Origin: Opitutaceae bacterium
GTDB taxonomy: Bacteria; Verrucomicrobiota; Verrucomicrobiia; Opitutales; Opitutaceae
Assembly (NCBI GenBank): GCA_028284235.1
Contig: JANQSC010000054.1
Span: 186,001 to 250,000, forward strand
Direction: 5' to 3'
DNA: 64,000 nt
Shown here: in pieces, positions 1-64,000 of the stretch
Layout: each line of letters opens with the position of its first letter
How positions within the stretch are numbered: the stretch's first letter is position 1
Made by a program: the position numbers and the translations under genes
Notes under the pieces: generated by a model
The model's database searches: none
Told to the model about the DNA's origin: nothing
What the model saw: the letters and a program-made list of their open reading frames with translations, nothing else

Positions 1-1
1 C

Positions 2-3000
2 CCATTCAAGGCCGTCCAGGATAGCGAAAGCGGAGCCTTCGCTATTATTCGCGTACCCTACGATACGAAACGCCCATCTCGGCGCGGCGGTACGCGGGAA
101 CTACAATCCCTGGATACTCAACCCGAAATGAACTCAAAACCAACAAACGAAAACCCGAAAACCTTTCTCAAAGCCTTGCTTTCGCTCGCTATTGCGAGTT
201 CGCCTTACTATGCCTCCGCTCAGGAGTTGGACGAAAACGATGTCTACACGCTTTCCCCCTTCTCGGTGGACGCGTCAGAAGATACTGGATACAGAGCCAC
301 AAGTACACTCGCAGGAACACGTATCAAAACGAACTTGGCCGATGTAGGCGCTTCGATTACCGCCATCACCGAGCAGTTCATGGAAGACACGGGTTCGACA
401 AATCTAAACGAGCTGCTCGTCTATACGGCGAACACCGAAACCGCGACTGTGGGAGGCAACTTCTCTGCGGGCTTCGAGCAAAGCGACGCTTTCGGGCGTG
501 GTTTCCAGAGTGGCCAAACGTCCATCATCAATCCGCAAGGGGCCCAGCGTCTGCGCGGCCTGTCCTCGGCGGACGTCACGAGGAACTTGTTTCGCAGCAG
601 CATCACCTGGGACAACTATAACGTGGACCGCGTGGAAATCGTCCGGGGCGCCAACTCTATATTGTTTGGCCAGGGCAGCCCGGCGGGCACGATCAACGTG
701 AATCTAATCAAGCCGTTCTTCCGGGATGCCCACGAGGTCAAGATCCGTTTCGACGATCAAGGCAGCCTCAGAAGCAGCTTCGACTCGAACGTGATCGCTT
801 TGAAGGACAAGGTCGCTATTCGCGTGGCGGGCTTGCAGGACAATTTCAACTTCCGCCAGAATCCCGCCTTCGAGGACGACGAGCGCCTGTTTGGAGCCCT
901 TACCTGGAACATCACCGAAAACCTGACCCTGCGACTCAACGGCGAGGTGGGCCGCATCCGGGCCAATCGAGCCAATCCGTTTGGCCCGACGGATGGCTTC
1001 TCCGACTATTTAGGCCACGTGGGCGCGGCCACCTACCCGGTGGTCGGCGCCGATGAGCCTCGCATTCCCGAGTTGCTGGGCGGGACTAACATCCTCCCGG
1101 CGGGAACTCCCCGCATCTTCGTTCAGTACGGATTGAACTTGGAGGCAGACGGTTCGCTGGCCGGGAGTTCGCCTTCGACCAATACCGTTCGATGGGCCTT
1201 CTCCGGCAACAACGTCTTGCCAGACAATCCCGAGGGCATTCCCGTCGCGGGTCGCACGGTGCGCGCTTCCAGGGCGAACTACGAGCTAAGACGAGGTATT
1301 GGTCTTCTCCCTACAAGCCTCGAGGACTATTCGATCTTCGATTGGAAAAACAACTCACTTGCGGGAAACTTTCCCTTCCAGGATCAGGATTTTCAGACGA
1401 GCCAAGCGGTTTTGGAGTATATTTCGAAGGAAGGGCGTTTCGGGGTGGAGCTCGCTTTCGATCACCAGACGGAGGATCGCGAGACGCAACGAGGGCCAGT
1501 CACCTCCCGAGACTATGTCATTCGATTGGATGTCTCCCAGCAGACTTTCGATGGCACCCCGAATCCAAACGCTCTGCGACCCGTCACGGTCTTTACGCAG
1601 AACATCCAGGGAACGGCTACCAGCACTCAAGTGAACGAGGCGGTTCAGTTAAACGCCTTCGCAAAGCTCAACGTTTCCGAGGATTTGAATATGGACAACT
1701 GGCTGGGCCGCCTGTTGGGCAGGCATACCTTCACGCTCTATGCCAGTGACGCCGAGAACCGTTTCGACGGTCTTAACTTTGACGAAACGTGGGTAGGGGA
1801 GAACATCGCCAACAACGCCAGCAACGGCTTGTCTGTCAATCGTCCGTTTGGCCACAACCACCGTGATGTAGGGGCGGCTATCTATCTGGGTCCGGCCGTC
1901 TCCTCCATCGACGATATCAGCATCACGCCGATCGGCTTCTCGGCCAGGGACTATTTCCCCAACGGGGAAACGTACACCGTGAGAGTTTGGGACAAGGCGT
2001 CGCAAACCTTCCGGGATATTCCCATGCAATCGGTCCACAACATTAGCGGCGCTTCCGATGTCGATACCACGACGGAGACCTTGGCCGCGATTTTGCAAAG
2101 CAACTGGCTCGACGATCATATAGTCACGACGCTCGGCTATCGCGAAGACGACCTGTCCAATTCGCGCAAGGTCTTCGGAACGGCGCCAGGCACGGCCAAC
2201 ATGGTCGACCCCAACATCTTCACGATCGACGAGGTCGGGGGCACGGGAGACTACTTCAGTTGGAGCGTGGTGGCGAAATCGCCGCGCGGCTGGGAATTGC
2301 CTGGCAACACGCGTTTTAGTTTATTTTACAGCGAGTCTGAGAACTTCGACCCGTCGGCAACAGGGCGTATCGATTCTCTGGCCCGCCCGATCGCCGCCCC
2401 GACGGGTGTTACGGAGGATTATGGCCTTCGGATCAACACCTTAAACGACAAGCTCGAACTCAAGGTCAACTTCTTCGAGACCGGGCTAACCGGGCAGTCG
2501 TTTACGGGCGGCTTGACTGGAATAGCCATCACCGAGCTAGACATTCGTTTTCGTGAGTTGACCTTTGTTCGCGGGGTGGACGCCGGTTATCTGGATCCCA
2601 ACGACCCGGTCTTGCAGTCCTTTGGAACGCCGCCTCAAGCCATTCTCGACGAGCGCAACGCGGTGCTCAATGAGGAAGGCATCTACGAATTCAGCGGTCA
2701 GGGGCGCATAACGGACACGACGGATACCGCTGCGGAGGGGATGGAGATCGAAGCCCTCTTCAGTCCGACGCCTCAGTGGCGCGTTATGCTCAACCTGTCC
2801 CGTCAAGAGACCGCGCGTACCAACAGCCTGCAAGGCATCCAGGACTATATAGCGCTGCGCCTTCCCTCGTGGCAGACCGCTTTCGACTATCCCTCTGGAG
2901 CGGTCAGCGACGAACGTCTCGCCGAGCCGGGAATCGTGGATGAGAATGGCATTCTCGACACTGCCGCTTTCGCCGCCGCCTTCCCTGATTCGACGCGCGA

Positions 3001-3457
3001 GGCGGACTTCAACACCCGTCTCCGCATTCCGTTGCAGGCGATTTTGGATACTGATGGCGGGGTGGTCGACGAGCAACGCGAGTGGCGTTTCAACGTAGTC
3101 ACTAACTACACCTTCGGCGAGGAGTCGCGCATGACAGGGTTCAACGTCGGCGGCGCGGTTCGCTGGCAAGACGTCAACGCGATTGGCAACCCGTTCACGA
3201 CCAACGCGGATGGCCAGACGATTGTGGATATCAACAACCCGTTCTTCGGACCGGATCAAACCAATGTGGATGCGTGGATCGGCTACCGCCGCCTCTTCGC
3301 CAACGATCGTGTCGATTGGAAAATCCAGCTCAACGCGCGTAACCTCTTTTCCGACGACGATCCGGTTCCAGTGACGATCGACGCCTTCGGAAACAATTCG
3401 CAGTATATACTGCCGCCGTTGACCACTTGGTCTGTCACCAACACGTTTAGGTTTTAG
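2..3457 (+). CDS. STN-type TonB-dependent receptor, 5'-truncated by the window edge
   Basis: Outer-membrane TonB-dependent receptor, probably importing glycan oligomers. The first in-frame ATG is at 128, but the frame is open from base 2. The residues before that ATG (AVQDSESGAFAIIR) closely match the end of the STN domain in the receptor at 5468 (AVQDSESGAFAIVR). The true start therefore lies left of the window and the ATG at 128 is probably internal. After a short linker comes a signal-like hydrophobic stretch, then the YTLSPFSVDASEDTGYRAT motif, a plug domain (VEIVRGANSILFGQGSPAG) and a long beta-barrel ending in the outer-membrane-type aromatic tail NTFRF. A strong terminator follows. An STN domain implies signalling to a FecR/sigma pair, and such a pair lies directly downstream. 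The substrate cannot be read from the sequence. Confidence 0.9.
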   Translation, partial: PFKAVQDSESGAFAIIRVPYDTKRPSRRGGTRELQSLDTQPEMNSKPTNENPKTFLKALLSLAIASSPYYASAQELDENDVYTLSPFSVDASEDTGYRATSTLAGTRIKTNLADVGASITAITEQFMEDTGSTNLNELLVYTANTETATVGGNFSAGFEQSDAFGRGFQSGQTSIINPQGAQRLRGLSSADVTRNLFRSSITWDNYNVDRVEIVRGANSILFGQGSPAGTINVNLIKPFFRDAHEVKIRFDDQGSLRSSFDSNVIALKDKVAIRVAGLQDNFNFRQNPAFEDDERLFGALTWNITENLTLRLNGEVGRIRANRANPFGPTDGFSDYLGHVGAATYPVVGADEPRIPELLGGTNILPAGTPRIFVQYGLNLEADGSLAGSSPSTNTVRWAFSGNNVLPDNPEGIPVAGRTVRASRANYELRRGIGLLPTSLEDYSIFDWKNNSLAGNFPFQDQDFQTSQAVLEYISKEGRFGVELAFDHQTEDRETQRGPVTSRDYVIRLDVSQQTFDGTPNPNALRPVTVFTQNIQGTATSTQVNEAVQLNAFAKLNVSEDLNMDNWLGRLLGRHTFTLYASDAENRFDGLNFDETWVGENIANNASNGLSVNRPFGHNHRDVGAAIYLGPAVSSIDDISITPIGFSARDYFPNGETYTVRVWDKASQTFRDIPMQSVHNISGASDVDTTTETLAAILQSNWLDDHIVTTLGYREDDLSNSRKVFGTAPGTANMVDPNIFTIDEVGGTGDYFSWSVVAKSPRGWELPGNTRFSLFYSESENFDPSATGRIDSLARPIAAPTGVTEDYGLRINTLNDKLELKVNFFETGLTGQSFTGGLTGIAITELDIRFRELTFVRGVDAGYLDPNDPVLQSFGTPPQAILDERNAVLNEEGIYEFSGQGRITDTTDTAAEGMEIEALFSPTPQWRVMLNLSRQETARTNSLQGIQDYIALRLPSWQTAFDYPSGAVSDERLAEPGIVDENGILDTAAFAAAFPDSTREADFNTRLRIPLQAILDTDGGVVDEQREWRFNVVTNYTFGEESRMTGFNVGGAVRWQDVNAIGNPFTTNADGQTIVDINNPFFGPDQTNVDAWIGYRRLFANDRVDWKIQLNARNLFSDDDPVPVTIDAFGNNSQYILPPLTTWSVTNTFRF

Positions 3458-3481
3458 CCGGCCCGCGCGCTCATATATGCA

Positions 3482-3514
3482 GATCCGGCTCCCGAGAGCC
3501 GGATCGTTTCGTTT
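3482..3514 (+). terminator. Rho-independent terminator after the first TonB receptor
   Basis: A perfect 10-bp stem (GATCCGGCTC / GAGCCGGATC) with a CCGA loop is followed by GTTTCGTTT. It lies 25 bp after the receptor stop and separates that gene from the sigma factor operon. Confidence 0.85.
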
Positions 3515-3704
3515 AATAGAAAGACGCGGCTTGTTCAGTTTATTGACGAAGACGCCGGCGCATGCGGCTCTTTCGCCGTTTTTTTAGAAGGGGCGTTTTC
3601 GCTATGAGTTCTGCGACCTCGTAGGCGACGCGCGTCATTCTAGTCTTGATAAGTTCCTTGCAGTTTTTGAGCGTGGGGGTGGTTCCTCTATTCACACGCG
3701 TTTT

Positions 3705-4244
3705 ATGTCCCCTCAAGAAACCGATCAGACACGATGGTTTGCCGAGAAGCTGCTCCCTCATGAGGACAAGCTTCGAGGGTGGCTGCGGGCTCGTTTTCCT
3801 TCCATTCAGGACATTGACGACGTCATGCAAGAGGCGTACATCAAGGTCTTCAATGCGTATAGGAAAACGGACGTTGAAATGAAGGCGCCGAAAGCCTTCC
3901 TTTTTGCGACGGCTCGAAACGTGGCTCTCGATTTAGTGAGACGCGACAAGATCGTTCGTTTCGAGTCGATAGTTGAAAGCGAGGACTTATTCGTCTTGGA
4001 GAGTGAATCGAAAGCGAAGAAGGACGCGAGATATAGAGAAGACCTGGAGATCATGACTGATGCTATACAAACGTTGCCTGATCGATGCCGCCAGGTGTTT
4101 ACCTTGAGAAAAGTGTACGGCTATTCTCACGCCGAGATCGCGACCCAGTTGGGGATCTCGACCAACACCGTCGCGGTGCAGGTCTCCAAGGGACTTCGCT
4201 TGTGCAGGGCGTTCATTAAGAGCAACGAGGAATTGCGGAGATAG
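3705..4244 (+). CDS. ECF RNA polymerase sigma factor (FecI-like)
   Basis: Extracytoplasmic-function sigma-70 factor of 179 residues, the usual ECF size. Region 2 lies at about residues 20-90 (DIDDVMQEAYIKVFNAY, then a helix with FATARNVALDLVRR). Region 4 is at about 120-170 (LPDRCRQVFTLRKVYGYSH followed by the helix-turn-helix AEIATQLGISTNTVAVQVSK). It is followed after only 2 bp by the FecR-like gene, and the next gene is a TonB receptor with an STN domain. This is the classic order of Fec-type cell-surface signalling, in which substrate binding at the receptor releases the sigma factor through FecR. No clear ribosome-binding site precedes the ATG. Which genes it activates is unknown; the receptor at 5468 is the obvious candidate. 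Confidence 0.93.
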   Translation: MSPQETDQTRWFAEKLLPHEDKLRGWLRARFPSIQDIDDVMQEAYIKVFNAYRKTDVEMKAPKAFLFATARNVALDLVRRDKIVRFESIVESEDLFVLESESKAKKDARYREDLEIMTDAIQTLPDRCRQVFTLRKVYGYSHAEIATQLGISTNTVAVQVSKGLRLCRAFIKSNEELRR

Positions 4245-4246
4245 GA

Positions 4247-5320
4247 TTGGACGTGAGCGATAATCAGGCATTGGAGTTCGAGCGGGAACGCATTGAGAAA
4301 GAGGCCGCTGACTGGGTCGGCAAGCTCGATCGTGGGATCTCTGCAGCCGAGGAAGACGCTTTGTTGGATTGGATCGCGATTGACCCGCGTCATGGCGAAT
4401 GCCTTGCGGAACTCAAAGGGGACTGGGACGAGTTTGACGCGTTGGACGAGTGGCGGCCAGTCGATAGCAAACTACCCAATCCGGATTTGCTAAAGCGCTC
4501 GCTCGGCCTTGCAAAGGGGGGGCGACTAGCTGCTGTCTGGATGGGGTCGGCCGCCGCGGTTGCGGTTGTCGGGTTTGTCGCCTTGTTCGTTTCTCGGACG
4601 AGTTCGATGGATGTGTCGCGTGATCTGGCGCCGGGTGATTTTGCCGTCTCGTACGAGCGGCACGTGCTAGAAGATGGTAGTACCGTAGAGCTCAACCGGG
4701 GGGCGCAAGTTGCAGTTTGGTACTCTGTAGATGAGCGGCGTCTCGAATTAGTTCGGGGGGAAGCCCATTTTTCAGTCGCCCGCGACCCGAATCGGCCTTT
4801 CGTCGTTGCGGCTCGAAATGCTCAAGTCGTTGCGGTGGGCACGGTGTTTAGCGTGAAGCTGGAATCCCGTTCGCTAGAAGTGCTCGTCACGGAAGGAACT
4901 GTGAATTTCGAGCCCTTGGACCGAGAGGCGCCGCTTGCGACGGAAAGTCCGGACACGGCGTTGAGCTCTAGTCTACCGGTTGCCCAGCTCGAAGCGGGGC
5001 AGCGCGCGGTTCAAAACTTGGACCAGGAATCATTCGATCCTCGAATATATACCGTATCGACGGCGGAACTAGCGACGCGCCTTGCGTGGAAAGACGGTAT
5101 CCTTGACATGGATTCGAGACCGCTCAGCGAAGTTGTCAGCGAGTTTAATCGTCACAATCATACGCAGATCGTCATTGGAGACGACGAACTGCTCGACCTC
5201 AAAGTAACTGTCGCCCTGAAGCCAGATAATCATGCAGGATTTGTACGTTTGCTCGAAATGACGGCGGATGTTGAAGCCGACGACCGAGGCAACGGAACGA
5301 TCATTCTTCGTAAAAAATAG
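4247..5320 (+). CDS. FecR-family anti-sigma factor
   Basis: Membrane-bound regulator controlling the adjacent ECF sigma factor. The N-terminal cytoplasmic FecR_N region (AADWVGKLDRGISAAEEDALLDW) spans about residues 18-60. A single transmembrane helix (MGSAAAVAVVGFVALFVS) sits near 98-116. The periplasmic FecR domain (LEDGSTVELNRGAQVAV ... LVRGEAHFSVARDPNRPFVV) follows at about 125-220. The C-terminal segment (LSEVVSEFNRHNHTQIVIGD) resembles the domain that contacts the STN domain of the receptor. The start is either TTG at 4247 or GTG at 4253; a GGAG at 4237-4240 fits both. It follows the sigma gene by 2 bp, so translational coupling is likely. Confidence 0.9.
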   Translation: MDVSDNQALEFERERIEKEAADWVGKLDRGISAAEEDALLDWIAIDPRHGECLAELKGDWDEFDALDEWRPVDSKLPNPDLLKRSLGLAKGGRLAAVWMGSAAAVAVVGFVALFVSRTSSMDVSRDLAPGDFAVSYERHVLEDGSTVELNRGAQVAVWYSVDERRLELVRGEAHFSVARDPNRPFVVAARNAQVVAVGTVFSVKLESRSLEVLVTEGTVNFEPLDREAPLATESPDTALSSSLPVAQLEAGQRAVQNLDQESFDPRIYTVSTAELATRLAWKDGILDMDSRPLSEVVSEFNRHNHTQIVIGDDELLDLKVTVALKPDNHAGFVRLLEMTADVEADDRGNGTIILRKK

Positions 5321-5467
5321 GGAGCAGTTTGCAGGGGTGCATGCCGTCTTGCGGCCCGAACTACAAAATATTTTTTCTACTGTAATAGTTTTCGAGGCGA
5401 GAATCGTCTTGGGGGCAAGTGTTCCTCCAGATGCTTGCCTCAAAAACAGCCTTATACCCCCCGTTTA

Positions 5468-8400
5468 ATGAGCCTTGCCGAGAGTTTGCGTGTCGCGTTG
5501 CTTGGGTGTTTGTTCGCGCTTGCGACGGCAGGTCTGGGGCATGCCGATTCGGGCGGCGAGAAACGACACTTCAATGTGCCTCGATCTTTGGCGGTCATTT
5601 CGCTCAAGCAAACGGCGATTCAAGGGAGTATCGAAATCTTCTTTACCGATGCGGTTGTAAAGGGAGTGGTCACTCCGCGGATTCGCGGAAACTACCGGCC
5701 CCAGGAAGCGTTGGAGCTTCTGCTGGCCGACACCCCACTCGAGGCCGTCCAGGATAGCGAGAGTGGCGCGTTTGCGATTGTACGCAGGAAGGAGGGTAGA
5801 GACGAAGACGCAGCGATCTCCAGCGAGAGACGAGATTCAACGACGAAAACGAAACGAAACAAATCAGAAGTGAATACGAAAAAGAATTTTTTTGCGGCTC
5901 TCCGGGCCGCTTTGACTGCCGCCGTAGTCGGCGGTGGCGCTCAATCGATTGGGCAGGACGACGAAGGGGAGAGTATATATGAACTATCACCATTTTCGGT
6001 CAGCGCCGATGGGGACGAAGGCTATCGCGCGGCATCGACATTGGCGGGCTCGCGCATCCGAACGAATTTAGGAGATGTCGCCACGTCGATCTCTGTGATA
6101 ACCCGCGAGTTTCTTGAAGATACGGGGGCCACGAATTCGGAAGATCTGCTCGTCTATACCACGGGAACGGAAGTGGTGGGTCTTGGCGGCAACTACTCCG
6201 GCGGCGTTAATGTGGGTTCTGGTGGCGTTCCGTCGACAGGTCTCAACGGTCCGTTGACGCAGACGCGCGTTCGCGGATTGGCGGGGGCCGATCGAACGCG
6301 TAACTATTTTTCGTCCTTGATCGAATTCGACTCCTACAACACGGAGCGTATCGAAATTAATCGAGGGGCAAATGCGGCGCTCTTCGGACTGGGCAGTCCC
6401 GCGGGAATTATAAACAATTCCCTGAAGCAGGCGTCTTTTGCGAATTCCAACGAAGCGGAATTCCGCATTGGAAGTTTCGGGAGCGCTCGCGCGTCGTTTG
6501 ATGTGAACCGCGAACTTGTCGAGAATACCTTTGCAGTGCGGTTTGCGGCGCTGAGAAATGACAGAGAATACGAGCAAGACGGCGCGTTTTCCGAGGACAC
6601 TCGGTTTTTCGCCACGGCGACTTACCAAAAAGACTTTTCCGAAAGTAGTGACGCTTGGGGATTGACGAAGTTGAAAATCAACTACGAAGACGTGAGTTGG
6701 GATGAGAACCGCCCGAGGATTTTTCCGTTGAATGATGGGATTACGCAATGGTTCGACCCGTTTGACGGAACGGATTTCCCTGAATCCATTTTCGACCCCT
6801 CTGCTCCGGAAGGAGCGATCAACGGCGTCAAGCCGGTCTGGGACGGTTCCACGATGGGGACGGGATCCAACACGGCAGAGTTCGGCGGCGCGAGAAGAAG
6901 CTCCTTGTGGGTGATCAATCCAGTCTACCGCCATCCGATCGTCTCATACGAGAGCGCGACGGCGAGCGATCCCACCTCGCCCCCGGGCGGCGTGATAGGT
7001 CGGCAAGGGATCATTTCCGGTTTGCCCTCCGTTCCGGGTACGGGGCTCTTTGTGGCGCCGAATGGACTCAAAAACGCGATGCGGTTCACCGGGAACCCGG
7101 ACAACGGGTTCTATGCGAACCCGGTGGTAACGGATTTTTCGATTTTCGACTTTCGGAACAAGCTAATCGATGGACCGACAAAGGGCGAGAGTACCGATTT
7201 CGACGCGTTTAATATTAGTTTAGAGCAGCTTTTCTTGGACAACAAGGCGGGTATCGAACTTGCGTTCGACAAACAGGAGCGTCAGTTCAACGCAAGCCGT
7301 CGCTTGCGCGGCGGCGCCCAGCGCGGCGAGCTGCACATCGATCCGAATGTGACACTGATGGATGGGACGCCAAACCCGAATTTTGGCCGAGCGTTCGTCG
7401 CGGACGAAGGCCTGGTCATCGATGAGGTCGCGGAGGTTGAAAGCTTCCGGGTCACTGGATTCGTTGAACACAACTTCGCCGAAAATAGCGATAGCTGGTT
7501 TGGAAGGCTTCTTGGCCGTCATGTCCTGACGGGGCTATTCGACAGTCGGGAGAGCAGTCGCTCGCGTTGGGAGGGAGTTCCGCTCACGGTGAACGATGAC
7601 TGGGCAGGAATCTACGGAAACACCAATAGTCGCCTCAATAGCAACGGCCGGAAAGTCGTCTCCATCCATTATTTGGGAGACAGTCTCGCCAACCAGACCA
7701 GCGCCTCGGGCGCCAATCTGCCCGCGATTCAGGCGCTTCAAGTCCCTACGGCCGATCTGATCAATGGAGGACAGTTCCGGTTGAACGACTTCCGTAGCGG
7801 CGAGTTCGGCAACGTTCAGCTAACCGCGGACAATCGGATCAACGTTCAGCCGAACGCTACCCGCAAAACCCTGGACGAAGTTGATTCGCAGGCTCTGATT
7901 TTGCAGAGCTTCCTATGGGACGACATCTTGATCGGAACCGTTTCTTGGCGGGAAGACGAAGTGACTGCATTCAATGCCGGAACTGCCCCGGTGGATCCCA
8001 ACGATCCAACGCGTTTTCTGATCGACGATGACGTGTACTCCGCCCGGATGGATTCCGATCCGTATCGAGAAAAAGGAGACGCCGTGAGCTACGGCGCGGT
8101 GCTCAAGGCGCCGCAATCGTGGATCGACCAGATTGACGGGCTCGATGGCATTAGCCTGCACTACAACGAGTCGGAAAATTTCCAGCCTGTTGGAGCGAGG
8201 CAGACGATCTTCGGCGATCCGCTGCCGTCGCCTCGCGGGGAGACGCAAGACTATGGTTTCTCAATCGATCTGTTCCAGCGCAAGATGTCTTTGAGACTGA
8301 CTCGCTACGAAACCACTCAATCGGGTATCAATTTCGGTGGCATTACCAACGGGCAGACGATTGTATTCGAGCATGGGCGAGTCATGAATGTGACCTTGCT

Positions 8401-9277
8401 TGGCGTTAACTCGAACCTGGATAGCGACCCTTTTCCGGAGATCGACACGAACGACGACGGGATTGCGGATATTGAATACGTGGCTCCTCCTCAGGAGTTG
8501 CTCGACGCGTTTAACTATTCCTTCGATCCGGTAAACGGAGCGAATACAGGCGGCAATAATCTGATCCGAAATACGCAGGACTTTATCGCGAAAGGCACGG
8601 AAATCGAAGCGATCCTGAACCCGACTCCGAGTTGGAGAGTAATGTTCAACGCGGCAAAGCAGGAGACTGTGGTCGGCAATACGGCAAAGCCTATCATCGA
8701 TTTCCTCAACGATCCCACGGTGATGACGCTTGGAGACGGAAGCCAGACATCGATTCTCGATGCATGGGGCGACCCAAATAAGTTGGGCGCATTTTACAAT
8801 GTAGAATCGCAAGTAAATCAGCTTTCTGATATCGCTGGAACTATAAACAACCAGATAAACTTCGCCCAGTCGCAGGACGGGCTCGTCAGTCAAGAACTGC
8901 GAGAATGGCGTGTTAACGTAGTGACAAACTATCAGTTCCTTGAAGGCCGAATGCGAGGTGTGAACGTCGGCGGGGCTTATCGGTGGCAGGATGCGCCAGC
9001 CATCGGCTATCAGCTCCGAACGGGCGGCGACGGCGCCCGTTTACTCGATATCGCTAGTCCGATTTTCGGGGATTCCGACACGAAAGTGGACGCGTGGATC
9101 GGTTATGAGAAGTCGTTGCGGAACAATAGTGTGGATTGGAAAATCCAGATCAATCTGCGCAATGTTCTCGATGAAGGAGCGCTTGTTCCGGTGACCGCCA
9201 ATCCGAACGGAACCATTCCTGTGTATAGCCTAGCGAATGGGCGCACCTGGGAGTTGACGAACACGTTCCGCTTCTAG
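5468..9277 (+). CDS. TonB-dependent receptor with N-terminal STN signalling domain
   Basis: Outer-membrane transducer of about 1269 residues. ATG 5468 was chosen because a standard signal peptide (MSLAESLRVALLGCLFALAT, cleaved after AGLGHA) begins there. A TTG at 5435 would only add 11 residues with no signal character. The STN domain covers about residues 35-105 (LAVISLKQTAIQGSIEIFF ... PQEALELLLADTPLEAVQD). A charged linker, a second hydrophobic stretch and YELSPFSVSADGDEGYRAA follow. The plug domain (IEINRGANAALFGLGSPAG) comes next, then a roughly 900-residue barrel ending NTFRF. The closest match in the window is the receptor at 23012. With the sigma and FecR genes it forms a three-gene signalling unit. 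The imported ligand is unknown; neighbours suggest uronate-containing glycans. Confidence 0.93.
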   Translation: MSLAESLRVALLGCLFALATAGLGHADSGGEKRHFNVPRSLAVISLKQTAIQGSIEIFFTDAVVKGVVTPRIRGNYRPQEALELLLADTPLEAVQDSESGAFAIVRRKEGRDEDAAISSERRDSTTKTKRNKSEVNTKKNFFAALRAALTAAVVGGGAQSIGQDDEGESIYELSPFSVSADGDEGYRAASTLAGSRIRTNLGDVATSISVITREFLEDTGATNSEDLLVYTTGTEVVGLGGNYSGGVNVGSGGVPSTGLNGPLTQTRVRGLAGADRTRNYFSSLIEFDSYNTERIEINRGANAALFGLGSPAGIINNSLKQASFANSNEAEFRIGSFGSARASFDVNRELVENTFAVRFAALRNDREYEQDGAFSEDTRFFATATYQKDFSESSDAWGLTKLKINYEDVSWDENRPRIFPLNDGITQWFDPFDGTDFPESIFDPSAPEGAINGVKPVWDGSTMGTGSNTAEFGGARRSSLWVINPVYRHPIVSYESATASDPTSPPGGVIGRQGIISGLPSVPGTGLFVAPNGLKNAMRFTGNPDNGFYANPVVTDFSIFDFRNKLIDGPTKGESTDFDAFNISLEQLFLDNKAGIELAFDKQERQFNASRRLRGGAQRGELHIDPNVTLMDGTPNPNFGRAFVADEGLVIDEVAEVESFRVTGFVEHNFAENSDSWFGRLLGRHVLTGLFDSRESSRSRWEGVPLTVNDDWAGIYGNTNSRLNSNGRKVVSIHYLGDSLANQTSASGANLPAIQALQVPTADLINGGQFRLNDFRSGEFGNVQLTADNRINVQPNATRKTLDEVDSQALILQSFLWDDILIGTVSWREDEVTAFNAGTAPVDPNDPTRFLIDDDVYSARMDSDPYREKGDAVSYGAVLKAPQSWIDQIDGLDGISLHYNESENFQPVGARQTIFGDPLPSPRGETQDYGFSIDLFQRKMSLRLTRYETTQSGINFGGITNGQTIVFEHGRVMNVTLLGVNSNLDSDPFPEIDTNDDGIADIEYVAPPQELLDAFNYSFDPVNGANTGGNNLIRNTQDFIAKGTEIEAILNPTPSWRVMFNAAKQETVVGNTAKPIIDFLNDPTVMTLGDGSQTSILDAWGDPNKLGAFYNVESQVNQLSDIAGTINNQINFAQSQDGLVSQELREWRVNVVTNYQFLEGRMRGVNVGGAYRWQDAPAIGYQLRTGGDGARLLDIASPIFGDSDTKVDAWIGYEKSLRNNSVDWKIQINLRNVLDEGALVPVTANPNGTIPVYSLANGRTWELTNTFRF

Positions 9278-9284
9278 GATGCGC

Positions 9285-9315
9285 AGGCTCGCATCCGAAA
9301 GTGTGATGCGAGCCT
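9285..9315 (+). terminator. Terminator-like hairpin after the receptor gene
   Basis: A perfect 11-bp stem AGGCTCGCATC / GATGCGAGCCT with a 9-nt loop starts 7 bp after the stop codon. No T-tract follows, because the MITE-like repeat begins 2 bp after the stem. The element may have inserted just behind the hairpin and displaced the tract (inference). Confidence 0.55.
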
Positions 9316-9317
9316 AA

Positions 9318-9492
9318 GAGACTGTCCAACAAGTCCATTCCTTCGTCCTTTTGTCCTCAGAAGTTATTTGCTCACGTCTAAATACCCTTCCGCCTTCGCC
9401 CATGGGCTACGGCGAGACAAGCGGATCGCAGCCTAATTTCTGATTCCCAAATATAACTTTAAGGTCTCGAAAGCGACTTATTGGACAGTCTC
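9318..9492. repeat. Complete MITE-like element with 18-bp terminal inverted repeats
   Basis: This 175-bp segment has no ORF of note. Its ends are GAGACTGTCCAACAAGTC (left) and the reverse complement of GAGACTGTCCAATAAGTC (right), 17 of 18 matching. TAA flanks both sides (9315-9317 and 9493-9495), consistent with a 3-bp target duplication. The right-hand 70 bp recurs at 53375-53442 and the last 27 bp at 33971-33997, so this is a dispersed family. The ends resemble IS-type termini, and a non-autonomous derivative is the likely identity. No transposase gene is present in the window. Confidence 0.75.
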
Positions 9493-9544
9493 TAAAGAAA
9501 TAGCCCGGCGACTCGTGGTCTGCTTTTGCGACTTACGTTGAGGC

Positions 9545-10621
9545 TTAATCGTTTAAGGACATTCGCCTGATTCTGTGATTCTCGCTGTCGCCAATGTAGA
9601 GCATTCCTTCCGCGTCGATGAATATGCCGTGTGGACGCGCAAGGGAACAGCTCAGAGCGGGCCCGTCTGGGCCATCGGCGTTCTCGCCGTTTCCTACCAC
9701 CACGCGTAGTTTATTGTCCGATACGTCGATCATTCGGATTGTGTGACTTTCCGTATCGGCGAAGTATATGTCCCCGTTTGGGGCAACTGCGATGCCTTTG
9801 GGTCCCGCCAGTTTTGCGAGTTTAGGGTCGCCTCCATTGCCTGTGAAGCCCTTCTCCCCAGTCCCTGCGATGTGGTGGATAGTGCCTCTATCCATGTTGA
9901 GACGGTATATTTGGTTGCCTTCGCGCAGGGCGAGCCAAAGGTCGCCATTCTTGTCGAAGTCCAGCGTGCGGGGCCCATTGAGAGGCGCATTCGCGAATGG
10001 GCCCCCATCTGGAGTGTCGTCCCTTGATCCGTTCCCTGCTATCGTTTCAATACGATTGGTTTTCGCTCGAATGACTCGTAGGCGGTGATTGCCAATATCA
10101 GCGATGTAAAGGTCTCCGTTTTGGCTGAACTGTATGCTGTGGGGTTTGTTAAATATAGAGAGTTCGGGTTTGCCGCCGTCTCCGGAAAACCCAGCCTGGC
10201 CATTGCCAGCGATGGTGACGATTTCGTCTTTCTCCAAGTCCACCCGGCGTATTGCATGGTTGTTTTTATCGGCGATGTAGAGGCGGTTCATTGGCCCGAA
10301 TCGAATCTCGTGAGGCTGGTTGAGTTGGGCTTGGATAGCGGGCCCTCCATCTCCGGAGTATCCGGCGGTTCCGTTGCCTACTATGGTTTCAACAACGCCG
10401 TCTTCCGTTATTCGACGCACCGTATGACCACCGTATTCGCAAAACCAGAGAGCTCCGTCGGGACCGCGTACGACTCCAAAAGGGTTGTCGACTCGCGCGG
10501 TCTCGGTTGGGCCATCGATGGTGGCGGCAGTGCCGTCGCCGACAACTGTTTCAACCTGCGGGGTTGAAAAAAGAGGACATGCAAAGAGGTAGATCGAGAG
10601 TAGGCAGGTTTTTGGGTACAT
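9545..10621 (-). CDS. Secreted NHL-repeat beta-propeller protein
   Basis: Protein of 358 residues with an N-terminal signal sequence (MYPKTCLLSIYLFACPLFS) followed by about six NHL repeats. Each repeat carries an ETIVGNGTAGYSGDGG-type turn followed by (L/I)YIADxxNHxIRR, for example LYIADKNNHAIRRV, LYIADIGNHRLRVI, IYFADTESHTIRMI and LYIGDSENHRIRRM. NHL propellers are scaffolds for binding or for lyase-type catalysis, and no catalytic residues can be assigned here. It is the last gene of the minus-strand series but lies 158 bp beyond the oxygenase gene, so it may have its own promoter. Its function in polysaccharide use is unknown. Confidence 0.85.
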   Translation of the reverse strand: MYPKTCLLSIYLFACPLFSTPQVETVVGDGTAATIDGPTETARVDNPFGVVRGPDGALWFCEYGGHTVRRITEDGVVETIVGNGTAGYSGDGGPAIQAQLNQPHEIRFGPMNRLYIADKNNHAIRRVDLEKDEIVTIAGNGQAGFSGDGGKPELSIFNKPHSIQFSQNGDLYIADIGNHRLRVIRAKTNRIETIAGNGSRDDTPDGGPFANAPLNGPRTLDFDKNGDLWLALREGNQIYRLNMDRGTIHHIAGTGEKGFTGNGGDPKLAKLAGPKGIAVAPNGDIYFADTESHTIRMIDVSDNKLRVVVGNGENADGPDGPALSCSLARPHGIFIDAEGMLYIGDSENHRIRRMSLND

Positions 10622-10779
10622 ACGATTTGCAGCGGAAGGCGAATCCTAATAATTATCGTTTTGGCGAGGTGTTATAGTATACTCATTGCGCCATCCGATA
10701 AAAGCGCATAATGCGTCCGCAGTTGGGCGGGGCGGATTTTGAAACAAGTTCCAGGAGATCGTTCGAACGGTTCAGGAGT

Positions 10780-11556
10780 TCAAACGCTTAGCAATTCTCC
10801 TTCGCCCTCGAGACTGTGGGATTTAAGATCGGAACCCGGGTAGGCGAAGCCGTTGATGAAGACGCGCCGGGATTGCTTCGAGAGATTGGCTTGGCTTCCG
10901 TGGATGGTATAAGGGCCAAAGGCGACCACGTCTCCGGACTTCAAGAGGGGAGCGACGGCGCTGTCGAAGTCGATCTGCTTGTGCTGCTCGAGCGGAGGCT
11001 CTAGATAGCCCAAGCGATTGCTCTTGGGAATGAATTTGAGCGGACCGCTTTCCTCGGTTGTGTCGTCGAGGGCGAGCAGTAGCTGGACATAGCTTCCATC
11101 GCCCCTAAGGTCGTCGAATCCGCCGTTGGCGATGCCGCGAAACTGGATGTCCTGGTGCCAATCGAACGCGATCGCGGAGCCGGGCTTCTTGTAGTGGGCC
11201 TGGTTGATGAGGTGGTTCATGGAGTCGGAACCGAGCAACTGCTGGGCGATCTTTAAGAGACGGCGGTCTTGGCCGAACGTGCGCAGCGTTGCCTCGGCGC
11301 CTCCGACCCAGGCGATGTGCCGGAGATTCCATGGGTCCTGCTCGGAATTCCGTTGGAAAGTAAAGAGCGAATTTTCCGAAGCGGCGCTGACGCGACCGTC
11401 GCTCTCCGTTAGCGTGTTGGCGACGGCCTCGGACTTCGCGTAGAGGCGGTTAAATGCGGCTTGCATTTCCGCGACTTCGCTTGCGTCGAATACCGCGTCG
11501 ATACGCGTGAATCCTTGGTTGCTGTACTCTGCTATGTTGGTTTCGCTGAAGTTCAT
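10780..11556 (-). CDS. Phytanoyl-CoA dioxygenase (PhyH) family Fe(II)/2-oxoglutarate oxygenase
   Basis: Cytoplasmic protein of 258 residues with no signal peptide. The Fe(II) facial triad is visible: HxD in FDWHQDIQF, and the distal His in YTIHGSQANLSKQSRR. The Arg of that last segment fits 2-oxoglutarate binding. The double-stranded beta-helix fold is implied by the family. PhyH relatives hydroxylate diverse small molecules, and the substrate here cannot be inferred. It follows the GH28 gene by 17 bp and so probably shares its transcript. A second PhyH-family protein occurs at 42103-42849 in a different unit. Confidence 0.85.
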   Translation of the reverse strand: MNFSETNIAEYSNQGFTRIDAVFDASEVAEMQAAFNRLYAKSEAVANTLTESDGRVSAASENSLFTFQRNSEQDPWNLRHIAWVGGAEATLRTFGQDRRLLKIAQQLLGSDSMNHLINQAHYKKPGSAIAFDWHQDIQFRGIANGGFDDLRGDGSYVQLLLALDDTTEESGPLKFIPKSNRLGYLEPPLEQHKQIDFDSAVAPLLKSGDVVAFGPYTIHGSQANLSKQSRRVFINGFAYPGSDLKSHSLEGEGELLSV

Positions 11557-11573
11557 TCTATCGATATCGCGTT

Positions 11574-13037
11574 CTAATTCGCCTTTGGGTTTACGTTGGA
11601 AGTGAATGTGGAATTTTCGAATTCGACCTTGGCGGTGCCGACGGAGCGGTAGCTAAGGGGACTTTCCGAATAGAGAGCCGTCCCGCTCAAGCGTAGTCCT
11701 GAAACATTCTCGAATAGGGACGCCTCTTTCGATCGTATCGATACCTGTTCGATCACAAGCGATTCGATCGGGGCGGTATCCAGTCCTCGGATATAGATTC
11801 CAATTTGGGAAGATAGGCAGGTGACTCCGCTGATCCGAATATTCCGAAAGGTGGGTTCGAGCTTCTTACCAGCGGCGCGGCTATTGTAGTTCATATTCCG
11901 TTCGATGGGTTCTGCATCGTAATGCAAATTGGCGATAATCGCTTCGCCTTTTATATTCTCCATCGTAATGTTGCGGAGGACGACATTCTCGACGATACCG
12001 CTTCGACCCAGTCTGGACTTAAACCGTATGCCGCGTCTGGTTCCGTCGAAATGGCAGTTCTCGACGAGGACGTTTCTGACGTCGGCCGACATTTCACTGC
12101 CGATGACGAATCCACCGTGGCCCGCTTTGGTCTGGCAGTTTCTGACTACCACGTTCTCGGTAGGGCGTCCGATGCGCCAGGCTTCCTCGTCTCGTCCCGA
12201 CTTCAAGGCGATATTATCGTCACCTACATCCAGATAGCAGTTTTCGATCAAGACGTTGCGGCAGCCATCGATGTCGATGCCGTCGTTGTTGGGGCCGTGG
12301 GACACAATGGATACATTCCGTATGACGAGGTTTTCGCACCAAACGGGGTGGAGATTCCAAGAGGGGCCGTTGACGAATGAAACGCCGTCAATAAGCGCGT
12401 TCTTGCACTCGATAAACTGGACGAAAGGAGGGCGCACGCCGTCTTCAGGGGTCCCGAATATGCGTTCTTCGATCGGCGTTTCCCGTTTGCCCATCTCGAA
12501 GAGCTCGACCATGCCGGGCTGATTTTGTTTCCATGGCCACCAAACCTGTCCTTGTCCGTCAATGACGCCTGCGCCCGTGATCGCGATATTCTCGCAGTCC
12601 TTGGCGTAGATCGGCGGGGCGTAATTATAGCAGAAGTAGCCGCCTCGTTGAATCAGGACGACTGGGAGATAGTCTTCGAAGCGATCGCTGAACGCGATGG
12701 TGGCGCCGCTCTCAAGGTGTAGGTTGACGTTGCTGCGGAGCTCGATGGGGCCGGTTTGCCAAACGCCGGCGGGAACGACGACCGTTCCGCCGCCGGATTC
12801 GTGACAGGTTTGAATGGCGTTTCGAAAGGCTTTTGTATTGGCTTCTTTATTGTCGGGTTGGGCTCCAAATTGCTCGATTGTGTATCGGGAATCTGGAAAC
12901 GATGGCTCAGAGACTTCGAACGTTTCGAGCCAGTCCAGGCTCGTTTCGGCCGAGCACAGGAAGGGCGCTAGCGCGAGTAGGGCGGCGAACGGTTTCATTG
13001 ATTGAAGTTTGAGATCCATTGTCTGGAGAATCGGCAT
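11574..13037 (-). CDS. Exported glycoside hydrolase family 28 (polygalacturonase-type)
   Basis: Right-handed beta-helix hydrolase of 487 residues. A signal peptide (MKPFAALLALAPFLCSA) sits near residues 14-30. The GH28 active-site motifs are present in order: NNDGIDID (equivalent to NTDG), GDDNIALKSG (paired Asp), AGHGGFVIGSE (catalytic His) and GIRFKS (RIK-like substrate-binding motif). This set supports an intact inverting hydrolase acting on galacturonate or related alpha-linked glycans. The ATG overlaps the TAA of the upstream GH115-like gene (TAATG), so it is probably translationally coupled. A second GH28 protein lies at 16362-17972 with a different third motif. Confidence 0.92.
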   Translation of the reverse strand: MPILQTMDLKLQSMKPFAALLALAPFLCSAETSLDWLETFEVSEPSFPDSRYTIEQFGAQPDNKEANTKAFRNAIQTCHESGGGTVVVPAGVWQTGPIELRSNVNLHLESGATIAFSDRFEDYLPVVLIQRGGYFCYNYAPPIYAKDCENIAITGAGVIDGQGQVWWPWKQNQPGMVELFEMGKRETPIEERIFGTPEDGVRPPFVQFIECKNALIDGVSFVNGPSWNLHPVWCENLVIRNVSIVSHGPNNDGIDIDGCRNVLIENCYLDVGDDNIALKSGRDEEAWRIGRPTENVVVRNCQTKAGHGGFVIGSEMSADVRNVLVENCHFDGTRRGIRFKSRLGRSGIVENVVLRNITMENIKGEAIIANLHYDAEPIERNMNYNSRAAGKKLEPTFRNIRISGVTCLSSQIGIYIRGLDTAPIESLVIEQVSIRSKEASLFENVSGLRLSGTALYSESPLSYRSVGTAKVEFENSTFTSNVNPKAN

Positions 13038-15106
13038 TAATTTTTGAGCTCAGCGAGGACGTCCTCCGTCGACTGCTTGACCTGTTTCAAGTTCATCTTG
13101 GTATCGCCGCGGTACCAGTGCTTCCAGCGAGGATTGGCGGTTATCATAGCTTGGCCTTGCTCGAGAGTTTTCCATTCATTGAGGGACTGCTCTACGTGGC
13201 GAATCGCTGCGTTCCGATCGCCGTCCGCGAGCGCGGCAACCGCGCGTTCGAGCTCTAGGGCCCAGGCGTGCAATCCCCGAAGAATGCGCGATTGGGCGAT
13301 GAGGTTTTCCTTGAAAAAGCGGGCTCGCGACGCGTCGCAATGCGCTTCGATTTCCTGGAGCGCTTCTTGCATCAGCTTATAGGATACATCGAGGTGGCCG
13401 ATTTGGGTTTCGAGCATTCCCACGGCGTCGCCAGGCCCCGGCAGAGGCGGGCGCATATCGGCGAGATGACGATTCACCCAACTGTTCTTGGCGCTGTTTT
13501 CTTCCTCTGGCAGCCGACCGTTTTCCAGAATCGCGCGAATCGCGCCCATATTCCGGTACCCTCGTTGCCGCGTCAATCCATCGATAAAGTAGGGGACGCC
13601 TCGTTCGTTTTCGAGATAGCTTTCGAAGAAGGACTCGTAGGCTTTGACGGCGGCGTCGGCGGCGTCGCCGAACCAGAACGCGCATAGGTCGCGGGTGAAC
13701 TGATAGGCGTCGAAGGCTTCCGTGTCGGTCAAAGAAGCCGCGGAGGCGGAGAGGCCGAAGACAAACTCGCGAATGCTGGACGCATTGAGAATGGCGTAGT
13801 CGCGAGCGTCGCGGTGATAGGCCTGGTTGAAGAGGTAGCCTTGTTCGTTGGCAGAAACGCCTTGAACCATGTGAGGACCGGTGCCCCAGAGCTGGTGATG
13901 GAAGTAGACGCCGTAGTTGCGCCTCGGATCGCGCGGCATTTCGTGGAAGTCGCTTTGCCAGACGCGCCCGGGCGAGTTGTCGGCGAAAATGATCATGACG
14001 TCTTCCGGAATCCGCATGAATCCTTCCTTGAAGAAGACGGCGCCCTCCGCCCAAAGGGTTGTGGTCATGACGGGGTTGGAGTCTTTGGAAACCTCGTCGA
14101 CAATGCGTCGTTGGAGCGCGATGGCTTCGGTCATGATGGCGCCCCGTTCCTCGTCGGTTTCGGGCGTATTGGGATCGGCCATCCACATAGGGCGGTCGGC
14201 GATGCCGCGCAGGCCGAGCTGCCAGACGACGTTCGGATATTCGGCCCAGAGCTGGGCGTAGTAGCGCCAGGTCTCCTCCATTTGTTTCTTCGAACTGAAA
14301 TAGGAAAAGAGGTGCTCCTCGCCTCGCCGCTTCCAGTAGTTGAAGAAGGTGAACGCGCTGACGCCTAGAGGCTCGATGTGGTGCATCGATAGATACAGGC
14401 CACGTTTCTTGGCTTCGTCGGCGAGGGCCCGTTCCGGGGCGTTGTCGATATCGAGGAAGCTGGCTGGGATGATGAGGTTGTAACCGAGTCGGACAGCCGT
14501 TTCGCATACTGCTGCCATGGCCTTCGGGTCGACTGCGTATTTGTAGTGCGGATAATCGATGTAGCGTCGGCCGCCGCTTTCAATCCAGCCTTGAAGCAGG
14601 TCTTCGTCGTTGATGAACCAGCCGCGAAAGCGGAAAGAGGGCTCGGAGCCGGAGAGTCGTGTTTGGGACCAGTCGAGGTCGGCGCGCTTAATCGGTTCGA
14701 TGCCGGTCCAAAGATAGGTGGGGTCGATACCCAGAATTTCCTTGCTGAAGGTGTAGATGGCCCGCATGGCCCCGCGGGGGTCGCTGCCGACGAATACCAA
14801 TGAGTTCTGGTGGGAAAGTATTTCGAATGCTTCGTCTTTGCCTTCGAGGGACTGGATTGCGCTTGCAGAAATTTTTTGAACCCAATTGTTGAATACGGAA
14901 TCTTCGAGAGAACCGATGATGATTTCCCCGCCTGGATCGCCCCGCGTAACCGGGATGGACTGGCTAGTTGTTTTCTGTATGTCGGAGGACAGATCCTGAG
15001 CGGCAAGCGCCAGCCATTCGGGACTGTTGGAACCGACGCGGATTTCAGCCAGCAGGGTGGAGGCGGTGACGGCAAGTAGGGTGAAGATGGTGGCTGGGAC
15101 TTTCAT
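13037..15106 (-). CDS. GH115-like exported glycosidase (alpha-glucuronidase-type)
   Basis: Protein of 689 residues with a signal peptide (MKVPATIFTLLAVTASTLLA). An N-terminal domain (EIRVGSNSPEWLALAAQDLSS ... EIIIGS) resembles the domain found before GH115 catalytic barrels. The barrel begins near FRFRGWFINDEDLLQGW, the RGxFxNDED signature typical of GH115, and continues with TTTLWAEGAVFF and IIFADNSPG. Known GH115 enzymes release glucuronate or 4-O-methylglucuronate side chains from xylan-type polymers. That fits the downstream glucuronate catabolic genes. It is shorter than typical members, so the subfamily and exact linkage are uncertain. It sits upstream of, and overlaps, the GH28 gene at 11574. 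Confidence 0.75.
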   Translation of the reverse strand: MKVPATIFTLLAVTASTLLAEIRVGSNSPEWLALAAQDLSSDIQKTTSQSIPVTRGDPGGEIIIGSLEDSVFNNWVQKISASAIQSLEGKDEAFEILSHQNSLVFVGSDPRGAMRAIYTFSKEILGIDPTYLWTGIEPIKRADLDWSQTRLSGSEPSFRFRGWFINDEDLLQGWIESGGRRYIDYPHYKYAVDPKAMAAVCETAVRLGYNLIIPASFLDIDNAPERALADEAKKRGLYLSMHHIEPLGVSAFTFFNYWKRRGEEHLFSYFSSKKQMEETWRYYAQLWAEYPNVVWQLGLRGIADRPMWMADPNTPETDEERGAIMTEAIALQRRIVDEVSKDSNPVMTTTLWAEGAVFFKEGFMRIPEDVMIIFADNSPGRVWQSDFHEMPRDPRRNYGVYFHHQLWGTGPHMVQGVSANEQGYLFNQAYHRDARDYAILNASSIREFVFGLSASAASLTDTEAFDAYQFTRDLCAFWFGDAADAAVKAYESFFESYLENERGVPYFIDGLTRQRGYRNMGAIRAILENGRLPEEENSAKNSWVNRHLADMRPPLPGPGDAVGMLETQIGHLDVSYKLMQEALQEIEAHCDASRARFFKENLIAQSRILRGLHAWALELERAVAALADGDRNAAIRHVEQSLNEWKTLEQGQAMITANPRWKHWYRGDTKMNLKQVKQSTEDVLAELKN

Positions 15107-15224
15107 GAGCGCGTTTTGGGAAGCAATTGGCGAGGCTGTTTGCCTGCTGTAGGTTCGAAGGAGGGTCGAGTTTAGAGGACGCGGGAATTGGGTGTTGATA
15201 TTGCAGGTTGCGAACCGGCGGGCG

Positions 15225-16334
15225 CTAGTCTTCCGAAATCCGGTAGTACCAAACCTCCATTGTTTCGTTGTCCGACGGGCGGTTCCAGTAGAGGCGCCGG
15301 CCGTTGTGGCTGAACGCCGGGTTGAGGTGGGTCTTCATGCCCCACACGATATCCGTGCCGTAGGAATCGATTGCGCGGCTGGTCTTCCGGGATAGGTCGT
15401 ATTCGATGAGTGTGACGGGATCCGCGCCGTAGGGCGGATCTGTAACGATCCAGCGTCGATTCGGGGAAATCGTGGGGTGGTTGCCCGGCCCGGCTAGTGT
15501 TTCGATGACGTTTCTGTCTCGGTCCCAACGCCGAATAGACCAGTCGTTGGGATGGCCATCATCGATTAGGTTGTCCGCTCCAACGAGGGTGTCGCCGTCC
15601 CACCAGTTCACGTGCATCGGCTTGATTCCGAAGTACCGCAAATCGTTTCCGTCTGGGCGACAGGTAAACAGGTACCACGGTTGGTCGCCGGTGTCGAGTT
15701 GGACGGCGATGTTTTCGGTTTCGGGGGCGATGTGAATGTGGCGGAAGACCCATTCCTGCGGATCATCGCTTCCCGGGAGCGCGTCCGCCCAGTAGGCCAG
15801 GTCGGCCGTTTGGAGGATGTCCCTAGTGTTCCCTTCGAAATCGCTACGCCGAATGGGGAAGCCTTCGCCACCCCGAAGGAGGAAGTAGGTCTCGGTGTTG
15901 TCGTGTTTCGACTGGCCTTCGATCCGGGTCAAGAGATTGCCATCCAAGTCGACAATGTAGGTATAGCCGTCTGTGTAATAGAGGATGCGATCGTTGGCGA
16001 TAAAGCGTTGGGACGCGCCATCGTGGGCCTGTGTCAAAAGGTCGGCGACTTTCCGATGACCGGTTCCATCGCTTCGGCATAGCCACAACTCGGCATCGGT
16101 GACTCCCCTGTCCCGGGGAGGCGTGGGGAAATTCACGTAGACGACATGTTGTCCGTCCGGGCTATCCGGCGGAGTGTCCCACGAACCGAGAACCGCCCAC
16201 TGGCCGGGCAGGGAGATCCGTGTGCCGTTGGTGGGAGCGGACTCTCCGGTGGCAGAGGCTTCGGGTCTGCCGCAGGCCGCGAGGGCCAGGCAAAGTAGGC
16301 AGATTGGAATTGGACTAGGAACGTCGACTCGCAT
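15225..16334 (-). CDS. Beta-propeller lipoprotein, possibly PL22 oligogalacturonate-lyase-like
   Basis: Protein of 369 residues with a lipoprotein signal (ICLLCLALAACG, lipobox LAAC). The rest reads as TolB/WD40-like propeller blades: SPDGQHVVYVNFPTP, ELWLCRSDGTGHRKV, GNHPTISPNRRWIVTDPP and THLNPAFSHNGRRLYWN. The last segment resembles the C-terminal blade of family PL22 lyases (THPHPSFTPDNKQVLF in the enterobacterial enzyme, from memory). An oligo-uronide lyase role would suit its place between two GH28 genes. A non-catalytic glycan-binding propeller is the alternative. The likely location is lipid-anchored in the periplasm or outer membrane. Confidence 0.6.
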   Translation of the reverse strand: MRVDVPSPIPICLLCLALAACGRPEASATGESAPTNGTRISLPGQWAVLGSWDTPPDSPDGQHVVYVNFPTPPRDRGVTDAELWLCRSDGTGHRKVADLLTQAHDGASQRFIANDRILYYTDGYTYIVDLDGNLLTRIEGQSKHDNTETYFLLRGGEGFPIRRSDFEGNTRDILQTADLAYWADALPGSDDPQEWVFRHIHIAPETENIAVQLDTGDQPWYLFTCRPDGNDLRYFGIKPMHVNWWDGDTLVGADNLIDDGHPNDWSIRRWDRDRNVIETLAGPGNHPTISPNRRWIVTDPPYGADPVTLIEYDLSRKTSRAIDSYGTDIVWGMKTHLNPAFSHNGRRLYWNRPSDNETMEVWYYRISED

Positions 16335-16361
16335 CGGGTAGTTTGGGTGGTTAGCGCGTGG

Positions 16362-17972
16362 TTATGGTTTGAGGGCGACTTGGTTCTCCGGGACTTCGTC
16401 GTCGATCTTGACGAGCTGGTCTGTTTCGGGGAAATGGTTGTCGAAGAGAACGATGTCGCGTGTTTTCCGTCCCTCGATGTGAAACGCGGTCGGAATGGGA
16501 ATGTGGATTATATTGTTGAAAAAGGAGGCCTTGCTTGTGTCGATCAATCGGACCAGGGCGTCGGCTTTCTTTGAAGCGGAAGCGCGCAGCCCTGACAGCT
16601 TCAGCCCTGCGACGTTGTCTATCACCAATGCGGGCCGATCGTCATTTCTGGCGGTCCGGAGATGTATGTTTTCCAGAGTGATCGCGCTGGCGTGTCTGAT
16701 AAAGAAACCGTAGGCTGGGAGTTCGCCGAAAATGAGGCCGTTTGGATACGCTGTTTCTTCTTCCGGCAATTTACGGTTCGCCTGCTCCCGAGTCCCGCCT
16801 CCTTCAAATTCCAAATCGATATTCCTTAGGAGTATGTTTTTAACAGGAATGTCCTTAGTGCCGGACACGATACAACCGTAGCCCGAGGAAATACGGGTGC
16901 CTGTGATGTTCTCGATGATTATGTCCTTGAGATGCGGCGTATTGATACTGGCGCCTTCACGGTAGGCGCGGAACCGGCTGCCCAGGCGAATGAAAATGGC
17001 TGACGTCTTTATGTTGCGAATACTTATGTTTGAAATTTGGATACGCTCCATGCGGGCGCCGTCTACAGTCATAATGCTCACCGCGTCTCTTCGGGTGTCG
17101 TAGACTACGCAGTTGTTGACGACGATGTCCTCGAAGCGTCCGCTGGATTCGGTCCCTATCTTGATTCCCGAGGCGTTGGAGCTGACGACGCAATTGGTGA
17201 TGGTGATATCGCGGCAGGCTTCGTCGGGGGCTAGGCTCTTCAGGCAGATGGCGTCGTCGCCGCTGTTGATGACGCAATTGGATACCCGCACTCGTTCGCA
17301 ATCGACCAGATCGAGGCCGTCCGTATTGCGGCCCGGGACATCCGCGTAGCGTTCTTTTTCGATGTCCTTGTTTTCCCGGCTGTCGACCGTGACGCTCTCG
17401 ATGACGAGGTCCTTGCAGGACTGGTAGGACTGCACCCAGGACGCGGAGTTGTAGAGTGTGATGTCTCGGATGAGTATGTTCTCGCAGCCCCTGAAGTGAA
17501 TAATCCGCGGCCGCTTGCTAAACGATGGAAAGCCGTAGGGCCCCTCTACCCAATGGTCGCCATTTCCGTCGATAGCGCCCTGGCCCGTGATGGCGATGTT
17601 CCGCGCATCTTCGGCGTAGAGGAGCATCTTGTTGGTCACCATTTCCTTCTGGTAGGCGGAGTGCGTGGAGGGAGTGCTGGGGAAGTCGTAAAGGTTGTCG
17701 CTGGCCCGGAGAATCGCGCCGGCCTCGATTTCCAAGGTGACATTGTCCTTTAGGTGGAGAGTGCCCGATCGAAAGACACCTCCTCGGATGTAGACCTTGC
17801 CACCACCATCCTCATTGCAGGAATCGATTGCGTTTTGAATGGCAACCGTATTCAGCGTTTCATTATCTCCGACAGCTCCGTATTGCTTTACATCCCAGAC
17901 GTGCGAGGAAGCGGTCAATGATTGTATGGCGACGCCAACAGTCAGGGCGGAAATAAGCAAGGGACGTTTCAT
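16362..17972 (-). CDS. Exported GH28 family protein lacking the usual GHG histidine motif
   Basis: Beta-helix protein of 536 residues with a signal peptide (MKRPLLISALTVGVAIQSLTA). The N-terminal segment DVKQYGAVGDNETLNTVAIQ is typical of pectate-lyase-superfamily GH28. Active-site motifs NTDGLDL and SGDDAICLKS are intact. Where polygalacturonases carry the catalytic GHG histidine, this protein reads SNASGIKIGTES. Such sequences occur in GH28 members acting on other uronate or rhamnose linkages. A true polygalacturonase is therefore less likely than an exo-acting or rhamnogalacturonan-type enzyme. It lies 27 bp upstream of the propeller lipoprotein and 30 bp downstream of the clan-A glycosidase. 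Confidence 0.88.
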   Translation of the reverse strand: MKRPLLISALTVGVAIQSLTASSHVWDVKQYGAVGDNETLNTVAIQNAIDSCNEDGGGKVYIRGGVFRSGTLHLKDNVTLEIEAGAILRASDNLYDFPSTPSTHSAYQKEMVTNKMLLYAEDARNIAITGQGAIDGNGDHWVEGPYGFPSFSKRPRIIHFRGCENILIRDITLYNSASWVQSYQSCKDLVIESVTVDSRENKDIEKERYADVPGRNTDGLDLVDCERVRVSNCVINSGDDAICLKSLAPDEACRDITITNCVVSSNASGIKIGTESSGRFEDIVVNNCVVYDTRRDAVSIMTVDGARMERIQISNISIRNIKTSAIFIRLGSRFRAYREGASINTPHLKDIIIENITGTRISSGYGCIVSGTKDIPVKNILLRNIDLEFEGGGTREQANRKLPEEETAYPNGLIFGELPAYGFFIRHASAITLENIHLRTARNDDRPALVIDNVAGLKLSGLRASASKKADALVRLIDTSKASFFNNIIHIPIPTAFHIEGRKTRDIVLFDNHFPETDQLVKIDDEVPENQVALKP

Positions 17973-18002
17973 CAGACTAGGATCTGCTTGGAGGCTCGTT
18001 TA

Positions 18003-19502
18003 TCACGGTATCAAATCGACGAGTGAGTGGTCGGTGATGATGATTGGCGCGTCCCAGATGGGTATGTCTCGTAGATCGGCCGCGGCTCCGTAGTAGGTGA
18101 TCTTCTCTGGCGGGATCGTGTAGACCGCTCCGGAAAGGGCATCGATATAGACGGGATTTACGATGCGGAATTCGGGGATGGTCAGGCGTATATTCTGGCG
18201 CTTGGTAGACTCGCCTGGCTTGCTTGAGTTGTCCCAAATTGCGAAGGCTTGTCTGCCGTTTACCGCATGACCGAACGAGAATGCGGACAGGGTTGCGCGG
18301 GGTGACTCGATACCGTCGACTTTGCCCTTTGGAGAGACGCCGTCATTGAAGAAACTGCAGAGGTTTTGGTAGGAGTAGTAGGTCAATTTAGGTCGTTCAA
18401 TCGACAGGTCTGGATTGGCTTTGAGTAGGCCTTTGGTGTTGAGCGTATTGTAGTCTCGCACCTTCTGCTTGTAGTACATGTCGGAGATCTGGAATTGGCT
18501 ATAGGGGATGCCTCTGCCGATATGGGCGAGGGCGCGGCGGGTGTTCCACTTAGCTTGGCTCAGCTCGGTCCAGTCGAGATTTCTCAGGGCGAATTGAGGT
18601 TGGTTCTCGGAAGGCGCTCCCGTTTCGCCCTGCCAGAGGACGATGCCCGGATTGTACTTGTCCATGGTCGCGCGCAAGCGGGCTACGTGCTCGAAGTCGT
18701 TGTCCGGATTTTGTGGATACCCGTGGTAGGAAAACCCGTCTAGCAGTTGCACTTTGCCATGATTCGCAAGGTACTCCATGAAGATGTTTACCGTCTCGGG
18801 GCGTCCAACTCCCGCCAACGCGTAGCCGACAATGAAGCCGTCGGGGTCTTCCCGGCGAATGGTCTCAGCGGTTCGTACAAACAAGCGGGCGTAAGCCAGG
18901 TCCATTTCCTCGGTCACCTCGCCTTTTCCACGGTGATTGATGTCGGCTTCGTTCCAGACCTCCCAATAGGTGACTCGGTCGGCGAAGTGTTTCACGGCCT
19001 TCTCCACGTAGCGGTCCCAAGCCGCCAGGCCCTCCTCGGATTGGGGCAATCCTTCGCCGAGACCGGTGCCGCCGGCATCGGGGTAAATGAGGTTTCCGTA
19101 GGAAAGTTCGAGCCAGGGATCGAGTCCCCGTTCGATGGTTCCGTCTATGATGGCGTCTAACCAGGCAAAGTCGTAGACGCCTCGCTTTTGTTCGGTCTTA
19201 GCCCATCCGCTCTGCAGACGGAGGCGCTTGGCGCCGAGCGGTTCTAGATAGTCCTTGTAGGCGTGGAAATCGGCGAAGTCGCGACCCAGCGTCTCGCCGC
19301 CCACGCCGAGAAGTGAGTAGTTGATTTCGGTGGCTTTCTTGGGCTTGAGCATGCCCAAGTATTTCCAGTCTTGGGGAATGCCGGATTTAATTTTAGCGAT
19401 GGCGGATTCAGCCTCTGGAGTATGGGGAACTGCGCGGCGCGAATCCGCGAACGCGAGAGAGCTGGCGAGGAGAATTGAAGTTAAAGCGATTTTGATTTTC
19501 AT
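18003..19502 (-). CDS. Exported clan GH-A glycosidase, GH39-like
   Basis: Protein of 499 residues with a signal peptide (MKIKIALTSILLASSLAFA). A TIM-barrel is evident: LRLQSGWAKTEQKRGVYDF (strand 2/loop), WEVWNEADI with the presumed acid/base Glu after Asn, DGFSYHGYP, and IVLWQGETGAP with the presumed nucleophile Glu. The NE pair and the later strand-7 Glu are the retaining clan GH-A signature. GH39 (xylosidase/iduronidase type) is the nearest family I recognise, but another GH-A family is possible. A C-terminal beta-sandwich appears to follow (residues about 400-499). It is part of the tight minus-strand operon, 25 bp after the RraA-like gene. Confidence 0.78.
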   Translation of the reverse strand: MKIKIALTSILLASSLAFADSRRAVPHTPEAESAIAKIKSGIPQDWKYLGMLKPKKATEINYSLLGVGGETLGRDFADFHAYKDYLEPLGAKRLRLQSGWAKTEQKRGVYDFAWLDAIIDGTIERGLDPWLELSYGNLIYPDAGGTGLGEGLPQSEEGLAAWDRYVEKAVKHFADRVTYWEVWNEADINHRGKGEVTEEMDLAYARLFVRTAETIRREDPDGFIVGYALAGVGRPETVNIFMEYLANHGKVQLLDGFSYHGYPQNPDNDFEHVARLRATMDKYNPGIVLWQGETGAPSENQPQFALRNLDWTELSQAKWNTRRALAHIGRGIPYSQFQISDMYYKQKVRDYNTLNTKGLLKANPDLSIERPKLTYYSYQNLCSFFNDGVSPKGKVDGIESPRATLSAFSFGHAVNGRQAFAIWDNSSKPGESTKRQNIRLTIPEFRIVNPVYIDALSGAVYTIPPEKITYYGAAADLRDIPIWDAPIIITDHSLVDLIP

Positions 19503-19527
19503 CGTGAAGGTTTTAGATTGCTCGAAT

Positions 19528-20271
19528 TTAGAAGTAGCCGCCTTTGTCGGTGATTTCCTTGGCCCCTTGGCCTTCCGCGACCCAGCCGAAGATTTTCTTT
19601 TCGTTTTCGCGGATTTCCTCAGCTCGCTTGAGGACCTTGAAAGCGATGTCTCGGGGAACGCAAATGACGCCGTCGATATCGCCCATCAGCACATCGCCTG
19701 GCTTTATATCCACGGATCCGATACGAATGGGTATTTGGAAGTGAGTAATCAGACAACGTCCCAGCGAGCCATTGGGACTGCGGTACTTGTAGTAGACGGG
19801 GAAATCTTTCTCCAGGATTTGACGCGTGTCGCGAATGCAGCCGTCGATGCAGGAAGCCTTTACTTTTTTAGAGACCGCAGTGGCGGTCATGACGCCGCCC
19901 CACATGGTCGCTTCCTCATCTCGGCTCGTGTCGTAGACAATGAAGGCGTCCTCGTGCATGGCTTCGAGCATTTTGGTTCGAAAGTCCATCTCGCCTCGAA
20001 CGAGGGAGCTTGGCGCGCTTTTGACAGTGAAGGCGATGCCGGCCACGGTGACATCGTCGCGGAGGGGGCGCAGATAGGGGGGGAGCGATTGGTTGAGCAA
20101 ACAGAACTCGCGCAGGACATCGCTAATTGCGCCTGTGTAGAGCTGCTCGAAGCGTTGGAGCAGTTCCTTCTCGGGAATAGGAAATTCCAGAGTGGAAATA
20201 CTCTCTCGATTTTCGATCAGCTTTTCGAGATTCATCATCCCGACTTCTTTTTTATATTGGTCTGTAGACAT
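19528..20271 (-). CDS. RraA-family aldolase/decarboxylase-like protein
   Basis: Cytoplasmic protein of 247 residues in the RraA/HMG-aldolase family, whose members split or decarboxylate 2-oxo-acids. Family features are DVLREF near the start, KASCIDGCIRDTRQI (the Asp-x-x-x-x-Arg-Asp segment binding metal and substrate) and GDIDGVICVP. The chosen ATG at 20271 gives MSTDQYKKEVGMMNLEKL; ATG 20238 or 20235 is an alternative. The open frame runs on to 20658, but that extension overlaps uxuA and is arginine/proline-rich shadow sequence. The position directly behind uxuA suggests it acts on 2-keto-3-deoxygluconate or a downstream keto acid (inference). Confidence 0.8.
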   Translation of the reverse strand: MSTDQYKKEVGMMNLEKLIENRESISTLEFPIPEKELLQRFEQLYTGAISDVLREFCLLNQSLPPYLRPLRDDVTVAGIAFTVKSAPSSLVRGEMDFRTKMLEAMHEDAFIVYDTSRDEEATMWGGVMTATAVSKKVKASCIDGCIRDTRQILEKDFPVYYKYRSPNGSLGRCLITHFQIPIRIGSVDIKPGDVLMGDIDGVICVPRDIAFKVLKRAEEIRENEKKIFGWVAEGQGAKEITDKGGYF

Positions 20272-20339
20272 CTGAACAGGGGAGGAGATTGAATGGGTTG
20301 AGTAGTGAATGGTGAAGCGCCTTTCGCGGGGCGATAGGG

Positions 20340-21308
20340 TTACGTGTTTTCTATCGTATCCAAAATTCCTTTCAAGTAGCCGACCGCGAAGAGGCGGCCT
20401 TGGGCTCCGTAGCCGGGATCGTCGTTGCGCTCCCCAGCCATTGTAGGTACGTGGTCGACGCGTATGGGGCCGCTGAAGCCGATGTCGCGGTAGTGGCGGA
20501 GCAGGGTGGGCATGTCGGTCGGGCCGTTGTCGTGGAACGTTTCGCGGAAGCGCGTAGGGCTGCCGCGGACGTCGCGAAAGTGGATGAAAAAGAGTCGGTC
20601 TTGGCTCGCGAACTCGTTGGCGAGAGCTCGGACATCGGCTCCCATTGTAGTGTAGCATCCCTGACAGAAGGTCACGCCGTGCTCGGGGCAGTTGGAGAGG
20701 GAGAGCGCTCGACGGACGCCATCCGGCGTCGAGAAAATACGACCGATCCCTCGAAGAGGGCTGACTGGAGGGTCGTCGGGATGCAGTCCCATTTTTACGC
20801 CCGCGGATTCCGCCGCGGGCAACACTGCTTTTAGAAAATACTCATAGTGCTCCCACATGGCTTCCTCGGAGATTTCGCCCGCTTCAGTGAGCGGTGTCCC
20901 TTCTAGGTCCTTCGAGTCGAAGCCGCTAACCAGGGCGCCGCCGCGTTCGGGGATTCCCGTTTGCGTACGGAACCACCCGATTTCAGCCATGAAGTTGTAG
21001 CAGATCAATGGGATGCCCAGCTCTCCCATGTTGCGGAGCATTTCGCAGTAGCGCTCCAAGTCTTCGTCGCGGCCGGGCTTGCCTTGTTTGATGCGTTCCA
21101 TGTCCATCGGGTCGCCTTCGAGGCCATAGAGTTCGAGACCGCGTTCGGCGAAGCGTCGCTTGGCTTCGGCCAGAGTGTCGATATCCGAGGGAGGGGCTCG
21201 TCCCGTTGTTTTTGGATGCAGCTTCACAATCGCATGGCGTATCCCCATCTGCTGGGCGAGGTCCCAGCGGATGTCCGGATCGAAGGGCAGGAAGTCTACG
21301 ATAAACAT
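20340..21308 (-). CDS. uxuA: Mannonate dehydratase
   Basis: Converts D-mannonate to 2-keto-3-deoxygluconate, the step after fructuronate reduction. The 322-residue protein carries the UxuA landmarks: CYNFMAEIGWFRT, MGLHPDDPP followed by RGIGRIFSTPDG, TFCQGCYTTMG, FFIHFRDVRG and FHDNGPTDM, then RVDHVPTM and PGYGAQGRL. His/Cys/Asp residues in these match the metal site of the xylose-isomerase-like barrel. It is shorter than the roughly 394-residue E. coli enzyme because an internal insertion is missing. It is the first gene of the long minus-strand operon, and a palindromic operator candidate lies 141 bp upstream. Confidence 0.92.
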   Translation of the reverse strand: MFIVDFLPFDPDIRWDLAQQMGIRHAIVKLHPKTTGRAPPSDIDTLAEAKRRFAERGLELYGLEGDPMDMERIKQGKPGRDEDLERYCEMLRNMGELGIPLICYNFMAEIGWFRTQTGIPERGGALVSGFDSKDLEGTPLTEAGEISEEAMWEHYEYFLKAVLPAAESAGVKMGLHPDDPPVSPLRGIGRIFSTPDGVRRALSLSNCPEHGVTFCQGCYTTMGADVRALANEFASQDRLFFIHFRDVRGSPTRFRETFHDNGPTDMPTLLRHYRDIGFSGPIRVDHVPTMAGERNDDPGYGAQGRLFAVGYLKGILDTIENT

Positions 21309-21448
21309 GAGGTATTAGGCCTTTTTGCGTCGCTGGCTCTTGCGCTTGTGCGTTGGTAGGCGATCGTTCTCGCGGAGCGCGGGCGGCGAGCTGCTTTTTG
21401 ACTGGCTGTCGATAACATCAACTCGTCGGACAGGGACAACCAGGATTC

Positions 21449-21465
21449 TGCTTTATCGTTAAGCC
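21449..21465. promoter_or_regulatory. Operator candidate O1, between uxuA and the LacI-family gene
   Basis: TGCTTTATCGTTAAGCC is an imperfect palindrome matching the reverse complement of O2 (21551-21567) at 14 of 17 positions. It lies in the divergent promoter region, 141 bp upstream of uxuA. Its centre is 102 bp from the centre of O2. Confidence 0.6.
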
Positions 21466-21550
21466 AAAAGATGGGTAGCCCGTTCGCGGATGGTCTGTTC
21501 TTGGGATTCACCTGGGATCGAGTTCGATTCCGCCACGGAGATTCGTAGCT

Positions 21551-21567
21551 TGCTTAACATTAAAGCA
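21551..21567. promoter_or_regulatory. Operator candidate O2, just upstream of the LacI-family gene
   Basis: TGCTTAACATTAAAGCA is a palindrome with TGCTT/AAGCA arms. It ends 18 bp before the GTG chosen as the regulator start, a position suited to autorepression. It matches O1 and O3. Confidence 0.65.
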
Positions 21568-21585
21568 TGGGGTAGTGCTGCAGTT

Positions 21586-22737
21586 GTGAAATCGGGTGAG
21601 CGGGGACGATCTAGAGGGAATTCCAATCGGCGGGTAACGCTGAAGGACGTGGCCAAACGGGCAGGCGTCACCACCGCGGCGGTCTCCATGGCGCTCAAGA
21701 ACAATCCCCGAATTGGCGAGGCCACTCGAAAGCGCATCGCGAAGATCGCGGAAGAGCTCGGGTATCGCGTCGATCCGAATGTCGCCTCTCTAATGCGCTA
21801 TCTTCGATCGAATCGACGACCGGAGTTTGCAGAGACCATTGGATTTGTGTACGCCTATGGTGACGCGGAGGAGTTCAAGCAGGCAATTGCGTTGGAGGGA
21901 CTATTCCGAGGAGCGGTCGATTTCGCGGATAGGCAAGGTTATAAGATTGAACCGTTTTGGTTGAGGGAAGAAGGAATGACGCAAGCAAGGATGAACAGCG
22001 TACTCGTCTCTCGAAATATTCGCGGTTTGATTCTTCCACCCCTTCCCGAGAACCATGCGAAGCTGAAATTCGACTGGAACAGGCTGGCGGTAATCTCGCA
22101 CGCGTTGTCTTTGGACGAACCGGAGATCGACAACATCACTAGCCATCAATACTACTCAGTGAGATTGGCGTTTGAGAAGTGTCGAGAACTTGGGTACAGG
22201 AGAATTGGTTTGGCTCTCAATCGAGTCCATTCCGATCGAACAGAACATCGTTGGCTCGCGGGATATCTCAGTTCTTCGCGCCTTTTGCCAGCGGAAGAGC
22301 AGGTGCCTGAGTATTTGGGCCCGCCGAATCGAGAGTTCTTGAATTGGTATCGGGACAACCAACCGGACGCGATCATCGTCGCCAAGATGCATTTCAGAGA
22401 GGCGTTGGACGAGTCGGGAATTCAAGTGCCGGAGGATGTGGCTATGGCCTTCTTGAATTTGGCGCGACATACTGACGACGATTCTCGATCCTCGTATGCC
22501 GTGCCACTGGAATTTTTGGATACGGGGTATCACGACGCTTACACGGCTCCCGGTGAAATGGCTGGCGTAGTCCATAACTTCTACGAGATGGGGCAAATGT
22601 CGGCGAGCCAGATAATCGCGGCCTTGCAACAGAACGTATTCGGGGTGCCCAAGTTCGCCAAGAACACTCAGGTGAAAGGCTCCTGGGTGGATGGGCGATG
22701 CGTTCCTAAAAGAAAATCGCGGAAAACCAAGGCGTAG
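21586..22737 (+). CDS. LacI-family transcriptional regulator of the uronate genes
   Basis: DNA-binding repressor/activator of about 383 residues. The helix-turn-helix is RVTLKDVAKRAGVTTAAVSM, near residues 16-35 from the chosen start. The hinge is unusual (DPNVASLMRYL instead of the common PNxxARxL), a variant shared with the other LacI protein in this window. A sugar-binding periplasmic-type domain follows (ETIGFVYAYGDAEEF ... RRIGLALN). The frame is open back to 21490, but GTG 21586 is preferred because the earlier region is not LacI-like and contains operator O2. It sits between uxuA and a TonB receptor/uxaC operon, so a uronate-derived inducer is likely. Confidence 0.85.
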   Translation: MKSGERGRSRGNSNRRVTLKDVAKRAGVTTAAVSMALKNNPRIGEATRKRIAKIAEELGYRVDPNVASLMRYLRSNRRPEFAETIGFVYAYGDAEEFKQAIALEGLFRGAVDFADRQGYKIEPFWLREEGMTQARMNSVLVSRNIRGLILPPLPENHAKLKFDWNRLAVISHALSLDEPEIDNITSHQYYSVRLAFEKCRELGYRRIGLALNRVHSDRTEHRWLAGYLSSSRLLPAEEQVPEYLGPPNREFLNWYRDNQPDAIIVAKMHFREALDESGIQVPEDVAMAFLNLARHTDDDSRSSYAVPLEFLDTGYHDAYTAPGEMAGVVHNFYEMGQMSASQIIAALQQNVFGVPKFAKNTQVKGSWVDGRCVPKRKSRKTKA

Positions 22738-22796
22738 GTTCCAGGCGGGGGAAAGGGGGCGACGCATAGGGCCGAGTGGTTTTGGCCCGCGCGTTT

Positions 22797-22813
22797 TGCT
22801 TAACTAATAAGCA
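22797..22813. promoter_or_regulatory. Operator candidate O3, upstream of the TonB receptor/uxaC operon
   Basis: TGCTTAACTAATAAGCA has 6-bp perfect arms TGCTTA/TAAGCA and shares TGCTTAAC and AAGCA with O2. It is 199 bp upstream of the receptor start in the 274-bp gap after the regulator gene. Confidence 0.65.
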
Positions 22814-23011
22814 GAATGTATTTTGATTTTTGGCGGGTCATTTATTGGGTTGGATGGGATCGAACGACGCCCCTTTAGAGATTCGCTCAGCCCCTTACAT
22901 GCAGCAGCGCCTGGAAACGGACTTAGAGTGTGCGTTCGCTCGCTGACGATTTGTTTCCAAAAAATTGTTACAACCCTAGAAATCACAAACTTCTAAACCT
23001 ACTACAAGACT

Positions 23012-26000
23012 ATGAACATCAATCGATCTATTCGTAAAGCCGCCGTTTTCTCGCCGGCTTTGCTGCTACTTGGCGCATCCGCTTTTGGCCAAGATAGCGA
23101 CGACGGAGAAGAAATTTTCGAGCTTTCTCCTTTCACTGTCGAAGCGTCCGACGCCACTGGCTACCGAGCGACTTCAACACTCGCAGGTACGCGTATTCGT
23201 TCGGAGCTGGAGGATATAGCGACGTCAATTTCGGTCGTTACTCAGGAGCTTTTGGACGATACGAACTCGACCAATGCCGAGGACATTCTCGTTTACACGA
23301 CAGGAACGGAAGTCGCTGGTATCGGTGGCAATTTCACTTCCTTCGATATTTCCGGCAGCTCGGGCCAAATAAACGATCAAGCCACCCGCAACTCGGCTTT
23401 GTCGGACACGCGCATTCGCGGTTTGGCGGGGGCGGATCGGGCGCGTGACTATTTTCGGTCCGACATTCCGTTCGACAGCTACAATACCGAGCGCATCGAG
23501 ATCAATCGGGGTTCCAACGCAGTTTTGTTTGGGCTAGGCAGTCCCGCGGGAATCATCAACAACGCTCTCAAGCAAGCGCAATTCCAGGACCGTAGCGAAG
23601 TGGGGATTTCCTTTGGCAGCTACGGTTCCTATCGGGGCACGATCGACCTCAATCGCGTGTTGATCGAAGACGAGTTCGCCGTGCGAATTTCTTCGGTTTA
23701 CGACCATGAGAACTTCCAGCAGGACCCTGCGGAGCAGATCGACCAACGCATTTATGCGACGGCGAAGTATTCGAAGGACCTCTTCGATGCGAGCGACTCC
23801 AGTATTGGGAAAACCACTATTCGCGCCAGCTATGAAGGGGGAATCAACAATGCGAACAAGCCCCGTACAGTGCCGGTCACCGACTTGATCACGCCCTGGT
23901 TCGAGCCTTGGGATGTAGACGTTTTGGGGACGTTGAACCTGCCTGTCAAAATTACTTGGGATGGCGCTGCCCAGGGGACGAATGTCTGGCCGCGAGGACC
24001 GGTCGAGGATCCCAATAATCCTTACGTCGACAACGCTCGTCTCAGCCACCACGTTATTGACGGCTATTTCCGTGGACCTTCCATAATTTATGAAGGACCG
24101 AACAATGCGTCTCCAAGCGATCCGTTCGGCAATGGCGTCATCGGTCGGCAAGGGGTTTCCAACCGCGTCGTCCCCAACGGCAGTGGCGGGTTTTCCACAG
24201 GCGTGTTTATGGGTCCCACGAATTTGAATACAGCGCTGCGCGACATCCGCCCAGCTTTGCCCTATGCGGCCTTCTACTCGTCGCCCACGCTTTCAGACCG
24301 TTCCATCTTCGATTTTCAGGAACAGTTGATCGACGGCCCGAACAAATACGAGGACTACGACTTCGACGCGTACAATCTCTTCCTCGAGCAAATGCTCTTC
24401 AACAACAAGGCTGGCTTCGAGATCGGTTTCGCGAAGGAAACGATGAACCAGGACTACGCGGGACTGTTGCAGTCCGGCTCGCGCACCGGACTTTCGATCG
24501 ACATCAACACGGTTCTAATGGACGGTACACCCAACCCCAACTTCGGCAGACCGCTTGTTAGCGGCTCCGGCTACTGGGGCGGTTCGGAAGCGGAGCGCGA
24601 AGCGATGCGGGCGACGTTCTTCGCCGACTTCGACTTCACGGAAAGCGACAACGGGATTGTTCGCTGGTTCGGAAAGCATACGTTTACGACGCTGTACAGC
24701 GATTCCAGCGAAGAGATTTTCTCCTTTAGCGGAGTTCCGCTCACTTCGGGTCGCGACAATATTTGGGGTCGTAGCCAGGGCATTGCGGACAGTCATGGCC
24801 GCCGCGTGAGCACCGTTCACTATCTCGGCGACTCGCTGGCGAGCGCTTCGACAGCGGCGGGCGCCAACATCAGTCGGATCGTCGAAGTTCAAATGCCCAA
24901 TGCGGCGCTCGCGTCGAGCGGTCAGTTCCGATTGGCGGGCAACGGCCAAAACAACGAACTGGCTCCTCAAGGGACGTTCACGACTACGGGGCTGACCTTT
25001 ATAGACAACCCGATCAATGGAGCGAGCCGTACCCGGCGGGACGTGGAGTCCTTGGCGGCTGTTTTGCAAAGCCGGTTTCTCAACGACAACTTGGTTGCCA
25101 CGGTCTCGTGGCGCGAGGATGACTTGGACTCTCGAGCGCGCGGCGCTCCCGAGCGCGACATCGACGGGGTGATCATTCCCGACTTCCCGTTGACCGACGA
25201 CGATCCGCTACTCAACAAAGACTCGACGGTCAATTACGGCGTCGTATTGAAGACCCCTCGGGGCTGGCTTGAAAATATGGAGGCCGTGTCCGGATTCAAT
25301 CTCCACTACACGGAGTCCGAGAACTTCCAGCCTGCGCGTATCCGATTCAATCCGGATGGTAGCGTCATTGGATCGCCTACTGGAGAAACCACTGATTACG
25401 GGTTCACCCTCGGTTTTTTCGATGACGCGTTTATCGTGCGTACGACTTGGTACGAAACGAGTCAGGTTAATGTGGGAGCCTCCGGCGTTCCCAGCTTGAA
25501 TCGCTTAGCCGGGATTCACGGCGATGTTCTCACGTTCACCGCTCAGGGAGACAATCCGAACCTGGACCCATCCGACCCAGGACCCGAGTTCGATTTCGAT
25601 GAAGATGGAAACATCGATTTGGACTACCAGTCGCCGCCCCAAGAGTTTCTGGATCGCGTCGGTTTCACATGGGACCCAGTCAATGGCTCGCAGCTAACCG
25701 GTGGCATCCCCGCCAGCGCTGTGCAAGACCTGGTAACTGAGGGAGTTGAAATCGAGCTCGTGTACAATCCAACGGAAAATTGGAACATCATGTTCAATGC
25801 GTTCCAGCAGGAGGCGATTTCTAACAACGCAGCGGCGACCTTCCGGGAATTCCTCGACGTGCCCGTCTATGACTTGGATGGAAACGGATCATTGGAGTCC
25901 ACTTGGGAAGACGCTTACCTCGGCACTTACAAGGACATCGTCGCGGGGACCAGTTTGAATACCGTCGAACTGAGCGCCCAGAATTTCTTCAATTCCTTGA

Positions 26001-26419
26001 AGCGGGTGGAAGCGCTCGATGGACAGCTGAATCCCGAGCTGCGTGAATGGCGTTTCAACTTCATCACCAACTACCGGTTTACCGAAGGCAGGCTGGCCGG
26101 TTGGAATGTCGGTGGCGCGATGCGCTGGGAAGACGAGGCGGCGATCGGCTATGCGCTCGCGGAGATCTCTCCCGGAGATTTCAACATAGATGTTTCGCGG
26201 CCGTTCTTCGGTGGTACGGAAACCAACATCGATGCATGGGTTGGATACAAGACCAAGATTCTAGACGACCGGGTCGACTGGGGTATTCAATTGAATATTC
26301 GCAATCTGCTCGACGAAGACGACTTGATTCCAATTCGCGCGAATCCGGACGGCTCCCATGTCGGGTGGCGCATTCCCACGCCGATGGAGTGGTCGATCCG
26401 CAACACGTTCAGTTTCTAG
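23012..26419 (+). CDS. TonB-dependent receptor of the uronate locus
   Basis: Outer-membrane importer of 1135 residues without an STN domain. The signal peptide covers about residues 1-26 (AAVFSPALLLLGASAFGQ). The FELSPFTVEASDATGYRAT motif, the plug domain (IRGLAGADRARDYF; IEINRGSNAVLFGLGSPAG) and a large barrel ending NTFSF follow. It resembles the receptor at 5468 throughout but not in the N-terminal signalling part, so it is probably controlled by the LacI-type regulator rather than by the ECF sigma. It leads an apparent plus-strand series including uxaC, although a strong hairpin after it may attenuate read-through. The probable ligand is a uronate oligosaccharide produced by the neighbouring hydrolases (inference). 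Confidence 0.92.
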   Translation: MNINRSIRKAAVFSPALLLLGASAFGQDSDDGEEIFELSPFTVEASDATGYRATSTLAGTRIRSELEDIATSISVVTQELLDDTNSTNAEDILVYTTGTEVAGIGGNFTSFDISGSSGQINDQATRNSALSDTRIRGLAGADRARDYFRSDIPFDSYNTERIEINRGSNAVLFGLGSPAGIINNALKQAQFQDRSEVGISFGSYGSYRGTIDLNRVLIEDEFAVRISSVYDHENFQQDPAEQIDQRIYATAKYSKDLFDASDSSIGKTTIRASYEGGINNANKPRTVPVTDLITPWFEPWDVDVLGTLNLPVKITWDGAAQGTNVWPRGPVEDPNNPYVDNARLSHHVIDGYFRGPSIIYEGPNNASPSDPFGNGVIGRQGVSNRVVPNGSGGFSTGVFMGPTNLNTALRDIRPALPYAAFYSSPTLSDRSIFDFQEQLIDGPNKYEDYDFDAYNLFLEQMLFNNKAGFEIGFAKETMNQDYAGLLQSGSRTGLSIDINTVLMDGTPNPNFGRPLVSGSGYWGGSEAEREAMRATFFADFDFTESDNGIVRWFGKHTFTTLYSDSSEEIFSFSGVPLTSGRDNIWGRSQGIADSHGRRVSTVHYLGDSLASASTAAGANISRIVEVQMPNAALASSGQFRLAGNGQNNELAPQGTFTTTGLTFIDNPINGASRTRRDVESLAAVLQSRFLNDNLVATVSWREDDLDSRARGAPERDIDGVIIPDFPLTDDDPLLNKDSTVNYGVVLKTPRGWLENMEAVSGFNLHYTESENFQPARIRFNPDGSVIGSPTGETTDYGFTLGFFDDAFIVRTTWYETSQVNVGASGVPSLNRLAGIHGDVLTFTAQGDNPNLDPSDPGPEFDFDEDGNIDLDYQSPPQEFLDRVGFTWDPVNGSQLTGGIPASAVQDLVTEGVEIELVYNPTENWNIMFNAFQQEAISNNAAATFREFLDVPVYDLDGNGSLESTWEDAYLGTYKDIVAGTSLNTVELSAQNFFNSLKRVEALDGQLNPELREWRFNFITNYRFTEGRLAGWNVGGAMRWEDEAAIGYALAEISPGDFNIDVSRPFFGGTETNIDAWVGYKTKILDDRVDWGIQLNIRNLLDEDDLIPIRANPDGSHVGWRIPTPMEWSIRNTFSF

Positions 26420-26449
26420 TCGACGAATGGCTTGTTCGTTTGCGAGTAG

Positions 26450-26490
26450 GTCGAGCCCGCTGGTTTGGTAGGGCGGGCTCGACTTCGCTT
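26450..26490 (+). terminator. Strong hairpin between the TonB receptor and uxaC
   Basis: A perfect 11-bp stem GTCGAGCCCGC / GCGGGCTCGAC with a 12-nt loop is followed by TTCGCTT. The T-tract is weak, so partial termination, setting different receptor and enzyme levels, is plausible. Confidence 0.65.
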
Positions 26491-26560
26491 GCGGTGGGTC
26501 GCGGCGGTTGCGGCTTTACACGTTCCGCCGCTCAGCCAAGGTGACTTACCTAGTTTTCAG

Positions 26561-27991
26561 ATGAACGAATTCATCAATAGCCGGTTTCTCCTTCGGTCGC
26601 CAAAGGCGATCGAACTCTACGATCGCTTTGCGAGCGCACTGCCCATCGTGGATTGCCATTGCCACCTCGAGCCCGAACAAGTGGCGAGCAACTGGGTCGC
26701 GGAAAACATAGTCGAGCTTTGGATCGCCAATGACCCCTACAAGTGGCGGGCTATGCGCATTAACGGAATCGAGGAGCGGTTCATCACGGGCGACGCGCCC
26801 GCGCGGGAAAAATTCCGCGCCTTCGCGGAGACGATGCCGCGACTCGTAGGCAGTCCGGTCTTCCATTGGTCGGCCTTGGAGCTCAAGCGCTACTTCGGTA
26901 TCGACACGCTGCTAAATGGCGATACAGCCGACTCGATTTGGAGCGAGTGCAACGCTCGGATCCAGTCAGGCGAGTGTGGAGCCGCGGACTTGCTGAGGCG
27001 GACGAATGTGGAAACGGTTTGCACCTCGGACAATTGGATGACCGATTTGCAGCCACATTGTTCGACCCAGGACAATTCTGGTTCTTTCGTCATGCTGCCC
27101 TCGCTTCGAGCGGACGCGGCCCTTCGGGTGGAGGATTCGGGTTACGCCTCCTGGATCCAGCGGCTCGGCAGCCAGGCCAATCGCAGTATCGATAGTTTGG
27201 AGGCGCTGGAAGCGGGGCTTGCTAGTATTCTTGATGCATTCGATGGAGCAAATTGTTCCCTGTCGGACCACAGTTTCGAATCGGTGCGTTGGGTATCGAC
27301 AAGCGAAGCGAACGCTGGGCGAGCGTTCGAAAAAGCGCTGAATGGAGAGCCTTTGGGGTCTGACGAAGCGGACGGGCTGCGCTGCCGCATCCTCGCGTTC
27401 CTGGCGGGGGAGTATGCGAGGCGTGATTGGACTATGCAACTGCACTTGGGCGCTCTTCGGGAAACGAGTCGCGCTCTAATGGGGCGCGTTTCGATTCCGG
27501 GAGGAGTGGCTGCGGTTGGCGATTCGATTTCCAGCGCCGCGCTGTCGACGCTATTCGACAATCTCGAACGCTCGGGTGGATTGCCGAGAACGATCGTCTA
27601 CCCTTTGAACATAGGCGACTTCGAGAAAGTCGCCTCCCTGAGCGGCGCCTTTGTGGAAGAGGGTGTTTGGGGAAAGGTGCAGTTGGGGCCGCCATGGTGG
27701 TTCAACGATCACTACGACGGTATTGCGCATCAATTGAAAGTGTTTTCCAACTACAGCGCTCTGGGGCGTTTTGTTGGCATGGTGACCGATACGCGTAGTC
27801 CCTTGTCCATGGCTCGATTCGAGTACTTCAGAAGGGTTTTCTGCGATTTGCTTGGGGACTGGATAGATCGGGGCGTCGTTCCGAATGACGACGCGCTCCT
27901 AGAGCAGCTCGTTGAGGATGTGTGTTATCGCAACGCTGCGAGTATCGTAAACAACAAAGCTAAACGCTCTGGCAAGAGCAAGGTGGCCTAG
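26561..27991 (+). CDS. uxaC: Glucuronate isomerase
   Basis: Isomerises D-glucuronate to D-fructuronate (and galacturonate to tagaturonate in the family). The 476-residue product has the amidohydrolase-type metal motif HxH in PIVDCHCHLEP near residue 30. It also has WRAMRINGIEERFITG, HWSALELKRYFGI, RDWTMQLHLGALRE, QLGPPWWFNDH and SPLSMARFEYFRRVFCDLLG, all characteristic of UxaC. ATG 26561 gives the canonical MNEFINSRFLLRS start; the frame extends upstream to 26465 through the terminator hairpin and is not used. It is the first catabolic step after uptake and leads into the SDR gene 27 bp downstream. Confidence 0.95.
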   Translation: MNEFINSRFLLRSPKAIELYDRFASALPIVDCHCHLEPEQVASNWVAENIVELWIANDPYKWRAMRINGIEERFITGDAPAREKFRAFAETMPRLVGSPVFHWSALELKRYFGIDTLLNGDTADSIWSECNARIQSGECGAADLLRRTNVETVCTSDNWMTDLQPHCSTQDNSGSFVMLPSLRADAALRVEDSGYASWIQRLGSQANRSIDSLEALEAGLASILDAFDGANCSLSDHSFESVRWVSTSEANAGRAFEKALNGEPLGSDEADGLRCRILAFLAGEYARRDWTMQLHLGALRETSRALMGRVSIPGGVAAVGDSISSAALSTLFDNLERSGGLPRTIVYPLNIGDFEKVASLSGAFVEEGVWGKVQLGPPWWFNDHYDGIAHQLKVFSNYSALGRFVGMVTDTRSPLSMARFEYFRRVFCDLLGDWIDRGVVPNDDALLEQLVEDVCYRNAASIVNNKAKRSGKSKVA

Positions 27992-28018
27992 CGAGGCTTC
28001 AAAAGTTCGCATCGTAAA

Positions 28019-28861
28019 TTGAATACAAGAAAGCACGAAGGTAAGGTTGCGATCGTAACCGGCGCTGGTGGGACGCTCTGCCGGGAGATCGCCAAGAGTT
28101 TGGCCGGGCAAGGAGCTTGTGTGGTCCTGGTGGGACGTACCGTTTCCAAGCTGGATTCGGTTAAGGCGGCTATCGAGGACGAAGGGGGCGAGGCATTCGC
28201 GATCGGCGCGGATGTGACCCAACTGGATGACTTGAACCGAGCCAGGGCGAAGGTAGAGGAAGTGGTGGGAACCTGCGACATCCTCATCAATGGGGCGGGA
28301 GGCAATCAGGCGGCGGCCGTCACTAAAACGGTTGAATTCGATCCCGCCGAGTTGGACGATCCAACGGTAGGCGGCTTTTTCAACTTGGACGTGGACGCTT
28401 TTCGCAGCGTGGTGGACACGAACATTGCAGGTACCATGCTGCCGAGTCGCGTTTTCGGCGCGGGCATGGCGAGGAAGGGAAGCGGCAACATCGTTAACTT
28501 TCCCTCGATGACAAGCTACCGTCCGCTCTCCAAAGTCGGAGCCTACGCCTGCGCCAAGGCGGCGGTTGTCAATTTCACGCAATGGCTAGCGGCTTACCTG
28601 GCGCCGGCTGGGGTGCGGGTTAATGCCGTGGCGCCTGGTTTCTTCGTGAACGACCGGAGTCGCAAACTGCTGCTCGACGAGCAGGGCAATCCAAGTCCGC
28701 GCGGCGCCCAGGTCTTGCATCACACACCCATGAATCGATTCGGCGAGGCCAAGGAGCTGCTCGGCTGTGTAAACTGGCTGATCGACGACGAAGCGGCTAG
28801 TTTCGTAACAGGTGTGACGATCCCGGTAGACGGCGGATTTCTCTCGAGCCCAGGAGTGTGA
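28019..28861 (+). CDS. SDR-family oxidoreductase, probable fructuronate reductase
   Basis: Short-chain dehydrogenase of 280 residues. The cofactor motif is KVAIVTGAGGTLCREIAKSL near residues 9-28. NGAGGN follows, the catalytic Ser lies in NFPSMTSYRPL, the YxxxK pair is YACAKAAVVNF, and the C-terminal segment is TGVTIPVDGGF. It lies 27 bp after uxaC and uxuA is close by. The missing step between them is reduction of fructuronate to mannonate, so a UxuB-equivalent SDR (as in the Bacillus YjmF type) is the best assignment. The start is TTG at 28019, which places the glycine motif at the normal distance from the N-terminus. No classical long-chain UxuB is in the window. Confidence 0.82.
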   Translation: MNTRKHEGKVAIVTGAGGTLCREIAKSLAGQGACVVLVGRTVSKLDSVKAAIEDEGGEAFAIGADVTQLDDLNRARAKVEEVVGTCDILINGAGGNQAAAVTKTVEFDPAELDDPTVGGFFNLDVDAFRSVVDTNIAGTMLPSRVFGAGMARKGSGNIVNFPSMTSYRPLSKVGAYACAKAAVVNFTQWLAAYLAPAGVRVNAVAPGFFVNDRSRKLLLDEQGNPSPRGAQVLHHTPMNRFGEAKELLGCVNWLIDDEAASFVTGVTIPVDGGFLSSPGV

Positions 28862-28896
28862 TGAGCGTTTCGCTCCTACCTTAACTCTACAACCCG

Positions 28897-30570
28897 ATGA
28901 ACCTCGTCTCCCTAGACTACGCTTTGATCGTCGCCTACCTCGTTCTGATGGCGTGTATCGGCGTATTCTTCGGTTGGTTTATCAAGGACTTGGGTTCGTA
29001 TTTGAAAGGCGGAAATACGATTCCATGGGCGATTGCCGGCATCAGTAATTTCATGTCGATGTTCAGCACCTTCATTTTCGTAGCGTATGCGGGAATCGCT
29101 TACGAGCACGGGCTGATATCGATCGTCGTATTCTGGAGCACGGTCCCCGCCTGCTTGATTGCCGGGAAGTGCTTCGCGTCGCGTTGGCGTCGAGCCCAGA
29201 TTACGACGCCTATCGAGTATTTGGAAAAGCGCTACAGCGCGGGCGTTCGGCAGATGTATTCCTGGTTGGGGTTGCTGAAGCGTTTTCTGGACAATGCGGT
29301 CCGACTGTACGCATCGGGTCTGTTTCTGGCGACGGTTACGCCGATTAGCATCGCGGAGGCGATTGTCGTGTCGGGCGCTCTCATTACGGTTTTCACGATG
29401 ATCGGCGGGCTGTGGGCGGTGACTGTAATGGACACCATTCAGTTCATCGTGCTGATGTGCGCGACTCTCATTCTGCTACCCCTTTCGCTCAATGCGGTGG
29501 ACGGGATTTCGGGGATCGCTGCCGGAGAACCGGAATTGCTGCACTGGTTTAACGGGCCGAAGGGGGCGCCTCTTTGGCTCTTGGTCTACTTCGCCATGAT
29601 CGCTCTGAAATACAACGAAAATTGGGCCTTCGTGCAGCGCATGTATTCGGTGCGGGACGAGAAAGCTGCCAAGAAAGTGGCATATTGTTGCGCGGGGCTA
29701 TTTCTGGTTGCCCCAGTGGTGTTCCTAGTTCCGGCGATAGCGGCCAAGGTTTATCTGCCGGGTTTGGAAGATCCGGAGCAGGCCTTCGTTGCCATGTGCA
29801 GCGCTTTGTTGCCGGCGGGTATGATGGGTTTGATGGTGGCCAGTATGTTCTCGGCGACAATGTCGGCCTTGAATTCCGAATTCAACGTAATGGCCGGCGT
29901 GCTTACGAATGACGTCTACAAGCGCTTCGTTCGCAAAGATAGCAGCGAGCGAGCTCAATTTGTATTCGCCCGTGTCGCGACGATCGTGGTGGGCGCGCTA
30001 ATCACGACGGGCGCGGTTTTCGTGGGCCACTTTGGCGGCGCCTTTGAAGCTAACAAGTTGTTTACTGGCATTCTCGCCATTCCCTTGGCTGTGCCCATGT
30101 TGGCGGGACTGTTGCTTTGGCGACAGAATGCGGCGTCTGCATTTGCGGTCGTGATCGGTGGGGCCTCGCTTTCGCTGGTCTTGAATATAGGAGCATGGTT
30201 TGCTTGGGAGGTGTCGACTCTATTCACGATCGCGGCCTGTTTCGGGATCTATCTCGCGATGGGGCGCGGGGGGAACGAAGGCAACGAAGTAGTGAAGGCC
30301 TTTTTTAAGAGAATCGAAACGCCATTGAAGGCAGATGCGATCCCGGTAATTGACGCCGGATTCAAGAGAGCGTTATTCAAGCTCTTCGCATTTTCCCTCT
30401 TCGTCTCGGGTGGATTCTTCGTTCTTGTCAGTGTCTTTACGATACGCGAACCGAGCGGACAGCTAGCTCTTGCAAGTGGCCTCCTGTGTGCCGGAATCGG
30501 ATTCGTGTTCGCAAAGTTCTCTCGCAAAAATGAAATTGCTGCCGAACAATTGACCGGAAGCGAACAATAG
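28897..30570 (+). CDS. Sodium:solute symporter (SSS family)
   Basis: Inner-membrane cotransporter of 557 residues with about 13-14 hydrophobic helices. The family pattern is seen in LKGGNTIPWAIAGISNFMSMFSTF (helix 1-2 region), WAFVQRMYSVRDEKAAKK and GLMVASMFSATMSALNSEFN (sodium-site helix 8). It follows the SDR gene by 35 bp and precedes the secreted propeller gene by 51 bp. The probable substrate is glucuronate or a small uronide that has crossed the outer membrane through the receptor at 23012 (inference from position). Confidence 0.9.
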   Translation: MNLVSLDYALIVAYLVLMACIGVFFGWFIKDLGSYLKGGNTIPWAIAGISNFMSMFSTFIFVAYAGIAYEHGLISIVVFWSTVPACLIAGKCFASRWRRAQITTPIEYLEKRYSAGVRQMYSWLGLLKRFLDNAVRLYASGLFLATVTPISIAEAIVVSGALITVFTMIGGLWAVTVMDTIQFIVLMCATLILLPLSLNAVDGISGIAAGEPELLHWFNGPKGAPLWLLVYFAMIALKYNENWAFVQRMYSVRDEKAAKKVAYCCAGLFLVAPVVFLVPAIAAKVYLPGLEDPEQAFVAMCSALLPAGMMGLMVASMFSATMSALNSEFNVMAGVLTNDVYKRFVRKDSSERAQFVFARVATIVVGALITTGAVFVGHFGGAFEANKLFTGILAIPLAVPMLAGLLLWRQNAASAFAVVIGGASLSLVLNIGAWFAWEVSTLFTIAACFGIYLAMGRGGNEGNEVVKAFFKRIETPLKADAIPVIDAGFKRALFKLFAFSLFVSGGFFVLVSVFTIREPSGQLALASGLLCAGIGFVFAKFSRKNEIAAEQLTGSEQ

Positions 30571-30621
30571 GTTTTCAGATTGACGCTTTGTTTGGAGCGA
30601 GCGATTTCAGGATAGAGCATT

Positions 30622-31950
30622 ATGGTAGGCCGCAAAGAATTCATCAAAAGCACTGTGACGGCGGGAGTAGCGACCTGGCTGGCGCCGAGATTCAATATAC
30701 TCAAAGCGACTGTTGAGCAGCCGCATGAAGTGGTTCAACTAACTACTGGTCTGAAGCAGCACTGGATGGGCTACTACGACAAGTGGCAGGTCGACACTTC
30801 GGGTCGATGGGCGGTTGGAAACCAAGTCGATTTGTTCTTCAGGTCCCCGACCCATCGGGACAGGCTTGCGATTGGGCTTGTTGATTTGCGCAACGGAAAT
30901 CGGTGGAAGGAAATAGGATCCTCCACATCTTGGGGTTGGCAGCAAGGGTGTATGCTCCAGTGGATACCGGGCGTAAGTGACGAAGTGATTTGGAACGATC
31001 ACGACGAAAGCGGAAACTTCGTTAGCCGGGTCTACAGTGTGCGCTCCGGCAAGACACGGACTCTTCCGAAGGCTGTCTACACGCTCTCGCCCGACGGCGC
31101 GTTCGCATTGTGCGTGGATATGGACAGACTACAATTCTATCGTCCCGGCTATGGATATCCAACGGTAGGCAAAAGGGATTTTCGCGAGATGGCTCCTGGC
31201 GACCAAGGCATCTATCGGATGGATCTGCGGACCGGAGCGACCCGGTTGATACTGTCTTACGCCCAGATAGCGGCGTTGCCCGGATTTCCAGCAAACGTGC
31301 AGGAGCACTACCACTGGTTTAACCACTTGCTCGTTAACCCATCGGGCGATCGTTTCATCTTTCTGAATCGGTCGCGCCCTCGAGCTTCGTACGAAGAGAT
31401 GGCGGAATTTCTAAACACGCACCCCGAGTGGCGAAAGCCCGGGTTCAGCAGTCACTACGTTACGCGTGCCATAACTGCTAATGTAGACGGGTCCGACGTC
31501 TACGCCCTTAACGATAGCGGAACCTTTTCCCACTTCATTTGGAAGGGAAACGATGTGGTTACGGCTTGGGCAGCTACAGAGGATAGAGGCAAAGCCGCCT
31601 TCTACGAGTTTTCTGACAAGAGTAAACGCTACGCAATGCTCGACAACGAGTCGATGCCAGCGAATGGGCACAACACCTACGTGCCGAACACCAACTACGA
31701 GTGGATCCTCAACGACACGTATCCGAGTCGCCAAGACCGAAAGCAAACGCTCTACCTCTATCATACGCCGACGAAGAAGAAAGTGGTTCTCGGTCGTTTT
31801 CACTCGCCGGAGAAATTCACAGGGGAGTGGCGCTGCGATTTGCATCCCCGTTGCGATCAGCAAGGCAAACGGGTCTTTTTCGATTCGACGCACAACGGCG
31901 ATCGCCGCCAAATTTATGCGATAAATATTGAAGCCATTGTGGGCGCGTAG
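30622..31950 (+). CDS. Secreted beta-propeller protein, possible uronide lyase
   Basis: Protein of 442 residues with a Tat-like leader (GRKEFIKSTVTAGVATWLAP, with RK in place of RR). Propeller-like repeats include YTLSPDGAFALCVDM, IYRMDLRTGATRLIL, HLLVNPSGDRFIFLNRS, SGTFSHFIWKG, TLYLYHTPTKKKVVLG and the final blade WRCDLHPRCDQQGKRVFFDS. His-rich loops (EHYHWFNH, NGHNTYVPN) could form a metal or catalytic site, as in propeller lyases of families PL22/PL24/PL25. I cannot assign the family. It ends the uxaC operon, so acting on uronate oligomers is plausible. The downstream gene is convergent. Confidence 0.65.
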   Translation: MVGRKEFIKSTVTAGVATWLAPRFNILKATVEQPHEVVQLTTGLKQHWMGYYDKWQVDTSGRWAVGNQVDLFFRSPTHRDRLAIGLVDLRNGNRWKEIGSSTSWGWQQGCMLQWIPGVSDEVIWNDHDESGNFVSRVYSVRSGKTRTLPKAVYTLSPDGAFALCVDMDRLQFYRPGYGYPTVGKRDFREMAPGDQGIYRMDLRTGATRLILSYAQIAALPGFPANVQEHYHWFNHLLVNPSGDRFIFLNRSRPRASYEEMAEFLNTHPEWRKPGFSSHYVTRAITANVDGSDVYALNDSGTFSHFIWKGNDVVTAWAATEDRGKAAFYEFSDKSKRYAMLDNESMPANGHNTYVPNTNYEWILNDTYPSRQDRKQTLYLYHTPTKKKVVLGRFHSPEKFTGEWRCDLHPRCDQQGKRVFFDSTHNGDRRQIYAINIEAIVGA

Positions 31951-32032
31951 CGCGGCTGTTCTCTCATCAAACACCCCGATTCGGAAGGCAGTAGGCGAAT
32001 GGAGCGATTGATCCGGAACGCCTGTCAACACC

Positions 32033-33844
32033 TCACTTCTGGATGGCGGCCCAGGCTCCTCTTATAAAATCCCCTCGGGTTTCTGCTTGGAGAGCGTTTT
32101 GGCCCTGGTTTTGGAGTAGGCTGTTCCATTTTATGGTGAGCTCCGGGGTCATGGCAGTATCCAAGTCGACAGCGTGCCCGGGGAACGCCTCGCAATGCTG
32201 GCCGAGAATTGTTGCCCCTCGTATTCGTGAAGTCGGTTTCGAGTATAGCCCCATCAAGCCGCCGAGACTCGCCCACCACTGGACTGCTTGAAAATCCGGA
32301 TGCTCGGGTAGGACGTCACTGACGTAGGTGGTCGCCGCGCCTGAGGTGTGCAACGCGCGTTGAAGGCGGGCGACATCGATTTCCTGTACAGGTATTCCCT
32401 CTGCAACAGCGATCGCGGCGGCAGCTCCGGCCGCATCTCCCAGACTGGACCAGGTGGGTTCGTATCGCAACGCGCACATGCCAATATGCGAAGAGGATGC
32501 CGCCACCGGGACAAGGAGGTTTTCAATTCCCTTCGGGACAATCGTACCGAACGGAATTTCAAAAGCGGGTATCGGGCTGTAGAACTCACCAGTGTGCTCC
32601 CCGATAAAGAGACCGCCTTCCCTTCCGGACCCATGGCTGTTTATGCTGTAGTCCCCGATGCCTATGGAGTCTGGCTTATGAACGACGCGCGCGTCGCCAC
32701 CATCATGCAGGGTGTCGTTTTCGTTGAATACGCGCATTCCGATCATCCGGCGACCCTCGCGGACGTAAAGTTGTTCAGGCAAGTGCAGGTTGTCCGTGAA
32801 TTCATCTCTGCAAAGGCCCCATTCGATTGCTTGTTCCCTAAACGTATCCGGAACAGCAGGATCGTTCTGCAGGAAGTAGAGCATACCGATATTGTGGTAA
32901 ACATGCTTTTGGAAGAGCTCTTTGCGTTCAGCGATACCGGCGTCTGGCCAGTATTTGCTGTATTGGGGCAGCGACAGGCGAAACAGGCCTCGGCTGACAT
33001 CGTTGACATCCCGTTTCCCGTTGGGGAGCGCGGGGATCATCGTCTTGTAGATGGAGTCTTTCGCGAGGCCAAATATGGACTGGATTTTGCCCTCTTTGAG
33101 AGCGGCTAGAACGGGCGCGAAGTCTTGGCTATCGTAATTGTCTGGTTGGGGGACGGGGGCCCGGTTTTCAGGGACGTTCGTCATCGTCAGCCTGAAATTG
33201 TAGCCCATAACCTGATCGTCGGCAGTTTCAGCAGCCAGGCGCTCGCCGTATTCGCTTTTCGCTTCTCTACCGACCCGATAGGGCGCTCCGGCAGCAGCCA
33301 TAAGGTCTCCTTCGTAAGTCGCGTCTATATACGCGTCCGCCCTCAACTCAAAGGTAGCGCCTACGTTGTTTTGGACCTTGATGGACTTGATTCGCGTCCC
33401 TTCTTCGTTCAGCCGAGCTTCGAGCAACTCGAAGCGCGTGACAACCTCGATTCCCCCGTATTCTGCGATCATCTGATGGAGTAGCAATTGGGCTACATGC
33501 GGCTCGACGTGGGTGCCCCGGAAGGTGTCTTCGACTTGTTGGGAATCCTCTCCATATTTGCGGGTGTAGTAGTCGAGCGAGCGCTGCGTAAATTTGTAGT
33601 AGAAGCCGGTAATCGATTCGAACGAGCGAAAATCCGGGTGGTTCAGCCCGTTGGTGAGCATACCGCCAACGCGTGAGTAGGGCTCTACGATGAGCACGGA
33701 GAGGTCTTGCTCAGCTGCCTGTATTGCAGCTGCAATACCAGCCGGAGTGCCCCCGTAGACTATTAGGTCTGTATCCTTGGCTCCGAGCGAGAGCGGCAAC
33801 ACGGCAAGGCTGGCTAGGAGAAATATCTTGGGGTGTTTCATCAT
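32033..33844 (-). CDS. Exported FAD-dependent oxidoreductase (FAD_oxidored/PF12831-like)
   Basis: Flavoprotein of about 603 residues. ATG 33844 (or 33841) is chosen because the signal peptide MKHPKIFLLASLAVLPLSLG starts there; the upstream frame to 33892 adds uncharged filler. The FAD-binding region is DLIVYGGTPAGIAAAIQAAE with VLIVEPYSRVGGMLTNGLNH, which includes the GGMLTxG signature of this family. Further conserved parts are AYIDATYEGDLMAAAG, REGRRMIGM and LVPVAASSSHIGMCALRYEPTW. These secreted oxidoreductases are abundant in Verrucomicrobia and Planctomycetes, mostly with unknown substrates. It is a monocistronic minus-strand gene, convergent with the propeller gene. A homologous but unexported protein is encoded at 49739. 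Confidence 0.85.
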   Translation of the reverse strand: MMKHPKIFLLASLAVLPLSLGAKDTDLIVYGGTPAGIAAAIQAAEQDLSVLIVEPYSRVGGMLTNGLNHPDFRSFESITGFYYKFTQRSLDYYTRKYGEDSQQVEDTFRGTHVEPHVAQLLLHQMIAEYGGIEVVTRFELLEARLNEEGTRIKSIKVQNNVGATFELRADAYIDATYEGDLMAAAGAPYRVGREAKSEYGERLAAETADDQVMGYNFRLTMTNVPENRAPVPQPDNYDSQDFAPVLAALKEGKIQSIFGLAKDSIYKTMIPALPNGKRDVNDVSRGLFRLSLPQYSKYWPDAGIAERKELFQKHVYHNIGMLYFLQNDPAVPDTFREQAIEWGLCRDEFTDNLHLPEQLYVREGRRMIGMRVFNENDTLHDGGDARVVHKPDSIGIGDYSINSHGSGREGGLFIGEHTGEFYSPIPAFEIPFGTIVPKGIENLLVPVAASSSHIGMCALRYEPTWSSLGDAAGAAAAIAVAEGIPVQEIDVARLQRALHTSGAATTYVSDVLPEHPDFQAVQWWASLGGLMGLYSKPTSRIRGATILGQHCEAFPGHAVDLDTAMTPELTIKWNSLLQNQGQNALQAETRGDFIRGAWAAIQK

Positions 33845-33970
33845 TTGATAGTTTGGGCCGTTCTCGAATGGATCGGGCAAACGAGTGGCCAAAACGTGTC
33901 AGGCCATTTAGGGCCGCGCGTGTTTTCTGCCAAGAGTTAGGTTTGATTGAAAGGAATTTCTCTTTGGCGA

Positions 33971-33997
33971 TCGAAAGCGACTTATTTGACAGACTCT
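33971..33997. repeat. Partial MITE right end
   Basis: TCGAAAGCGACTTATT followed by TGACAGACTCT matches the right end of the complete element at 9318-9492 with two mismatches over 27 bp, in the same orientation. No left end or body is recognisable nearby, so this is a decayed or solo end in the gap between the FAD oxidoreductase and aldolase genes. Confidence 0.6.
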
Positions 33998-34078
33998 GAA
34001 GCGCTAAGCCCCTATGTCTCGCAAAGCTTGGGGCGCATTGCCTTCCGGTGGCCCGCTTGCTAGCTACTGGTCAAACTC

Positions 34079-34858
34079 CTAATCCACGAGTTCAAACTCA
34101 TGAAACTCCTCTAGTAGCGTTTGATAAGCGTTCCTATAGAGGACTATGTCTGCGCTGTAGACGAGAAGTTGCGCCCCGATGTCCTGCATGCGCTTTGCGT
34201 GGTCCAAGTCGAAAACGAGGGTTCCGAATACCTTGCCGCTCGCGAGCGCGCCTTCGGCAACCTGCTTTGCCGCGAGGAGAGTTTCTTCCCCCATGACATC
34301 GCCGGCTCTTCCGGATAGCTGCGAGAAGTCCCCAGGCCCGAAAAACAAGCAGTCGACGCCTTCGACATTGGCAATTTCACATACGTTGGGGAGGGCAGCG
34401 GGCGATTCGATTTGAATGGTGACCCACGTTTCTCGATTCGCAGTAGCGGTGTAGTCACCTGCTGGGTACGACCCGTATCCGTTGTCCGCGCTCCCGCCGT
34501 CGAAACCGCGTTCCCCTAAGGGGTGGAACTTGGACCAACGAACGACTTCTTTGGCTTCCTCGGCTGTTTCGCATCTTGGATACATGATGCCCTGAGCCCC
34601 CGTTTCCAGCAGTCGACCCATCCGCATTGTTTCCCATCGAGCGGGCCGCGCCAATATGTCCACGTTGCCGATTCGGGACGCTCTACAGAGATTGGAAAAT
34701 GTCTCTACGCTCTTGTCCGAGTGCTCCAAATCGTACCATAGGAAATCAAACCCCACTTGGCTTAGAACTTCGGTATGCACGGGATCAATCGACTTGACGA
34801 GAGTGCCTAGCGCAACTGCTCCCTCCTTCCATTTTTGTTTTACCTTGCTTTGTCGCAT
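34079..34858 (-). CDS. HpcH/HpaI-family class II aldolase
   Basis: Metal-dependent aldolase of about 259 residues that cleaves 2-keto-3-deoxy sugar acids to pyruvate plus an aldehyde in this family. Visible motifs are LGTLVKSIDP, FLWYDLEHSDKS, ARPARWE, GAQGIMYPRCETAEEA (substrate-binding Arg), TIQIESPAALPN (metal Glu) and FFGPGDFSQLSG (metal Asp). ATG 34858 (MRQSKVKQKWKEG) matches the usual family start; ATG 34891 adds 11 residues. It might split KDG, or deoxy-rhamnonate from rhamnose-containing glycans, since no KDG kinase is visible here. It lies alone on the minus strand, divergent from the symporter at 35050. Confidence 0.85.
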   Translation of the reverse strand: MRQSKVKQKWKEGAVALGTLVKSIDPVHTEVLSQVGFDFLWYDLEHSDKSVETFSNLCRASRIGNVDILARPARWETMRMGRLLETGAQGIMYPRCETAEEAKEVVRWSKFHPLGERGFDGGSADNGYGSYPAGDYTATANRETWVTIQIESPAALPNVCEIANVEGVDCLFFGPGDFSQLSGRAGDVMGEETLLAAKQVAEGALASGKVFGTLVFDLDHAKRMQDIGAQLLVYSADIVLYRNAYQTLLEEFHEFELVD

Positions 34859-35049
34859 TCTGACTTTCGAGATTGGGCGTTGGATTCGCATTGATCGAAA
34901 ATCGTTCGGGCCTCTGCAGCGATCAATTCGTCTTGATAGGTATACAATTCAAACAAGCGGTTGTGTATTGAGAATAGCAGATGGAACTTGAGGGTTGACG
35001 GATAGCGGGCTACCAATCCGTCTCTACTTTTCTAAACGCGCAGTACCTA

Positions 35050-36600
35050 ATGACCTGGATAGATTGGACCATTCTTGTTTGCTATCTAGGGGCAATTTTA
35101 GTGATGGGGTTTCGCCTTTCGAGAAAACAGGAGGACGAGCAGTCCTTTTTCTTGGGAAATCGAGACATGCCCGGATGGGCGGTTACTACTTCGATTGTCG
35201 CGACTTCGTTGAGCGCGGGTAGTTTTGTCGGGCTCCCTCAGGTGGCTTTTCGAGGCGATTTGACCTTTTTGCTGATTCCGATTGGGAGTACGATTGGAGG
35301 GGTGATCGCGGCTGTGGTCGTAGTTCCAGTGCTCTATCGAGCCAATACGCTAACGATATACGGATACTTGAGAGAGCGATTTGGCGATAAAGCCGAAATG
35401 GCCTGCTCGTGGTTTTTTCTCGTAGGCATTTTGTTGGCGCAAGGGGCGCGCCACTTCATCGCGTCGATCGTTGTCGCGCTCATGTTGTTTGGAAACTCCG
35501 ACACGGGCTACTTGGTGACCGCGATCGTGATTCTGGGAATCGTGGCGACGATCTACACGGCGGCGGGCGGTATCCATGCGGTCATATGGACCGATGTCGT
35601 GCAGGTGGTCATTCTCACGGGCGCGGCGTTGATTTGCATCGGGTTCTTGCTCGCTCAAGTGCCGGTGGGGATCCCCGAAATGGTCGAGGCGCTTAGAACC
35701 GCGCCCGAAGGAAACAAGCTGAGATGGCTAAATACAGAGTTCGACCTTTCGGCAACCTACACGGTCTGGACCGGCTTGATCGCCTACATGTTGATGAATG
35801 TCGCTCAGTATGGGTGCGACCAAGACATGGTTCAGAGAATGATGACCTGCAGGTCGACCTCAAGCGCTACCAGGTCGATGATATTCTCCCGGGTGATTTC
35901 GTTGCCCATTGTCGTTCTGTTCCTTGTCATCGGGCTGCTTCTCTACCTGTTTTACGCCCGGCCTGACATTATGGGAGCGTCCATGCCGTCCGACGTATTG
36001 ACGGACAGTAAGAACCTCTTCCCCCAGTACATTTTGTCCCATCTGCCTAGCGGCATCGTCGGGCTTGCGGTGGCGGGAATGCTGGCGGCGTCGATGAGCA
36101 GCTTCGATTCCGCGGCAAACGCGATGGCCAGCACGATCCAAGGAAACCTCCGCAAGCGACAAGATGCCGGCGCCAGCGGCGCGGTGGAAGGGAGAACCCT
36201 CTCGCTCTTGCAATCCCGCCAGACTGTATACTGGATGGGGGGCGGCCTAACGTTGTTCGCGGCCTTGGCGGTGTTCATGCAGAAAGCGGGAGGGCAGGGG
36301 TTGATCGATTTTTCTCTGGGCGTATTGACGTTTGCCTATTCTGGGCTGTTTGGCGTTTTTATGACCGCTATTCTGACCAAGAGGGGAAACGAGCGAACCG
36401 CGGTCCTTTCGTTGTGGGTAGGGGCGGGCGTTGTGCTGCTCTTCCAGCCATACATTATGCCCTATTGGAGCTCTTTTGTATTTGGAAGAGAAATACAATT
36501 GGCGTGGCCTTGGTGGTTCTTTTTTGCGGGGGTCGCTAGTTTTCTGGTGTGCGTGTCGGGAAAAAGCGAGACGAGCCAAAGTCGTTCCGCGAATCCTTGA
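35050..36600 (+). CDS. Sodium:solute symporter (SSS family), second copy
   Basis: Inner-membrane cotransporter of 516 residues with about 13 hydrophobic helices. Family features include DWTILVCYLGAILVMGFRLS at the start, SFFLGNRDMPGWAVTTSIVATSLSAGSFVG, AGGIHAVIWTDVVQ, DQDMVQRMMTCRS and GLAVAGMLAASMSSFDSAANAM. Its stop codon overlaps the ATG of the D-2-hydroxyacid dehydrogenase gene (TGATG), so the two are coupled and the transported compound is plausibly a hydroxy or sugar acid. It diverges from the aldolase gene across a 191-bp gap. Confidence 0.9.
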   Translation: MTWIDWTILVCYLGAILVMGFRLSRKQEDEQSFFLGNRDMPGWAVTTSIVATSLSAGSFVGLPQVAFRGDLTFLLIPIGSTIGGVIAAVVVVPVLYRANTLTIYGYLRERFGDKAEMACSWFFLVGILLAQGARHFIASIVVALMLFGNSDTGYLVTAIVILGIVATIYTAAGGIHAVIWTDVVQVVILTGAALICIGFLLAQVPVGIPEMVEALRTAPEGNKLRWLNTEFDLSATYTVWTGLIAYMLMNVAQYGCDQDMVQRMMTCRSTSSATRSMIFSRVISLPIVVLFLVIGLLLYLFYARPDIMGASMPSDVLTDSKNLFPQYILSHLPSGIVGLAVAGMLAASMSSFDSAANAMASTIQGNLRKRQDAGASGAVEGRTLSLLQSRQTVYWMGGGLTLFAALAVFMQKAGGQGLIDFSLGVLTFAYSGLFGVFMTAILTKRGNERTAVLSLWVGAGVVLLFQPYIMPYWSSFVFGREIQLAWPWWFFFAGVASFLVCVSGKSETSQSRSANP

Positions 36601-37580
36601 TGGGCGACCTTCCCAAGGTTTGGCTCAATTTGAAACCGCATCACTCGGTTTTTGAGATCCTTGATGGGGAAGCGGAGATTATTGGCCCATTTTCAAACGG
36701 GAAAACGGGAGATCCGCTTTGCGAAATCGAATGCGCACATGCGGTTCTCGCGGGTTCGGACTTTCCAGCGAGCCGAGATACGCTGAACCGCGCTGGGAAG
36801 CTGCGAGTGATTTCTCGATTTGGAATCGGCGTGGACTCAATCGATGTCCAAGCGGCGACGGAACTCGGTATTTGCGTAGTCAATACGCCTGACGCCCATA
36901 CGATCTCGGTCGCGGAGCACACGATCGGGCTAATTCTGGCGACCAGCCGAAACTTGTTGAAGTGGGACAGGGCAGTTCGGAGTGGAGAGTGGCATTTGAA
37001 TGTTGGCCTCGGCGCCGAGATCCATGGGAAGACGGTAGGGCTGATTGGTTTTGGCCGTATCGCGAGTCAAGTCGCCGAGCTGCTCGCTCCGTTTGGGGCT
37101 CGCATCCTAGCCTATGATCCCTTTGTGAAGCCGGAGAAAGCCACGCAAGTTGGGGTCGAATTGAAGGGCGCGATGGAAGACGTGCTTTCTACGAGCGATA
37201 TTGTGAGTCTTCATGTGCCGCTCACGCGAGAGAACGAAGGCCTGATAGGGGAGGAGGCGCTTTCCCTGATGAAGAAACACGCGGTCCTGATCAATGTCTC
37301 CCGCGGACGATTGGTTTGTGAAAAGGCGCTGGCAAACGCGTTGGAAAGCGGCGGGATCGCGGGGGCCGGACTGGATGTTTTTCGGGAAGAGCCTCCCGGT
37401 TTGGAGAGCCCCCTTCTAGGACTGGACAACGTTGTCCTCAGCCCGCATGCCGCCGCGTTTACGCGAGAAAGCAAACGCAGGAGCAACTCGGTCGCGGCTT
37501 TTCAGGCGCTCCAGGCCCTACGCGGCGAGTGTCCGCGTTTTCTAGTGAATCCAGATGTTTGGGAGAGCCGCCGCGTCTAG
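36600..37580 (+). CDS. D-2-hydroxyacid dehydrogenase (phosphoglycerate-dehydrogenase-like)
   Basis: NAD-dependent oxidoreductase of 326 residues that interconverts a 2-oxo-acid and its D-2-hydroxy form. The nucleotide motif is GKTVGLIGFGRIASQVAELL, with YDPF at the end of strand 2. Catalytic residues are Arg in NVSRGRLV, Glu in DVFREEPPG and His in LSPHAAAF. ATG 36600 overlaps the stop of the upstream symporter (TGATG). An in-frame GTG at 36549 would overlap that gene by 52 bp and is not favoured. Substrate unknown. It is convergent with the sialidase-fold gene, with a 3-bp gap. Confidence 0.88.
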   Translation: MGDLPKVWLNLKPHHSVFEILDGEAEIIGPFSNGKTGDPLCEIECAHAVLAGSDFPASRDTLNRAGKLRVISRFGIGVDSIDVQAATELGICVVNTPDAHTISVAEHTIGLILATSRNLLKWDRAVRSGEWHLNVGLGAEIHGKTVGLIGFGRIASQVAELLAPFGARILAYDPFVKPEKATQVGVELKGAMEDVLSTSDIVSLHVPLTRENEGLIGEEALSLMKKHAVLINVSRGRLVCEKALANALESGGIAGAGLDVFREEPPGLESPLLGLDNVVLSPHAAAFTRESKRRSNSVAAFQALQALRGECPRFLVNPDVWESRRV

Positions 37581-37583
37581 GCC

Positions 37584-38627
37584 TCACTCGTACAACCAGC
37601 TCGTTGGAAATCGAGTTAGTTTAAGTGAGCGGGGTCCGTCGAAATTGAATTCAACCCCCTCGCGCATTCGGTAGTAGGTGAGCAAGATCTCGTCATTGTA
37701 GAATGTGCAGCTGGGGTAGGAAAAACAGTCTTCACTTTCGTTTTCGATGACTTTGCGACGCTGAATTGGCCAAGTGCCGCCTCCGTCTTTGCTGATCGCG
37801 CAAGTCAGCCGCTTACGTTTTCCGAGCATGAAGTCCTTGTGGTTGTAGGTCCAATTCCAAATGAGCAATAGATCACCTGTATTTGGTATGCGGCGTATGA
37901 TCGCGGGAGCGATGGGTGACGTGACAGCGGTTGGTCGGATATGGGTCCAATTCGCCCCTTGATCATGCGACTCTGCCTGGTAGAGGCGTCCGGTTGCTGT
38001 CCGCATGATCATCAAAAGGGAACCGTCGATTCGTTCGACAATGTCTGGTTCTTGGGCGCCCGATTCGGAGGCGTTTAACTTGGGAAGCGTGATTGGATCG
38101 CTCAGTCGCCATGTTCTGCCGTGGTCGTCAGACCGCGCCACTTTTATAGTCAAGTAGTGATTGTCCCAGTGGTCGGCGCAATGTAGAGGCGCAAGGACTC
38201 GACCCCTAGAGGTAACGGTGAGTCTGTCGTGAGCTCCGGTGTTGTAGCCATCGCCGGTTATATCAATTGCCGAACTCCACGTTTTCCCTTCGTCGGTGGA
38301 TCGCCGAAAGAGTCGCTTGGCGTTTTTCTTTGAATCTCTAAAACTACAGACCAAACCGAGCGATCCGTCTTTCAATCGCCGAATCGCCGGCGACATTACG
38401 TTGAGGCCTGCTTCGTTGGCTACAAGGACCCGTTCCTCTTGCCAAGTTTGCCCGCCATCCTCCGAGATCATTCGAGCGACGTGCGCGTCGGAATTGTCGT
38501 GGTGACCTTTGAACTTCGACCAGGCGAGCAAGAGGAGTCCGTTGGCGAGTTCCACGATTGTCGCTTCGGAGTGCCGTGAAAACGACTCGTTCGATTCGAG
38601 AATGGTCCTGCTGATTGGAGTGGGCAT
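37584..38627 (-). CDS. Sialidase-fold (BNR/Asp-box) protein, cytoplasmic-looking
   Basis: Six-bladed propeller of 347 residues with at least five Asp-box repeats of the SxDxGxTW type: SEDGGQTW, STDEGKTW, SDDHGRTW, SHDQGANW and SKDGGGTW. The proposed start, ATG 38627 (MPTPISRTILESNESF), lies 5 bp after the stop of the Ldh2-type gene. The open frame to 38750 overlaps that gene and is not used. No signal peptide is present, unlike the related exported protein at 40998. In non-animal-associated bacteria such proteins are often not true sialidases, so a different glycan substrate is likely. Confidence 0.85.
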   Translation of the reverse strand: MPTPISRTILESNESFSRHSEATIVELANGLLLLAWSKFKGHHDNSDAHVARMISEDGGQTWQEERVLVANEAGLNVMSPAIRRLKDGSLGLVCSFRDSKKNAKRLFRRSTDEGKTWSSAIDITGDGYNTGAHDRLTVTSRGRVLAPLHCADHWDNHYLTIKVARSDDHGRTWRLSDPITLPKLNASESGAQEPDIVERIDGSLLMIMRTATGRLYQAESHDQGANWTHIRPTAVTSPIAPAIIRRIPNTGDLLLIWNWTYNHKDFMLGKRKRLTCAISKDGGGTWPIQRRKVIENESEDCFSYPSCTFYNDEILLTYYRMREGVEFNFDGPRSLKLTRFPTSWLYE

Positions 38628-38632
38628 TGTGT

Positions 38633-39646
38633 TTACTGAGACAAGTGGGTGAGCGCATGCCATGTGGATTCCTCCAGGGGGATGCCGTGCTGAATCCGGT
38701 GGATTCGAGTTTTGAATTCGGTTTCCCCCGGTATTAGCGCCTCGCTGCATCCTTCGACCGTTGGCATAGACTTCACGAAGTTGCAGAGTTCTTCAATGAG
38801 CCGTTCGAATCGCGGCCTGCTAGTGAATGCTTCTATATTCCAAGCGGTCATGACAACCGGATTGCCTCTTTTGTATTCGCGAGAAATAGCGGGCGCGAAC
38901 CCGCATAGTAGGTTAACCATAATTTCGATACCAAATGCCAGTCCCCCTCCTTTGTGCGCTCCGAAGGGGACGAGCGCGCCTCCGCGGAAGAAGGCTTCGG
39001 GGTCTCGGCTGGGAACGCCCGCGTTGTCAAGCAACGCGCCGGACTCGATTTGAGCGTTCTGTTCTCTTGCGAGAGAAACTTTCCCTGCGGCAATCATTGA
39101 TGTGGCCATGTCCAGGATGAACGGGAACTGCCCTTTGGCTCTTGGGAATCCCCAGGCAATCGGGTTCGTTCCAAATGCTCGGCGCGATCCTCCGTAGGGA
39201 GCGACGGAACCACCCGGATTGGCTCCCGAAGCGAGGATCAGCCCAATACAGCCTGCCCCTGCGATCTGTTCGCAGTATTCGCCAATGCGCCCTACGTGGT
39301 TGGCTTCCTCCAAAGTCACTGTGGCGATGCCGTTCTCTCGGGCCAAAGCGACGACGGTTTCCACTCCGAGAGACGCTCCGAGCTGGCCATACCCTCGATT
39401 GCAGTCGATTGTGGCAGTAGCGTTTTTTCTTCGCCGAGCGACTGGATTGGCCCCAGGATCAATCTCGCCTCGACGGATTTTCTCAATGTAGGCGGGGACC
39501 AATCGAGCCCCGTGGGAATCGTGTCCTACAAGGTTGGAACGAACCAGAGAACTCGCGACCTGCTGCGCGATGAGGTCTGGCGTTCCGTGACGTACAAGAA
39601 TGCCAGCAATGGTGGACGTAAGCTCTGAAGCGGAAATCGAGATCAT
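38633..39646 (-). CDS. Ldh2-type (malate/L-lactate/ureidoglycolate family) dehydrogenase
   Basis: NAD(P)-dependent dehydrogenase of about 337 residues, unrelated to Rossmann-fold lactate dehydrogenases. Diagnostic segments are LVGHDSHGARLVPAYIEKI (catalytic His), RGYGQLGASLG, NHVGRIGEYCE, FGTNPIAWGFPR and PFILDMATSMIAAGKV, with GAHKGGGLAFGIE near the C-terminus. ATG 39646 (MISISASELTS) fits the family start; the frame extends to 39691 without support. It is the middle gene of a three-gene minus-strand series. It may oxidise a 2-hydroxy acid arising from deoxy-sugar or sugar-acid breakdown. Confidence 0.88.
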   Translation of the reverse strand: MISISASELTSTIAGILVRHGTPDLIAQQVASSLVRSNLVGHDSHGARLVPAYIEKIRRGEIDPGANPVARRRKNATATIDCNRGYGQLGASLGVETVVALARENGIATVTLEEANHVGRIGEYCEQIAGAGCIGLILASGANPGGSVAPYGGSRRAFGTNPIAWGFPRAKGQFPFILDMATSMIAAGKVSLAREQNAQIESGALLDNAGVPSRDPEAFFRGGALVPFGAHKGGGLAFGIEIMVNLLCGFAPAISREYKRGNPVVMTAWNIEAFTSRPRFERLIEELCNFVKSMPTVEGCSEALIPGETEFKTRIHRIQHGIPLEESTWHALTHLSQ

Positions 39647-39727
39647 ATCGGGTGTCTCTTCAGTGGAGAATCGCAGCGGTTGATTTTTCAACTTGGAGCT
39701 CGGCCGTAGGCTCGAGAACGGGAATGC

Positions 39728-40753
39728 TCATAGTTCGACGTGTTGTCCGGATGCGCTGCTCTTCATGATTGCGCGGATAACTGCAAGTGAGGAGATGCCT
39801 TCCGCCGCCCCGACTTTAGGGTCCGCTCCGGATCGAATGCACTGGCCGAAATTCTCTAGTTCAGCCTGGAGAGCCGTAGTGAAATTCTGGGGACCCTCCC
39901 ATTCCAAAGTTTCTACCTCGGACTTGACGTCTTTGGCGAATCGGCAATCCGGAATCTTCTCCCAGAGTAATTCCTGTCCAGCGCGTTTGTAGTGAGCGGC
40001 CGCTTTGGAGCCGTAGATTGAAAGATCGCTAACGTAGACGGATATTTGGTGGCTCATGAGGCTGGCCAGCGCTCCACTTTCAAACTCGAGGGAAGCGGTG
40101 GCCATGCTGGGAACGTTTGTTGGCGAACGTGCGGCGCTGACGTGCCCGCAAACCCGTTTGACGGGACCGAGCAGAAACTGCAGCAAATCGACTTGATGCA
40201 CGGCCAGATTGTCCAGGGGCCCTCCCGGGATTTTCTCGACGTCGAGTTCCCAGTCCTGTCCGATCGTGTATTGCGGGACCAGGTTTGCGCCCAACGCTGC
40301 GGTCGCGGTGGCGATCGTACCCAGCTCCCCTTTCTCGATTAGGGACTTGAGCTTCCAGGCGGACCCCACCCAGCGGTTCTGCAGCCCGACGGCTAGCGTC
40401 AGGTTCCTGTCTGCGGCGGTGCGGCCCATCTCTTCGCATTCCGCGAGGGAATTGGCCATTGGCTTTTCCACGAATACGGATTTCCCGGCTTCCAGCGCGG
40501 CCATGGTTTGAGGATAGTGCAGGAAATGGGGTGTTGGCAGAATAACGCCATCCACTCCCGGATCGGCGAGCAGGGTCTCGTAGCGCTTGTAGGTTTTCCC
40601 TCCATAGGTTTTGACGATATCGCGCCGGTTTTCCGCGCTGCGGCTGAAGACGCCGGCAAACTCGAGGATGTCCGATTTTGCCAGCGCGTCTAATAATTGT
40701 CGCCCCCAGCGACCCGGGGAGACGATGGCTAAAGTGATTCGCTCGCGTTGCAT
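39728..40753 (-). CDS. Gfo/Idh/MocA-family oxidoreductase
   Basis: NAD(P)-dependent sugar or inositol-type dehydrogenase of 341 residues. The N-terminal nucleotide fold reads ITLAIVSPGRWGRQLLDAL, where the usual GxGxxG has become SPGRWG. The family motif VFVEKPMANS carries the EKP lysine, and GPLDNLAVHQVDLLQFLLG carries the catalytic-site His. It is the first gene of the minus-strand series (Gfo/Idh, Ldh2-type, sialidase-fold) and diverges from the exported sialidase-fold gene at 40998. The shared 244-bp intergenic region holds a palindrome that recurs upstream of the GntR-type regulator. Confidence 0.88.
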   Translation of the reverse strand: MQRERITLAIVSPGRWGRQLLDALAKSDILEFAGVFSRSAENRRDIVKTYGGKTYKRYETLLADPGVDGVILPTPHFLHYPQTMAALEAGKSVFVEKPMANSLAECEEMGRTAADRNLTLAVGLQNRWVGSAWKLKSLIEKGELGTIATATAALGANLVPQYTIGQDWELDVEKIPGGPLDNLAVHQVDLLQFLLGPVKRVCGHVSAARSPTNVPSMATASLEFESGALASLMSHQISVYVSDLSIYGSKAAAHYKRAGQELLWEKIPDCRFAKDVKSEVETLEWEGPQNFTTALQAELENFGQCIRSGADPKVGAAEGISSLAVIRAIMKSSASGQHVEL

Positions 40754-40898
40754 GGTTCGTTGTTGAACAAATCGCTTTCGCTTGTTTGGGGGGATTAATA
40801 AGCGTAAGAGTATCCGGTAATTGGATATTTAAAACTATCTATCCCGCGATTCGTGCACATGATATTGGCGAACCTCTGGTTTAGTTCACTACAGAGAA

Positions 40899-40919
40899 AC
40901 TTGTCTGATTTGTAGACAA
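40899..40919. promoter_or_regulatory. Operator candidate G1 for the GntR/LacI-hybrid regulator
   Basis: A palindrome with arms TTGTCT (40901-40906) and AGACAA (40914-40919) and a 7-bp spacer. It matches the site at 52468-52490 at 17 of 21 aligned positions with identical spacing. It lies between the Gfo/Idh gene (minus) and the exported sialidase-fold gene (plus), 78 bp before the latter. Confidence 0.6.
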
Positions 40920-40997
40920 TCCGGATCTGTTTGACGGCGGGGCCGTGTGTATGAGGATGAGTGGAGGAATCCACCGGTCTGATTCCGAAACAGCCCC

Positions 40998-42101
40998 ATG
41001 AAACACTCTATTCTGATTTGCTCCCTATTAGCGTTGCCACTCGCGAATGTCTCGGTTGGCGGCGAGCCGCAAGGCGTTGACTATGGTCAGCCGCGGCTGC
41101 TGGTCGAGGCTCCGAAAGATCTGAGATTCGCCCATCTCGCATGGCCCAAGATCGTCAAGGCGCCCGACGGGACGTTGGTCATGGCCTACAGCGCGGGGCG
41201 TTTCCATGGCTCCGGCGGGGAGGGCTGCCCTGCGGTTTCGATTTCCACCGACGGAGGCAAGAGTTTCTCCGCGCCGAAAATCCTGCAGGAGTTTGACCAA
41301 AGCATGAAGCTTAACAATTCAGCCAACACGGCTCTCGGGGTGGCGGAGGATGGCTCGATCGTGCTATTGGCGATGGCCTATACGGGCGATGAGCGCAACA
41401 GCATCTTCGGTTGGCGGTCCGAGGACTCCGGACGCTCTTGGAACGAGATCGACGTCTCCAATCTCGCAGACGGGAAAACCGGATCGGTATATGGGCACGT
41501 TTTTCCCGTTCCTGGGAAAGGGCTTGCGGTTACTGGGCACTATCGACTGGGCTCAAAAGGACCAGAGGAGGGTATTTGGATTGCCTACTCGCAGGATCAC
41601 GGTCGCTCCTGGGGATCTCCAGTAACGATTACCGAAAAAAAACTCTATGAACCCGCTACGATTTGGACCGGGCAACGCTATGTTGGATTGTTTCGGGATA
41701 GTGGTACGAAGTCTCACTATTGGCAGGCGGTGTCCGACGAAAATGGGGAGAATTGGAGCATGAGCAAGTGGCCGGAAAAGAGGGGAGACGACTACTATTT
41801 GCCCAGCCCGTTTCTTGTTGCCTCTCCAGTAGATCAAACAACGCTCTACGCGTTTGAATCGAGGCGTTCGAAAGAGGGGAAATTGCCAGGCGCAGTCTAT
41901 CTTTGGTCGGCTAGCGCGGACAAACTAGATTGGGTTCGGCGAGGAACGGTGGTCAGTTTTCCAGAGTCTCTCTCAAATCGAAACGACATTACTTACCCAT
42001 GGATGGCGCATATTGATGAAAATGATTGGTTCGTCGTATTTTATTGTGGCGAAATACGTGGTCCGAGCGATCTCTATGGGATGAAGATCACTATACACTA
42101 G
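40998..42101 (+). CDS. Exported sialidase-fold (BNR) protein
   Basis: Propeller protein of 367 residues with a signal peptide (MKHSILICSLLALPLANVSV, cut near VGG-EP). Asp-box repeats are seen in SISTDGGKSFSA, RSEDSGRSWNE, YSQDHGRSWGS and SDENGENWSM. A conserved acid near the start (LRFAHLAWPKIVKAPDGTL) fits the exo-sialidase-like family seen in carbohydrate loci. The actual sugar is unknown. Carrying the operator candidate G1 upstream, it may be controlled by the regulator at 51276. Its 3' end abuts the convergent PhyH-family gene (1-bp gap). Confidence 0.85.
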   Translation: MKHSILICSLLALPLANVSVGGEPQGVDYGQPRLLVEAPKDLRFAHLAWPKIVKAPDGTLVMAYSAGRFHGSGGEGCPAVSISTDGGKSFSAPKILQEFDQSMKLNNSANTALGVAEDGSIVLLAMAYTGDERNSIFGWRSEDSGRSWNEIDVSNLADGKTGSVYGHVFPVPGKGLAVTGHYRLGSKGPEEGIWIAYSQDHGRSWGSPVTITEKKLYEPATIWTGQRYVGLFRDSGTKSHYWQAVSDENGENWSMSKWPEKRGDDYYLPSPFLVASPVDQTTLYAFESRRSKEGKLPGAVYLWSASADKLDWVRRGTVVSFPESLSNRNDITYPWMAHIDENDWFVVFYCGEIRGPSDLYGMKITIH

Positions 42102-42102
42102 G

Positions 42103-42849
42103 CTAATGTATGGGCGGAGTAGTCAGTCTATTAAAGCCCATATAGTCGTCACCACTCACGAGTATACCTGCGTGCCCTTCAAATAATTTATCATGGTCGA
42201 TTCTCACAATTGGAATTGTAAAGCGAGGCGCGATACCCAAACGACGCCGGTTGGATCGGTTTGGTTCAGAGTGGTGGAGCGTTTTTTCATTGAAAAGGAC
42301 GAATTGCCCCGGCTTGAGGGGGAGTTGAATTCGCTCTTTCGCATCGAAAAAACGTGGATCCGCCTCTTCGTCAAACCACTTCCCATCCGCTTGTATATGT
42401 GGCACCGACTTCTTGTGGGAGCCGGGGATAATCTCAAGGCAAGAGTTTTCGACCGTTACGTCGTCAATAGCGATCCACGCTGTAATATTGATTATTGGTT
42501 CTATAGGCCAGTAGTTAAGGTCCTGGTGCCATGGGATTTCTTTTCCGCCGGGCATCTTGTTCCACATCGTGCCCGCCCACAGTATAAGGTTTGGTCCTAG
42601 AATACTCCCAACTCTTCCGAGTATCTCGTCATGTGTACAAAGATCGAATACAACTTTTTTATCCAAGTGCCTCATTGTTGTATTGACGTTCTTGTTTGGT
42701 CCGTCGGTCGTGAGAACCGTGTTCTCTATAGACTCGCGAACTGTCGCCATTTCTTCGGGGTTTATCGCGGTGAATGGTCCAAGAAAACCTTGATCGTGAA
42801 ATTGTTTGGTTTCTTCTGCCGAGAGGATTGATTGAATGGTAGCTGTCAT
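42103..42849 (-). CDS. Phytanoyl-CoA dioxygenase (PhyH) family protein, second copy
   Basis: Fe(II)/2-oxoglutarate oxygenase-type protein of about 248 residues. The metal motif HxD occurs in IPWHQDLNYW, and the distal His with the oxoglutarate Arg in EKTLHHSEPNRSNRRRLG. ATG 42849 (MTATIQSILSAEE) is preferred over the frame extension to 42915, which lacks homology and would cross the palindrome at 42884-42902. It is divergent from the AraC gene and so a likely AraC target. The substrate is unknown. The closest family context is small-molecule hydroxylation, not fatty acid catabolism, since no CoA-handling genes are near. Confidence 0.85.
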   Translation of the reverse strand: MTATIQSILSAEETKQFHDQGFLGPFTAINPEEMATVRESIENTVLTTDGPNKNVNTTMRHLDKKVVFDLCTHDEILGRVGSILGPNLILWAGTMWNKMPGGKEIPWHQDLNYWPIEPIINITAWIAIDDVTVENSCLEIIPGSHKKSVPHIQADGKWFDEEADPRFFDAKERIQLPLKPGQFVLFNEKTLHHSEPNRSNRRRLGIAPRFTIPIVRIDHDKLFEGHAGILVSGDDYMGFNRLTTPPIH

Positions 42850-42883
42850 AGTGTTTAAATGTGATTCATGTGATCTCGAGGGT

Positions 42884-42902
42884 ACAATTATCGCAGAATT
42901 GT
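42884..42902. promoter_or_regulatory. Palindrome in the PhyH/AraC divergent promoter
   Basis: ACAATT, a 7-bp spacer and AATTGT give a 19-bp perfect-arm inverted repeat. It lies 35 bp upstream of the PhyH start and 49 bp upstream of the araC-type ATG, an apt place for a regulator site. Confidence 0.45.
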
Positions 42903-42950
42903 TGATGAACACCATGGACTGAACGTGTAAATTGATGGACTATCCCTGTT

Positions 42951-43811
42951 ATGATATCTCGATTGCGATCTGATCTGTACGAAAACTGGCTCGAGGGACT
43001 TCTTGATCCATCGTCGAGAGTCATTGTCGATTTCGACGGTATTGATGGGATACTTAGATTGCCCGAGCGTTCTTTCCAATCGCAGGGGTGTCTTCAAGAG
43101 CATCTATTTTGGTATATTGTTGAAGGTCAATGCAGCGGAGTCGTCGCGGGTGATCCGGTCAGCCTATCTGCAGGATCTGTGTTGTGGGTTTCGCCCAGCA
43201 TCCCGTTTCGGTTTTCCTTTCCAGCTTCGGCGAAGCAACGAATTCTTCGATTTCGAATGCGAATCGAGAATGCGCTAGAATCTGTGATATCCCCTGGCTG
43301 GCCTTACAGGGCAGTTGCGAGTTTTTCAGAAGGAAGACTGTGGTTTGAAAAGATAGTTGTGGAGTCACTCAATTCAGACTGCTGGTCTAGCTCCAAAATT
43401 CGGGGGCTCGTATCGTGCTTGTGTTCGGACATATTTCGTCGAACGAGCGGCGATTTTTCAAACGGGAATCAAGAATCCAGACTATCCGCATCGCAGCAGT
43501 ACAGCATCGCCGAGTTCTTGGCAAAGAACATGCGTGGATCGGTCAGCCCCCTCGATATCTCGCGACGCATGGGGTACTCTCACAACTATTTCACCAGATT
43601 GTTCCGTCAGACCTATGGCGTGTCTCTTAGAAAGTGGATACTAGAGAACCGGTTGCAAGTAGCTGCGAACTATCTTGATGAAACCGATGAGAGCGTTTCG
43701 AAGATCGGTGAGCTGTGTGGATTCGAGGACCCTTACTATTTCAGTCGTCAGTTTTCTAAATGGGCTGGAGCGAGCCCTAGCTGCTATCGAAAGACGCGAT
43801 CCGTTTCCTAG
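42951..43811 (+). CDS. AraC-family transcriptional regulator
   Basis: Regulator of 286 residues. The N-terminal cupin-like sensing part (about 30-110: LFWYIVEGQCSGVVAGDPVSLSAGSVLWV) is followed by a C-terminal pair of helix-turn-helix units. These are FLAKNMRGSVSPLDISRRMGYSHNYFTRLFRQ and a second unit ending SVSKIGELCGFEDPYYFSRQFSKWAGASPS, the usual AraC signature. It stands ahead of two sulfatase genes (29 bp to the first) and divergent from the PhyH-family gene. It probably controls both. The inducer is not predictable; a sulfated sugar would fit the neighbours. Confidence 0.9.
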   Translation: MISRLRSDLYENWLEGLLDPSSRVIVDFDGIDGILRLPERSFQSQGCLQEHLFWYIVEGQCSGVVAGDPVSLSAGSVLWVSPSIPFRFSFPASAKQRILRFRMRIENALESVISPGWPYRAVASFSEGRLWFEKIVVESLNSDCWSSSKIRGLVSCLCSDIFRRTSGDFSNGNQESRLSASQQYSIAEFLAKNMRGSVSPLDISRRMGYSHNYFTRLFRQTYGVSLRKWILENRLQVAANYLDETDESVSKIGELCGFEDPYYFSRQFSKWAGASPSCYRKTRSVS

Positions 43812-43840
43812 AGCCTAAACACTATTTCAGTTTGTTTCTT

Positions 43841-45376
43841 ATGAGTCTATTGTATCCAAAATATTGGTTTTTCGCTCTGTTTACTTGCGTGACTCTTTTT
43901 GTTTGTCGAATCGATGGATCGGATCGGCCAAACGTCCTGTTCGTCTTCTTTGACGACATGAATGACTGGACGGAGGTGTTGAGCGAATCGGGCCTTCCAA
44001 CGCCCAACCTGGACCGGCTCGCTCAAAGAAGCGCTGTCTTTACGCAAGCGTACTGCGCCGCGCCAATATGCAATCCGTCCCGCGTCTCGCTCATGACGGG
44101 AGTGCACCCGTCGCGATCGGGCATATACCACAACGCCCAAGTTTACACCCAGGCGAACCATTGGATTGCCAACGTTCGCAATCTGCCTCAGCATTTCCGG
44201 GACAACGGGTATCTGGCTGCTGGATACGGGAAGCTGTTTCATCACAAGCAGCAAGAGCATTTCGAGCACTGCTGGTCGGAGGGCTATGTGAACTCCTTTA
44301 GCTGGGAGGAGGAAGACCGGTTGCCGGAGGTCGCGGAGAATAAAATAGAGATCGAGGGTTGGCCGGATCACTATGGCTATTTGCCAGATGATTGGGATCG
44401 GGACGATCCCGAGAAAATGTCTCAGGACACGAAGAACGCGGTGAAAACGATTCAGCTGCTCGAGGACAAACACGATCAGCCTTTTTTTGTAGCCTTGGGT
44501 ATTTATAAACCGCATACACGTTACTATGCGGCCAAACGATACTGGGATCGCGTTCCAGAGGCATTGCTGGAAGGGCCTCCGGGGTACAAGGCCAAGGACT
44601 TGGAGGATGTGCCGCCGTACGGCCGTATGCTGGCTTTGTCGAATTTGTTTAATCGAGAGCCTCCCTACGGAGACGAGACGCCGTATGGGGATTATGGGGA
44701 TCTGGATGAGGTCGACGGTACTCTTCTGAAAGCGGATCGGTACAACACGCAAAACTATCTCGTTGCGTCGGGCCACTATCGAAGCGCGGTCCGGGCCTAT
44801 CTTGCGGCGTACTTGTATGCGGATGATCTCCTGGGGCGGGTGCTTGACGCGCTGGAGAGAAGCGCCTACGCGGACAACACGATTGTCGTGGTGTCCAGCG
44901 ACCATGGATACCAGCTGGGGGAAAAAGAGAGCTGGCACAAATTCGATCTATGGGAGCGTTCGGTTCGGGTGCCGTTGTTGATATCCCTGCCCGGAGTGAC
45001 GGACGGGGGGAGCCGCTTCTCGACGCCGGTGAGCCTTCTTGACCTGTACCCGACTTTGGTCTCTCTTTGCGGCCTGAGCCCGCCAGGGCACACGCTCGAT
45101 GGGTTCGACCTGGCGCCCATTCTAAATGGGCTGGCGGACGAGCGTGGGAAACCCGTTGTCACCACCTACTATCGGAACTATCACTCCGTTCGAAACAGCC
45201 GCTTTCGGCTCATCTACTACCCAGACGGCACAGGTGAGCTTTATGATATGAAGAAAGACCCTTGGGAATGGCTGAACCTGTTTGAAAATCCTCGCTACGG
45301 AGGGGTTCGCCAGTCGCTCGTGCGCAGCTTGCCAGAGGTTAACGAGCCGTACTCGGTTGTACCTTGGAAGCGGTGA
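43841..45376 (+). CDS. Exported formylglycine sulfatase (iduronate-2-sulfatase-like)
   Basis: Type I sulfatase of about 511 residues with a signal peptide (MSLLYPKYWFFALFTCVTLF). ATG 43841 is favoured over the TTG at 43832. NVLFVFFDDMNDW gives the metal-binding Asp pair. The maturation motif is CNPSR at about residue 77, with Cys converted to formylglycine. GKLFHHK, YKPHTRYYA and VVSSDHGYQLGEKESWHKF complete the active site. The HGYQLGE/K signature is typical of the iduronate-2-sulfatase-like S1_7 group. The enzyme needs a formylglycine-generating enzyme elsewhere. It is followed after 15 bp by a second sulfatase, and both presumably act on the same sulfated glycan. Confidence 0.92.
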   Translation: MSLLYPKYWFFALFTCVTLFVCRIDGSDRPNVLFVFFDDMNDWTEVLSESGLPTPNLDRLAQRSAVFTQAYCAAPICNPSRVSLMTGVHPSRSGIYHNAQVYTQANHWIANVRNLPQHFRDNGYLAAGYGKLFHHKQQEHFEHCWSEGYVNSFSWEEEDRLPEVAENKIEIEGWPDHYGYLPDDWDRDDPEKMSQDTKNAVKTIQLLEDKHDQPFFVALGIYKPHTRYYAAKRYWDRVPEALLEGPPGYKAKDLEDVPPYGRMLALSNLFNREPPYGDETPYGDYGDLDEVDGTLLKADRYNTQNYLVASGHYRSAVRAYLAAYLYADDLLGRVLDALERSAYADNTIVVVSSDHGYQLGEKESWHKFDLWERSVRVPLLISLPGVTDGGSRFSTPVSLLDLYPTLVSLCGLSPPGHTLDGFDLAPILNGLADERGKPVVTTYYRNYHSVRNSRFRLIYYPDGTGELYDMKKDPWEWLNLFENPRYGGVRQSLVRSLPEVNEPYSVVPWKR

Positions 45377-45391
45377 GGCGCCTCGTATTTT

Positions 45392-46900
45392 ATGCGTTTC
45401 CCAGACAAATTCCTCTTCGCTTTCGTCACTCTCGCCTGCTCGCTCGGAGCGGAGAGCCGGAAGAACGTATTGTTCATTTCTATAGACGATCTGAGAGTTG
45501 AACTTGGTTGCTACGGAGCCGAGCACATTGTGAGCCCCAATCTGGATAGACTAGCCGAAAGTGGCTTGCTATTCGAAAACGCTTTCTGTCAAGAGGCGGT
45601 GTGTACGCCGTCTCGAGCCGTTGTCTTTACTGGCAAACGTCCAGACTCTCTCGGCGTGATTCACTTGCGGGACAACTTTCGCGAGCTCAACCCGGGCATT
45701 CAGACATTGCCCCAAGCGTTGCAAGCGCGAGGTTACCGAACGCAGAGCTTGGGCAAGACACTCTCGCCGAGTGACCCCGTGTCTTGGACAGAGCCAGGCA
45801 TGCGGGATCCGAACCCGAGGAACTTGTGTAGCGCAGCGCGAAAGTATGCCAACCCGGATACCGTTAACGCTGTTCAGGCGGAGTACGATGCAGCGGTGGA
45901 GGCGGGGCTGACTGGCATAAAGTTCGAGCGGGCTGCCCGCGGACCTGTCATGGAGATAGCGGATGTGGAGGATGACGGTTACTTCGATGGGCGACTAGCC
46001 AGCGCATCTATCGAGGCCTTACGGCGTTTGAAAGAAAGCGATGACCCTTTCTTCCTCGCGGTAGGTTTCACGAAGCCGCACCTGCCGTTTTCCGCTCCGA
46101 AGCGATATTGGGACATCTATGAGGGTCGCGACCTTCCCACGCTGACCAATGACTTCCACCCAATGAAAGCTCCATGGTATGCCCTGGGGCGTAGCGCGGA
46201 GTTTCATGGTTACGACGGCGCTCCATCGGGAACCGCGCCCATGGATATGGCGATGGCGTATCGTAGGGCCTACTATGCGTGTATCAGTTATGTGGATGCG
46301 CAAGTGGGTAGAGTGCTCGATGCGCTGGATGCGTTGGGACTGCGCGACAGCACGGCTGTCGTTCTTTGGAGCGATCACGGCTACAAATTGGGAGAGCACG
46401 ATGCTTGGGGTAAATCAACGAATGTCGAACGAGACATTCGGGTGCCATTGATTCTGCGTTTCCCCGGAGTAAGGGGCGCCGTGGGGCGATCTCCGGCATT
46501 GGTTGAACTGGTCGACCTGTATGCGACGGTTGCCGAATGGGTGGGCGCCGAAGCGCCGCACGAGATGGAAGGCTTGAGTCTGCTGCCTCTATTGGAAGAC
46601 CCGGGTCGGCCATGGAAGAAAGCGGTCTTCAGCCAGTATCCACGAAGCGTGGGCGAGGATGAGCTGGAGAGGCATGGCTGGGACTTGATGGGCTATACTA
46701 TCCGCACCGATCGCTATCGTTTGACGAGATGGGAATCGGTAAGCGTTCCGGGGCGAGTGGAAGGTTTGGAACTCTATGACCACCGGGTCGATCCGTTTGA
46801 AAACCTCAATGTAGCCCGAGACGCTAATAAGCGAAGCACAGTTCTCGAGTTGTCGGAGATGCTCGACCGAGGGTGGAGGGCGGCCGTCCCGAGCCTTTGA
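45392..46900 (+). CDS. Exported formylglycine sulfatase, second of a tandem pair
   Basis: Type I sulfatase of 502 residues with a signal peptide (MRFPDKFLFAFVTLACSLGA). Active-site elements are VLFISIDDLR (metal Asp pair), CTPSR at residue 71 (formylglycine site), LGKTLSP, GFTKPHLPFSAPKRYWD, and VVLWSDHGYKLGEHDAWGK with the S1_7-like HGYKLGEH signature. It resembles its upstream neighbour in fold, but loop lengths differ, so the pair is more likely complementary in position specificity than a recent duplicate. The 510-bp gap behind it contains a structured element before the next TonB receptor. Confidence 0.92.
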   Translation: MRFPDKFLFAFVTLACSLGAESRKNVLFISIDDLRVELGCYGAEHIVSPNLDRLAESGLLFENAFCQEAVCTPSRAVVFTGKRPDSLGVIHLRDNFRELNPGIQTLPQALQARGYRTQSLGKTLSPSDPVSWTEPGMRDPNPRNLCSAARKYANPDTVNAVQAEYDAAVEAGLTGIKFERAARGPVMEIADVEDDGYFDGRLASASIEALRRLKESDDPFFLAVGFTKPHLPFSAPKRYWDIYEGRDLPTLTNDFHPMKAPWYALGRSAEFHGYDGAPSGTAPMDMAMAYRRAYYACISYVDAQVGRVLDALDALGLRDSTAVVLWSDHGYKLGEHDAWGKSTNVERDIRVPLILRFPGVRGAVGRSPALVELVDLYATVAEWVGAEAPHEMEGLSLLPLLEDPGRPWKKAVFSQYPRSVGEDELERHGWDLMGYTIRTDRYRLTRWESVSVPGRVEGLELYDHRVDPFENLNVARDANKRSTVLELSEMLDRGWRAAVPSL

Positions 46901-47041
46901 GAAAGAGTCTAACAAGTCCAATAGTTTGAATACAGTGGTATCGGTCGACCGTGGTTCGGCAACGCTCGCTATCCTGAGTCTCTCGAAGGGCCAGGCGTCC
47001 GCAGTTTGTTGAAAATGATCAGCCGACACGGCTCCCGCCGA
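46901..47041. other. Left part of a 510-bp intergenic region
   Basis: No credible gene is seen. GAGTCTAACAAGTCCAAT at 46905-46922 resembles the MITE left end (GAGACTGTCCAACAAGTC) with a gap, but is too degraded to call. CGGTCGACCG at about 46941 is a short palindrome. From 47195 to 47410 I see only the probable leader of the TonB receptor gene. Confidence 0.4.
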
Positions 47042-47194
47042 GCGCATAGGCGTCAATTTAAACCCGCCGGGACGGCGGATTCCACCTTTATCTTCCTGAA
47101 TCAAGGGGTGAAACGCGCCGTCCCGTCACAGACCCCGACTTGTCGGTGGGCGCGTTTTCTCAGGCGAGAAATCAATAGGTTGACGCCTATGCGC
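47042..47194. other. Multi-stem inverted-repeat element (structured RNA leader or MITE)
   Basis: The outer arms GCGCATAGGCGTCAA (47042-47056) and TTGACGCCTATGCGC (47180-47194) are perfectly complementary over 15 bp. Inside lie three further stems in order: CGGGACGGCG/CGCCGTCCCG (47068-47077 with 47116-47125), CCGACTTGTCGG (47135-47146) and TTTCTC/GAGAAA (47156-47161 with 47166-47171). As RNA this would form a closing stem around three hairpins. As DNA it could be a small transposable element; CGA flanks both ends. It lies 216 bp upstream of the TonB receptor ATG. Confidence 0.6.
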
Positions 47195-47410
47195 CGACCG
47201 GGATCGCGTTTTCCAACCCTACAAGCTCTTACGCTATCTAGCCGCTTGCATCGATCACTGGTACAGAAAATACACGAGCGTTATGAATTTGTCCGCCCGC
47301 GGCCGATTGGAGCATCGTTGGTTTCAAATAACCCCGTGCTCGATGCATCCTAGTCTCGTGGTGGGACGCGAATCGAAGCACAAACTACGAACACAACTAC
47401 ACAACGTAAG

Positions 47411-49594
47411 ATGCATATAAGTACTCAAAAAATCCCGATATCGGCTATCTTGGCGATAGCGTTTTTGGCAGGTCAGATGGCGTTTTCCCAAGACGACAGC
47501 GAAGACTTTTATACCCTCGATCCATTTACCGTTTCCTCTGATTCGGACCGCGGATATTTTGGAACGCGCACAGTCGGCGGGCTCAGGACGAATACGCCGT
47601 TGCTGGAACTGCCGCTGAATGTACAGGTATTCAACAGCGACTTTCTAGAAGACATTGGCGCGTTGAAAATCAACGACGTGCTAGGTTACGTGAGCAATAC
47701 AACGGGGGGCGACCAGCGCTCGGACGGCGGAATCAATATTAGAGGATTTGGCCCGACGATTTACCAAGATGGTCTGGATTTCGCTTTCCCGACCACCTTC
47801 CGATCGCTTGACGGAATTGAGAGAGTGGAAATTGTCAAAGGCGCGTCGGCCGCTCTATACAATACCACGGCTCTGGGTGGTATAATAAACTATGTTAAGA
47901 AGAGGCCGCTTCCCCAGAAGCAAACCCACGTGCGGGTAATCGCTGGAGAGAATAGTTTCTACAAGGGAATGTTGGATCACAACGAGCCGTTGTTGGATAC
48001 GGAAGATCTCGATATCAACTCTCGGTTCGTGCTCTCTTATGAAGATAGCGAAAGCTGGCGGCCATTCGCGTTCACGGAGCGTTTGTACTTCGCGCCGTCC
48101 ATAGAAATGCTCTTTGGAAATCACACGACGGTGACGACGTGGTTCGAGTATCAGGAAGACGATCTTTTGCAGAATTTCGCTCAGCCGTATATCTATCGCG
48201 GAACGCCCACGGACGAGATTCCAAGCTCGACGACTCAGACGCCGGACGGGTTGCTGCTCAATCTGCCGATTGGCTTTTTTCGAGGCGAGCCTACGGATGG
48301 AAAACAGACGGAGAGCTACACGCTGTCGGTTTCGGCGACTCATTGGTTCAATTCTAACTGGTCTGCGAAATTGGGATTGGTGGGACACGAGCACGATCAG
48401 GAACGAGTGGAGACGTTTATCTCCAGCCCGGGCAGCACGATACAAACTTGGCCGAGAGCCCAGCAATCGATTCCCCAGGACAATGACAGTTTTTCTGGCG
48501 ATCTAGGAATGGTCGGTCTGTTCAACACGGGTGACGTGAGCCACAAAGTTCTATTCGGGTTGACGTACAACGCGAGCAATACCGGCAACGCGAACATTCG
48601 GCGCTGGCTCACGCCCGACTTCAACGTGTTCAATCCGGTCTACGGGATTGGCCCAGGGTTGAACCAGTTCAGAGACCCTACGGACGATGTAGGAGCGAGG
48701 CGTCGCAACACCGTGAACGCCAGCAACCGATCCTTCTACTTGCAAGACCAGGTGGGCTTTTTCAATGACAGGCTGATTCTCGTGCTCGGGGGGCGTTGGC
48801 AAGATGTGCGGGCATTGAATAATGTCATGAATCGCGATGCGACTGTTCCCACTCCAAACCGGTCGGAGGACAACCGGTTTTTCCCGAGAGTGTCCGGAGT
48901 GTACAAGTTTACGGAGAACGTTTCGGGCTATTTCGGCTTCAGCGACACCACCTCTCCTAGCTCGGGACAGACCGACGTCGATGGAGTCCCTCTCCCCGAC
49001 CCCAGTACGGAGATAACGGAGGTCGGATTGAAATTCGATATTCTGGACGAGAAGATTTTCGGGACCTTGTCGCTATTCGAAAACATCCGAACGGGGATCA
49101 TCGTCCCGGATCCGATAAATGTTGGATCGTTCGAATCGACCGGCGAGATCACGGCCGAAGGGGTTGATCTGGATCTAGGCATTCAGGTGACCGAAAACCT
49201 GCAGCTGATCGCTGGATTGAGCAGCATGTCGAATGAGATCACGGCGGATACCCGTCCCGCAAGAGTAGGGCTCGGGTTCCGGTCCATCCCCAATTTTACT
49301 GCGAGTTTCTATGCCAGCTACGACGTTACCGAAGGCTCGCTAGAGGGACTGAAGGTGGGATTGGGCATGATTCACGAAGGGGACCGTTGGGGAGACGCGA
49401 ACAACAACTTCATCAACCCCGCGTACACGATCTTCAATCTAAACGCGCGCTATCCATTGAACGAACGAGACACGTTGTCGCTTCAAGTCAACAATGTTAC
49501 AGATGAAGAGTATTTTGGATTTATGACGGCTGAGCGATTTGCCCAGGCCGGCGATGTTCGGTGGATAAAACTAACTTACGACGCTAGATTCTGA
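47411..49594 (+). CDS. TonB-dependent receptor, siderophore-receptor-like
   Basis: Outer-membrane receptor of 727 residues, much shorter than the other three in the window and of the FhuA-like branch. The signal peptide covers about residues 1-26 (ILAIAFLAGQMAFSQ). YTLDPFTVSSDSDRGYFGT is followed by the plug (INIRGFGPTIYQDGLDF; VEIVKGASAALYNTTALGG) and a 22-strand-type barrel with a C-terminal aromatic tail LTYDARF. Siderophore-type receptors in polysaccharide loci often carry glycans or metal complexes, so iron import should not be assumed. Upstream are two sulfatases and the structured element; downstream a strong terminator. Confidence 0.9.
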   Translation: MHISTQKIPISAILAIAFLAGQMAFSQDDSEDFYTLDPFTVSSDSDRGYFGTRTVGGLRTNTPLLELPLNVQVFNSDFLEDIGALKINDVLGYVSNTTGGDQRSDGGINIRGFGPTIYQDGLDFAFPTTFRSLDGIERVEIVKGASAALYNTTALGGIINYVKKRPLPQKQTHVRVIAGENSFYKGMLDHNEPLLDTEDLDINSRFVLSYEDSESWRPFAFTERLYFAPSIEMLFGNHTTVTTWFEYQEDDLLQNFAQPYIYRGTPTDEIPSSTTQTPDGLLLNLPIGFFRGEPTDGKQTESYTLSVSATHWFNSNWSAKLGLVGHEHDQERVETFISSPGSTIQTWPRAQQSIPQDNDSFSGDLGMVGLFNTGDVSHKVLFGLTYNASNTGNANIRRWLTPDFNVFNPVYGIGPGLNQFRDPTDDVGARRRNTVNASNRSFYLQDQVGFFNDRLILVLGGRWQDVRALNNVMNRDATVPTPNRSEDNRFFPRVSGVYKFTENVSGYFGFSDTTSPSSGQTDVDGVPLPDPSTEITEVGLKFDILDEKIFGTLSLFENIRTGIIVPDPINVGSFESTGEITAEGVDLDLGIQVTENLQLIAGLSSMSNEITADTRPARVGLGFRSIPNFTASFYASYDVTEGSLEGLKVGLGMIHEGDRWGDANNNFINPAYTIFNLNARYPLNERDTLSLQVNNVTDEEYFGFMTAERFAQAGDVRWIKLTYDARF

Positions 49595-49627
49595 CAACGG
49601 TTTTTGTAGGAAGTATTGTAGTTAGTA

Positions 49628-49662
49628 GAGCCCTGTGGGCGTTCCCGCAGGGCTCGCTTTTT
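49628..49662 (+). terminator. Rho-independent terminator after the TonB receptor
   Basis: A 12-bp stem (GAGCCCTGTGGG / CCCGCAGGGCTC, one G-T pair) with a CGTT loop is followed by GCTTTTT. It is the most canonical terminator in the window. Confidence 0.92.
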
Positions 49663-49738
49663 GCGGACGCAACCTTAATTTGAAAAGTGGATACATCTAT
49701 ATGCGCGAGTCGATCGACTTGCCCATTCAAGCATTGTA

Positions 49739-51226
49739 ATGAGATTCGATTATAAAACGCAGGTTTTGGTCGTAGGCGCTGGTTCAGCGGGCGTTGCCGC
49801 TGCGATCGCGGCAGCCCGCAATGGAGCGGAAACGATGCTGATCGAGCGCTCGGGATTCGTCGGCGGTATTTCCTCAACGCTTCCTTGGCTTGGCTATCAT
49901 GATCAAGAGTATCGGCAAGTGGTGAAGGGCCTAGGGCAGGAGTTTATTGACGATCTGATAGACGCGAATCAAGCCGTAGCCCCTTGTTACGATCCGAAGT
50001 GCGGTTCGACGTTCAGCTTGAATTTTCACTATTGGAAAATCTTGGCGATGCGTAAACTAACCTCCGCGGGAGTGAATGTGCTCTTGCACGCGCTGTACGT
50101 TGATACGGTCCGGGAAGGCGACAGGCTTGCGGGAGTGATCATCGAAACGAAATCTGGGCGTCAAAAGATCGAAGCCGAAGTTATTATCGACTGCAGCGGG
50201 GACGGGGATGTGGCGGCGCGTGGAGGAGTTTCCTGGGAGAAAGGACGAACGAAAGACGGTCTTGTTCAGGCTCCCACTCTTGTGTTCTCGTTTTCCAATA
50301 TTGACCGGGCGGAACTGGTGGAAGCCTGCAAGAATCCTGACTTGAACTATCGAGAATGGTTGGAGCCCTATCCCGAGATTCGAAAGAAATTTGTAGCTCA
50401 GCTAGATACGCTTCCATCATTCGTGTTTGGTGGATTTGCTTCGTTGATCGAGAAGGCGAGAGCGCAGGATGGTATTGAGTTTCCACAGTCCAGAGTGGTC
50501 GGCGTCAAACTGCATAAGGAGGACGAGTTCATGGTAGTGATGACTCGGGTTCTTGGTTTGGATCCGACCGACGCTAGAAGTCTGTCCGATTCGTACGTTA
50601 AACTGTACGAGCAAGTCGAACAAATCATGGTCTTTTTCCGCGAATGGGTGCCTGGGTTTCGCGAAGCGGAGCTCAAGGAGATTGCCCCTATTCTTGGAAT
50701 CCGAGAGAGTCGTCGTATCATGGGGGACTACCTCTTGAACAAGGAAGATGTAATGGCAGGCCGCCGGTTCGACGATGGTGTGTCGATGGGAGGATACCAT
50801 ATCGACATTCATCGTCCATCGGGCTCATGGGTGGAGTCCTACAATGTGAAAACGTATTCGATTCCTATTCGCAGCTTGATTGCTCGGGATGTGGACAATC
50901 TTCTCATGGCCGGGAAGTGTATATCAGCAACTCACGAGGCCATCGCGTCGACGCGTGTAATCCCCATCTGTATTGGACAAGGCCAAGCGGTGGGAACTGC
51001 GGCTGCAATTGCGGTCGCGGCGAAAAAGTCGGTTAGGGATGTTTCCGTTCCCGGACTGCAAGACCGGTTGATTGAGCAAGGGGCTGAGCTTGGACAGTCG
51101 TTGGGCGAGCCGAATTACGAGGCGATCGATAGGTTTGGGCAACTTCCCCATGTAGAAGACGAGTCTACGTCTGGAGAGGGAGACGAGGTTACCCAAGGAG
51201 CTTGGTTGGAAAAGAAGAGCCTTTAG
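49739..51226 (+). CDS. FAD-dependent oxidoreductase (FAD_oxidored-like), cytoplasmic
   Basis: Flavoprotein of 495 residues without a signal peptide. The dinucleotide motif is TQVLVVGAGSAGVAAAIAAARNG, followed by MLIERSGFVGGISSTLP, the GG-x-S/T-x-x signature of the family. Later conserved parts are VIIDCSGDGDVAARGG, LGIRESRRIMGDYLL and LLMAGKCISATHEAIASTRVI, which surround the isoalloxazine ring in relatives. It is related to the exported protein at 32033 but not paralogous at close range. It is separated from the receptor by a strong terminator and is convergent with the GntR-type regulator. Substrate unknown. Confidence 0.87.
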   Translation: MRFDYKTQVLVVGAGSAGVAAAIAAARNGAETMLIERSGFVGGISSTLPWLGYHDQEYRQVVKGLGQEFIDDLIDANQAVAPCYDPKCGSTFSLNFHYWKILAMRKLTSAGVNVLLHALYVDTVREGDRLAGVIIETKSGRQKIEAEVIIDCSGDGDVAARGGVSWEKGRTKDGLVQAPTLVFSFSNIDRAELVEACKNPDLNYREWLEPYPEIRKKFVAQLDTLPSFVFGGFASLIEKARAQDGIEFPQSRVVGVKLHKEDEFMVVMTRVLGLDPTDARSLSDSYVKLYEQVEQIMVFFREWVPGFREAELKEIAPILGIRESRRIMGDYLLNKEDVMAGRRFDDGVSMGGYHIDIHRPSGSWVESYNVKTYSIPIRSLIARDVDNLLMAGKCISATHEAIASTRVIPICIGQGQAVGTAAAIAVAAKKSVRDVSVPGLQDRLIEQGAELGQSLGEPNYEAIDRFGQLPHVEDESTSGEGDEVTQGAWLEKKSL

Positions 51227-51275
51227 CGGCCTCCCGCGTTGCTTGGAAGATCGATAGATCTGATGGACATTGAAT

Positions 51276-52382
51276 TCACACGAGCGAACTAGATTTTGGA
51301 ACTGCAATAGACTGTCCCTTAATAGGCTTGGGCATTATGAAGTTGTGTTTTTGGAAATCGTACATGCCAGAAGACATCTTCAAGGCTAGATCCGCTAGCT
51401 TCTTCGCGAGTTGAACATAGGGGATCGCATAGTGATTGGGCATCGGATTCAGATAGGTGAGAGATGGGTCGCCGTAGCTCGTCACAATTGAGATATCCTC
51501 GGGGATCTGGAATCCGCGCCGTGGCAACGAAGTGAGTGCGGTTAGGCTATGGAGTGGGTTTACAATAAAAAACGCAGTGGGTGGTTTGCTTCTTTTCAAA
51601 GACGCCAAAATCGTGTTTTTCGCAGTGGTCGGGGAGTCGTCCCTCAACTTGATTACGGTTCCGTTGATTCCTCTGGCAGCTTGTTTGCGACAGGTATCTA
51701 GAAAAGAGTCTTCCATCGCATTCGCTCCCGGGGAGCTGAGATCTTCTCTGATCAATGCGATGTTTTTGTGGCCTTTCGCGGTAAGTTGTCCAATCGCATG
51801 AAAAACCATCGCTCTGCTGTCCGTACAAACAAACGGTAGTTCCACTTCGTCAGCTGGGTAGCCGGAGACGATCGCGGGAATGTTGTGCGCTTCGAACCAC
51901 GATTGTATATAGGGAGTAGAAAAGGCCAGTATCCAGCAATCTGCAGGATGCGTTTTTACGAGCTCACTCAAGGAGCGCCCAGTATGCTCGCGGAAATACA
52001 CGCGTCCGTGGTGCATTTGCAAACGATAGTCAAAGTCGTGTAAGATTGAGCGTAGCTCATCGATCCAAAACAGCGAATAGTGCCGCATCTCCGATAGCGA
52101 ACTGGGAGTGAGCACTCCGATGTTTTTAGAGAGGGTTTTCTTCGAGCGTTTTGTCTTCGGCGCCTTTTTGACGATCCTGGTGGGGCTGCCTTGTTGTATC
52201 TGAATCCAACCCTCTGTTTCTAGTAGCGAAAGCGCCCTTCTCAATGTAGTGCGGCTGATCCCTATTTCAGAGCTAAGCTTGTGTTCGGAAGGGAGTATTT
52301 CTCGCCAAGCGCCTCGAGAAATCTCTTGTTTGATTTCGTGGGAGACTTTTACGGCAAGAGGAAGGCGTTTAATTCGCAGCAT
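51276..52382 (-). CDS. GntR/LacI-hybrid regulator (AraR-like architecture)
   Basis: Regulator of about 368 residues. The N-terminal winged helix-turn-helix of GntR type spans about residues 8-75 (VSHEIKQEISRGAWREILPSE, then SSEIGISRTTLRRALSLLETEGWI). It is joined to a LacI-type sugar-binding domain (IGVLTPSSLSE ... FVCTDSRAMVFHAIGQLTAKGHKNIALI ... RRGFQIPEDISIVTSYGDP). ATG 52382 (MLRIKRLPLAV) starts right at the DNA-binding domain. The open frame to 52595 crosses a palindrome and has no homology. The architecture is that of AraR-like repressors, with a sugar or sugar-acid inducer expected. A palindrome 86 bp upstream is a likely autoregulatory site. Confidence 0.88.
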   Translation of the reverse strand: MLRIKRLPLAVKVSHEIKQEISRGAWREILPSEHKLSSEIGISRTTLRRALSLLETEGWIQIQQGSPTRIVKKAPKTKRSKKTLSKNIGVLTPSSLSEMRHYSLFWIDELRSILHDFDYRLQMHHGRVYFREHTGRSLSELVKTHPADCWILAFSTPYIQSWFEAHNIPAIVSGYPADEVELPFVCTDSRAMVFHAIGQLTAKGHKNIALIREDLSSPGANAMEDSFLDTCRKQAARGINGTVIKLRDDSPTTAKNTILASLKRSKPPTAFFIVNPLHSLTALTSLPRRGFQIPEDISIVTSYGDPSLTYLNPMPNHYAIPYVQLAKKLADLALKMSSGMYDFQKHNFIMPKPIKGQSIAVPKSSSLV

Positions 52383-52467
52383 AGAATGGGGGTTTTTTGA
52401 GGCGAGCGTTATCTCAAGTTCAAACTGTAGACTATCTATGGCAGGCGCAAAATCCAAACCAGTCAAA

Positions 52468-52490
52468 ACTTGTTTGTTTATTAGACAAGT
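52468..52490. promoter_or_regulatory. Operator candidate G2, upstream of the GntR/LacI-hybrid gene
   Basis: The arms ACTTGTTT and AGACAAGT enclose a 7-bp spacer, a near-perfect palindrome (one mismatch in the arms). It has the same spacing as, and 17 of 21 identities with, the site at 40899-40919. It lies 86 bp upstream of the regulator ATG. Confidence 0.62.
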
Positions 52491-53075
52491 TATTTGAGAG
52501 CTGTGGGGTTGAATGCCCGGTTGGCGCGCATTCAGATTGTGGATATTGCGGGCAGCGATTTTTTGTTCCGCGGTGGGCGCCGTGGCGCCGGTCACTCGGG
52601 CAAGGCGAAGCAGTAGAAGCTGTCTCCTGACCGCGTGAGTTTGGATGAATTGTCACCTCCGTATCTCGACTGCCTCGAACACAAGAAAGGCGCATTTGCT
52701 TCTGGCCAGTGCTACCGTAGCCAGTTTTAAGTCGGACTCAACGCTACTGGTTGCGGCGTAACTATGGAGTTTCCATGGTTCTGCCAGCGTCGCTTGTTTG
52801 TAAACGCTCTCCCGGAGCCTGATTTGAGGCGCTCTTCAAACGCCTTTATTTCGAAGCGCTCACAATAGAAGCTCTTACTGCGGAATAAGGCGAATCGACC
52901 GGTGGAATTTCAAGAACTGTCGTGTACTGTCTTTCGCCGTCATCACCTGAATACGACCTGAAAACTCAACATAAGGACGATGGTTTGCGGTTCGCATCCC
53001 TGAAAAAGAATGATGCGGATAGGTGCATCGCATCGAAGCGATCCCAGTAAAATTCAGCGAATCTGATGACCTCAA
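52491..53075. other. Gene-poor stretch of about 0.6 kb
   Basis: No convincing gene on either strand. A minus-strand frame at 52875-53075 continues directly after the stop that ends the DUF1501 fragment and could be degraded sequence from the same decayed locus, but I recognise no domain in it. No tRNA or repeat was found here. Confidence 0.5.
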
Positions 53076-53374
53076 CTATCCGAATTCGCCACCCCAAATA
53101 ACGAGCGTATCTTCTAGCATGCCGCGACGTTTGAGGTCGGTAATGAGTCCCACAATAGGCTGGTCGATCGCCCCGCAGAGTTCTGTATGTTCTGGCTCGA
53201 TACGATCGTGACCGTCCCACTTGCTGCCCGCTCCATGATAGAGCTGAATGAAGCGCACGCCACGCTCGACGAGGCGGCGAGCGAGCAAGCAATTTCGTCC
53301 GAATACTTCGCTGTGCGGTCGATCCATGCCGTAAAGCGATTGGGTAGAATCCGTAATACCCTCCGGGTATTCCT
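53076..53374 (-). pseudogene. DUF1501-family protein fragment
   Basis: The minus strand encodes a run clearly matching the C-terminal half of DUF1501 proteins of Planctomycetes and Verrucomicrobia: [36 protein letters not shown], then [19 protein letters not shown] and [17 protein letters not shown]. It then stops where intact members continue with RTP and a metal-binding region. The N-terminal roughly 250 residues are missing. The 5' side of the fragment runs into the partial MITE at 53375-53442, suggesting that insertion or recombination there removed the rest. Family proteins average about 450 residues; here about 95 remain. Confidence 0.8.
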
Positions 53375-53442
53375 CGGATCGCAGCCTGAATTCTGCTTCC
53401 CAAATAAAACTTCAAGGTCTCGAAAGCGACTTGGACGGTCTC
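53375..53442. repeat. Partial MITE copy (right-hand 70 bp)
   Basis: CGGATCGCAGCCTGAATTCT and the following 50 bp align with 9422-9492 of the complete element, including CAAGGTCTCGAAAGCGACTT and a terminal GGACGGTCTC. A 3-bp deletion near the end and several substitutions show age. The left end is missing; on that side the DUF1501 fragment begins. Confidence 0.72.
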
Positions 53443-53619
53443 TTAGGGAGCGTTGGCCGGAGTTGGCTGAGGAATTGGGGATTTCGCTGTCGGGTGCGTC
53501 GGAAATGAAGACAAGGAGCGTGCTTAGTTTCGCGCTTACCCAGGAGACGGCACTGGTATGCGGTCGTTGAGGAAACGAGGGCTTGGCTTAGCGGAATCGG
53601 GTTGGTGGTTCGCGTTCAT

Positions 53620-56600
53620 TCAGAGTTTCCCGTTGCTCATGAGGTAGGCGATGATGTCGATCAGTTGTTGCTCGTCTAGGCTGTTGAGCAGACCGGCGGG
53701 CATGAGGGACTGGTCAGCGATGTCGATAGAATGGATTTCCGACTTGGGAATTGATTGAGCGGATTCGCTGCCGATGCTGCGGAGCGAAATGCGGCGGTTG
53801 CTTTGGGCCTCGATGACGCCGGCCAGGGCCCGTCCGTCTTTGAGAGTCACCGTGGCGAGGCGATAGGCGCTGGGGACGATGGCGCTAGGATAAAGGATGT
53901 TCTCAATGAGATACTCGACCTCGGAGCGCTGGGACCCGGTCAGGTCCGGACCGATGTCGCTGCCTTCGCCGTAGAGGCGGTGACAGGAGGCGCAGAGCTG
54001 TTGAAAGAGCGTTTGTCCGGCTGCAAGGTCGGCCTCAGCAAAGGTGGCGCTTTGAGGTAGGGCCCGAATCGTGCCGGCCAAAGCCCGCGTTGCGGCGCTC
54101 TCCTCGGTTGAGTTGACTTCGCCCCAGACGTCGCCGAGCAGACGGGCGAGCTCAGGGTCGTCGAAGCGAGCGATCTGTCGGGCTTGGGCGGCGCTGATGA
54201 TGGTTTGGGTTAGACGATTGTCTTTAATACGTTCGAGCAGCAAGCGAGTCCAATTGGGGCGGGTCACAATGGTCTCGACGGCCTTGGCTCGCTCCTCAGC
54301 GGTCATCATGGCGAAACGTTCTATGATGCGCTGGCCAACGGCATCGTCGTCGAAGCGGGCAAGGCCGGTCGCTGCCACGCCAACGAGCGCATTCTCGTCG
54401 ATCCAGCTCATGAGATGCGCTTTCAGATCCGGGTAGTCGGAATTGACGAGCGAGCGGATGGCCTGACGTCGGGCGTCGACGGAAAGGGTAGCATCATTGG
54501 CCATCTGGAACAGCTGTTCGAGGGAACGGCCATTGCCGAAGATCGAGCCGAGGGCCAGCAAGTCGGGATGGCCGGTCGCCAGTTCCTCAATACGGCCCCA
54601 TTGGAGAAGCGGACTGGCTCGGGGCAGACCTTCGAGAGCTTTGGCGATTCCGCTCAGGCCAGGAGCGATCTTGTTCGGCTGGCGTAAGAGGAGATCCGAT
54701 ACGAGCGAACGATTCGCTTCGTAGTCTTCTGCCAAGCGACGAAATACCAGGCTGCGTAGTCCGTCCAAGGCGCAGGTATCCAATAACGCCTCCAAAGTGG
54801 ATCGATCCGCTTGGCCCACGAATCTCTCGATACTCTGCCAAAGGACGGGGAGGTAGTTGGCATCGTCTGCGTCGCTCTCGTGGGATAGCAGGTTGGCGGC
54901 GATGGCGGCTTGGCGGACACTGTCGAGCCGTGGCAAGAGACTGGCAATGGCGAGACGAACTCTCGGGGAAGCTCTGCGCGCGAGGTCCTCAATCGATTTC
55001 AACGCTTGGGAGCTGATCGATGGAGCGTCTCGCAACGCGTAGACGGCTTGGACTCGAATCGACTCGATCGGGTGATCCAATAGGGTCTCGGAATCGAGCG
55101 CTCCGGTCGCTCTCAGCGCTTGGAAGTAGCGCACGGCCAGTTCGGTTTTCGTTTGCGCTTGGAACGCGGAACGTAGGCGATCGATCCAAATTTCGGGCAA
55201 GAGTGAGCTTCCCCGTAGTTCGTGGATCATTAGGATGGCTTGCCGGGCGTACCAGACGTTTTCGTTCTGTATCCAAGATTCCAGGTCGTCGATGGATTGA
55301 GGGAGCGTGTCGGGGCCGGAGCCGGGGTCTCCATAGCGAATGCGATAGATGCGTCCGGATCCGCGATGCACGCCGTCGTGATCGTGGCACTCGCCCGTGT
55401 CGGACCAGTCCATGACGTAGGCATCGCCGTCGGGGCCTTGGATGATGTCGATACCGCGGAACCAGCGATCGGGGAACTGGACGAAGTCGGGGGCGTGGCG
55501 AGCGACGTAGCCGCTTCCTTCGCGGTGAAGCGTTTCGCGGTTGATGCGGCGTCCGTGGAAATTGAGGGCGAACACGTTGTCGCGGTAGACTGCGGGCCAT
55601 TTGTCGGCTTGGTAGATCATCAAGCCGGCGTGGGCGTGTCCGCCGCCGAATGCGTCTTCCGCATCCACGTTTTCTCGGGTCAGTTTCCAATCGCCGTTGA
55701 TGTCGAAGTGCCAGTGGTCGGCGTGCATTTCGACGAGCTCGTAGAGGTAAGGGCGATCGTGCTCGCCAAACATGCGTCGAGTAAAGGCGCCGGGGATGCC
55801 GTGCCAGAAGTGGCCGATGACGGTGTTGATGTAGAAGAGCTCGCCATCCTCGTTCCAGTCGTGGCCCCAGGTGTTTGTGCCGCCATGGGTCCAGGCTTCT
55901 ATCTTGCCGGTGGACGGATGGAAGCGCCAAACGCCGGTGTTCATGAGGAGGCGTTCGTCGTTGCGGGTTCCCGGTTCGCCAAGAAAGGAAGTGCCCAGAA
56001 TTCCATGACGTCCATAGAGCCAGCCATCGGGTCCCCACTTGAGTCCGTTGGCGATATTGTGGCGTCCGGTTTCGGCATCGAAGCCGTCGAGAACGACCTG
56101 CGGCGGGCCGTCGGGCACGAGGTCTCCGTCAGCGTCGGGAATGAAGAGCAGGGCGGGTGGGGTCAGGGCCCAGACGCCGCCGAAGCCCACCGCAACGCTG
56201 GTCAGTCGCTTCAAGTCGTCCGCGAAGACCGTTCGGGTTTCGAAGGAGCCGTCCTTGTCTTGGTCGCTGAATACGACAATGCGGTCGGATTCGGTCAGGT
56301 CGAAATTGAGAGTACGTTCCGCGTAGGTGAGGCACTCGGCCACGTAGAGGCGACCGTGGTGGTCCCAGTTGAAGGCGATGGGCTGTCGGAGATCCGGTTC
56401 GGCGGCGATGACGTCGATGGCGAAGCCCTCGGGCAGAGTGGCCTGGGCCGCGGTGATCTCGGCGGGCATGGGAAGCTGCGCGTTGACCCAAGCTCCGCCA
56501 GAGGCCTTCACTTCGGCGAGCAGGTGGGACAACTCGGCAGCCTTATCGGGATGGGAAACGTAGAGATTGTTCCGTTCCTGCGGGTCTTGGCCTAGGTGAT

Positions 56601-58008
56601 ACAGCTGGCCGGGAGGATCGATTTCTTCGAGCTCGCGGGGACGGGTGAATCCCCCTGAGCCCCGCCCCTCGATCAGTTTCCACTGATCCCGTCGCAAAGC
56701 GAACATACCTCGCAGGGAGTGGTGTACCGAAAAATTCCTGACACTCGATTCCTCGCCCTTGAAGATTGGCAGAAGGGAGACGCTGTCCATGCCTGAGTCG
56801 CCTTGCGCGGGTTCGCCAACGAGCTCGCTGATCGTCGCGTAGAGGTCGGTTAGCTCGACGGTCGCGTCGGATGCTTGTTTCTTGGCGATGGCTTGGGGCC
56901 AGCGAACGAGGAAGGGAACGCGGTGTCCGCCTTCGAAGATGTCGGCTTTGGTGCCGCGCCAGTGGGCGTTGCTGTAGTGATCGAAGCGGGCGGTTTCCTC
57001 GCCGCGCCGAGTGACCGGCGCCGCGCCGCCATCGTCGTCCGCCCGAAAGTCCCAGGAGTGGAAGAGTCCGCCATTGTCGCTGGTGAAGACGACGAGGGTG
57101 TCGTCGCTTTGTCCCGTTTCGTCGAGGGCTTGGAGAATGGCCTCGAGCGCACGGTCGGTGGCAACGACGAAGTCGCCATAGGAGCCGGCGTGGCTTGTCC
57201 CCTTAACACTGTCGTCCGGAACGACGGGCAGGTGAGGTGAGGTCAGGGGAACGTAGCAGAAGAAGGGCGTGGGATCGTTTTGGGAGTCGCGTATGATGGC
57301 CACGGTTTCCGAGGCGATGCGCGGAAGGACGTCCTCCATCCTGAAATCGTCCGTAGTGACGCCCGGCACTTGATTCATGAACATCCCGTCCTTGGTTTCC
57401 GGGTACTTTACACGGGGCGTTTCAATGACGCGATCGTCGCGCATATAGCAGTAGGGGCTCATGTCGAGCGAGGCGGATATGCCGAACCAGGAGTCGAAGC
57501 CGACGTCGATGGGGCCTCCCACCACGGGTTTGGAATAGTCCACTTCGTAGCCCGGGCGGAAACCGTGGACTCTTTCTCGGTCGGGCACGTGATTGCCGTC
57601 GAGATCGGTCCAAGTGAATCCGAGGTGCCATTTGCCGATGCAATGAGTCTCGTAGCCAGCCCGTTTCAGAAGAGTGGCTAGCGTGTCCTCTTCGGCGCCG
57701 ATCAATGGAGGGTCGTAGCCGTCGAGCACGCCCGATTCCAAGCGTGTGCGCCAAGCGTAGCGACCGGTCAGGAGGCCGTAGCGGGTCGGCGTGCACACGG
57801 CGGATGGCGAGTGGGCGTCGGTGAATAGGATGCCTTCGGCGGCCAGCCGGTCCATTGCTGGGGTTGGGATTTTCGAGTCGGCTTGATAGCACTGGGGGTC
57901 GCCCCAACCCAAGTCGTCGGCGAGTACAATGATGATGTTAGGCGTATCGGTCGCGGCAGCCCTTGGGAGTATTGCGAATAGGAAAATGAAAGCAGCGAGG
58001 GTTCTCAT
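53620..58008 (-). CDS. Sulfatase - PVC-type dehydrogenase - HEAT - cytochrome c fusion protein
   Basis: Exported 1462-residue polypeptide with a signal peptide (residues 1-19). Residues about 22-505 form a complete formylglycine sulfatase: NIIIVLADDLGWGD, CTPTR at 72-76, IGKWHLG, FTSDNGG and GGHRVPFLVRWP. Residues about 524-893 form a PVC membrane-bound dehydrogenase propeller (LPEGFAIDVIAAEPDL, HHGRLYVAE, NGLKWGPDGWLYGRHG, GDAYVMDWSDTGECHD). About 900-1320 look like HEAT repeats. Residues about 1330-1460 form a Planctomycete-type heme domain with CASCH at 1339-1343, a GPDLTGSQR segment and a possible axial Met in SLMPAGL. Only about 15 residues link sulfatase and dehydrogenase. No internal stop or frameshift is visible in the 4.4-kb frame. 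It may desulfate a sugar and oxidise it, with electrons passed to heme. Confidence 0.9.
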   Translation of the reverse strand: MRTLAAFIFLFAILPRAAATDTPNIIIVLADDLGWGDPQCYQADSKIPTPAMDRLAAEGILFTDAHSPSAVCTPTRYGLLTGRYAWRTRLESGVLDGYDPPLIGAEEDTLATLLKRAGYETHCIGKWHLGFTWTDLDGNHVPDRERVHGFRPGYEVDYSKPVVGGPIDVGFDSWFGISASLDMSPYCYMRDDRVIETPRVKYPETKDGMFMNQVPGVTTDDFRMEDVLPRIASETVAIIRDSQNDPTPFFCYVPLTSPHLPVVPDDSVKGTSHAGSYGDFVVATDRALEAILQALDETGQSDDTLVVFTSDNGGLFHSWDFRADDDGGAAPVTRRGEETARFDHYSNAHWRGTKADIFEGGHRVPFLVRWPQAIAKKQASDATVELTDLYATISELVGEPAQGDSGMDSVSLLPIFKGEESSVRNFSVHHSLRGMFALRRDQWKLIEGRGSGGFTRPRELEEIDPPGQLYHLGQDPQERNNLYVSHPDKAAELSHLLAEVKASGGAWVNAQLPMPAEITAAQATLPEGFAIDVIAAEPDLRQPIAFNWDHHGRLYVAECLTYAERTLNFDLTESDRIVVFSDQDKDGSFETRTVFADDLKRLTSVAVGFGGVWALTPPALLFIPDADGDLVPDGPPQVVLDGFDAETGRHNIANGLKWGPDGWLYGRHGILGTSFLGEPGTRNDERLLMNTGVWRFHPSTGKIEAWTHGGTNTWGHDWNEDGELFYINTVIGHFWHGIPGAFTRRMFGEHDRPYLYELVEMHADHWHFDINGDWKLTRENVDAEDAFGGGHAHAGLMIYQADKWPAVYRDNVFALNFHGRRINRETLHREGSGYVARHAPDFVQFPDRWFRGIDIIQGPDGDAYVMDWSDTGECHDHDGVHRGSGRIYRIRYGDPGSGPDTLPQSIDDLESWIQNENVWYARQAILMIHELRGSSLLPEIWIDRLRSAFQAQTKTELAVRYFQALRATGALDSETLLDHPIESIRVQAVYALRDAPSISSQALKSIEDLARRASPRVRLAIASLLPRLDSVRQAAIAANLLSHESDADDANYLPVLWQSIERFVGQADRSTLEALLDTCALDGLRSLVFRRLAEDYEANRSLVSDLLLRQPNKIAPGLSGIAKALEGLPRASPLLQWGRIEELATGHPDLLALGSIFGNGRSLEQLFQMANDATLSVDARRQAIRSLVNSDYPDLKAHLMSWIDENALVGVAATGLARFDDDAVGQRIIERFAMMTAEERAKAVETIVTRPNWTRLLLERIKDNRLTQTIISAAQARQIARFDDPELARLLGDVWGEVNSTEESAATRALAGTIRALPQSATFAEADLAAGQTLFQQLCASCHRLYGEGSDIGPDLTGSQRSEVEYLIENILYPSAIVPSAYRLATVTLKDGRALAGVIEAQSNRRISLRSIGSESAQSIPKSEIHSIDIADQSLMPAGLLNSLDEQQLIDIIAYLMSNGKL

Positions 58009-58118
58009 AGAACTGAGGAATATCTACTCAAGTGCCGCAAGAAATGCCAGCCCCCTGTTACGCTACCGAATATTGGGTTGCCGGAGGTTTCTTGCAGGGC
58101 AGATTCAAATCCGCTCGA

Positions 58119-59513
58119 TCAATCTAAGAGGCGGGCGTTGTATTGACGCGGGTCGGGATAGAATGACCAGGAACTGTCGGATAGGGCCGTTTGGTTGCCG
58201 TAGACGAAGATGAATCGATCCCATGGATTGTAGACGATGAGTTCGTCGCCGGCATCGCCTTTTATATTCGCGGGGATGCAGTGGTACCATCCTTGCCGGA
58301 AATTGCCGATTTCCGGAGGTAGCTCTGGTAGACGACCGAGGCTGCGGCCTTTCCCGGTCCAGAGCTCGCCGCCGTTGAAGAGCAATGCCGTACCGTTCGG
58401 ACCTTCTGGATACACCGTTTCCATTCCGGTGTGATTCGGCGAGTCATTGAGACGAAAGCGACGGGCGATGCGACCCTCGTTGTCTACGAGCATCGTTTCA
58501 GGTTTGTGGCCGTTGTAGCGGATCATCATCTGAGGAGCGGGCAGGTCCGGATCGAAGACTCCCAGGCGCAGTTCCTGGCCATGTGGTACTACTTCAGGCC
58601 CAAGGTTGAGTATATGCTTGCCCTCGGCGTCGAGGATCTGGCCCGAACCGGAGCAGATCGCTCGCATTCGCCCCTCATCCCAGGGCGCGATAGCAACCGA
58701 ATCCATGTTGGGACCCAGGAAGGTTTCCCAAAGGACGGAGCCGTCGTGATCGAGCAGGAAGTATCCGCCATTTACTTCGTCCAAGCCATCTCCGTCGATG
58801 TCGCCCACCGTTGGAATGTAGGCTGGGCATTTTTGGTATTCAGTCCATGGCGACGTATAGGACCATTTGATCTTCAATTCCTGGTCGATGGCGAAGAGCG
58901 TGTCGCCGAGCTTGATTACGAAGTCCTTGGCTCGGGGTCCGGGGCTGAGCTGGGCGACGATTAATCGCTGATGTACCCAGTTGGCCCCGGAGCCGCTCGG
59001 CGCGAGCAAGGCCTCCGGAGCAGTCGATTTGACTAACTCGCCTGTGGCGCCGTCGCGAATCTGAAGTTCGAGTCCTACGAGTCGCGTGGAGTCAGGATCG
59101 CTTTCTCCATCAAAAAACAGACAGATCAGTTCGTCATTTCCATCTCCGTTGATATCGTACAGAATCACCGGTCCGGGTCGCGCGGGTTGCGTTCCTCCGG
59201 AGCCGATCTTCCAGAGTACGTCGCCTTCTAGATTGAATGCTGCGATAAAGCAGGGTTTCAGAGCATCTCCTTCCGTAGAGGGAGTGGCGCAGCGGTAGAC
59301 TACGAAGTCGGGTATCTGATCATTGTCTACATCGCCCACGCGAATGTCGCCGCCGTAGGCGCCATCTGGACCCATCGCTTGGAGCTCTGCGGGCACCTCT
59401 ATTTTCTGCAGCAACTGGGGACTTGAGGCGGAGTAGAGAGTCGATGAGACGGTGAAACTACAGCTTGCTAACGCGTGGAGAGACTTGGAAAGGAGGGAAT
59501 GGTTCACGATCAA
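58119..59513 (-). CDS. Exported FG-GAP-like propeller, possibly PL11-type rhamnogalacturonan lyase
   Basis: Protein of 464 residues with a plausible N-terminal export signal (residues about 1-30). Calcium-loop motifs of DxDxDG/DxNGDG type recur: VGDVDNDQIPDFVV, YDINGDGNDELICL, VGDIDGDGLDEVNGGYFLLDHDGSVLW and IKGDAGDELIVYNPW. The third resembles the core of PL11 rhamnogalacturonan lyases, where a Ca-rich eight-bladed propeller is catalytic. HGQELRLGVFDPD could be the equivalent of their DALHVGDLDP. A non-catalytic FG-GAP protein remains possible. It is 110 bp upstream of the fusion gene on the same strand. Confidence 0.6.
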   Translation of the reverse strand: MIVNHSLLSKSLHALASCSFTVSSTLYSASSPQLLQKIEVPAELQAMGPDGAYGGDIRVGDVDNDQIPDFVVYRCATPSTEGDALKPCFIAAFNLEGDVLWKIGSGGTQPARPGPVILYDINGDGNDELICLFFDGESDPDSTRLVGLELQIRDGATGELVKSTAPEALLAPSGSGANWVHQRLIVAQLSPGPRAKDFVIKLGDTLFAIDQELKIKWSYTSPWTEYQKCPAYIPTVGDIDGDGLDEVNGGYFLLDHDGSVLWETFLGPNMDSVAIAPWDEGRMRAICSGSGQILDAEGKHILNLGPEVVPHGQELRLGVFDPDLPAPQMMIRYNGHKPETMLVDNEGRIARRFRLNDSPNHTGMETVYPEGPNGTALLFNGGELWTGKGRSLGRLPELPPEIGNFRQGWYHCIPANIKGDAGDELIVYNPWDRFIFVYGNQTALSDSSWSFYPDPRQYNARLLD

Positions 59514-59581
59514 TCAGGACAGGTAGCAAACGTTCACCGTCCACCTGATTCGAGACTTTTCGCAACAGCATATTTGCGCCT

Positions 59582-60040
59582 TCAGGACGTCCACGACTGA
59601 AGTTCGACTATGTTCCCTTCGGGATCTCTCATGTACGCGAGGGTCACTTGAGCCCCGTTCGCGATGGTTAAGGTGACGCTCTCGCCAAGTTGGGAGCCGC
59701 CGTGACTCAAGAATTCCTCGATGGCGTCATTGACGAAGTCGACCTGGAACGCGATGTGGGCGAAGCCTGGCTGATTGATCTGAGGAAGGCCTTTGTCCTC
59801 GATCTCGTTGTATTCAAAGATTTCTAAAGTTGGCCCATCATTTCCGAAACCGGGAAGCTGCAGGTGCGCGCCCTGGATCCGAGCTCCCTTCACAACGGTT
59901 GCGGCTTCAATGGCGTTGCCGAAGTAGTCTCGTTGAGGAGGAATGGGAATCGCGCCGAAAACGTCCTCGTAGAATTTAGCGAGCCCCCTCCAATTCCGGG
60001 CAATTAGGTTTGTGTGGACGAATTTAGCGTTCTCGATCAT
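59582..60040 (-). CDS. VOC-superfamily (glyoxalase/dioxygenase fold) protein
   Basis: Small cytoplasmic protein of about 152 residues. ATG 60040 (MIENAKFVHTNL) begins at the first beta-strand; the frame to 60124 adds unrelated residues. The paired beta-alpha-beta-beta-beta modules show VHTNLIARNWRGLAKFYEDVFG, GPTLEIFEYN, GFAHIAFQVDFVNDAIEEFL and RDPEGNIVELQSW. Possible metal ligands are His (FVHTN), Glu (LEIFEY), His (FAHIAF) and Glu (IVELQS). VOC proteins range from lactoylglutathione lyases to epimerases, so the reaction is open. It is divergent from the alditol-oxidase-like gene. Confidence 0.85.
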   Translation of the reverse strand: MIENAKFVHTNLIARNWRGLAKFYEDVFGAIPIPPQRDYFGNAIEAATVVKGARIQGAHLQLPGFGNDGPTLEIFEYNEIEDKGLPQINQPGFAHIAFQVDFVNDAIEEFLSHGGSQLGESVTLTIANGAQVTLAYMRDPEGNIVELQSWTS

Positions 60041-60255
60041 GTCATCTTTGATAATAGTAAGTAGCGTCAATGAATGCTGGAATTCCGATTCTATCGTATA
60101 CGTGACCGGCTTGAGAGGTCGCAAGCGCTGTGAAGGCGCAGGGTGGCGTTGCGTGATCAGTGACTACTGTAGAACCCCTACCTATATTGTAGCGTGTTCA
60201 AGCAAAACCTGAAAGACTAACCTATCCCCAACATGAATCTATCCCACTTGAGAAT

Positions 60256-61605
60256 ATGAACAAGCGCGCCTTTATAAAGACGTCTTCCGCATTGCTGGCA
60301 GGGGGAGCGCTCGCTCCGCTTGTCTCTTGCTCGCGCCGCGAGCAACGACCGGCCCGAACGAACTGGGCGGGAAACCTGACTTACAGCGCAGCGCAGTTGG
60401 ATATGCCGCGCAGCGTTGAGGAGGTCTCGGATATTGTTAAGAAAGCGAAAAAGCTAAGAGCGTTGGGGTCGCGGCATTGTTTCAACGCGATTGCGGACAG
60501 CGGCTACGCTCAGATTTCGCTGGAGCGCATGAGGGCGGTCCTGTCGCTCGACGAGAAGGGAAGAACGGTCACCGTGGAAGCAGGCATTCGCTACGGGGAT
60601 CTGTGCCCCTATTTGCATGAAAAGGGATACGCCCTACATAATCTGGCATCGTTGCCTCATATTTCGATTGCGGGCGCTTGCGCTACCGCAACCCATGGGT
60701 CCGGCGTCTCAAATGGCAATTTGGCGACTGCCGTTTCGGGAATGGAGCTCGTAACCGCTTCTGGAGAAGTGGCTACCCTATCGCGTGAAAAAGACGGGGA
60801 CTCCTTCGCAGGCGCGGTCGTCGGGCTGGGGGGACTCGGAGTGGTAACGAAGTTGACTCTCGACATTCAGCCCACATTTGAAATGGGCCAGCGGGTTTAC
60901 CTAAATCTACCGCTTGAATCGCTGCGTGACGATTTCGATAGTATTGTAGAAAGCGGATACAGCGTGAGTTTGTTTGCCGACTACCAAGCGAAAAATGTTA
61001 ACCAAGTTTGGATTAAGGGCAAGGTTGATTCCGGAGCGACGCTGCCGGCGGAATCCGACTTCTTTGGAGCCAAGCCCGCGGACAGGAATGTACATCCCTT
61101 AATTGAGTTGTCCGCAGTGAACTGTACGGAACAAATGGGTACGCCAGGGGAGTGGTACGAGCGTCTGCCCCACTTTCGCATGGACTTCACCCCGAGTAGC
61201 GGGACGGAGCTCCAAAGCGAGTATTTCGTTCCGCGAGAGAATGCGTTGGCGGCCTACTTGGCTCTTCAAGATATGGGGAGCGAATTGGGGCCTCTCTTGA
61301 TGATCTCGGAAGTAAGGACAGTAGCGGAAGACGACCTATGGATGAGTACCGCCTACGGTCGACCTACCGTTGCCTTTCACTTTACGTGGAAGCAGGATTG
61401 GGGCGCGTTGAAGCGATTGCTCCCCAAAATCGAACACTCGTTGGAAGCGTTTGGAGCCCGACCCCATTGGGGGAAGATGTTCACCATGACGCCGACAACG
61501 CTAGAGACGCTGTATCCAAAAATTTCGGAATTCCGACAGCTGTTGAATGAGTTCGACCCGTCCGGGAAATTCCGCAACGCGTATTTGGAGGAGTATATCG
61601 TCTGA
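60256..61605 (+). CDS. Exported alditol-oxidase-like FAD enzyme
   Basis: Flavoprotein of 449 residues, closely resembling alditol/xylitol oxidases (AldO) of actinomycetes. NWAGNLTYSAAQLDMPRSVEEV, ALGSRHCFNAIAD (the His expected to bind FAD covalently), NLASLPHISIAGACATATHG, GALGVVTKLTL-type GGLGVVTKLTLDIQPTFEM and WGKMFTM all align. The C-terminal segment FDPSGKFRNAYLEEY is typical. The N-terminal NKRAFIKTSSALLAGGALAP is a Tat-like leader (KR rather than RR) with a possible lipobox LVSC. Such enzymes oxidise polyols with O2, giving H2O2. Export of an alditol oxidase is unusual, since AldO is cytoplasmic. Confidence 0.85.
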   Translation: MNKRAFIKTSSALLAGGALAPLVSCSRREQRPARTNWAGNLTYSAAQLDMPRSVEEVSDIVKKAKKLRALGSRHCFNAIADSGYAQISLERMRAVLSLDEKGRTVTVEAGIRYGDLCPYLHEKGYALHNLASLPHISIAGACATATHGSGVSNGNLATAVSGMELVTASGEVATLSREKDGDSFAGAVVGLGGLGVVTKLTLDIQPTFEMGQRVYLNLPLESLRDDFDSIVESGYSVSLFADYQAKNVNQVWIKGKVDSGATLPAESDFFGAKPADRNVHPLIELSAVNCTEQMGTPGEWYERLPHFRMDFTPSSGTELQSEYFVPRENALAAYLALQDMGSELGPLLMISEVRTVAEDDLWMSTAYGRPTVAFHFTWKQDWGALKRLLPKIEHSLEAFGARPHWGKMFTMTPTTLETLYPKISEFRQLLNEFDPSGKFRNAYLEEYIV

Positions 61606-61665
61606 TTCTAGTCGGGATTCAGTTTGGGCACTCTTCTAGCCTTTGGACGAGTCGTGATTGAGCGG

Positions 61666-62721
61666 CTACGTTTGAGGCGTTACCGTGTTGCCATCCTGCC
61701 AGACGCCGCGAACGAGGGTGAGTTTCGCGTATTCCGGTTCTCCTTGTTCGTTTCGGTTGATCTGATCGATCACCAAGTCGATCGCCGCGGCGCCGACGTG
61801 TTTGCCGTCTAGGTAGACTCCTGCCATATCGTTGTTCGGATCCATATGTACAAGATCGACGTACCCAACGCCTTTAGGAATGGATACTCGCATGCGTCTC
61901 AGGAATTCCGGTACGAAATCATGGTAGCTCAACACCACGTCCGGCTGGTGCTTTTCGAACCAGTGTTTAAACTCGCCGTAGGCCGCCTCAAGGCCTTCCT
62001 CGGAGTGAAAAAAAGAGGTAAGAAGAACGGGAATTTGGTTCTTTTTGGGAATCCCCTGCTGGTAGGTAAGGAGTCCAGCCGACCAATGGCATTCGTTGAG
62101 ATGTTCAATTTGCGAGGGTACGGCCAGACCGATACGACGGTAGCCCAGTTGAGTGAGTTTGTTGATCGCGGTTGTGATGTCTTTCGTGTAGTCGCGAGCC
62201 GCCCGATGCATTTGCGGGCTTTTGACGGAATAGCCCATAGTGGCGCAAGCGAATCGAGAGATGTCCATGTCCATGCGGGCGTTCATCTCAAACTGAGGTA
62301 TGATTATCAGGGCGATGATGCCGCGGCTGCGCAGAATCGTGTTGAGGCGTTTGGGGGACAGGTCCGGCTGGCCGAGCCAAAAATGATCTAGTTTGTAGTT
62401 GAAGGCTTCCGCCCGTTCGCGACAACCTTGGATAAACGGCGGGAGGGACTTCCACTTTTTCCATCCGTTCCTTTGGGGAAAGAGATCGATCAAGCCTATG
62501 GTTCCAGTGGTCTGCGTCTTGCGTGTTCGCTTCAGTTGCGACATGAGAGCGGATACCATGGGACTGGGTCTGTATCCAATTTCTTGGGCTACTTTTTGGA
62601 TGCGCTCGCAGGTCTCTCGGCTCTGCATTGGATCGTTGCGAAGGGCTCGGCTAACGGTGCTGCGAGAAAGCCCGGTCCGGTCCGCGATTGTCTGAAGCGT
62701 TGGCTGAATATCCGTCTTCAT
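61666..62721 (-). CDS. LacI-family transcriptional regulator, second copy
   Basis: Regulator of about 351 residues. ATG 62721 gives MKTDIQPTLQTIADRTGLSR directly ahead of the helix-turn-helix (LQTIADRTGLSRSTVSRALR). The upstream frame begins at TTG 62757 without support. As in the LacI protein at 21586, the hinge is atypical (PSPMVSALMSQL). The effector-binding domain (GTIGLIDLFPQ, YRRIGLAVPSQ, PKGVGYVDL) belongs to the same subfamily as that regulator. It is divergent from the DapA-family gene across 172 bp, which makes that gene its likely target. I found no repeat matching operators O1-O3 there. Confidence 0.88.
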   Translation of the reverse strand: MKTDIQPTLQTIADRTGLSRSTVSRALRNDPMQSRETCERIQKVAQEIGYRPSPMVSALMSQLKRTRKTQTTGTIGLIDLFPQRNGWKKWKSLPPFIQGCRERAEAFNYKLDHFWLGQPDLSPKRLNTILRSRGIIALIIIPQFEMNARMDMDISRFACATMGYSVKSPQMHRAARDYTKDITTAINKLTQLGYRRIGLAVPSQIEHLNECHWSAGLLTYQQGIPKKNQIPVLLTSFFHSEEGLEAAYGEFKHWFEKHQPDVVLSYHDFVPEFLRRMRVSIPKGVGYVDLVHMDPNNDMAGVYLDGKHVGAAAIDLVIDQINRNEQGEPEYAKLTLVRGVWQDGNTVTPQT

Positions 62722-62893
62722 GGGGGCAGGCGTAGCGCGAATGCGGCGCTTTTGCAACGAATTGTGAAATATCTCTGTGGACGGCAGCGGTAGAGGGGCG
62801 CTTTGATGTTGGCGTTTTCTTTAGGTTCCCGGATCGACAGCTTGAAGTCGGATGAGCATTCGCTTCCTGCATCTCAGTTTCCAGATTTAAACT

Positions 62894-63859
62894 ATGAAAC
62901 AAACCGATAATTACAGAGGCATTTTTACGATCCCTTCCACGCCTTTTCAAGAGGATGGGCAAATTGATGTAGAGGGATTTCGTCGAGTGGTTGACTTTTG
63001 TATCGAGTGCGGGGCCCACGGGCTTGTCTACCCGGTCAATGCGAGCGAGTGGATTCATCTCACCGATGATGAACGCCTGAAGCTCACGGAGATTCTGGTC
63101 GAACAAAACGCCGGTCGGTTGCCGGTGGTGGTGAGCGTGACCTCCAACAGCAAGGAGGGGTCCTCGCGATTTGCGTCCCATGCTGCTAGTGTAGGAGCGG
63201 ACGCCTTGATTGCGATGCCGCCAGTCGTACGGATGCGAGATCATTCGGAAAAAGTAATCTACGAGTATTTTCAAGAGATCTCGAATGTAGCGAAGCTTCC
63301 CATCTTCATACAGAATTGGACCGGTCCAATCGGAACGGTCATGTCGTCAAATTTCCTATTGCGGCTCTGTCGTGAGATCGAGCACGTCAGCTATATCAAG
63401 GAGGAGACAATCCCGAGCACGACGCGCTTGACGGAAATCGTGGAGGGGAATGATGGTTCGGTGAAAGGATTTTTCGGTGGTTCGGGAGGTCGCTATCTGA
63501 TCGAGGAATACCTCAGGAAAACGGACGGCAATATGCCAGGCTGTCACGTGACGGATGTCGTCGTGGCCTTTTGGAACGCCCTGGAAAACGGGGACGATGC
63601 GCGAGCTCAGCATATCTACAAGGAGATGGCTCCGCTCTTCTTTTTCGAGTCGCAGCTCTCGGGTTGCTATAAAGAAGTCTTGAAGCGTCGTGGCGTGATT
63701 GACTGCGCGAAGAAAAGGAACGGGGACATGCCCCTGGATGCAATCGCATCCGAGTATCTCGACCGAGTTCTACAGGATTTAGAGCCGCTCATGACTTGGG
63801 GCAAATCGACCGGAACGCAATCGCAAGGAGATCAAGAGATATCAGGAGTAGCAGTTTAA
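62894..63859 (+). CDS. DapA/NanA-family aldolase
   Basis: Class I aldolase-family protein of 321 residues related to dihydrodipicolinate synthase, N-acetylneuraminate lyase and KDG-type aldolases. FTIPSTPFQEDGQIDVEGF, LVYPVNASEW (replacing the usual GTTGE substrate loop), VSVTSN, DALIAMPPV and YIKEET (Schiff-base Lys) are visible. The changed substrate loop and a divergent LacI regulator argue for a catabolic keto-acid aldolase rather than lysine biosynthesis. No clear ribosome-binding site. It could use KDG or a related deoxy-keto acid (inference). Confidence 0.85.
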   Translation: MKQTDNYRGIFTIPSTPFQEDGQIDVEGFRRVVDFCIECGAHGLVYPVNASEWIHLTDDERLKLTEILVEQNAGRLPVVVSVTSNSKEGSSRFASHAASVGADALIAMPPVVRMRDHSEKVIYEYFQEISNVAKLPIFIQNWTGPIGTVMSSNFLLRLCREIEHVSYIKEETIPSTTRLTEIVEGNDGSVKGFFGGSGGRYLIEEYLRKTDGNMPGCHVTDVVVAFWNALENGDDARAQHIYKEMAPLFFFESQLSGCYKEVLKRRGVIDCAKKRNGDMPLDAIASEYLDRVLQDLEPLMTWGKSTGTQSQGDQEISGVAV

Positions 63860-64000
63860 AGACGTCGCGAACTGCCCGCTGCAGCGTTAGCTGCGATTGA
63901 GCGCGCCAAGTCGTTGGATCCGATTTACGAATACAAGTTCTACAGAAATGAGAGCGTTTCTAGGTGATTCGCTCCAGTGGTCTAGTGCCATCGAGCTGGT
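63860..64000 (+). other. Right edge of the window, no assigned gene
   Basis: The aldolase frame stays open for 35 codons after its TAA, to a TGA at 63965-63967, giving a protein-like tail (AALAAIERAKSLDPIYEYKF). There is no start codon of its own and I recognise no family. It may be a remnant or chance. Nothing else is recognisable up to the window end. Confidence 0.35.

Follow-up and report, generated by a model that had tools for sequence, protein, structure and literature searches.

Which protein reads the three related palindromes that lie among the uronate genes of an Opitutaceae bacterium, and by what rule are they recognised? The window analysed here, a 64,000-nt stretch of one contig of this genome, encodes a LacI-family regulator placed between uxuA and a second set of genes that includes uxaC. 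Uronate regulators described elsewhere are UxuR and ExuR, which belong to the GntR family (PMC9369180), and, in Thermotoga, UxaR (GntR) and KdgR (IclR) (PMC3750489). These proteins have uxuA, uxuB, uxaC and uronate uptake as their targets, as the window's regulator would, but they belong to other protein families and use other operators, and the likeness is one of role only.

For LacI-family transcription factors, a survey by Ravcheev et al. (2014; PMC4052901) found that 96% of motifs are even palindromes, mostly with a central CG, and that odd motifs of 17, 19 or 21 nt make up 4%; autoregulation was found in 72% of the factors, and about 20% of operons carry more than one site. Camas et al. 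(2010; PMC2978694) described specificity as being set by LacI residues 17, 18 and 22, read from autoregulatory sites. Their code is limited to TVSR helices (Arg22), with a canonical backbone of (T)G-A-CG-T-C(A).

The uronate locus and its regulator

The regulator has an N-terminal LacI helix-turn-helix (HTH) domain (PF00356, 55.7 bits against a cut-off of 27) and a C-terminal sensor domain resembling periplasmic binding proteins (PF13377, Peripla_BP_3, 35.5 bits against a cut-off of 26.5). It was matched by these two profiles only, and hence by no GntR winged helix. The GTG at 21586, proposed in the original prediction, was judged the best start (Table 1). Arg is absent from LacI position 22, which is occupied by Met within the recognition helix TTAAVSM.

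The genes flanking the regulator form a coherent cluster for uronate-containing polysaccharides, and the three sites, here named O1–O3, do flank uronate genes as had been claimed, surrounding those for UxuA, UxaC and a short-chain dehydrogenase (SDR) of the mannonate oxidoreductase type. UxuA is predicted to be active as a mannonate dehydratase; at 322 aa it is short, passing the PRK03906 subfamily cut-off and missing the TIGR00695 equivalog cut-off. The RraA-like gene is probably co-transcribed with uxuA. Among relatives, an RraA-like gene lies beside or near uxuA in 15 of the 15 neighbourhoods whose UxuA is more than 50% identical (L090–L104), which suggests that it has an uncharacterised role in uronate breakdown.

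Table 1. Features of the uronate locus, in window coordinates; functions are predicted and the operators are putative.
Feature	Position	Strand	Context	Basis
GH39-like, GH28, PD40-repeat protein and GH115 genes	13037–19502	−	follow uxuA-rraA; putatively one operon controlled from O1	
RraA-like aldolase-fold gene	19528–20271	−		RraA-like match; next to uxuA in relatives as well
uxuA, mannonate dehydratase (PRK03906 type)	20340–21308	−		profile matches
O1, putative operator TGCTTTATCGTTAAGCC	21449–21465		uxuA-lacI divergent region; uxuA start 140 bp downstream	sequence, de novo triple search, genome scan
O2, putative operator TGCTTAACATTAAAGCA	21551–21567		ends 18 bp 5' of regulator GTG; autoregulatory position	sequence, TGCTTAA-pair placement in Ala18/Met22 LacI genes
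LacI-family regulator, GTG start	21586–22737	+	recognition helix TTAAVSM (Thr17, Ala18, Met22)	Pfam LacI, Peripla_BP_3
O3, putative operator TGCTTAACTAATAAGCA	22797–22813		regulator stop 59 bp back; TonB receptor ATG 198 bp ahead	sequence, hairpin, L122/L123 sites
TonB-dependent receptor, putative O3 target	23012–26419	+		Plug domain
uxaC, uronate isomerase	26561–27991	+		NCBIfam PRK02925 above cut-off
Short-chain dehydrogenase, D-mannonate oxidoreductase subfamily	28019–28861	+		PRK08277
Sodium:solute symporter	28897–30570	+		profile match

Three palindromes confined to one locus

All three related palindromes were found where the original prediction had placed them. Each is 17 nt long and intergenic, with the shared consensus TGCTTWA-N3-(T/A)WAAGCA, and their six arms depart from the half-site TGCTTAA at 4 of 42 positions. 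The single central bases are C, A and T, so that none of the three is an even palindrome with a central CG.

Palindromes picked by eye are prone to bias, which would speak for O1–O3 being chance repeats, and an unbiased search was meant to remove it. Any 7-bp half-site with a spacer of 0–8 was allowed, and triples of sites were sought in the uxuA-lacI and lacI-TonB receptor intergenic regions (277 and 274 bp). The best triple was O1–O3, with TGCTTAA as the consensus half-site and a spacer of 3. In 20,000 dinucleotide shuffles a triple with 4 mismatches never arose, the closest having 5, once, and of 4,000 pairs of real control segments taken from elsewhere in the window none was as good. Together with the independent correlation between helix and half-site described below, these results leave chance a negligible place; at the level of sequence, such an origin is already refuted.

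Within its own genome, the motif is confined to the uronate locus. Exact matches to TGCTTWANNNNWAAGCA in the 6.13-Mb genome are O2 and O3 only; one mismatch adds O1 and two other places, both within long ORFs, and the top three intergenic matches are O1, O2 and O3. The next-best match in the window (AGCTTAACAATTCAGCC, at 41308) scored 14.5, against 21.8–24.3 for O1–O3, and was dropped as lying within a coding ORF; the genome matches in long ORFs, at C12:21047 and C36:17656, were likewise dropped. Near O1–O3, no promoter was recognised.

The locus resembles those of the local sugar regulators of the LacI/GalR family (PMC4052901) in the LacI HTH and sugar-binding domain, in its palindromic putative operators, in apparent autoregulation, with putative O2 lying upstream of the regulator's own gene, and in what would be local control of a sugar pathway. 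It differs from them in that their operators are mostly even and CG-centred, whereas those proposed here are 17 nt long without a CG centre. By both of its predicted domains the regulator is a LacI-family protein, and the two canonical operator features, an even CG-centred site and Arg22, are both missing.

Recognition helix and half-site

The palindromes had been claimed as sites of the LacI-type regulator whose gene lies between them, and this is supported by a correlation between recognition helix and half-site, from which we infer binding. A collection of 122 LacI genes was drawn from loci picked by HTH similarity, not by the motif, and from other LacI loci in hand; the scored set comprised 120 genes besides the window's own, mostly from the same bacterial family. 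Each was scored for inverted TGCTTAA with a spacer of 3 or 4 and at most 3 mismatches in 14, within 330 nt upstream. With this half-site and these cut-offs, which were chosen after the window sites were known, a site was found upstream of 11 of the 30 genes encoding both Ala18 and Met22, and upstream of none encoding Met22 only (0/11), Ala18 only (0/12) or neither (0/67), that is, 0 of 90 together. For Met22 against the rest, Fisher's test gave p = 2.7e-6, and permuted half-sites were found at no more than 5 genes, against 11 for the real TGCTTAA. The sampled genomes are unevenly related; clustering at 80% HTH identity, which reduces the effect of kinship and does not remove it, gave 6 of 14 clusters with Ala18 and Met22, compared with 0 of 63 others (p = 1.3e-5).

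The spacer varies between groups, and the correlation rests mainly on the group with a 4-bp spacer. In the AGVTQATVSM group, several members carry 18-bp versions (such as TGCTTACATCCTTAAGCA, TGCTTAAATCCTTAAGCG and TGCTTATCTGGTTAAGCA) at the ATG or a few bases off, a placement that reads as autoregulatory, as with O2, while the IAA-VSM group, from the same genus, has TACTTAAACGTTTAAATA. Among close matches, the window's gene is the only one with a 3-bp spacer in its own promoter. Similar sites also accompany two LacI proteins outside the Ala18/Met22 class, one near L122 (Met18, Met22) and one near L166 (Pro18, Gln22), and the code is therefore not clean. It is reasonably probable that, in this bacterial family, LacI regulators with Ala18 and Met22 make up a separate specificity class. 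Its half-site would be TGCTTAA, a CG centre would not be obligatory, and the two arms would be spaced by either 3 bp (17 nt, as in the window) or 4 bp (18 nt, in the QAT-VSM and IAA-VSM groups). The published code concerns TVSR helices and Arg22 (PMC2978694), whereas here TGCTTAA goes with VSM helices (Met22) that also have Ala18.

Other LacI loci of the family also have pairs of palindromes, different from these in sequence but likewise odd in length and lacking a central CG: at L177:2668 and 2734 (GTCACTTAATAAGTGAC/GTCACTTATTAAGTGAC), at L195:833 and 898 (GTAGTCTATTAGACTAC/GTAGTCTAATAGACTAC), and at L166:6029 and 7285 (TGCCTATCAGATAAGCA/CGCCTATCTGATAAGCA). Odd operators may be common in this bacterial family.

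Conservation in related genomes

Conservation of the sites upstream of orthologous operons, a further expectation of the original prediction, was not borne out, the outcome being either negative or empty. No orthologue of the regulator was present in 372 genomes of the order or 387 of the phylum (about 750 related genomes). The homologues found are paralogues, with identities of 39% or less, and in the examined loci none has uxu genes next to it; a phylogenetic footprint of this particular operon is consequently lacking. A site within two mismatches occurred in 0 of 20 neighbourhoods of uxuA relatives or of the closest LacI. These outcomes arise because those loci use a different regulator. 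The regulator-operator pair is lineage-specific; conservation lies in the half-site, across LacI proteins that share this recognition helix.

The closest uxuA (74% identity of the product) lies in G365, at L090, where the order rraA-uxuA, regulator, uxaC-SDR-symporter is that of the window; the G365 cluster differs in having an IclR gene in the LacI position, no match to the TonB receptor, and no TGCTTWA site. Another palindrome, TGAATAACAAATATTCA, lies there upstream of the IclR-type gene (L090:10115–10900), a swap of regulator and operator at the same spot. No UxuA match at E ≤ 1e-60 was present in the same-genus genomes G002, G006 and G010, so that the cluster looks to have been either acquired by the window's genome or lost from the sampled relatives.

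A scan of the 372 genomes with TGCTTWANNNTWAAGCA gave matches in 13 genomes, no more than a reversed control, and most of these were coding. Three intergenic matches (L116–L118), near LacI genes, led to the loci L122–L124. In G002 (L122, same genus), a 17-bp site with a 3-bp spacer lies between a TonB receptor gene and an oxidoreductase-LacI pair, about 300 bp before the receptor. In G339 (L123), which like G002 is of the same family, one such site lies 202 bp before a TonB receptor gene and a second, AGCTTAAGCGTTAAGCA, before an adjacent gene for an enzyme, and a LacI gene follows downstream. In G202 (L124) there are two sites with 3-bp spacers, 106 bp apart. Having been found by the motif itself, these sites are suggestive only. 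Enrichment of the position weight matrix (PWM) in LacI loci over permuted motifs was weak, because helix class was ignored and only spacer 3 was allowed.

Roles of the individual sites

O3, 59 bp past the regulator stop codon, is part of a hairpin of 12 pairs that has a U-rich tail, and the 71-nt stretch that contains it folds 3.5 sd better than shuffles. On these features it could be an intrinsic terminator of the regulator gene and nothing else, the operators then being O1 and O2 of the divergent region. Such a restriction seems unlikely, as TGCTTAAC and AAGCA are identical in O2 and O3, the stem is poor in G-C, and shuffles yield terminator-like sites equally often. In addition, the equivalent sites of L122 and L123 stand before a TonB receptor gene in divergent regions that need no terminator, and for this reason an operator role is favoured for O3. 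It may terminate the regulator transcript in addition to serving as an operator, or in place of that role.

The centres of O1 and O2 are indeed 102 bp apart, but the original description of this distance as near an integral number of helical turns fits only a 10.2-bp repeat; at 10.5 bp per turn it amounts to 9.7. Two sites so spaced within one intergenic region, like the L124 pair at 106 bp, could hold a repression loop, as had been suggested. With a non-integral spacing, and with no tetramerisation element seen (by eye, a leucine heptad is not visible in the C-terminus after the core, KRKSRKTKA), looping appears improbable, and two divergent promoters account for two sites without it.

A candidate repressor of uronate genes

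Taken as a whole, the evidence is best explained if O1–O3 serve as operators for the LacI-family protein of 21586–22737, a reading to which we assign a probability of about 0.82. The assignment is well supported by sequence comparison.

A reader from elsewhere in the same genome, whether a GntR or IclR protein or a LacI paralogue, would have precedent in the uronate regulons that are under GntR or IclR proteins in other organisms (PMC9369180, PMC3750489), in the IclR gene at the closest syntenic locus (G365), and in a LacI paralogue, G000:C59, with a partly similar upstream site, TGCTTTATCGTAAAATA. It is very unlikely to be the answer here, given that every good site adjoins this LacI gene, one of them directly before its start, and that the half-site tracks the recognition residues of this LacI protein. 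The G000:C59 paralogue (L217:1165) has the helix SRMTVSM, which is also the helix of the L122 regulator; with TGCTTTATCGTAAAATA upstream of its gene, there may be cross-talk between this paralogue and the window's regulator.

If the LacI protein of the window is the reader, each TGCTTAA arm would be contacted by a single monomer through its recognition helix, with Ala18 and Met22 as the residues that track the half-site. A dimer on O2 would block the regulator's own promoter or start. On O1 it would keep uxuA-rraA and the glycosidase genes linked to them repressed, and on O3 the TonB receptor-uxaC-oxidoreductase-symporter genes, with operon limits that are putative on both sides. The protein would thereby act in repression rather than activation, and its release would most likely be brought about by a uronate or a pathway intermediate.

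Wider significance

These polysaccharide degraders encode many LacI proteins, with 24 matches in the window's genome and 37 in one relative, yet a described LacI operator for this lineage was not found in the open-licence literature, which is weak evidence of novelty; literature on TGCTTAA with LacI gave unrelated matches only. The wider rule that joins half-site to helix is a more interesting result than the assignment of the sites themselves. Relatives that share the DNA-reading residues also share the half-site, which suggests that this large regulator family has a reading rule not described so far. A link between one half-site and two recognition residues would allow regulons to be read directly from genomes. 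If true, the TGCTTAA class would extend the LacI recognition code past the Arg22 (TVSR) group, to helices that the published code omitted.
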